This document shows positions 1 through 27,106 of a DNA stretch of 27,106 nucleotides, piece by piece. This DNA comes from a virus. The notes under the pieces are model-generated. The model ran no database searches. It had not been told where the DNA came from and worked only from the letters and a program-made list of their open reading frames with translations. The stretch is from positions 1-27,106 of the IMG/VR virus record IMGVR_UViG_3300007539_000161; one strand, written 5' to 3'. Numbering within the stretch: position 1 is the first letter of the stretch; each line of letters begins with the position of its first letter. The position numbers were made by a program, and so were the translations under genes.

Positions 1-654
1 ACACCAAGTAGGCTTAGAATAGATTCCAAGTTTGAAAAATTTTTTATCAGATGGATAAAAGACAAGAATGTATATCTGTTGACAGGATCAGATCACATGA
101 AAACTATCGAACAGGTAGGCTACAAAATCTGGGAGTCAGTAACAGAGTCTCACCAATGTGGAGGTAATGTAGTGTATGCGCAAGGGAAATTGAAGAAAAG
201 TTGCGACTGGAAACCTTCTGCTGATTTATTAAATTTATGCCAAAGTTTGATAAGCTTCTCTCCATACCCTATTAGAGGGGGCAATCACATAGAAGTAAGA
301 GATGGCCTATTAAATATTAGTGTTGTTGGCAGAAGTTGCACACAAGATCAAAGACTAGAATACTATGCCTGGGATAAAATAAACAATGAAAGATGGGGAA
401 TATGCAAAACGATTGAAGAAAGATTTCCCAACCTAGAAGCAACAGCTGGAGGGCAAATTAGTATAGATATCCATGAAAAAGGAAAAAACAAATCTCAGAT
501 CATAAAGCAACTTGATGGTTTAATATATTTTTACGGAGATAAAACAATGCCAGGAGGAAACGATTATGCTATAGCAAGTCAACTGCATGAGCCTCACAAG
601 GTTTTTCAAGTAGAGGACTGGAAAGAAACTACGAATTTATTGGCTTCAATATGA
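1..654 (+). CDS. Phosphomannomutase, eukaryote-type (PMM2/Sec53 family, HAD superfamily), 5' partial
   Basis: The frame is open from base 1, so the gene begins before the window; the TTG at 79 and ATG at 97 are not credible starts. The 217 visible residues align by eye with human PMM2 from just after its catalytic DxDGT motif: TGSD matches the GGSD loop, then RDGLLNISVVGRSC, GGQISIDI and, at 535-564, GDKTMPGGND, the motif that helps bind magnesium in this HAD family. PMM2 is about 246 residues, so probably only 10-30 residues are missing, including the nucleophile aspartate. The family interconverts mannose-6-phosphate and mannose-1-phosphate, the entry to GDP-mannose and GDP-fucose. The stop codon overlaps the terL start (ATGA), so the two are probably co-transcribed. 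It may supply sugars for virion or host-surface glycans; that role is inferred. Family call is firm. Confidence 0.9.
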   Translation, partial: TPSRLRIDSKFEKFFIRWIKDKNVYLLTGSDHMKTIEQVGYKIWESVTESHQCGGNVVYAQGKLKKSCDWKPSADLLNLCQSLISFSPYPIRGGNHIEVRDGLLNISVVGRSCTQDQRLEYYAWDKINNERWGICKTIEERFPNLEATAGGQISIDIHEKGKNKSQIIKQLDGLIYFYGDKTMPGGNDYAIASQLHEPHKVFQVEDWKETTNLLASI

Positions 655-2507
655 GCTGGGAGCCAGGAGTACAAGAAAGACCTCAAAATAGGGATATAAA
701 TGCATATCTCAAAGAGATAGATGGAATCATTCCTGAGAAAGACGCTAAACTTCTTTTGTATGAATTTCTGAAAGAGAATGTTACTTTCTCTACCAATTTA
801 GTCGCTGGAGTAGATTTATTTCCATTTCAACACATGGCTATTAAGGCTATGTTTGAAAGTGATTACTTTTTGGGAATATGGTCTCGCGGAATGTCTAAAT
901 CATGGACCACTGGCATTTTTGCTTTTATGGATGCCATGCTTAATCAAGGAGTAGAGATTGGTATTCTGTCAAAGTCCTTTCGGCAGGCAAAAATGATCTT
1001 TAAAAAAATAGAAGATATTGCCGCTAAACCAGAAGCAGCTTATCTATCTCAATGTATTACTAGGGTATCTAAACAAAATGATGAATGGGTTATGGAAATA
1101 GGAGAAAGCTCAATTAGAGCTCTGCCATTAGGTGATGGTTCAAAGCTTCGTGGTTTTAGGTTTCATAGAATTATTATCGATGAGATGCTTCTTATGCCTG
1201 AAAGAATTTATAATGAGGTTATCGTGCCATTCTTGTCTGTGGTACAAAACCCAAAAGAGAGAGAAGATTTATATAATCTTGAAACTCAACTCATTGAGTC
1301 TGGAAAGATGAAAGAAGAAGATAGACATAAATGGCCAAACAATAAATTGATAATGCTTTCTTCCGCAAGTTATAAATTTGAATATTTATATAAACTATAT
1401 CAAAATTTTGAAACATCCATATTAAATAAAACCGAAAACAATAATGCCTTAAGAACTATTATGCATTTTTCATACGATTGTGCTCCTAAACAGTTGTTTG
1501 ATCAAAATCTGATTGATCAAGCAAAATCAACCATGAGTCAGAGTCAATATGACAGAGAGTTCGGGGCAATATTTACAGATGACAGCTCAGGCTATTTTAA
1601 GATATCAAAAATGGCTGAATGCACCATAGAAGAAGGGGCAGGTCAATCGATTGAAGTCAAGGGAGAAGAAGGTGAAGAATACATTTTGGCTTTCGATCCA
1701 AGCTGGGCAGAGAGTGAAGGTTCTGATGATTTTGCTATGCAAGTTTTTAAACTAACTAAAGATAAAACTCAGGGTATCCTTGTACATGCCTATGCCATGG
1801 CAGGCCAACGTTTAAAAGATCACATGAACTATTTTCATTATTTAATAGATAATTTTAACATAGTTGCAATCATAGGAGATTATAATGGAGGAGTTCAATT
1901 TCTGAATGCTTTCATGGAAAGCTCTAGGTATAAAAAATCTAATTTAAAAATTAATGTTTTAGAAACAGAATTTGATGATATAGAAAATTATCACAAGTCC
2001 TTAAAGGCTGCCAAAAAAGAATGTAATCAAACAGGTATTCCTTGTTGTCTTAGGAAACCTACATCAGAATGGATAAGAAGAGCTAACGAGCTCCTACAAG
2101 CAAATTTTGACCACAAAAGAATATGGTTTGCCGCAAGAGCGATAGACGATGCTTTTGATCACCAAAGAAGAAAAAAAATTCCTATTAAAAATTTAAAATT
2201 TTTAAATGTAAGCGATAATGAGGATCAAGGCGATGGAGCAAAAATGATTGATTTAGTAGAGCATCAATATGATATGATGGATTATACTAAAGGTCAATGT
2301 GCACTTATAGAAGTTAAATCTTCACCCCAAGGGACACAAACATTTGACTTACCCCTTATACTAAAAAGAACCACTGGCCCCAGTAAAGCTAGAAAAGACT
2401 GCTACTCCGCTTTAGTACTGGGAAATTGGATGATTAAAATTTGGGGTGACATACATTCTTTTAAAGACGAAGAGGTTTATAGTTTCACCCCAATGTTCAT
2501 AAAATAA
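651..2507 (+). CDS. terL: Terminase large subunit (DNA packaging ATPase and nuclease)
   Basis: The 618-residue length is usual for a large terminase. The N-terminal ATPase half shows a Q-motif-like FPFQHMAIK at residues 57-65, a Walker A variant SRGMSKS at 78-84, a Walker B IIIDE at 174-178, and a coupling-motif-like run IMLSSAS. The C-terminal RNase H-like nuclease half has the expected acidic residues: D349 in AFDPSW, D410 in IIGDYNGG and D499/D500/D503 in AIDDAFDH. The enzyme docks on the portal, pumps DNA into the prohead and cuts the concatemer. It starts inside the stop codon of the phosphomannomutase gene and is followed by a hairpin and the portal gene. No small terminase gene lies directly upstream, which is unusual. 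Confidence 0.95.
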   Translation: MSWEPGVQERPQNRDINAYLKEIDGIIPEKDAKLLLYEFLKENVTFSTNLVAGVDLFPFQHMAIKAMFESDYFLGIWSRGMSKSWTTGIFAFMDAMLNQGVEIGILSKSFRQAKMIFKKIEDIAAKPEAAYLSQCITRVSKQNDEWVMEIGESSIRALPLGDGSKLRGFRFHRIIIDEMLLMPERIYNEVIVPFLSVVQNPKEREDLYNLETQLIESGKMKEEDRHKWPNNKLIMLSSASYKFEYLYKLYQNFETSILNKTENNNALRTIMHFSYDCAPKQLFDQNLIDQAKSTMSQSQYDREFGAIFTDDSSGYFKISKMAECTIEEGAGQSIEVKGEEGEEYILAFDPSWAESEGSDDFAMQVFKLTKDKTQGILVHAYAMAGQRLKDHMNYFHYLIDNFNIVAIIGDYNGGVQFLNAFMESSRYKKSNLKINVLETEFDDIENYHKSLKAAKKECNQTGIPCCLRKPTSEWIRRANELLQANFDHKRIWFAARAIDDAFDHQRRKKIPIKNLKFLNVSDNEDQGDGAKMIDLVEHQYDMMDYTKGQCALIEVKSSPQGTQTFDLPLILKRTTGPSKARKDCYSALVLGNWMIKIWGDIHSFKDEEVYSFTPMFIK

Positions 2508-2512
2508 AAGTT

Positions 2513-2537
2513 AAAAGTAACTTTAAAGTGACTTTTT
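2513..2537 (+). terminator. Possible terminator after terL
   Basis: An imperfect 9-bp inverted repeat (2513-2521 against 2528-2536, one mismatch, loop TTTAAA) starts six bases after the terL stop and ends in a short T run. The stem is AT-rich and therefore weak, but its place between terL and the portal promoter-like sequence is sensible. Confidence 0.35.
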
Positions 2538-2546
2538 GACTTTACT

Positions 2547-2562
2547 GTGTATAATATAAATA
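2547..2562 (+). promoter_or_regulatory. Candidate promoter element upstream of the portal gene
   Basis: GTGTATAATATAAATA lies in the short gap before the portal start. It contains the TGTA-type AT-rich element also present in the other larger gaps, and overlaps a TATAAATA (2555-2562), the string used by T4-type late promoters. A perfect TATAAT (2550-2555) is present, but the TTGACT at 2536-2541 is only 8 bases from it, too near for a normal sigma-70 pair. No transcription data support it. Confidence 0.3.
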
Positions 2563-2573
2563 TACAGAGTAAT

Positions 2574-4586
2574 ATGAAAAGAAAATACAATAAAAAGTCT
2601 GCATATTGGAACAAATTTCAAAAGCCTAATCAAGCGCCAGAATCTGGGATCGAGCCATCTTTAAGTGGCGAAACATATTATGTAAGCGAAGGCTCTACTC
2701 ATTCAAAGATTGCAGTAGGGTCATTTGTCGATTCATCTACTCAAGACCAATCATCACGAATAGCAACAAGAAAAAATAAAAATAAATCTAAAAAGTTTTC
2801 AAATATAGCTAGCGGAATATTGCCATACGGACAGACAAACTCTGGAGTCAATGTTAGAGAAACAATTGAGTTGTGCCAAAAAGCTTATGCTAATATTCCA
2901 ATCTTCAGAAATGCAATTGATGTTATGTCTGAATTCTCTAATTCAGACATTTTTTTGGAAGGAGGATCTGAAAGCGCAAACAATTTTATTTACAAATGGT
3001 TTGAGAAAATTAACTTATGGAAGCTTAAAGATCAATACTTTAGAGAGTATTATCGATCAGGTAATATATTTATATATAGACTCGATGGAGATTTTACAAA
3101 AAAAGACTTTAAAGACTTAAGTAAGATATATGGATCTGACAACTATTTAAATCCAGGCAAAATACCTATCAAGTATGTTTTACTAAACCCTTATGATATA
3201 ACTGCTACTCGCAGTTCTTCTTTTGGAGAAGGAACATACAAAAAAATATTATCAGAATACGAAATAGAAAAACTCAAAAACCCAAAAACACCAGAAGATA
3301 AAAATGTATTTAATTCTCTGGATGAGGAATCAAAAAAGAAAATCAAGCAAAATCAATTTTTGGACACGGGGGTATATGTAAATCTTGACCCAGAAAAATT
3401 AATATATTCTTTTTATAAAAAACAAGATTATGAGCCATTTGCCATTCCTTTTGGGTTTCCAGTGCTTGATGACTTGAATTGGAAAATAGAACTCAAGAAA
3501 ATAGATCAAGCTATTAGTCGCACAATAGAAAATGTAGTATTGCTTATTACTATGGGTGCAGAGCCAGATAAAGGAGGAATTAATCCTCACAGCTTAACAG
3601 CCATGCAAAATCTGTTCAAAAACGAAAGTGTTGGTAGAGTTTTAGTAAGCGACTATACCACAAAGGCGGATTTTATTATTCCTGATGTAAATAAAATTCT
3701 TGGCCCAGAAAAATACGAAATTGTAAACCAAGATATTAGAGAAGGTTTGCAAAATATAATTGTGGGAAAAGAAAACTATTCAAGTACTCAAATTAAAGCT
3801 CAAATATTTTTAGAAAGATTAAAAGAAGCTCGCAATGCTTTTATTAATGACTTTATCATGCCTCAGGTAAAAGTGCTATGCAAGTCAATGGGATTCAAGA
3901 AGTATCCGACTGTAAAATTCCAAGAAGTTGACATCAAGGATGAAGTTCAGTTTCAAAGAGTTATTACCAGACTGCTCGAAATTGGAATTATTTCTCCAGA
4001 ACAAGGTATTCAGGCAATTCGCACAGGCTTGTTTCCTCATCCTAAAGAACTTCACGAAGCTCAAGAACAATATATTGAAGAAAGAAATGAAGGCTTATAT
4101 AATCCTCTTATTGGCGGTGTTCCCAATGTTGAGCAGCCAGGAGCAGAAGAAGAACGAAAACTAAAAGAAAAACAAATCGACAAAACTGCTCAAGTTAAGC
4201 AGGCGCAAAACCCTGTTACTCAACCAGCAGCCCCAAAGAAAGAAGCTGGAAGACCGACAGGAGCTACGGCAGGTTTATATTCAAGAAAAAATCTTCAAGA
4301 CACGATTTATAAGATCGAAGAATTAAGATCATCTACAGAAGAAAAAATTAAAAAACATTTTAATGTTAAAAATTTAAATGAAAGTCAATCTAGTATTGTA
4401 GATAAATTAATTGAGTCAGTAGTAGCATCATCTGAACAAAAATCATGGAAGAGAAATATTAATAGTTATATAAAAGACATTAATAAAATTGAATCAATAC
4501 AAACTCTTCCTGAAGTTTTAAATATTGCATCTCAACATCAATTAGGAGATTATCCAGCAGCGATATTATATCATAGTAAAAAATAA
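2574..4586 (+). CDS. Portal protein
   Basis: The 670-residue product (from ATG 2574) forms the dodecameric ring at the capsid vertex through which DNA enters and leaves and to which terminase and neck proteins bind. Support comes from the position straight after terL, the length, and typical portal features: an early segment ANIPIFRNAIDVM, a wing-like block with YRSGNIFIYRL, the stretch ISRTIENVVLLITMG before the stem-like helices, and a helical clip/crown part with FLERLKEARNAFINDFIMPQ. The C-terminal third is charged, Pro/Ala-rich and then helical. A GTG at 2547 would add nine residues, but it lies within the promoter-like sequence and has no better ribosome site, so the ATG is preferred. 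Confidence 0.9.
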   Translation: MKRKYNKKSAYWNKFQKPNQAPESGIEPSLSGETYYVSEGSTHSKIAVGSFVDSSTQDQSSRIATRKNKNKSKKFSNIASGILPYGQTNSGVNVRETIELCQKAYANIPIFRNAIDVMSEFSNSDIFLEGGSESANNFIYKWFEKINLWKLKDQYFREYYRSGNIFIYRLDGDFTKKDFKDLSKIYGSDNYLNPGKIPIKYVLLNPYDITATRSSSFGEGTYKKILSEYEIEKLKNPKTPEDKNVFNSLDEESKKKIKQNQFLDTGVYVNLDPEKLIYSFYKKQDYEPFAIPFGFPVLDDLNWKIELKKIDQAISRTIENVVLLITMGAEPDKGGINPHSLTAMQNLFKNESVGRVLVSDYTTKADFIIPDVNKILGPEKYEIVNQDIREGLQNIIVGKENYSSTQIKAQIFLERLKEARNAFINDFIMPQVKVLCKSMGFKKYPTVKFQEVDIKDEVQFQRVITRLLEIGIISPEQGIQAIRTGLFPHPKELHEAQEQYIEERNEGLYNPLIGGVPNVEQPGAEEERKLKEKQIDKTAQVKQAQNPVTQPAAPKKEAGRPTGATAGLYSRKNLQDTIYKIEELRSSTEEKIKKHFNVKNLNESQSSIVDKLIESVVASSEQKSWKRNINSYIKDINKIESIQTLPEVLNIASQHQLGDYPAAILYHSKK

Positions 4587-4613
4587 TTTTTTTTTAAAGT
4601 ATATACTTAATTA

Positions 4614-4626
4614 GTGTGTGTACTTA
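4614..4626 (+). promoter_or_regulatory. Candidate promoter-like element in the portal to zinc-protein gap
   Basis: The 47-base gap after the portal stop holds a run of nine T without a GC stem, AGTATATACTTAA, and GTGTGTGTACTTAA. The TGTA core recalls the elements at 2548, 8768, 11645 and 13001. This may be chance in AT-rich DNA. Confidence 0.2.
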
Positions 4627-4633
4627 ACATTAC

Positions 4634-4840
4634 ATGAATGTCAATATTGATTTATCGAACTCGATTAAAAGTGCTAATTTATTTTGCCCAGACTGCGGAA
4701 CTCAAGAAGAGATAACTAATGAATCTTGGGCAGAAGAAAAGAACAAAGGTAAAACTTTAATAAGCCTTTTCGAACCCCAAAAGGTCCGAAGAAATTTTCA
4801 GTATATGTTAAAAATGACAAAGGGAATATTGTCAAAGTAA
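4634..4840 (+). CDS. N-terminal part of a small Cys-containing phage protein, apparently frameshifted
   Basis: The ATG-initiated frame gives 68 residues with a zinc-knuckle-like FCPDCG at about residues 17-22. After residue ~42 (KGKTL) the sequence stops making sense, while the -1 frame, open after the stop at 4750-4752, continues with NKPFRTPKGPKKFSVYVKN. That run and the downstream part belong to a conserved small phage protein type I know from memory with the junction KTLNKPFRTP. The two frames join near 4757-4761 if one base, probably an A in the TTTAATAAG run, has been lost. So the last ~26 residues here are probably out of frame. No classical slippery heptamer is seen, so an indel or assembly error is likelier than programmed frameshifting. 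Confidence 0.5.
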   Translation: MNVNIDLSNSIKSANLFCPDCGTQEEITNESWAEEKNKGKTLISLFEPQKVRRNFQYMLKMTKGILSK

Positions 4841-4857
4841 ATTTTGGTGACCCGAAC

Positions 4858-5193
4858 ATGTCGATCAAGCGAGATAGCCCCGAAAGAAGAAAAGCTTTTA
4901 GGGCAAGACATAATTGCGGCAATCCAGGACCAAAATGGAAGGCTAGATATTGGTCTTGCCGCCAATGGAGGGCAGGATCAAAAGTTGAAGGGTCTGAGTC
5001 ATCTTCAGAAGAAAAGTTAGAAAATCTCATTCTAGAAGAAATTGATGAGTCTAAAGCTAAGAAAAATAAACCAGGCTTGTGGGAAAATATTCGCAAAAAG
5101 AAAAAAAGAATGGGTAAAAATTATAAACCTGCAAAACCAGGTAGTAAAGATAGGCCCTCTCCAGAGGCATACAAAAAAGCTCAAGGGAAATAA
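4858..5193 (+). CDS. Small basic conserved phage protein (FRARHNC type), C-terminal part
   Basis: Read from ATG 4858 this gives 111 residues beginning SIKRDSPERRKAFRARHNC, then NPGPKWKARYWSCRQW and a lysine-rich tail. The real coding frame clearly extends upstream to 4753 (FSVYVKNDKGNIVKVNFGDPN precedes the ATG), so the ATG is probably an internal methionine; no ribosome site precedes it. Two cysteines and a histidine here could pair with CPDC of the upstream frame to make a zinc site. The family is common in environmental phages near portal and protease genes; its role is unknown to me, possibly nucleic-acid binding given the charge. The stop overlaps the next start (TAATG). Confidence 0.7.
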   Translation: MSIKRDSPERRKAFRARHNCGNPGPKWKARYWSCRQWRAGSKVEGSESSSEEKLENLILEEIDESKAKKNKPGLWENIRKKKKRMGKNYKPAKPGSKDRPSPEAYKKAQGK

Positions 5194-6806
5194 TGAATTA
5201 TAAATACACAACTCATTTCGAAAATGTGATTCACGCTTCTGCAGACGTGAACTCAAATGAATTTTATATATCTAATGCATCTCTTGATTACATTAATGAA
5301 TTGTTTCCTTCAGATATTGATTTAAATCAAAATATAGATCTTCTTGGTGTCAATTTTCATGGAGCGGTAGTTAATGCATTTAATAAAAACGGAGACGGCA
5401 TAGACACAAAATCAGCTAAAGCTATCGAAAAATACTTTTTGCATAAACCCACGAATATAGAACACAACAAAGAGAAAATTGTTGGGCACATAGTCAATAC
5501 TGGCATGGCTGACTTTGAAACGGGTAAAGTTTTAAATCCAAAACATATAGACGATGAAAATTTAGAAAAATTTAATATGTCATTTGCGGCAGTTATTTAT
5601 AAAAATAATCATCCAGATTTTGCAGAGCTTGTGCAAAATTCCACAGACGAAAATCATGAAAACTTTGGAGTTGTTTCTGCGAGCTGGGAATTAGGCTTTA
5701 ACGAATATTATATTGCAGCAGGAAGCAAGAATTTAAAAGATGCAGAAATTATAACAAACCCAGATCATATAAACGAATTATCCGAGCACCTCAGTGCTTT
5801 TGATGGATCTGGAGAATTGAAAGACGGCACACCTATTTATCGACTAGTCGTTGGGGACATTTACCCATTAGGTATTGGGTTTACTGCAAATCCAGCAGCC
5901 GATGTGAAAGGAATTGCGATTGCAGATTTAAAAAAAAAATCTATAGCTAAAATTGCAAATAATACCACAGCTAGCGAAGTCATTTCAGTAGATAATAAAA
6001 GTTTTTATAAAAAAAAGAAAAATAAAATTTCCCAAAACGGGAATTTGAATGTAATAAATCCTGTAACCCATTTATCACACATGGAAAAAGAACAATTATT
6101 AGAAGATTTTAAATCACTACTCGATGAAAAACTGCCCGAGCATAATTTTTCAGAAGAAGTGGTTGCTAATGTCTCAAAGGCTATCGGAGATGCGATCAAG
6201 TCTAAGAGCGAAGAGTATCAACTTAAACTTCAAGAAGTTGAAAACGAACGTGAAGCTATTGCTCAAGCAGAAGCCGCCATGAAAAAAGAAGTAGAAGATT
6301 TAAAGTCTCAACTTGAACAATCTTCTCAACAAGTTGAAGAACTTTCTCAGCAAGTTCACACAATTAAAGCTGAAGAAGCCTTCAATCGAAGAATGGCTAA
6401 AATTTCTGAAACATACGCTCTATCCGAAGATGACCAAAAAATTATCGCGACAGAATTGCAAGCTCTCGATCTTGAAGATCAATCGTTTGAAGATTATACA
6501 AGCAAGATTTCAGTTGTTCTCGCCCATAAAAACAAAGAATATATTGCCAAGCAAGAAGAAGAATTTAATCAGCGTATTGAAGCTGAAATTAAGAAACGTT
6601 TGGGTAAAGACGCTGGCATTGCAGCTGTTGAAGCTGTTGCATCAACAGAAGAAACTTCAGAATCTGCTGAAGCTATTCTTGAAACTGTAGAAGCCGAAGA
6701 GCAAACCATTACTAATAACAATTTAGAAAGTGTGCAAGAAGAAGATTCTCTTAAAGATAAATTCGCAAATGCATTCTCTAAAGAAAACCTTTCAATACAA
6801 TACTAA
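5193..6806 (+). CDS. Prohead protease fused to a scaffold domain
   Basis: The 537-residue protein has two halves. Residues ~1-250 look like a prohead serine protease: H91 and H99 (EHNKEKIVGHI) and S162/S164 (VVSASWE), in the order and spacing of the His-Ser proteases that mature HK97-type capsids. Residues ~297-537 are highly charged and predicted coiled coil (many Glu, Gln and Lys, with QLEQSSQQVEELSQQV), as in capsid scaffolds. Fusion lets the scaffold carry the protease into the prohead, where it destroys itself. An internal ATG at 6081 (residue 297) sits at the domain border and could start a scaffold-only product, though no ribosome site is seen. It lies directly before the decoration and capsid genes. 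Confidence 0.85.
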   Translation: MNYKYTTHFENVIHASADVNSNEFYISNASLDYINELFPSDIDLNQNIDLLGVNFHGAVVNAFNKNGDGIDTKSAKAIEKYFLHKPTNIEHNKEKIVGHIVNTGMADFETGKVLNPKHIDDENLEKFNMSFAAVIYKNNHPDFAELVQNSTDENHENFGVVSASWELGFNEYYIAAGSKNLKDAEIITNPDHINELSEHLSAFDGSGELKDGTPIYRLVVGDIYPLGIGFTANPAADVKGIAIADLKKKSIAKIANNTTASEVISVDNKSFYKKKKNKISQNGNLNVINPVTHLSHMEKEQLLEDFKSLLDEKLPEHNFSEEVVANVSKAIGDAIKSKSEEYQLKLQEVENEREAIAQAEAAMKKEVEDLKSQLEQSSQQVEELSQQVHTIKAEEAFNRRMAKISETYALSEDDQKIIATELQALDLEDQSFEDYTSKISVVLAHKNKEYIAKQEEEFNQRIEAEIKKRLGKDAGIAAVEAVASTEETSESAEAILETVEAEEQTITNNNLESVQEEDSLKDKFANAFSKENLSIQY

Positions 6807-6808
6807 TC

Positions 6809-7501
6809 ATGCATAGATTATTACCATTCAGACAGTACGACGAAAAAGACGTCATTAACCTTTTCTCCCTCGATGTTTCTCAAGGAGCTGGAACAGATTA
6901 TATTAATCTAAAGGCGGGAAAAGAGACATTCCTCAATGGAGGAAATTGGAGCGGAGCAGCCGTAAAGGTTGATCTTGGAAACGCCGACCTAGATGCCAAC
7001 GACCCAGTACTGGGTTCCGATAGCTACTTAGGTGCTATTGGGGAAGCCAATCAAGGGCCCTATGCTTACACTCAAGGTAATCCTTATCCAACTGCTCCTC
7101 TTAAGGTGCAAGTTGCTGGAGCTGATGATGCCGCCGCAACTTTAGGAATTACTCTTCGTTCTACTCTTGCTTATGACGAAAATACAGAAAAGCTTTTGTA
7201 TTATAACATCAAAAAAGATGAACTTCAGTGTGTAATTCCTGGAGAAGTTGTTCCTGTCGTAACAAAAGGTATTTTTACTTTTACAGCGAAATCTTTTGCT
7301 GACGATCCTGCTGTAGGCTCTACCTTCAGCTCTTCTGCTAGCGGAAAATTTGAAGTGTCCAGCGAAAATGCTCTTGGACGTGTACTTGCAAAGGGAACTC
7401 ATGAAGCTTCTCCAATTTATTTGGTGCAGTTTGATGCTACTCTTTTTACTAGCAGTGCGGCAGCACCCGCATCAACAACAACTGAAGCTGCAGGAGCTTA
7501 A
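6809..7501 (+). CDS. Probable head decoration or capsid-associated protein
   Basis: The 230-residue product begins MHRLLPFRQYDEKDVINLF and is rich in Gly, Ala, Ser and Thr with short beta-type stretches, then ends in an Ala/Thr-rich tail. It has no transmembrane segment or cysteine pair that suggests another role. Its place between protease-scaffold and major capsid protein is where head decoration or stabilising proteins are often encoded. Like the capsid gene it uses many GCT, CTT and similar codons, suggesting high expression. No catalytic motif is seen. The role comes from position and composition rather than a firm family match. Confidence 0.6.
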   Translation: MHRLLPFRQYDEKDVINLFSLDVSQGAGTDYINLKAGKETFLNGGNWSGAAVKVDLGNADLDANDPVLGSDSYLGAIGEANQGPYAYTQGNPYPTAPLKVQVAGADDAAATLGITLRSTLAYDENTEKLLYYNIKKDELQCVIPGEVVPVVTKGIFTFTAKSFADDPAVGSTFSSSASGKFEVSSENALGRVLAKGTHEASPIYLVQFDATLFTSSAAAPASTTTEAAGA

Positions 7502-7519
7502 TTTTAGAAAGTAACAAAC

Positions 7520-8692
7520 ATGAATATTACATTAAAACGTACAGATGAACAAGTAGAACTTGTTAAAGCTATGGCTTCTCGCAATCGCGACGTTGCTTAC
7601 GAAGCTCAAGCCGCAGTCGCTGAATTTATCGGACCTGTTTTGGCGGAAGTCATTAATAATGCTCCGACTCTCAGCAACATGTTTCGTAGCTTTCAGTTTA
7701 ACGAAGATGATAATCCTTCTATTCCATTGGATCTTTATCACGATGTGACAGATAGTGATTATATTGAAATTTATAGTCAAACAGTACCAGGTGGTCTTCC
7801 TTCGAACACAATCATGCCCACCCATAGCGAACTTAAGTTCTCAACTTATCGCATGGAAACAGCACTTGATTTTGATCGTCGTTATGCTGCTCGTTCGCGA
7901 CTTGATGTTGTTGGCAAGACTTTTACTCGTCTTGCTCAAGAACTTTTGATCAAAATCGAGCAAACTTCCGCTAACTTGTTACTTGGAGTTCTTGCTAATG
8001 CAAAAACTAATGATCTTGAGCATGTTATTGCTTCTACAAACGAGAACCAATTCTTGCTACATGATGTAAACAACCTTATTACTCGTGCAAAACGTTTAAA
8101 CACTGCATGGTATAAAGGTGGTACTCCAGTAACAGGCACTAAAGGTGTGACTGATCTCATTGTTTCTCCTGAAATTATGGGTGAGATTCGTGCAATGGCT
8201 TACAATCCATTGAATACTCGTGGCCTTAACAGCTCACAAACCATTGACACTACTGGTGACAGTGCAACTATAAGCAATCAAGGCGCTGGTGTTATTCCTG
8301 GCACTGAAGAATTCAGAAATCAGCTTTACCGTAATGCTGGTACTTCTGAGTTGTATGGTATTAGTTTAACAGAGCTCAACGAGTTGGGTGATAAACAACG
8401 TTTCAACGATGTTTATGGCAAACTTGTTCAAGGAGAAAAAGCTGGAAACGTAGGACATAACGAGGGTAAGTTCAATAGTGATGAAAAAGGCGACCAACTT
8501 ATCATTGGTATTGATCGCACCCGAGACTCCTTGATTCGTGCTGTCGCTACAGATTCAGAAACAGGTTCTGAGCTTCGTTTGGCTGCTGATGATCAGTATG
8601 TCACTCGTCAGAGCAGAATCGGTTATTATGGATCTATAGAAGAGGGCCGCATGGTTCTCGATTCCCGCGCTCTTACTGGAATTGTGGTATAA
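7520..8692 (+). CDS. Major capsid protein, HK97 fold
   Basis: This 390-residue protein forms the icosahedral shell. Evidence is the position after the protease-scaffold and decoration genes, the length, and an HK97-like plan: a helical N-arm, an extended-loop-like part (FQFNEDDNPSIPLD), a long spine-helix-like region (GKTFTRLAQELLIKIEQ) with LITRAKRLNTAWY, a P-domain/A-domain part with DLIVSPEIMGEIRAM, and a C-terminal part ending RQSRIGYYGSIEEGRMVLD. Arginine is mostly CGT or CGC here while neighbours such as the portal use mainly AGA, consistent with selection for high expression. A strong terminator follows within 30 bases. Confidence 0.88.
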   Translation: MNITLKRTDEQVELVKAMASRNRDVAYEAQAAVAEFIGPVLAEVINNAPTLSNMFRSFQFNEDDNPSIPLDLYHDVTDSDYIEIYSQTVPGGLPSNTIMPTHSELKFSTYRMETALDFDRRYAARSRLDVVGKTFTRLAQELLIKIEQTSANLLLGVLANAKTNDLEHVIASTNENQFLLHDVNNLITRAKRLNTAWYKGGTPVTGTKGVTDLIVSPEIMGEIRAMAYNPLNTRGLNSSQTIDTTGDSATISNQGAGVIPGTEEFRNQLYRNAGTSELYGISLTELNELGDKQRFNDVYGKLVQGEKAGNVGHNEGKFNSDEKGDQLIIGIDRTRDSLIRAVATDSETGSELRLAADDQYVTRQSRIGYYGSIEEGRMVLDSRALTGIVV

Positions 8693-8720
8693 TGACTGAG
8701 ATATCAGTTATTGAATAAAG

Positions 8721-8748
8721 AAATCCGCCTTCGGGCGGATTTTTTTTT
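8721..8748 (+). terminator. Strong rho-independent terminator after the capsid gene
   Basis: A perfect 9-bp stem, AAATCCGCC with GGCGGATTT, closes on a TTCG tetraloop and is followed by a run of T. The tetraloop and GC-rich base make it a textbook intrinsic terminator separating the head transcript from the connector genes. Confidence 0.92.
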
Positions 8749-8766
8749 CTATAAAAAACCTAAGAA

Positions 8767-8781
8767 GTGTATATAATAATA
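8767..8781 (+). promoter_or_regulatory. Candidate promoter element between capsid terminator and connector genes
   Basis: GTGTATATAATAATA lies just after the terminator and about 20 bases before the next ATG. It is the best copy of the TGTATATAATA-type element seen in several gaps and could act as a -10 region; no convincing -35 is seen. Confidence 0.35.
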
Positions 8782-8786
8782 TTATC

Positions 8787-9167
8787 ATGGCCAATACAAA
8801 AAAAACTAAGTCCCCTAAAAAAAATTTTAAAAATGTAATTGATGGCAAGCAAGCTATGCTTCAAACTCAAGAAGAGCTAAGAGATCTTGAAGAAATGCTG
8901 AATCCTAAAAAGCCTAAATTTGCAACAGGCAGCGTGGAAGATTTTAAGCAAAAAATCTCCACAATGAATTTGGTTGATCTTCAAAGCATGGCGGTTTCTG
9001 CAGCAATTTTTCCATCTGGGAATAGAGCAGTATTAAAAAACAAGCTGATCAAGGAGTTTACTAAAGTCAATTCTGAAGGTAAAGGTAATGCTGTTCAGAT
9101 TACTCGACCTATTTTAGATCAATCAAAACTTAGTGAAGAAGATCAAAAGCTTTTTCGAATAGATTGA
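8787..9167 (+). CDS. Small SAP/HeH-like protein of the head module
   Basis: The 126-residue protein starts with a lysine-rich tail (MANTKKTKSPKKNFKN) and then helices. Residues ~55-90, with MNLVDLQSMAVSAAIFPSGN followed by R, Leu-Lys and LIKEF, follow the helix-extended-helix plan of SAP or Rho-N-like domains (L..LA......G.r..L...L...F), which often bind nucleic acid. It is the first gene after the capsid terminator and precedes the connector genes. A minor structural or DNA-binding role is possible; the domain call is by eye. Confidence 0.6.
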   Translation: MANTKKTKSPKKNFKNVIDGKQAMLQTQEELRDLEEMLNPKKPKFATGSVEDFKQKISTMNLVDLQSMAVSAAIFPSGNRAVLKNKLIKEFTKVNSEGKGNAVQITRPILDQSKLSEEDQKLFRID

Positions 9168-9176
9168 AAATGAAAA

Positions 9177-9680
9177 ATGAGCGATTCATTAAAATTAGCT
9201 CAAGTTATTTTTGACACCGAAATTCAAGACATATACGAAGAGGGTGATAGTTCTATACCTACCGTAAACGGCATAAAGGCGTGGCTGGAAACCAATATAG
9301 GCACGCTAAACATATTAATCGATAAAGATTTTGAATTTGATGGTGCCACTGAAAGTTTTTCTCCAACTTTAAATATAGAAGAGCAAAATATATTCACCCA
9401 AATTTATTTACAAAACTTTTTTAAGAAATTAAGTTTAAAAAGTTTGAGGAGTATATCCTATACTGGTGGTGGAAACTCAGAACCTCAGGTGTCAGACTGG
9501 ACTGAATTAAGAGAAGGAGATTCCATGATTAAAAGAGTCGCTTCTCTAGCTTCCCCTCAGCAAAAAATACAAACTTCTCAAACATATAAAAATTTATATA
9601 CTCAGGCAGAATTAAAACTTAGAGATTTAGTTTATAAATATAATCTTTCAAGATCACTGCCCAACTCAACAAGTTTGTAA
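9177..9680 (+). CDS. Probable head-tail connector (adaptor) protein
   Basis: The 167-residue product is mainly helical with a short flexible middle (YTGGGNSEP). Its start resembles connector proteins: a short acidic N-terminus, then PTVNGIKAWLETNIGTLNILID, a helix and loop, and IYLQNFFKKLSLKSLR. It lies where the gp6/gp15-type adaptor is encoded, after capsid and before the neck and tail completion genes, and is nine bases from the preceding stop. No catalytic motif is seen. Identification rests on position, size and helical character. Confidence 0.5.
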   Translation: MSDSLKLAQVIFDTEIQDIYEEGDSSIPTVNGIKAWLETNIGTLNILIDKDFEFDGATESFSPTLNIEEQNIFTQIYLQNFFKKLSLKSLRSISYTGGGNSEPQVSDWTELREGDSMIKRVASLASPQQKIQTSQTYKNLYTQAELKLRDLVYKYNLSRSLPNSTSL

Positions 9681-9698
9681 AATTTAAAGTGACAAAAA

Positions 9699-10142
9699 AT
9701 GACAGATTTAATTTCTCAAGATGACAAAGATCGATTTGATAATGTATTTAACGATCTTCATGATACATTCGCTAGAGAAATAACAATATTTAAAAAAGCA
9801 AAAAAAACTTTTATTTCTACTAATCAAACATATAATGCTTTATACTCTAGAGTATCAAATCAAAAAGAAAAAGAATCTACAGTATCTGCAATAAAGGTAA
9901 AAGCTAGAATAACTTACTTTAATGAAGCATATAAAAGAGAAAATCAAGAAAACTTTGCATTAGGCTTTGATATTCCTGGCGATTATGTAAGAATTAAAAT
10001 AGACGAGGAAGGTTACACCGCATTAAAAAATGTAACAGATCTCGAAATAGATGGAGAATTGTTTAATATAGTATCTGATGCATCGAAATCTGGTATTTTT
10101 TCTGTAAAATATTATCAATATATATTAAAGAGGGCTGGTTAA
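9699..10142 (+). CDS. Probable head completion or neck protein
   Basis: The 147-residue protein has a helical N-terminal third and a beta-rich rest with alternating hydrophobic stretches (AIKVKARITYF, GDYVRIKIDEEG, DLEIDGELFNIV, FSVKYYQYILKR), as in head-tail stopper proteins that plug the connector. The ending in strands just before the next gene fits that family plan. The next ATG follows its TAA directly. Function is inferred from order and shape rather than from a diagnostic motif. Confidence 0.5.
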   Translation: MTDLISQDDKDRFDNVFNDLHDTFAREITIFKKAKKTFISTNQTYNALYSRVSNQKEKESTVSAIKVKARITYFNEAYKRENQENFALGFDIPGDYVRIKIDEEGYTALKNVTDLEIDGELFNIVSDASKSGIFSVKYYQYILKRAG

Positions 10143-10742
10143 ATGAAAGGCATAAAAATAAACTCAAGAAAACTAGAAGCTATATCAAAACCTGCTATCA
10201 GGCAAAGAGTTTATGCTGAAGCTGCAAAGAGAATACATGCAGCAGTGAAAAGAGCTCATCAGCAGATGCTGCAAGAATTTGAAAATCATCCAGTAACCCA
10301 AGAAATTGACTCTGGTCCAAATGGATACAATCAAAGTGGAACTCTTGGAGGGTATGGAAATTTATTTTCTTTTATAGGATTTGAAGAGGGTATGGATCCT
10401 ATATCTCCAATTAGATTTTTACTAAAAAAAGCTTTACAAATTAAAAAAATTGATAAAAACCAACAAAATATTATAATGGAGTTTTTGGTTGAGTTGCCAA
10501 GCAAGGAAGATATTTTTCAAGCAACACCAATGCCCTGGGCTAGCGGAAGAAGTTGGGCAGAAGGTATCGAAAAAGGAATTAGTGGATTAGGGATGTATTT
10601 AAATGTTGAATCATTTGGAAGCAGATCAGGAGAGGGTGTTCAATCTAAAAACAAAGTTAGGTCAGGCTCATTTAGGAACACTCAATATCTATCCAATATA
10701 TTAAATAATCTTCAAAACGAAATACGAAAGGCAATAAAATGA
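10143..10742 (+). CDS. Probable neck or tail completion protein
   Basis: The 199-residue protein begins with basic helices (IRQRVYAEAAKRIHAAVKRA), then a Gly-rich region (GYNQSGTLGGYGNLFSFIGF), and ends with PMPWASGRSWAEGIEKGISG, a serine-rich SRSG segment and helices. The aromatic and glycine motifs look conserved, and I have an unverified memory of similar proteins in environmental phages. It lies between the stopper-like and terminator-like genes, where HK97 gp10-like minor tail proteins lie. The preceding gene stops one base before its ATG and the next ATG overlaps its TGA. Confidence 0.5.
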   Translation: MKGIKINSRKLEAISKPAIRQRVYAEAAKRIHAAVKRAHQQMLQEFENHPVTQEIDSGPNGYNQSGTLGGYGNLFSFIGFEEGMDPISPIRFLLKKALQIKKIDKNQQNIIMEFLVELPSKEDIFQATPMPWASGRSWAEGIEKGISGLGMYLNVESFGSRSGEGVQSKNKVRSGSFRNTQYLSNILNNLQNEIRKAIK

Positions 10743-11620
10743 AAGTTGGATATGATCATGAATTACTTTCTAGTTTCTATCTTTGGTTTAACGATAGAAT
10801 GACATATTTTGCAGAAGCATATATAGGACCTATAGAACATAATTTTGTTTATGTAGATTCACACGATATACCTGAAAACTATTTAGCTTACTATAGTCCC
10901 TACAGGCAATTTGTGGCTGCTTCTGATAAGTTTGAAGAGCCTGTAGACAATTATGTGTTTATTGATAACGAGCAAGTTTTTGATAAAGACGGCATTTATA
11001 TTGATTATGATCAAGGTAGAGTTTTATTATCTAGAGATAAATTTGGTAATAAACAAAATCTCGATGTGGTTGGTTTTTTTGCAGTAAAAACTATCAACAC
11101 TTATATAACAGACGACACAGAAGAAGATGTTATATTAAATAAAGATTTTATTATTTCTCCTTTAGACGAAACTTATTTGCAGTCCACGAATGGGTTTTCC
11201 GATAATATGTATACAATGCCCGCAGCTTTTATTACATTATCAAATTCTTACAATAAACCTTTTGCATTTGGAGGAATGGATGAAACATGTTCGGGTATAA
11301 GAGTGGTGGTCGTTGCAGACTCAAATTATTCTCTGGATGGAACTTTATCTCTGCTAAGAGATTCTGCAAGAACTACTTTTTCTATGATACCTTTTGAGGA
11401 ATTTCCGTTTGCGGAGTTTAGTTCAATCAAGAATCATCCTTATAAATATACAGAATTATCAGCCAATAGAGATGAATATTGTTTTATTGAAGAAGTGCGA
11501 GTTTCCAAGCTAACAGACCGCTCTAGAGAGAGAATTGCTGCATCTAAAGACTACAAAATTGGCTTTATAGATTTTGAAATCTCAAATGCTAGATGGCCTC
11601 GTAAAAATTTTCAAAGATAA
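10739..11620 (+). CDS. Probable tail terminator or tail completion protein
   Basis: The 293-residue product starts in the stop codon of the previous gene (ATGA), showing translational coupling. It is aromatic and beta-rich with an acidic character (ENYLAYYSPYRQFVAASDKF, DNYVFIDNEQVF), and the middle holds SGIRVVVVADSNYSLDGTLS then LLRDSARTTFSMIPF, a layout of strand, loop and helix seen in tail terminator proteins that cap the tail tube. It is the last gene before the tail tube and is followed by a small hairpin. It is longer than most terminators, so it may do more than one job. The role is positional. Confidence 0.45.
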   Translation: MKVGYDHELLSSFYLWFNDRMTYFAEAYIGPIEHNFVYVDSHDIPENYLAYYSPYRQFVAASDKFEEPVDNYVFIDNEQVFDKDGIYIDYDQGRVLLSRDKFGNKQNLDVVGFFAVKTINTYITDDTEEDVILNKDFIISPLDETYLQSTNGFSDNMYTMPAAFITLSNSYNKPFAFGGMDETCSGIRVVVVADSNYSLDGTLSLLRDSARTTFSMIPFEEFPFAEFSSIKNHPYKYTELSANRDEYCFIEEVRVSKLTDRSRERIAASKDYKIGFIDFEISNARWPRKNFQR

Positions 11621-11642
11621 AAGTTCCCATTTGGGTTTTTTT
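11621..11642 (+). terminator. Weak terminator-like hairpin before the tail tube gene
   Basis: CCC-ATTT-GGG, flanked by A on the left and seven T on the right, follows the stop codon of the preceding gene directly. The stem is only three to four GC pairs, so termination would be partial at most. Confidence 0.35.
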
Positions 11643-11644
11643 GC

Positions 11645-11662
11645 TGTATTAAAATATATAAC
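11645..11662 (+). promoter_or_regulatory. Candidate promoter element upstream of the tail tube gene
   Basis: TGTATTAAAATATATAAC lies between the hairpin and ATG 11680. It shares TGTAT plus an AT run with the elements at 2548, 8768 and 13001. No clear ribosome site precedes this ATG. Confidence 0.25.
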
Positions 11663-11679
11663 CTATTTTATCATTTATT

Positions 11680-12948
11680 ATGAGTAGAGACCGTATTATA
11701 TATCAAAGTGAGTCATTGTTCACAAGTAAGCCCAAAACAACTGGGCAAAATATTACTAGTGCAGACATCAAAGAAGTAAATCGTGTTCAAGAAATTTCTT
11801 ACAATTTTGAGGTAACAAGAACCGATATTAATGAGTTTGGCCAATTAGCGGCACTTTCACGCGAAGTTACAGAATCTCCAACTGTAGCACTAGATTTTTC
11901 TTATTATCTTACAGATGGTACCTCTGAAAAAGCTATCGGGTTAAATGTAAACGACTTAAGTAGCGCCAATGCATTGAATAGCGCAAACTGGCTTCCATTA
12001 ACTGCAAGCATGCTTGATCCTACAAAAGATAGTGGACAATCTCATGGTGCAAGCGCAGACGAGCTTAATTATTATATCGTAACAGCTCCTGAGGGTAATG
12101 ATGTTCATGCATCTGGAAATAACGCTAATTTAAATACTGCCAATCACGGTCTTATTGGAATAGGTAATGGATTTATTACAAGTTATGGCATCAATGCTGC
12201 CGTTGGAGAACTTGCTACAGCAAATGTTTCTGTTGAAGGTTCAAACATCAGCTTTGAGCCTAGTCTCGCAGCTGCCGTTGGCAACATGGCAATTGATAAA
12301 AATTCTGCCGTTGGAGCAACAATCGACAACACAATTAGCTTTGCTAACGTTGCATCCAACACAGGACCTAGTGTTACAGCACTTCGTCCTGGTGATATTG
12401 CTATCGATTTTGATGCAAGAGGCTGGTTCGATGAAAGTTTTGCTGGCGGATTGAATGTAGGTGGACCACTTCTTCCTGGACAAGAGCCAACTGCATCTGG
12501 AACAGCGATTCATGTACAAAGTGTTTCTCTCGAACTTCCTGTTTCTCGTAGTCCTTTGAATCGTCTTGGCAGTCACTTCCCATTCGCACGTAAAACAGAC
12601 TTTCCTGTAAACATGACTCTTAGTGTTAGTGCTCTTGCTACTGACCTTGTTAAGGGATCACTCGACACATTAATTTGTGGAGACGAAGCTCCTCGTGATA
12701 TTGCTATCATCATGCAAGGACGTTGCGGTGAAGGAAGTGCTCCTCTTGTGATTCTCATGAGAAATGCCCTTCTTGACAGTGAGTCGTTCTCTTCTTCTAT
12801 CGGAGACAACAAGACAGTTGATCTTACATTTAGCAGCCAACTTGGTGGAGCTAACGACAAGGATAACGGCATCTTTTATCTCAGCGGAGTAAAGAAAGAC
12901 GTACTGCCTGGTTTATCTACCAATGTAACTACTACTACTGCTGAATAA
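11680..12948 (+). CDS. Major tail tube protein
   Basis: The 422-residue protein should stack as rings to form the hollow tail. The opening part is typical of tube proteins: VQEISYNFEVTRTDINEFGQ, then LAALSREVTESPTVALDFSY, a beta-rich region ordering strands around a loop. The C-terminal part has SPLNRLGSHFPFARKTDFPV followed by alternating strands, a pattern shared with other siphophage tubes. The Ala/Asn/Gly-rich middle (~110-250) could be an inserted outer domain, which would explain a length well above the ~200 residues of simple tubes. It is followed by a strong terminator, and its codons (CGT, CTT, GTT) resemble the capsid gene, consistent with high output. No sheath gene is present. Confidence 0.75.
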   Translation: MSRDRIIYQSESLFTSKPKTTGQNITSADIKEVNRVQEISYNFEVTRTDINEFGQLAALSREVTESPTVALDFSYYLTDGTSEKAIGLNVNDLSSANALNSANWLPLTASMLDPTKDSGQSHGASADELNYYIVTAPEGNDVHASGNNANLNTANHGLIGIGNGFITSYGINAAVGELATANVSVEGSNISFEPSLAAAVGNMAIDKNSAVGATIDNTISFANVASNTGPSVTALRPGDIAIDFDARGWFDESFAGGLNVGGPLLPGQEPTASGTAIHVQSVSLELPVSRSPLNRLGSHFPFARKTDFPVNMTLSVSALATDLVKGSLDTLICGDEAPRDIAIIMQGRCGEGSAPLVILMRNALLDSESFSSSIGDNKTVDLTFSSQLGGANDKDNGIFYLSGVKKDVLPGLSTNVTTTTAE

Positions 12949-12970
12949 TAGTAGGTTAAAACTTAAATCA

Positions 12971-12999
12971 AAAAAACCCAGTTTTTACTGGGTTTTTTT
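12971..12999 (+). terminator. Strong rho-independent terminator after the tail tube gene
   Basis: AAAAAACCCAG, a short T-rich loop and CTGGG plus seven T form an A-flanked, T-flanked hairpin (12977-12981 with 12988-12992). The A run upstream can extend the stem with the T run, so it could work in both directions. Confidence 0.88.
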
Positions 13000-13010
13000 G
13001 TGTATATACA
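13000..13010 (+). promoter_or_regulatory. Candidate promoter element directly after the tail tube terminator
   Basis: GTGTATATACA follows the terminator T run without a gap. It is close to the element at 8767, which also comes shortly after a terminator. The GTG would also open the reading frame of the next gene, but ATG 13033 has the better ribosome site. Confidence 0.3.
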
Positions 13011-13013
13011 CAC

Positions 13014-13025
13014 AAGGTACAAGGT
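13014..13025 (+). promoter_or_regulatory. Doubled AAGGT ribosome-site element
   Basis: AAGGT occurs at 13014-13018 and again at 13021-13025, seven bases apart; the second copy ends seven bases before ATG 13033. The same doubled arrangement precedes the next gene and the tape measure gene. It fixes the start at 13033 instead of GTG 13000. Confidence 0.55.
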
Positions 13026-13032
13026 AAAGTTT

Positions 13033-13317
13033 ATGAACAAAGAAAGAGAAATTTTAGAATTTCAGGTTTTGCGATGCATAACCAAAATATACAAGTCTTT
13101 TTTAACTCTAAATGAAGACTTAAAACATGATCATGCGAATCAGTTTGAAAAGCTCAAAGATGCTTTACCAGAGCATCAGCAAATTATAGCTCAAGCAGAA
13201 TTTTTAGATGATGCTCAATTCAATTATCTACGCAAGAAAATACTCGATATAGGTAATGAAGGAAAAAGAGAGATTATATCTTGTATGGAAAATTTTGAAA
13301 TAAACTTTAAAAAATAA
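13033..13317 (+). CDS. Small helical protein of the tail module, function unknown
   Basis: From ATG 13033 the product has 94 residues, nearly all predicted helical and charged (NEDLKHDHANQFEKLKDALP, DDAQFNYLRKKILDIGNEGK), with no transmembrane part and two cysteines. I do not recognise the family. Its place between the tail tube and two chaperone-like genes, after a terminator and promoter-like element, suggests a tail assembly factor or a small structural protein. The start is chosen because the doubled AAGGT element lies at normal spacing; an upstream GTG at 13000 would add 11 residues encoded by the promoter-like sequence. Confidence 0.7.
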   Translation: MNKEREILEFQVLRCITKIYKSFLTLNEDLKHDHANQFEKLKDALPEHQQIIAQAEFLDDAQFNYLRKKILDIGNEGKREIISCMENFEINFKK

Positions 13318-13339
13318 AAATTTTAATTATTATATAAGA

Positions 13340-13351
13340 AAGGTAAAAGGT
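13340..13351 (+). promoter_or_regulatory. Doubled AAGGT ribosome-site element
   Basis: AAGGT at 13340-13344 and 13347-13351, again with seven-base spacing, and again exactly seven bases between the second copy and the ATG (13359). This match in geometry to the site at 13014 supports a functional ribosome-binding arrangement. Confidence 0.55.
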
Positions 13352-13358
13352 AAATATT

Positions 13359-14306
13359 ATGGAAATTGACAATAAAAAATGGTTATATTCTTTCTCTATT
13401 AATATAGAAAAAGAAGTTGAAGAACAAGTCGAAAAAAAGACTAAACGCAAAAATAAAGAAACGGGTAAAATGGAAACCGTTACTTCAAAAGAAACCGTAA
13501 CAGTTAATAAAGAAGTTCCGTTTACGATTTTAATAAAAAAGCCGACCAGGAGCCAATTGGAAGATGGTGACATGTTCTATAGTCTAGAGCTGAACAAGTT
13601 CATAAAAATGGGTATGCTGACTAAAGCAATGTTGGCCAAGCAATATGGCAATCAAGGAGGTCTCTGGACAGAAAAAGAACAAGAGCTTTATAAGGATTTA
13701 ATGTACAAAATGCATGTCAAACAGCTTGATATACAGCAACTTTCAATTCTCGCAGACGGAGGCAAATTGTCCACCAGGCAAGAAGGCAAGCTTAATACAT
13801 ATATTCGTGAATTGGCAGAAATTAAAAAAGAGCTCACTGAATATGAAATGATTCAAAATTCTTTGTTTGATCACACTGCAGATGTTAAGGCTCGCAATCG
13901 CACAATCATGTGGTATATATTACATACCGCTCACTTTTTTGAAGGTAATGCTGAAGAACCTGTTATTGAAGAAATGTTCGAAGGAACATCGTTTGAAGAA
14001 AGGTATGAAGCTTATCAAGATAAAGAAGAAGCCGAAGACGAAATTTACATGAGGTGTATAGATAAGATATCTTCAGTTCTTACAGTTTGGTATATCAGCG
14101 GAATTCAAGAAAAAGACGGAATCGAAGAATTTATGGAAGAAATGAAAAAACAGCAAAATGATGATGTTGAAATTCTAGATTTCGGAACAAATGATGAAGA
14201 AGATGACATAGAAATTCAAGATTCCACTGCAACTGTAGAGAAAAACTCATCAAATAAAAAATCCAAAGCTTCCTCGGAGAAGGTAGTCGAGGATGAAGAA
14301 TCCTGA
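13359..14306 (+). CDS. Probable tail assembly chaperone, first of two related proteins
   Basis: The 315-residue protein lies between the tail tube and the tape measure gene, where siphophages encode the chaperones (lambda gpG and gpGT) that coat the tape measure protein before tube assembly. It has a beta N-terminus (KKWLYSFSINIEKEVEEQ), then an IKKPTRSQLEDGDMFYSLEL segment, GGLWTEKEQELYKDLMYKMH, long helices, and a very acidic tail with many Glu and Asp. The segment around residues 60-115 resembles the next gene (PTxxExE...GxWTxKEExxx), so the two look like paralogues. It overlaps the next gene by 14 bases in a different frame. Chaperone role is inferred from position, paralogy and acidity. 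Confidence 0.6.
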   Translation: MEIDNKKWLYSFSINIEKEVEEQVEKKTKRKNKETGKMETVTSKETVTVNKEVPFTILIKKPTRSQLEDGDMFYSLELNKFIKMGMLTKAMLAKQYGNQGGLWTEKEQELYKDLMYKMHVKQLDIQQLSILADGGKLSTRQEGKLNTYIRELAEIKKELTEYEMIQNSLFDHTADVKARNRTIMWYILHTAHFFEGNAEEPVIEEMFEGTSFEERYEAYQDKEEAEDEIYMRCIDKISSVLTVWYISGIQEKDGIEEFMEEMKKQQNDDVEILDFGTNDEEDDIEIQDSTATVEKNSSNKKSKASSEKVVEDEES

Positions 14307-15297
14307 TCGAGAAAAACGTCTAGAAAGTCTTTTTCAGGAAATCAAACAAGGGTTCTCTGTGTTATCAGAGAATGACTGTATATTATACATTAAGCACCCA
14401 ACCGCTAATGAAATTGAGATTTCGAAACAAGCGTATGATAAAAATTTTGAAAAAGCAATTAAACTAGGAGTTCAGCCAGAAAAAGAGTTGTTAGAGTTTT
14501 TAAACGAGCAAGGAGCCTGGACAACAAAAGAAGAAGACGACATGATCGTTAGGGAGCAGCAGCTCAAAAACCTAAACAAAACAATAGATAAAATCAGAAT
14601 TGAACGAGATCGAAAACCAATTGAGGAAGAAAGAGATTCAGTTCAAGCTCAATTAAAATTAGATAAAATTAAAAGATTTAGTCTTGTTAAAAAGACGGCA
14701 GAATCTTATGCTCAAAAACATAGCAACGAAGTCTTTATATACAATTGTATATACAAGGATAAAGAATTCACGAAATTATACTGGAGCCAAGAAGAGTTCG
14801 AAGAACTAGACTATGTAGAACTTAATGAATTTTTAAAAAAATACGAAAATCATGTAAAAAGATTTGAGCATGATGAACTACTTCAATTATCTATCACAAA
14901 TTGTTTTACATCTTTATTTGGGCTTTACGGAAACGATGTGACTGGGTTTTTTAAAAATCATCCTATGGATATGAGCTACTATCAAGTTCATTTATTGAAT
15001 TATGGGAAAATGTTTAAAAACATATTTAAAAACAGAGAAATACCAGACCATATTAAAAATGATGCTAAAGCAATATTAACTCATCTAGAAGATATGGAAA
15101 ATATAAAAAATAATAAAGACACAGTAAAGAATAAATCTCAAAAGTCAGACGGTTTTTCATATGCTGGTGCAACAAAAAAAGATTTAGATAACCTCGGAAT
15201 TAAAAAAGGAAAAAACCAAAAAGATATTCATCAAATAGCAAAAGAAAAAGGTGGAAAATTAAATATGGAAGATTTTCTCGCACTACATAAAAAATAA
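14293..15297 (+). CDS. Probable tail assembly chaperone, second of two related proteins
   Basis: The 334-residue product begins inside the end of the preceding gene, so translation is probably coupled. Its N-terminal part, CILYIKHPTANEIEISKQAY followed by LLEFLNEQGAWTTKEEDDMI, parallels the first protein. The rest is helical (ELLQLSITNCFTSLFGLYGN) and the end is basic (FSYAGATKKDLDNLGIKKGK). In lambda the second chaperone form arises by ribosomal frameshift; here two complete genes seem to fill the roles, without an obvious slippery site in the 14-base overlap. The basic tail could contact the tape measure protein or tube. The function is inferred. Confidence 0.6.
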   Translation: MKNPDREKRLESLFQEIKQGFSVLSENDCILYIKHPTANEIEISKQAYDKNFEKAIKLGVQPEKELLEFLNEQGAWTTKEEDDMIVREQQLKNLNKTIDKIRIERDRKPIEEERDSVQAQLKLDKIKRFSLVKKTAESYAQKHSNEVFIYNCIYKDKEFTKLYWSQEEFEELDYVELNEFLKKYENHVKRFEHDELLQLSITNCFTSLFGLYGNDVTGFFKNHPMDMSYYQVHLLNYGKMFKNIFKNREIPDHIKNDAKAILTHLEDMENIKNNKDTVKNKSQKSDGFSYAGATKKDLDNLGIKKGKNQKDIHQIAKEKGGKLNMEDFLALHKK

Positions 15298-15311
15298 GTG
15301 TAAGAGAGTTT

Positions 15312-15323
15312 AAGGTTTAAGGA
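15312..15323 (+). promoter_or_regulatory. Doubled AAGG ribosome-site element before the tape measure gene
   Basis: AAGGT at 15312-15316 and AAGGA at 15319-15323, seven bases apart. Here the first copy is at normal spacing to ATG 15326 (nine bases) and the second is only two bases away, so the first probably serves as the ribosome site. Confidence 0.5.
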
Positions 15324-15325
15324 TT

Positions 15326-18300
15326 ATGAGTGTAGTAAATATACCTACCTCGGCTACGGGGTTTCATGGCAGTATCGTTGCTCAAGCAAAAAGTGCGCAG
15401 CGAGTTGTCAACAGCATGCAAATAACTCCGACCTTAAATGCTAAAGGATTTGTTCAGCCACTTGGCAGAATTACAAATTCTGCTAGTGAGTTTCAAAAAT
15501 CAATGGATGCATCAGCAGCTCGTGTTTTTGCATTTGGTGCTGCAGTGGGGGTTATTAATGGAGTTTCTGATGCATTCAGAGGGTTAATAGCTGCAACTGC
15601 AGAAGTTGAAAAATCATTAAAAGATATTCAAGTTGTAATGGAAGTTTCTAATGAGGCTATGCAACAATTTGGAAAAGGTTTATTTGATGTAGCAAGAAAC
15701 ACTGCAACAAGTTTCGGTACAGTTGCAGAGTCTGCAGTTGAGTTAGCTCGTCAAGGTTTAAGTGCAGAAGAAACACTAGCCAGAGTAAACTCAGCATTAA
15801 TATTAAGTAGACTTTCAGGTTTAGATGCAGTCAAGTCAACAGAAACATTAACTGCGGCCATTAACTCATTTAATGCAGAAGGTATAACTCATGAAGAAAT
15901 TGTTAACAGAATGGCTAATGTCGATGCAGCTTTTGCAGTTTCGTCTGCAGACATGGCGGAAGCTATATCTAGAGCAGGAGCTGTTGCTCAATCTGCAGGA
16001 GTCTCATTTAATGAATTGTCTGCTATTGTCACAGCAGTTCAGCAAAGAACCGCTAGAGGTGGATCAGTAATTGGTAATGGATTTAAAAGTATTTTTACAA
16101 GAATTAAACGTAGTGGTGTTAGAGAGGCATTAGAAGAAATTGGTGTCGCTACTCAAAATAACGACGGAACATTTAGGTCATCAATAGCGATCTTAAAAGA
16201 TTATGCTCAAGTTTATAAAGGTCTGTCTGACTCGCAAAAAGCATATACTTCAGAACAAATAGCTGGTGTATTTCAAATACAAAATTTACAAGCATTAATT
16301 CAAGACCTTAGCGGAGGGTATTCAATTTATGAAAAAGCATTAGATGTAGCTAATAATACAACTGACGAAGCTACTAGAAGAAACAAAGAACTCAATGAAA
16401 CTTTGAGCGCTCTTTTCTCCCAAACAGGCAGTAGCGCAAAAGAATTAGCATCTACCATAGGTAATCTTGGATTTAATGACGACTTTAAAGAGATACTAAA
16501 ATTTTTAAATAGTTTAGCAGAAGGTATTAATAATCTACTTGATGAAAATCAAGGCAGTACAATAGCTAAATCTTTAGTGAAAGGAATTAGTTCTTTCCTA
16601 ACAGGACCAGGATTAGTTTTAATAGGAGCTGCTTTTATTAAAATCTTTGGGTTGGTTGGTAAATTTGCTAAGGAAGCATTTTCTGATCTTTTGGGAATCA
16701 ATTCAGAAACTAAAAGACAACAAACATTGCAAGCAGCAATTGGTGCAATGTTATCTCAAAATGCTGGCTTGTATCAGCAAATATTAGCAACAGGTAAAAA
16801 TCAAGCAGCTCAGGAAAAAATTATTTTAAATGCTATACAAGCTGAAACAGCTGAGCGATTAAAGCAGGAAGCTATTGTTAAAAGGATTGCTGCATCGAGT
16901 AGGTTAATAGGTGTTGGTGCGAGTGAGCAAGGTTTTGTTCCAATGGGTAAAAGAACTTCAAGAGGTGTAGGTAGAAAAACATTAAATATGTCTTCGGGCT
17001 TTATTCCTGAAATAAGAAAAGAACAAGCAGACATTGACCGTGGAATAGGTGGGGCCAAGAAATCTGATAAACCAAAAGTTTTAAAAATTAAAACTCAACC
17101 AAACAAAATTGAAAAGGTTGTCGCCAATACTGGGGAGGCAATAGTTAAAAACTATTTAGATTCAGGTGCTGATGCTATATTCAATAGAGATATGGTCAGA
17201 CAACAAGGTTTACCAGAAGGAGCAAAGAAAATTACTGCTGCTATGGGTTATGTGCCAAATTTTAGAAAAGGAATAAGTCAAAAAGAACTAGAAAATAAAA
17301 AACACGAGTATTCTGCTGTGGAGTTAGGGTGGAGTCAATTTGGTCAATCAGTCATATCAAAATATGCAGATCATTATGATAAGTTTGTGGGTACTGTTAA
17401 AGTCGAAAGACTAGACAAAGACTTAAAGTTTTTTCAAAAAACTGCTGATAAAATTGTAAAAGGAGACAAATCTAAACCCAACTTTCCGCCACTCATACAT
17501 AGAGATGATGTCACGGATCCAGAAACTGGAAAAAAATATAAAAAATATGCAGTCAATCCAAAATCCATGAAACTCCTGAAAAGGCGTTATGGACCTTTAC
17601 TTGAAACAGCTCCATATACTGGAATCCAGACTGTAGCAAACAACATTAAAAACGGACAATACGGAAAAAATGTTGCTAAAAAAATTCCATCATGGACAGG
17701 AAAGAGACCCAAAGAATATGATCCTTTGTTTGCTCAATTAAATAATTTATTGCAAGGCGTAGAAGGAGAGTATCAAAGTGGTAAATACGTTAAAAACAGA
17801 GGATTTAAAAATGTCAAAATAGTACCAGGATCAAAAAGTTTTGATATAGAAGCCAAAGACAAAAATAATAAAAAAATTAGATTTGAATCAAAAGCCGTGG
17901 AGAAACAAAATGTAGTGGTCGGATTAAAGAAAGCTGCTGTAGAGTTTTTAAGAGATACTGTATCTAAGCAACCTAAAGAAAATAAAATTGGAATAAAAGA
18001 CGGAAAGCCCACAAAAATTAATTTAACAGGAAGAGGAGCATTATTTAGCGGAGGAATTAAAATGCTTACAGCTAAAGATACTCAATTAACTCGATCCATA
18101 CTTACAGCAAAAGACACAACAAAATTAATTTCAGAATTAAAAAAGTCTGGGGTTACTCAATATGTAGATGCATTAGCTGGAGTAAACTCGATCAAGACTT
18201 CAGCTTCAACACTTTCTAAAAAAGAGTTAAATCGAAGACTTAATAGTTTTATAGAAAATGATAAAAATGAACATTTACTAGAAAGCTTAAATCAATATGT

Positions 18301-21300
18301 TACTCAAACCATTAATAAGCAATCAAGGAAGTCTATTGAGAAGTATATTGATAATGCTAATATAACAGACCTACAAGTATTGAATAATAGTTTTGCTGAA
18401 AAAATCGCAGCTTTAAAAAGAAAAAACAAATCAAACGATTCTAGTATAAATGAATCCGCAAATTCGCTATTTCCTTTTGGGGTATCTTATTTATCGCAAG
18501 GTTTTATACCTAATTTTATAGATAGGCGAAATAGAGCACAAAAAATCAAAGATGTTTTAGCTGATCCTGCAAATAAAAATATAAAATTCAACTCTCCACT
18601 CACTCAAAAAATGTCTATTGATACAGTGAAAAAAGGCATGGGTGGAGAATTTCAAAAAATGTGGTTGGAAAGCTACTTTAAAACTGGTAGGACGGGAGAT
18701 TATCAAATGCTAATGAAAATGGGTTATGACCCAGATAAGCTAAAAGCCCTCAGAAAGCATAGCGAACAGGGTGGACAAATAGATATCAAAACTATGGCAA
18801 ATGGGATGATACCTAATTTCGCGATGCAAAGAGGAAGTTTAAGGAGGTACACTCAAAAAGTTCACACTCAAGGAATCAAGGATCCTAAAGGTAAATTGTT
18901 TTATAAAGGAGACAAGTATAAGGAAGTAAAATTTAATGCTCCTCAAGCAGAAAAAGACAAAGCTACATGGATTACACCTTCTTATCAAACAATCCAAGGA
19001 GATCGAAATGAAATCAATGAATTTGCTAAATATCTTGAAACTAGAAAAGATCTTAAACCGTATGTTGTTGATAATTTTAAAAAAGAATACTCAAAAGAAT
19101 TAAAAATTGCGGAAGAAGCTCAACAAAATTATTGGAAAACTTACGAAAAAATACAATCAGGAAATTCAGGGCTTTATGAAAGAAATGGTTTTTTTGGAAG
19201 AAAAACCATGCCATCAGAAGATCCTTTAAAAGTGCAATTAAAATACCTAAAAAAAGATCAAATAGATAGCCTTGTCTCAGATTTTAAAAAACAACAAAAA
19301 CCTTCGTTTTCCGAAGGTTATGTTCCAAATTTTGCAGAATCAGAACGTACTAAAATAAAAGGCATGGGTATGTATTCGGATGTAAGCTCAGTTGTAAATG
19401 AGAAAGGCAGAACTTTAGATGTGGGAATGATAATGGCAGGAATGAGGGATTCTGGCGCAAGTATTTATAAAAGATTGTTAAACGAAATAGAAACAGCCGC
19501 AAAAGAAGGAAAGCCTTATACGAAAATTAATGCTGGCTCAATAGTAGGACCAAGAATTCCAAAAGCTTTGTTGACAGCTAAAAAATTGTTAGACAAAAAA
19601 AGACTAAATCAGAATATTCCACTTATGACTTTAGATGGAATGCTTAATCCCGCTCGTTTATTTAGAAAAGTTCAAGAACATAGAAGAGTAAGTTATAACA
19701 AAGAAAAACAAAAATCTAGAGATTCTTCTAGATACATATTCGGAGAAGAAGCAAGTTTAAAAAAATCTTTACGTAGTTTAGGTTTAGGGCCTAGCCGTGA
19801 CAAAAAAGATAAAACTACATACTTGAGTGATTTATGGATTGGTAAAAACTTTGTGGATGGATATATACCAAGCTTTGCGAATTTAAAATTGTGGAGAGGG
19901 CAAAGTAAAGATAGAAACAAAATTGATTCGCCTGATATTAGTAAAACCATGCCATCTTTCGATAATGCAAAAACTCCAGATGATGTAGTAGGTATTATTC
20001 AAGGCTTTGTAAAATCGCATGTTAGCGGACCACTTTCTGGTTATAGAGATATTGGGGATGTAGGTAATAAAATGCCTTCTGGAGCAACATCTTTTAGCAC
20101 TTCAGAAACGGTTGCTAAAAATTTTGCAGGTAGTATCACTCCTGGACAACCAGTTACTAAGGGTCAAGTATTGTCTAAGGAGGTTCCAGAAAAAAATGTA
20201 TTTAATAAGAAAAAACTTTTGCGAATATTGTCAAAAGGATCTGACCCAAGCAAAGGTTACTATCCAAAAGTCGAAGAATTTAAAAAAGGAATTAAAGACG
20301 GATCGATTAAAGATTGGGCTGAAAAGAACGAAGGCATATATTTAAATGTTTTTGGTCGCAGAAACGACAGGAAATTATTGAAATTTACTCACATGGATCA
20401 TGGAGCAAAAAGATATGATTTTTATGATAGACCAATGAATCAAATAGTTCCTCTGAAAGGTATTGGTAGAAATTCAGATGGAACTTCTCAAATTAGCCCA
20501 AGAGAAGCAGAGGTAATGCAAGTTATGTCAAGAGGGCACATGCCTTACAATAGATCTTCGGGGTTGAGTAGGTATAAACAAGAGACTTATGTTCAGGGAA
20601 TTAAAGATCCTAAAGGAAAGCTCTTCTATAAAGGAGATAAATATAGAGAAGTAAAATTTGATGCCCCACAAGCAGAGCGAGACAAAGCTTCATGGATTAA
20701 ACCTTCTTATCAAACAATTAGAGGGTCCAGAGAAGAGGTTCAAGCATTTACTAAGTTTTTAGAAACTAAAAAAGATCTTAAACCTTATATAGTTAGAGAA
20801 TTTAAAAAAACCCACCAAAAAGAGTTAGAAAAATCATTAAATTTTGAAAAACAATATTGGGAGGGATACGAAAAAGTTAGATCTGGTCAAGCAGGGTTCT
20901 ACGAAAGAAAAGGTATTATGGGCAGAAAAACTTTGCCTGCAGATGATCCTTTAAAAGTTGAAATAAAATATTTAGCAAAAAAAGATATTGATAGATTAGT
21001 TAAAGAATTTAGAGAGCATCAACAAAATAGACCTTTTAATTTTGCAGGAGGATTTACAAACAAAAGTAGTATACCTATTAATTTAGCAGGAGGCTTCGTG
21101 CCCGCAATGAACGCTGAAAGAAGAAATATTGCACGTGGCGTAGGAGGTGCAAGATCTGGAGATAAGCCAGTTAAAACTAAAATTAGAACTTCCCCTGGAA
21201 GAGCGCAATCAGCGGTTGTGCATACTGGAGAATGGATTGTTAGAAATTATCAAGGATCAGGAGCTGATGCAGTTTTTAACAGAAATATGGCCAAAAGCAT

Positions 21301-24300
21301 GGGGCTACCAGCTGGAGCAAAAAAAGTAACTGCAGCGGATGGCTATATACCAAATTTTGCAGGATCAGGGGGAATAATGACAAAAAAGGGGTGGCTAAGT
21401 ACAGCCAAGATTGCTAGATTAAAGGATCCAGAAGGTTATTCTGTTTGGCCTTCAAAAAGTGACACAATTAAAGACAGGGTAGGAGATAAATCAGTTAAGC
21501 TTTCAGAGTTTGATCAAGAAGATCGAGCTCTTATTAAAGGTTTTAAAGCTACACATGGTAAAGAAAATTTGGCAGTCAAAAAACAAGATCGAATGGATCA
21601 ACGAAATGCAATGCCTCATATTGATGCATCAAGAACTGCTACAATGCTTGTCCCGACTCACGGCAAAAGAGGAAGAGTGAATACTACATTTAAGGCTCCT
21701 ATGGATATCATAAAAGGAAGCGATAAAGATAGGCCGACTGTTAGAATGCAATATAGAGTAGAGGGGTTAAAACCAGCAAGATTAAAGGGGGCTGAAAATA
21801 ATATCAGGACTTCTGTTAAAGAAAATTTAATAGAACAATCCAAGATTATTGCTAGCAATATAGCTGGGCCTAGGTTTGCTTCACAAAATAAACCTATAAC
21901 AAATTTAGCTAACGCAGGTTCTGTGGGTGCTGCAGCAGGAACAGTTTTTGAAACTGCAATACAATCAATTGGCAAAAATAAACTTTTTACATCCAATAAT
22001 GCCAATTTTGATATTGGATCATTTCCCGATGAAAAACTACAAAAATTATTTGGATATTATACCCCCTTTGCTGATGCAAAAATAGGATTAACAAAAGACA
22101 CAAAAGCCGATTTTAATGCTAAACTATTAAAACTTCCAGATAATGCAAAAAAATTAGCAGATGCCAGACGAATGCAACAGCAAGAAATGTCTGCAGCCAT
22201 GAGGAGAGAGCATGGGCCAGCCACTAAGTCTGGAGGTAAGGTAGTTAATTTATCTGGAGGATTTATTCCTAATTTTGCACGAGGTAAAATTACTGCAAGA
22301 CAAGCTGATTGGTTACGAAAGAAAGGTTTAGATGAAGACCAAATCAAAGTCATCAAGCCAAACGAATATCGGGAGATAATGAAAAAAGATATTAATGAAA
22401 GAGCTCAATCCGATGCACGTGCAAAAGCGAGAAGAGAAAAAGCGGCACTAGGCTATAGATTTCCAGGTTTTAAATACAGATCTAGTTATGAACCTGTAGT
22501 TAAACAGCAACCAAAAGTTTCTGTAGAAACAAAGGTTCAGGAATCAAATAAATTTGGAAAAGCTGGTGTAGCTTTTTCATCAATTAATGCTGGAAAAATT
22601 AATAATATTTCAAACAGAATGAGTCAACTGGAGTCTAGGGTTAAGGATCTGGAGTTGTCCAGGTCTACTAAAAATTTTGCACAAGGATTTATTCCTAGCT
22701 TTGCACATGCTAGACCACAGACGATCAAAAGAATAGAAGAGCCACAGTCAATTTATAAAGAAAGTAACGACTATTTAGATAATCCAACGAAAGCTTACAG
22801 CAGTATACCGAACTTTGTTTTACCAGATAATAGACAATCAAAGAAAAAATGGTCAGCCGCTGGTGAATCAAACGTTGGTTTTATTGAATCAACAGTCCGT
22901 GAAGGAATACTGAATGGGCAACTAAAAGGCTTAATAGAAGACAATGAAAAAGGAAAACTGAAATTTGATGGACACACTATAATCAAACCAAGCGGAGAAA
23001 AAGTTAGCTCATATGATATATATCGTTACGCTAATGACGAAAAAGTAAAAAGATATATTCGTGACGATGTTAATATGAAGATATCTAAGCAGACGCAGAG
23101 TTCTGCCTGGGACACTTTAAAATCTTTAGTTACTGGCAAAAGATCTCAAAAAATGGATCATACAGATAAGTTTTTGCGAGGTGCCAGTCAAAGTCCTGGT
23201 TGGACTGTAAGTAATGGTAGAGCATTTATAAATGCATCTACAATTAGCGATTTAGTTTCAAAGCCTGGTGCTACAGCAGGCATGTATAATATAGCCCCTA
23301 ATACAGTGAGTGTGGAAAATCTAATAACTCAAACAGCAATGGATTTTTCAGCAGGGCAGGAAGAGCAGCGAAGATTTCAAGAAAGAAGAGACGCAACAGG
23401 TTCAAAATCTAAGAAGCCACTTTCAAATATGCTTAGTGGAGCAAGATATGGAATCGGTCAAGCTATTGGTAGAGTAACAGATTTAGCTAATTTATCTAAT
23501 TTGGGGAAAATTAATATCGGATCAAAGTTTATAGAGCAGTATGGTAAAATATCAAGTTCTTTAAGTAGTTATATAGAAAAATATAATCTTGGAAACATGA
23601 CACAAAAACAAAGAGAGAAATATATTGCCATCAAGGAAAGAGTACAAGAAAAAATTACAAATTTAAATGATAAAGTTTCGAGATTGAGGGTGGGGTCTAC
23701 TAGAAAAAGATTAAAAGAAATAGAAAATAAAATATATACAGTGGGCGGAGAAAAAGGTTATACTTATATAAATTCTCACAGAAATATGTCGGGAGAATCC
23801 TTTAATAATTACAAATCCATTAAAGATGGATCTACTATAAGTGTTGCAGAAATAGAAGACTCAAATACAAAAACCTTAATTCAAGATCATGAAAGAAAGT
23901 ATCAATTAAAAAAATCACTTATCGAAAAAGAAAAAAAACAAGCAGCTTTTAAAAATCGAATAGATTCAATTAAAAAATATGGCTCTGAAGTTGTAGATAA
24001 AAGTGGAAAAATAATCAATACAACTTTAATGGCTCCAGTTGAATTATCGAAAAAATTAGGGTCAGGAGCTTTGAAGTTAAAAGATGGAGCAGTTGGGGCA
24101 TTTAGGCAAATAGATTTTCAAAAAGGTGTCACGAACACAATAGACACCATGAGAGACATAAAAAGCAGGGTGTCAAGTAGTGCAGAGAATCTTAAAGATA
24201 AAACTTTGGGAGTAGGAAAAGCTATAAAGGGTGGCACATCTAATATTATTGGTTCCGCTCAAGATGGAGTAAGGTCTGTAGGACAACCGATTCTCACTGG

Positions 24301-27106
24301 ATTTGTAGCTGGAATAGAACAAGCTAATCAAAGAAGTAGAGACTTCAAGAGGCAAGCTCAAGCCTGGGGAATAAAACAAATTAAATCTGCAAGAGATTTA
24401 GTGCAGGGAGGTTTAGATTTATTCAAAGTCCCAGAAGGAATAAAAGACAGAGGGAATGCCGTAACTCAAGGTTTTTTATCTTTCTTTGGTACAGGAGCAC
24501 CTAAAAATAAAACAATCAACAATTTAAAAGAAAAAGTGTCAAATAGTTCTCAGAATATAGTCAATTTCTGGAAAGAATCTGTAGAAAAAGTTGGTACAAA
24601 GTTTAATTTTAATGATATAAAAAATAATCTTTCTGGTCAGTTTGAAGGGCTTTCTGATAGAATTAAAAGCGGAGCAAAATACGCTGGAGAAAAAACAATT
24701 TCTCCCTTGGTTTACGGAGTTCAAAGAGCATGGGAAGAAACTAAACAACAAGCCGATAAACTAAAGGAAGCTGGTATTGCCAGAGCTTTAGAAGCTTCTC
24801 AATTAATGGCATTTTCTCAAGGAGGAACTGACCAAGAAAAAATTCAAAATGTTAAAGAACGATTAAAGTCAACTAAAGGTTTTGTAACCGAAAAGTTTAA
24901 AGGGCTTTCTGCAAGAAAGATGGGAATAAATCCAAAATCTCTAGCAGGATTATCTTTGTTAGCTATACCTTTTGCACAAACAGGAGAAGCTCCTTCAGAG
25001 CAAGAAAAATTAATTATACCAGATTCAAAATTTGAATCTAAAGACGAAGCTATTAAAAACGAATTAATTAGCAACCACCCAAGAATTAAAGCATTAATCA
25101 ATTCAGAGTATACGAAGTACACAGAACAAAAAACTGGAAAAAAATCAGACACGTTCTTAGAACACCTGAGTAATCATAAGGCTTTAAAAGGAACTGTAAC
25201 CAAAGAGCTTGAAGAAAAGTATAAAGAAGATGAAAATGAACCAAATTATTTAATGAGACAAATTTTAACCGCACTAGGTGTTTTGTCTATTGGTGGTTTT
25301 GCTATTCACATGTCAAGAAAAAACAGAATTCAAAATGAAAAATTTAATTTAAATAATTTAAAAGTTAAAAATGATTTAATAAATGCTTTTCCTAGTCAAG
25401 AGTCTTCAATTAATAATAAATATGAACAATATTTAAAAATTGATGAAAAAAGAAAAGAATCTTTTCAAAATTATTTATTAAAAGATAAAACATTTAAAGA
25501 ATTAGGGATGATGGATGCTGTTAAAAATATTTCTCAGTACGAAAAGTTTCCAGCAATCAAAAACAGTCAAGGGCAGACTAAAAAATTAAAACCCGCAGAA
25601 ATGGAAAAGTATAATTTGTTTTCAGAGATTTTAGATCAAGAGTTAAGAAATGCTCAAAAAGAATTATATTCAATGGAAGTGCTTGGTAAAAAAACCGACG
25701 GAACTCCTTTGGAGTTTGAGGAAGTTGGTCCCAAGAAAGATCCTAAGACTGGATTTATTGATAGAGCAACTGGAGTACAATCAAAAGAACTCGAAGAACA
25801 CAAAAGGTATATTAAGGATTTAAAAAATGCAATAAAACAAAAAGAAACTTTTTTTGCTGATTCACTAAAAGAGTCCAGGTTAAGACATGTTATTCCCAAC
25901 AGAATAGGATCAGGAATAAATAAGATGATTCCTAAATTTATGAGAGGTAGGTTTCCTCGTCTGAATTTTAGCGAAGGATATATTCCTAATTTAGCTAGAG
26001 ACACAAATCAAAAAGCGAATAACATAGAATATGAAAATTTTGCACGAGGATTTTTTGGATTAAAAGGTAGAAGACCCGCCCCATTAATGAATCGACCAAG
26101 CGAATCAAAAGGTAAAAGCCAAAACCTTTGGATATCTAAAAATATATTTAAAAATAAAAAACAAAAACTTGAAGATAGCAATAATATTGTTTATGACAAA
26201 ACTAGATTTAGAGACTCAAAAGAAAGAGTTTTAGAAATCAAGGCAATTCAAGCTGATGGAGCTACAAGTGGTGCAGAAATATTTAAATCTCTGTACAGTC
26301 ATATAGAAAAAGCTGCAGCCCAAGGAAAGCCTTTTACTCGAATTGATGCAGGGCAAATTACTGGTCCAAAAATACCAGACTTAATTGTTAGAGCAAAAAA
26401 AATACTAGACAAGAAAAGAAAATCAGGAGTAGATATTCCTACTATGGAAATTACAGGAGGATTTTCTCCACAAAGAATATGGAAAAGATCTGAGCCAGGC
26501 AACAGAGGCCAAGAAAATTGGGTTTATGGAGATGTTGGTTATGGCGTAACTTACTCAGCTAAAGATAGAAGTAGGTCTTTGAAAGCTATGAGAGAAATGG
26601 GTGTTAAGAAATTTGATGGACCAGATGAATCATTTTATCTTCAAGAGTCCCCCATGTTTCAAAAAGGATTTTCAGAAGGATTAATTCCAAACTTTGCAAG
26701 AATGACTATGGTTAAAAACAGGCTTCAGCAAAACAAAATGAAGGATACTGGATTACCAGGAGATCCCGATGGTATTCGGTTAAAGCTTGAGAAAGCCAAA
26801 AAGAAGAAAGACAAAGAGAAGGGCCTAAAACTAGCCTCCGAAACCACTGAAACTCCCACAAGGTTTAAAATTATTAAGGTTAAATACAGCCGCAAAAGAT
26901 CTCAAAAAGACCACGATACTTTTGGAAAAGGAATGGGAGCCTACAACTCTGGTGCTTCTCCAGCATTATCAGAAGGATTAATTCCAAACTTTGCAAGAAT
27001 GGCAACAGTTGCTAAAAAGAGATTTTCTAAAAGGTTGAGTAAAGATGAGCATCTAGAGATGCGTCAAGCCACTGATGCAATTAATGCACTGGGTGGAGCA
27101 AAGAAT
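15326..27106 (+). CDS. Giant tape measure protein with repeated GYIPNFA-type motifs and embedded enzyme-like domains, 3' partial
   Basis: One frame stays open from ATG 15326 to the window edge, 3,927 codons, with no stop. Tape measure proteins line the tail tube, set its length and often help DNA enter the cell. Residues ~60-330 match the TP901-type core by eye (AESAVELARQGLSAEETLAR, SSADMAEAISRAGAVAQSAG, then GVSFNELSAIVTAVQQRT); a hydrophobic segment follows at ~421-446. After residue ~550 the protein becomes a mosaic: modules A (~572-646, ~1937-2012), B (~1175-1324, ~1750-1900) and C (~1369-1448, ~3641-3721) each occur twice, with nuclease-like segments at ~770-880 and ~2190-2270 and an ADP-ribosyltransferase-like segment at ~1520-1745. 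GYIPNFA-type motifs separate many of them. Residues ~2500-3550 lack the motif and are helix-rich, with a second hydrophobic segment at ~3313-3328. Tape measure identity is firm; domain functions are inferred. Confidence 0.88.
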   Translation, partial: MSVVNIPTSATGFHGSIVAQAKSAQRVVNSMQITPTLNAKGFVQPLGRITNSASEFQKSMDASAARVFAFGAAVGVINGVSDAFRGLIAATAEVEKSLKDIQVVMEVSNEAMQQFGKGLFDVARNTATSFGTVAESAVELARQGLSAEETLARVNSALILSRLSGLDAVKSTETLTAAINSFNAEGITHEEIVNRMANVDAAFAVSSADMAEAISRAGAVAQSAGVSFNELSAIVTAVQQRTARGGSVIGNGFKSIFTRIKRSGVREALEEIGVATQNNDGTFRSSIAILKDYAQVYKGLSDSQKAYTSEQIAGVFQIQNLQALIQDLSGGYSIYEKALDVANNTTDEATRRNKELNETLSALFSQTGSSAKELASTIGNLGFNDDFKEILKFLNSLAEGINNLLDENQGSTIAKSLVKGISSFLTGPGLVLIGAAFIKIFGLVGKFAKEAFSDLLGINSETKRQQTLQAAIGAMLSQNAGLYQQILATGKNQAAQEKIILNAIQAETAERLKQEAIVKRIAASSRLIGVGASEQGFVPMGKRTSRGVGRKTLNMSSGFIPEIRKEQADIDRGIGGAKKSDKPKVLKIKTQPNKIEKVVANTGEAIVKNYLDSGADAIFNRDMVRQQGLPEGAKKITAAMGYVPNFRKGISQKELENKKHEYSAVELGWSQFGQSVISKYADHYDKFVGTVKVERLDKDLKFFQKTADKIVKGDKSKPNFPPLIHRDDVTDPETGKKYKKYAVNPKSMKLLKRRYGPLLETAPYTGIQTVANNIKNGQYGKNVAKKIPSWTGKRPKEYDPLFAQLNNLLQGVEGEYQSGKYVKNRGFKNVKIVPGSKSFDIEAKDKNNKKIRFESKAVEKQNVVVGLKKAAVEFLRDTVSKQPKENKIGIKDGKPTKINLTGRGALFSGGIKMLTAKDTQLTRSILTAKDTTKLISELKKSGVTQYVDALAGVNSIKTSASTLSKKELNRRLNSFIENDKNEHLLESLNQYVTQTINKQSRKSIEKYIDNANITDLQVLNNSFAEKIAALKRKNKSNDSSINESANSLFPFGVSYLSQGFIPNFIDRRNRAQKIKDVLADPANKNIKFNSPLTQKMSIDTVKKGMGGEFQKMWLESYFKTGRTGDYQMLMKMGYDPDKLKALRKHSEQGGQIDIKTMANGMIPNFAMQRGSLRRYTQKVHTQGIKDPKGKLFYKGDKYKEVKFNAPQAEKDKATWITPSYQTIQGDRNEINEFAKYLETRKDLKPYVVDNFKKEYSKELKIAEEAQQNYWKTYEKIQSGNSGLYERNGFFGRKTMPSEDPLKVQLKYLKKDQIDSLVSDFKKQQKPSFSEGYVPNFAESERTKIKGMGMYSDVSSVVNEKGRTLDVGMIMAGMRDSGASIYKRLLNEIETAAKEGKPYTKINAGSIVGPRIPKALLTAKKLLDKKRLNQNIPLMTLDGMLNPARLFRKVQEHRRVSYNKEKQKSRDSSRYIFGEEASLKKSLRSLGLGPSRDKKDKTTYLSDLWIGKNFVDGYIPSFANLKLWRGQSKDRNKIDSPDISKTMPSFDNAKTPDDVVGIIQGFVKSHVSGPLSGYRDIGDVGNKMPSGATSFSTSETVAKNFAGSITPGQPVTKGQVLSKEVPEKNVFNKKKLLRILSKGSDPSKGYYPKVEEFKKGIKDGSIKDWAEKNEGIYLNVFGRRNDRKLLKFTHMDHGAKRYDFYDRPMNQIVPLKGIGRNSDGTSQISPREAEVMQVMSRGHMPYNRSSGLSRYKQETYVQGIKDPKGKLFYKGDKYREVKFDAPQAERDKASWIKPSYQTIRGSREEVQAFTKFLETKKDLKPYIVREFKKTHQKELEKSLNFEKQYWEGYEKVRSGQAGFYERKGIMGRKTLPADDPLKVEIKYLAKKDIDRLVKEFREHQQNRPFNFAGGFTNKSSIPINLAGGFVPAMNAERRNIARGVGGARSGDKPVKTKIRTSPGRAQSAVVHTGEWIVRNYQGSGADAVFNRNMAKSMGLPAGAKKVTAADGYIPNFAGSGGIMTKKGWLSTAKIARLKDPEGYSVWPSKSDTIKDRVGDKSVKLSEFDQEDRALIKGFKATHGKENLAVKKQDRMDQRNAMPHIDASRTATMLVPTHGKRGRVNTTFKAPMDIIKGSDKDRPTVRMQYRVEGLKPARLKGAENNIRTSVKENLIEQSKIIASNIAGPRFASQNKPITNLANAGSVGAAAGTVFETAIQSIGKNKLFTSNNANFDIGSFPDEKLQKLFGYYTPFADAKIGLTKDTKADFNAKLLKLPDNAKKLADARRMQQQEMSAAMRREHGPATKSGGKVVNLSGGFIPNFARGKITARQADWLRKKGLDEDQIKVIKPNEYREIMKKDINERAQSDARAKARREKAALGYRFPGFKYRSSYEPVVKQQPKVSVETKVQESNKFGKAGVAFSSINAGKINNISNRMSQLESRVKDLELSRSTKNFAQGFIPSFAHARPQTIKRIEEPQSIYKESNDYLDNPTKAYSSIPNFVLPDNRQSKKKWSAAGESNVGFIESTVREGILNGQLKGLIEDNEKGKLKFDGHTIIKPSGEKVSSYDIYRYANDEKVKRYIRDDVNMKISKQTQSSAWDTLKSLVTGKRSQKMDHTDKFLRGASQSPGWTVSNGRAFINASTISDLVSKPGATAGMYNIAPNTVSVENLITQTAMDFSAGQEEQRRFQERRDATGSKSKKPLSNMLSGARYGIGQAIGRVTDLANLSNLGKINIGSKFIEQYGKISSSLSSYIEKYNLGNMTQKQREKYIAIKERVQEKITNLNDKVSRLRVGSTRKRLKEIENKIYTVGGEKGYTYINSHRNMSGESFNNYKSIKDGSTISVAEIEDSNTKTLIQDHERKYQLKKSLIEKEKKQAAFKNRIDSIKKYGSEVVDKSGKIINTTLMAPVELSKKLGSGALKLKDGAVGAFRQIDFQKGVTNTIDTMRDIKSRVSSSAENLKDKTLGVGKAIKGGTSNIIGSAQDGVRSVGQPILTGFVAGIEQANQRSRDFKRQAQAWGIKQIKSARDLVQGGLDLFKVPEGIKDRGNAVTQGFLSFFGTGAPKNKTINNLKEKVSNSSQNIVNFWKESVEKVGTKFNFNDIKNNLSGQFEGLSDRIKSGAKYAGEKTISPLVYGVQRAWEETKQQADKLKEAGIARALEASQLMAFSQGGTDQEKIQNVKERLKSTKGFVTEKFKGLSARKMGINPKSLAGLSLLAIPFAQTGEAPSEQEKLIIPDSKFESKDEAIKNELISNHPRIKALINSEYTKYTEQKTGKKSDTFLEHLSNHKALKGTVTKELEEKYKEDENEPNYLMRQILTALGVLSIGGFAIHMSRKNRIQNEKFNLNNLKVKNDLINAFPSQESSINNKYEQYLKIDEKRKESFQNYLLKDKTFKELGMMDAVKNISQYEKFPAIKNSQGQTKKLKPAEMEKYNLFSEILDQELRNAQKELYSMEVLGKKTDGTPLEFEEVGPKKDPKTGFIDRATGVQSKELEEHKRYIKDLKNAIKQKETFFADSLKESRLRHVIPNRIGSGINKMIPKFMRGRFPRLNFSEGYIPNLARDTNQKANNIEYENFARGFFGLKGRRPAPLMNRPSESKGKSQNLWISKNIFKNKKQKLEDSNNIVYDKTRFRDSKERVLEIKAIQADGATSGAEIFKSLYSHIEKAAAQGKPFTRIDAGQITGPKIPDLIVRAKKILDKKRKSGVDIPTMEITGGFSPQRIWKRSEPGNRGQENWVYGDVGYGVTYSAKDRSRSLKAMREMGVKKFDGPDESFYLQESPMFQKGFSEGLIPNFARMTMVKNRLQQNKMKDTGLPGDPDGIRLKLEKAKKKKDKEKGLKLASETTETPTRFKIIKVKYSRKRSQKDHDTFGKGMGAYNSGASPALSEGLIPNFARMATVAKKRFSKRLSKDEHLEMRQATDAINALGGAKN
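15500..16400 (+). other. TP901-type tape measure core domain
   Basis: Residues ~60-358 of the giant protein show the usual order of the phage tail minor protein core: helix EVEKSLKDIQVVMEVSNEAM, VELARQGLSAEETLARVNSA, TETLTAAINSFNAEG, VDAAFAVSSADMAEAISRAG, GVSFNELSAIVTAVQ and IGNGFKSIFTRIKRSG. This is the part that justifies the tape measure call. Confidence 0.8.
16586..16663 (+). other. Hydrophobic, possibly membrane-inserting segment 1 of the tape measure protein
   Basis: Residues ~421-446 read ISSFLTGPGLVLIGAAFIKI and then FGLVG, with a single lysine inside. Such segments in tape measure proteins may insert into the inner membrane during DNA delivery; here this is only inferred from hydrophobicity. 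Confidence 0.5.
17039..17263 (+). repeat. Tape measure module A, copy 1
   Basis: About 75 residues: RG-GGA, DKP, basic stretch, VVANTGEAIVKNYLDSGADA, IFNRDM, GLPEGAKKITAAMGYVPNF. Copy 2 is at 21134-21361. The copies differ at many silent and coding positions, so the duplication is old, but NTGE/HTGE, IV-NY, GADA-FNR-M, GLP-GAKK and the closing motif are kept. I know no function for it. Confidence 0.75.
17740..17960 (+). other. PD-(D/E)XK nuclease-like segment 1 inside the tape measure protein
   Basis: A helix with GVEGEYQSGKYVKNRGF (Glu 813/815) is followed by SFDIEAKD with D840, a short turn, and RFESKA with E854 and K856. Glu helix, Asp strand, then E-x-K strand is the active-site pattern of this nuclease fold, and the next helix is in the expected place. 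The fold is very diverse and the call is by eye, so it is tentative. Confidence 0.4.
18848..19297 (+). repeat. Tape measure module B, copy 1
   Basis: A 150-residue unit beginning YTQKVHTQGIKDPKGKLFYK and ending near SDFKKQQ; copy 2 is at 20573-21025. The two are roughly 60% identical by eye, with stretches such as QGIKDPKGKLFYKGDKY and ETRKDLKPY/ETKKDLKPY nearly unchanged and silent differences between them. It directly follows a GMIPNFA motif and precedes a GYVPNFA motif, so it behaves as a movable domain. Function unknown. Confidence 0.8.
19430..19669 (+). repeat. Tape measure module C, copy 1
   Basis: About 80 residues with SGASIYKRLLNEIETAAKEG, then KINAGSIVGPRIPKALLTAK and KLLDKKR. Copy 2 is at 26246-26488, about 45% identical by eye. 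The strand, glycine turn, long helix, strand order resembles the central part of GNAT acetyltransferases, but no diagnostic residue proves it. Confidence 0.65.
19889..20560 (+). other. ADP-ribosyltransferase-like segment (R-S-E pattern) inside the tape measure protein
   Basis: The segment opens right after a GYIPSFA motif with LWRGQS (R1524), then GATSFSTSETVAKNFAG (STS 1591-1593) and a strand-rich GQPVTKGQVLSKEVPEKNVF, and later REAEVMQVMSRG with E1727-A-E1729. R, S-T-S and E-x-E in this order mark the R-S-E class that binds NAD and modifies proteins. The gap from STS to E-A-E, about 135 residues, is longer than usual, so an insertion is needed or the E-x-E choice is wrong. The STS part followed by A--FA is the strongest sign. 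Confidence 0.5.
20573..21025 (+). repeat. Tape measure module B, copy 2
   Basis: 151 residues beginning YKQETYVQGIKDPKGKLFYK, matching copy 1 at 18848-19297 over its whole length. It follows the ADP-ribosyltransferase-like segment directly and precedes a decayed linker (GGFVPAM) and module A copy 2. Confidence 0.8.
21134..21361 (+). repeat. Tape measure module A, copy 2
   Basis: About 76 residues: RGVGGARSGDKP, VVHTGEWIVRNYQGSGADAV, FNRNMAKSMGLPAGAKKVTA, then ADGYIPNFA. It matches copy 1 at 17039-17263 and ends, like copy 1, in the linker motif, so motif and module were copied together. Confidence 0.75.
21902..22130 (+). other. PD-(D/E)XK nuclease-like segment 2 inside the tape measure protein
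   Basis: AGTVFETAIQSIG gives a helix with E2209, NANFDIGSF a strand with D2229, and FADAKIG a strand with D2250 and K2252. This again fits the E, D, (D/E)-x-K pattern of the fold. It lies between the GYIPNFA at 21341 and GFIPNFA at 22259. Similar in pattern but not obviously in sequence to segment 1. Tentative. Confidence 0.4.
25262..25309 (+). other. Hydrophobic, possibly membrane-inserting segment 2 of the tape measure protein
   Basis: ILTALGVLSIGGFAIH, residues ~3313-3328, flanked by Arg and Lys (MRQ before, SRKNR after), looks like a short transmembrane helix. It sits in the motif-free helical stretch, which also holds GLSLLAIPFA near 24950. Confidence 0.5.
26246..26488 (+). repeat. Tape measure module C, copy 2
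   Basis: About 81 residues with SGAEIFKSLYSHIEKAAAQG, then RIDAGQITGPKIPDLIVRAK and KILDKKR. Matches copy 1 at 19430-19669, more than 6.5 kb away, and like it is followed by about 60 to 70 unrelated residues and a linker motif. Confidence 0.65.
26672..26704 (+). repeat. 33-base exact direct repeat, copy 1
   Basis: Encodes SEGLIPNFARM. The same 33 bases recur at 26969-27001 with different flanks on both sides. Other linker motifs differ in DNA sequence, so this pair is recent or kept identical by recombination. Confidence 0.9.
26969..27001 (+). repeat. 33-base exact direct repeat, copy 2
   Basis: Identical to 26672-26704, 297 bases downstream and in the same reading frame (297 is a multiple of three), so recombination between the copies would delete 99 codons in frame. 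Confidence 0.9.

Follow-up and report, generated by a model that had tools for sequence, protein, structure and literature searches.

Phage tape measure proteins (TMPs) travel in the tail tube and are ejected ahead of the DNA or together with it. Enzyme domains within TMPs are already known, and so, separately, are injected phage proteins that contain many enzymes. An experimental precedent is Tme, an effector of a contractile injection system (CIS) that is related to TMPs and has an active endonuclease domain (PMC11126660), and the C-terminal domains of Sle1 are diverse and swappable (PMC13277306). Both resemble the proteins described here in joining a TMP-like backbone to a variable functional domain, but they have a single C-terminal domain and belong to bacterial CIS, whereas ours are TMPs on phage contigs with several internal modules and the motif GFIPNFA between them. 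Polyvalent proteins, known from phages and conjugative elements, are giant, virion-linked proteins that combine unrelated enzyme domains and are predicted to be injected (Iyer et al. 2017, PMC5512222); the word “tape” is absent from that article, and we found in it neither a TMP backbone nor a fixed slot or a motif at domain boundaries. ART and GNAT domains have been reported in phage polyvalent proteins (PMC7824862). Polymorphic toxin systems (PMC3482391) likewise pair a constant delivery part with exchangeable effector domains, but there they have one C-terminal toxin, while here the putative cargo is internal and multiple. The TMP of Bacillus phage Stills, which is annotated with LysM and lysozyme domains, shares with our protein a PF10145-type core, a position after tail chaperone genes, and the presence of extra domains. 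In ours, unlike the Stills TMP, the extra domains share a single exchangeable slot and have a common motif at their boundaries, and the module types include nuclease, acetyltransferase, and ADP-ribosyltransferase (ART)-like rather than wall-active. In the literature searched, which included few subscription papers, we came across no account of this family, nor of any TMP with a cargo slot and a motif at the boundaries of its modules. Judging from the sequences, we consider it probable that this is a TMP with a cargo cassette, in which exchangeable enzyme-like modules are delivered at infection and a short motif lies at their boundaries.

The window analyzed here is the entire 27,106-nucleotide IMG/VR virus record IMGVR_UViG_3300007539_000161, and all of the features given below lie on its plus strand. 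Its largest ORF (15326-27106) starts with an ATG at 15326 and runs for 3,927 codons without a stop, remaining open at the end of the window; because the window is the whole record, the C-terminus of the encoded protein is missing. A profile search matched PF10145 to aa 111-314 of this ORF (E=1e-28, above cut-off), and TMP families of PHROG matched it as well (best 3.8e-47). By these profile matches the ORF encodes a phage TMP, in agreement with the original prediction of a giant TMP with more than 3,900 open codons. On the ORF map it directly follows genes of tail tube and chaperone type, roles that were assigned from position, and the gene families upstream of it are conserved in 71-78 of 81 loci. 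Among these are a gene at 13359-14306 (family in 77/81 loci) and one overlapping it at 14293-15297 (78/81 loci), both of which are, from their position, probable tail assembly or TMP chaperones. Among the genes adjoining the TMP in the 81 loci compared, we saw no protease that is conserved together with the motif. As the slot in the window already exceeds 3,200 aa, the full-length TMP may approach 5,000 aa.

Elsewhere in the window, an ORF open at its 5’ end (1-654) has a match above cut-off to phosphomannomutase of the eukaryotic type (PF03332, E=1.9e-29), which is unusual beside a phage terminase. A 537-aa ORF between the portal and capsid genes (5193-6806) looks by eye like a prohead protease-scaffold fusion, and it had no Pfam match above cut-off.

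The TMP of the window contains nine copies of the strict pattern G[YFLM][IV]P[NS][FL]A, compared with none in 2,000 shuffled proteins, and 14 copies of the looser G[YFLM][IV]P, compared with a mean of 0.2 in the shuffles. The original prediction of about fourteen copies or remnants after an ordinary core was right about multiple copies beyond the core, but the number itself is 16, comprising 11 near-canonical copies and five remnants (aa 536, 558, 1737, 1923, and 2493), all of them downstream of the core. Its statement that three segments are present twice also holds, with pairs at aa 553-646 and 1918-2011 (53% identity), aa 1171-1325 and 1746-1900 (segment B, 61%), and aa 1352-1458 and 3624-3731 (segment C, 41%).

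The N-terminal core (aa 1-540; 15326-16945) includes the PhageMin_Tail domain recognized by PF10145, and it is followed by the first copy of an M1-type linker mini-domain (aa 553-646; 16982-17263), at whose end is the motif GYVPNFR (aa 641; 17246-17266). Slot module 1 (aa 641-1058; 17246-18499) has a loose nuclease-like signature read by eye (GEY...FDIEA...FESK), for which there was no HMM confirmation, and its conservation extends to about aa 930 only in the close relatives L142, L145, L148, and L155. The motif GFIPNFI (aa 1059; 18500-18520) opens slot module 2 (aa 1059-1159; 18500-18802), which is 64-70% identical to a module of L141 and L142, and GMIPNFA (aa 1160; 18803-18823) then precedes the first copy of segment B (18836-19300). 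Beyond GYVPNFA (aa 1331; 19316-19336) lies the first copy of segment C (19379-19699), which has homologues in L145, L148, L049, and L151. The motif GYIPSFA (aa 1512; 19859-19879) begins an ART-like module (aa 1512-1736; 19859-20533) with the signature LxRGQ / SFSTS / ExEVM, and this is followed by a degenerate motif, GHMPYNR (aa 1737; 20534-20554), where relatives have GLIPNF or GYVPNF. Internal comparison places the second copy of segment B at 20561-21025, ahead of the second M1-type mini-domain (21077-21358), which is homologous to a stretch in about 45 other TMPs and ends in GYIPNFA (aa 2006; 21341-21361). From there to aa 2311 (21341-22258) is a module of what we call resident cargo family 0, with the PD-(D/E)XK-like signature GTVFE...FDIG...ADAK. 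The motifs GFIPNFA (aa 2312; 22259-22279) and GFIPSFA (aa 2454; 22685-22705) come next, the latter at the start of a segment of 1,097 aa (aa 2454-3550; 22685-25975) with no family match above curated cut-off. This long segment is rich in helical, charged repeats, with weak YtxH/synuclein-like matches and relatives at its start only, and it could be membrane-active or structural. The remaining part contains GYIPNLA (aa 3551; 25976-25996), the second copy of segment C found by internal comparison (26195-26518), and two copies of GLIPNFA (aa 3785; 26678-26698 and aa 3884; 26975-26995), the last of them near the open end of the ORF.

Relatives were gathered with queries made from the TMP core and from single modules. 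Of 30 aligned IMG/VR TMPs, 29 have cores that are 36-47% identical to that of the window, and the remaining one is 21% identical. The family shares a common plan, in which a core of about 540 aa is followed by the motif, M1, the motif, cargo, the motif, M2 or M3, the motif, and a C-terminal part. The slot consists of 1-10 modules, usually with an M1-type linker mini-domain at its start and an M2/M3-type one at its end. Many members have one resident cargo of about 270 aa that belongs to family 0 (120 segments in 119 loci), while others have up to ten modules. Mini-domains M1, M2, and M3 all terminate in the motif, many other copies of the motif adjoin no mini-domain, and the cargo segments form many families without detectable mutual similarity. 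In none of the 58 TMPs that reach a stop codon does the slot contain a predicted transmembrane segment. The length of the C-terminal part varies widely across the whole family; in L142, L145, L148, and L155 it is 1,035-1,187 aa, compared with 974-1,809 aa for the slot.

Exchange of modules takes place at the motif. Local homology between TMPs begins at positions -5 to 0 and ends at positions +5 to +9 of the motif, and the share that falls within 10 aa of it is 16% for starts and 20% for ends, compared with 4-5% at random positions. The conserved motif itself extends alignments, so that part of this edge effect is expected, but the homology nonetheless stops there. Relatives that are about 60% identical over aa 1-930 contain different or reordered modules, while two more distant TMPs, L149 and L169, have copies of the window's ART-like module that are 56-58% identical to it. 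Among the motif copies of a single TMP, codons agree at 0.568, compared with 0.520 expected from codon usage; as this is only slightly above usage, selection acts mainly on the protein. Copies within one TMP are also alike at residues 2 and 6 beyond a GC-stratified shuffle (0/500), which is compatible with either a lineage-specific partner or internal gene conversion. In L220, L221, and L222, one variant dominates in each TMP, with GLIPNF or GLVPNF in most copies, which suggests a lineage-specific preference.

The motif is nearly exclusive to this TMP family. In 80 IMG/VR contigs whose TMPs were picked by the core alone to avoid ascertainment bias, it occurs in 79/80 TMPs (median 4, maximum 11) and in none of the 1,458 other ORFs (371,789 aa) of the same contigs. 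A GFIPNFA codon-pattern scan of IMG/VR gave at least 120 stretches, and among the matches listed 114 ORFs have the strict motif, mostly in several copies, with lengths that in almost every case run to hundreds or thousands of residues; an equally specific reversed-peptide control gave 22 single matches. The sequence logo of the matches listed is [AS]xG[FY][IV]PNFA, with little conservation of the flanks. Across 18 virus records (~1.84 Mb) there were 101 motif matches, all on one strand per record, and none in the backward control. By comparison of coordinates by hand, 99 of these were within the fetched TMP ORF, and the other two (in the L151 record) were just past the fetched stretch, where the TMP was still open. 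A longer motif pattern, applied to the genomes of bacteria and archaea in GTDB (257 Gb), gave 16 matches, which is near chance; two of them were in TMP-like contigs of metagenome bins (MAGs; L124 and L131), and the others were scattered singles, so that no prophage reservoir was seen. The L124 and L131 TMPs come from short contigs binned to a Proteobacteria MAG and an uncultured-bacterium MAG, and these give weak host hints only. Slot, linker, and ART-like modules had no match in 50,697 GenBank phage records at the sensitivity used. A scan for the core family confirmed at least 557 relatives, which makes this a large group of TMPs. The original prediction had described the protein as a mosaic with domains separated, and perhaps exchanged, at the motif, and both the shared plan and the homology edges agree with this, as do the different and reordered modules of close relatives. 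The clustering of the motif inside tape measure genes that it anticipated is also what we observe, rather than a wide occurrence in unrelated proteins, and the occurrence of similar motifs in uncultured phages, which it mentioned, is borne out by the IMG/VR relatives.

The slots of this family combine biochemically unrelated domains, namely SNase, GNAT, HATPase, and ART-like types; in the window itself, enzyme domains are indicated by signatures only. Two modules exceeded curated cut-offs in HMM searches, an SNase in L102 (E=2e-9) and a GNAT in L066 (E=1.5e-4), and a HATPase match in L026 (5e-5) was just under its cut-off; a cytidyltransferase-related match was also present in the census. Scanned for known families, 145 slot segments yielded few matches, leaving most modules without an assigned function. 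Segments resembling P-loop, HAD-like, kinase-like, and HExxH proteins were read by eye only; Pfam gave no confirmation of the kinase-like and HAD-like segments, and the matches from PADLOC and NCBIfam were all weak and scattered. The R / STS / ExE signature of the ART-like module, an R-S-E class pattern, is conserved in all aligned members. A query with this module returned ten contigs, all of which carry it only inside motif-bearing giant ORFs and with the motif at both edges, one edge being degenerate in L226. The ART-like module had no Pfam or PDB profile match, and its structure model was unusable (pLDDT 32). In family 0, GxxFE / DFD / DFK are conserved, and the order of helices and strands in a model of relative L178 is plausible for PD-(D/E)XK; searches with this model using Foldseek and VIA-align returned nothing significant, which does not in itself indicate a new fold. 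Both the ART-like and the PD-(D/E)XK-like assignments were made from signatures, and no enzyme is proven in the window itself.

The model of L178 has a mean pLDDT of 70.7 and a pTM of 0.42, with most of the cargo at a pLDDT of ~80-90. The stretches with pLDDT below 50 are 1-28, 102-106, 349-366, and 432-465, and each of the four motifs lies within one of these or borders on it. The low pTM fits independent modules, and the low pLDDT at the motifs suggests flexible linkers, so that in this model the motif is found in or beside low-confidence linkers and not buried inside continuous domains.

Taken as a delivery device, the protein would be a TMP proper, formed by the N-terminal core and the C-terminal part, with soluble enzyme-like modules held in the slot between them. 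As the TMP is ejected with or before the DNA, we infer that these modules would be brought to the envelope or into the cytoplasm of the host as infection starts, where they may act as early effectors, including nucleases, an acetyltransferase, ADP-ribosyltransferase-like enzymes, and others. The motif, in the form [AS]xG[FYL][IV]PNFA, would then be a short linear motif that marks the module boundaries. Conserved hydrophobic heptamers in flexible linkers are usually partner binding or cleavage sites. We slightly favor specific proteolytic separation of the modules, which is a tentative choice, over binding by a tail partner or a chaperone, through which the modules would stay ordered or remain unfolded inside the tube, which is itself a real possibility, and we favor both over an inert linker, which seems unlikely; some other role is more unlikely still. 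A more specific and rather doubtful proposal is that GFIPNFA is recognized by a processing or loading factor that is phage-specific and dedicated to it. These TMPs would then be a general plug-in platform for effector delivery, in which any domain flanked by the motif could be packed in the tail, injected, and set free in the host as an enzyme of its own. Docking to the tube at regular intervals was judged unlikely, as the core has no copy of the motif and the copies are irregularly spaced, ~70 to 1,100 residues apart.

The strongest alternative, though an unlikely one, is that the slot modules have a structural role instead of acting as intracellular effectors, either as spacers or as components of the tail tip, making the tail longer or assisting penetration of the envelope, and that their enzyme-like signatures are relics. 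Most modules indeed match no enzyme family, and known TMPs bear peptidoglycan-active domains, as annotated for Stills, but SNase, GNAT, and HATPase are not wall-acting, the catalytic signature of the ART-like module is strictly conserved, and the slot varies almost two-fold between close relatives whose C-terminal part is little changed, all of which argue against this reading. Others concern the motif itself. It might be a DNA-level recombination seam, a short shared sequence with no role in the protein, and the coincidence of homology breakpoints with the motif and the shuffling of modules among TMPs are what such a seam would leave behind. We regard this as improbable, because the codons of motif copies agree little more than usage predicts, while it is the amino acids that are conserved, with exchanges between similar residues (F/Y/L and I/V, for example). 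We give even less credence to the motif being part of a repeated fold, at the edge of the M1/M2 mini-domain, with the modularity reflecting merely tandem duplication within the TMP. The mini-domains do end in the motif and the window does contain three internal duplications, but this reading fits poorly with the many motif copies away from mini-domains, the lack of detectable similarity between cargo families, and the low confidence at the motifs of the L178 model.

If the modules are indeed exchangeable cargo bounded by the motif, this would account for some TMPs being far larger than the tail requires. It would also give tailed phages a second route, beside head-packaged proteins, for delivering many enzymes together. 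The motif would then serve as a sequence tag with which early-takeover enzymes could be mined, each segment between motifs being a candidate effector, nearly all of them unannotated.
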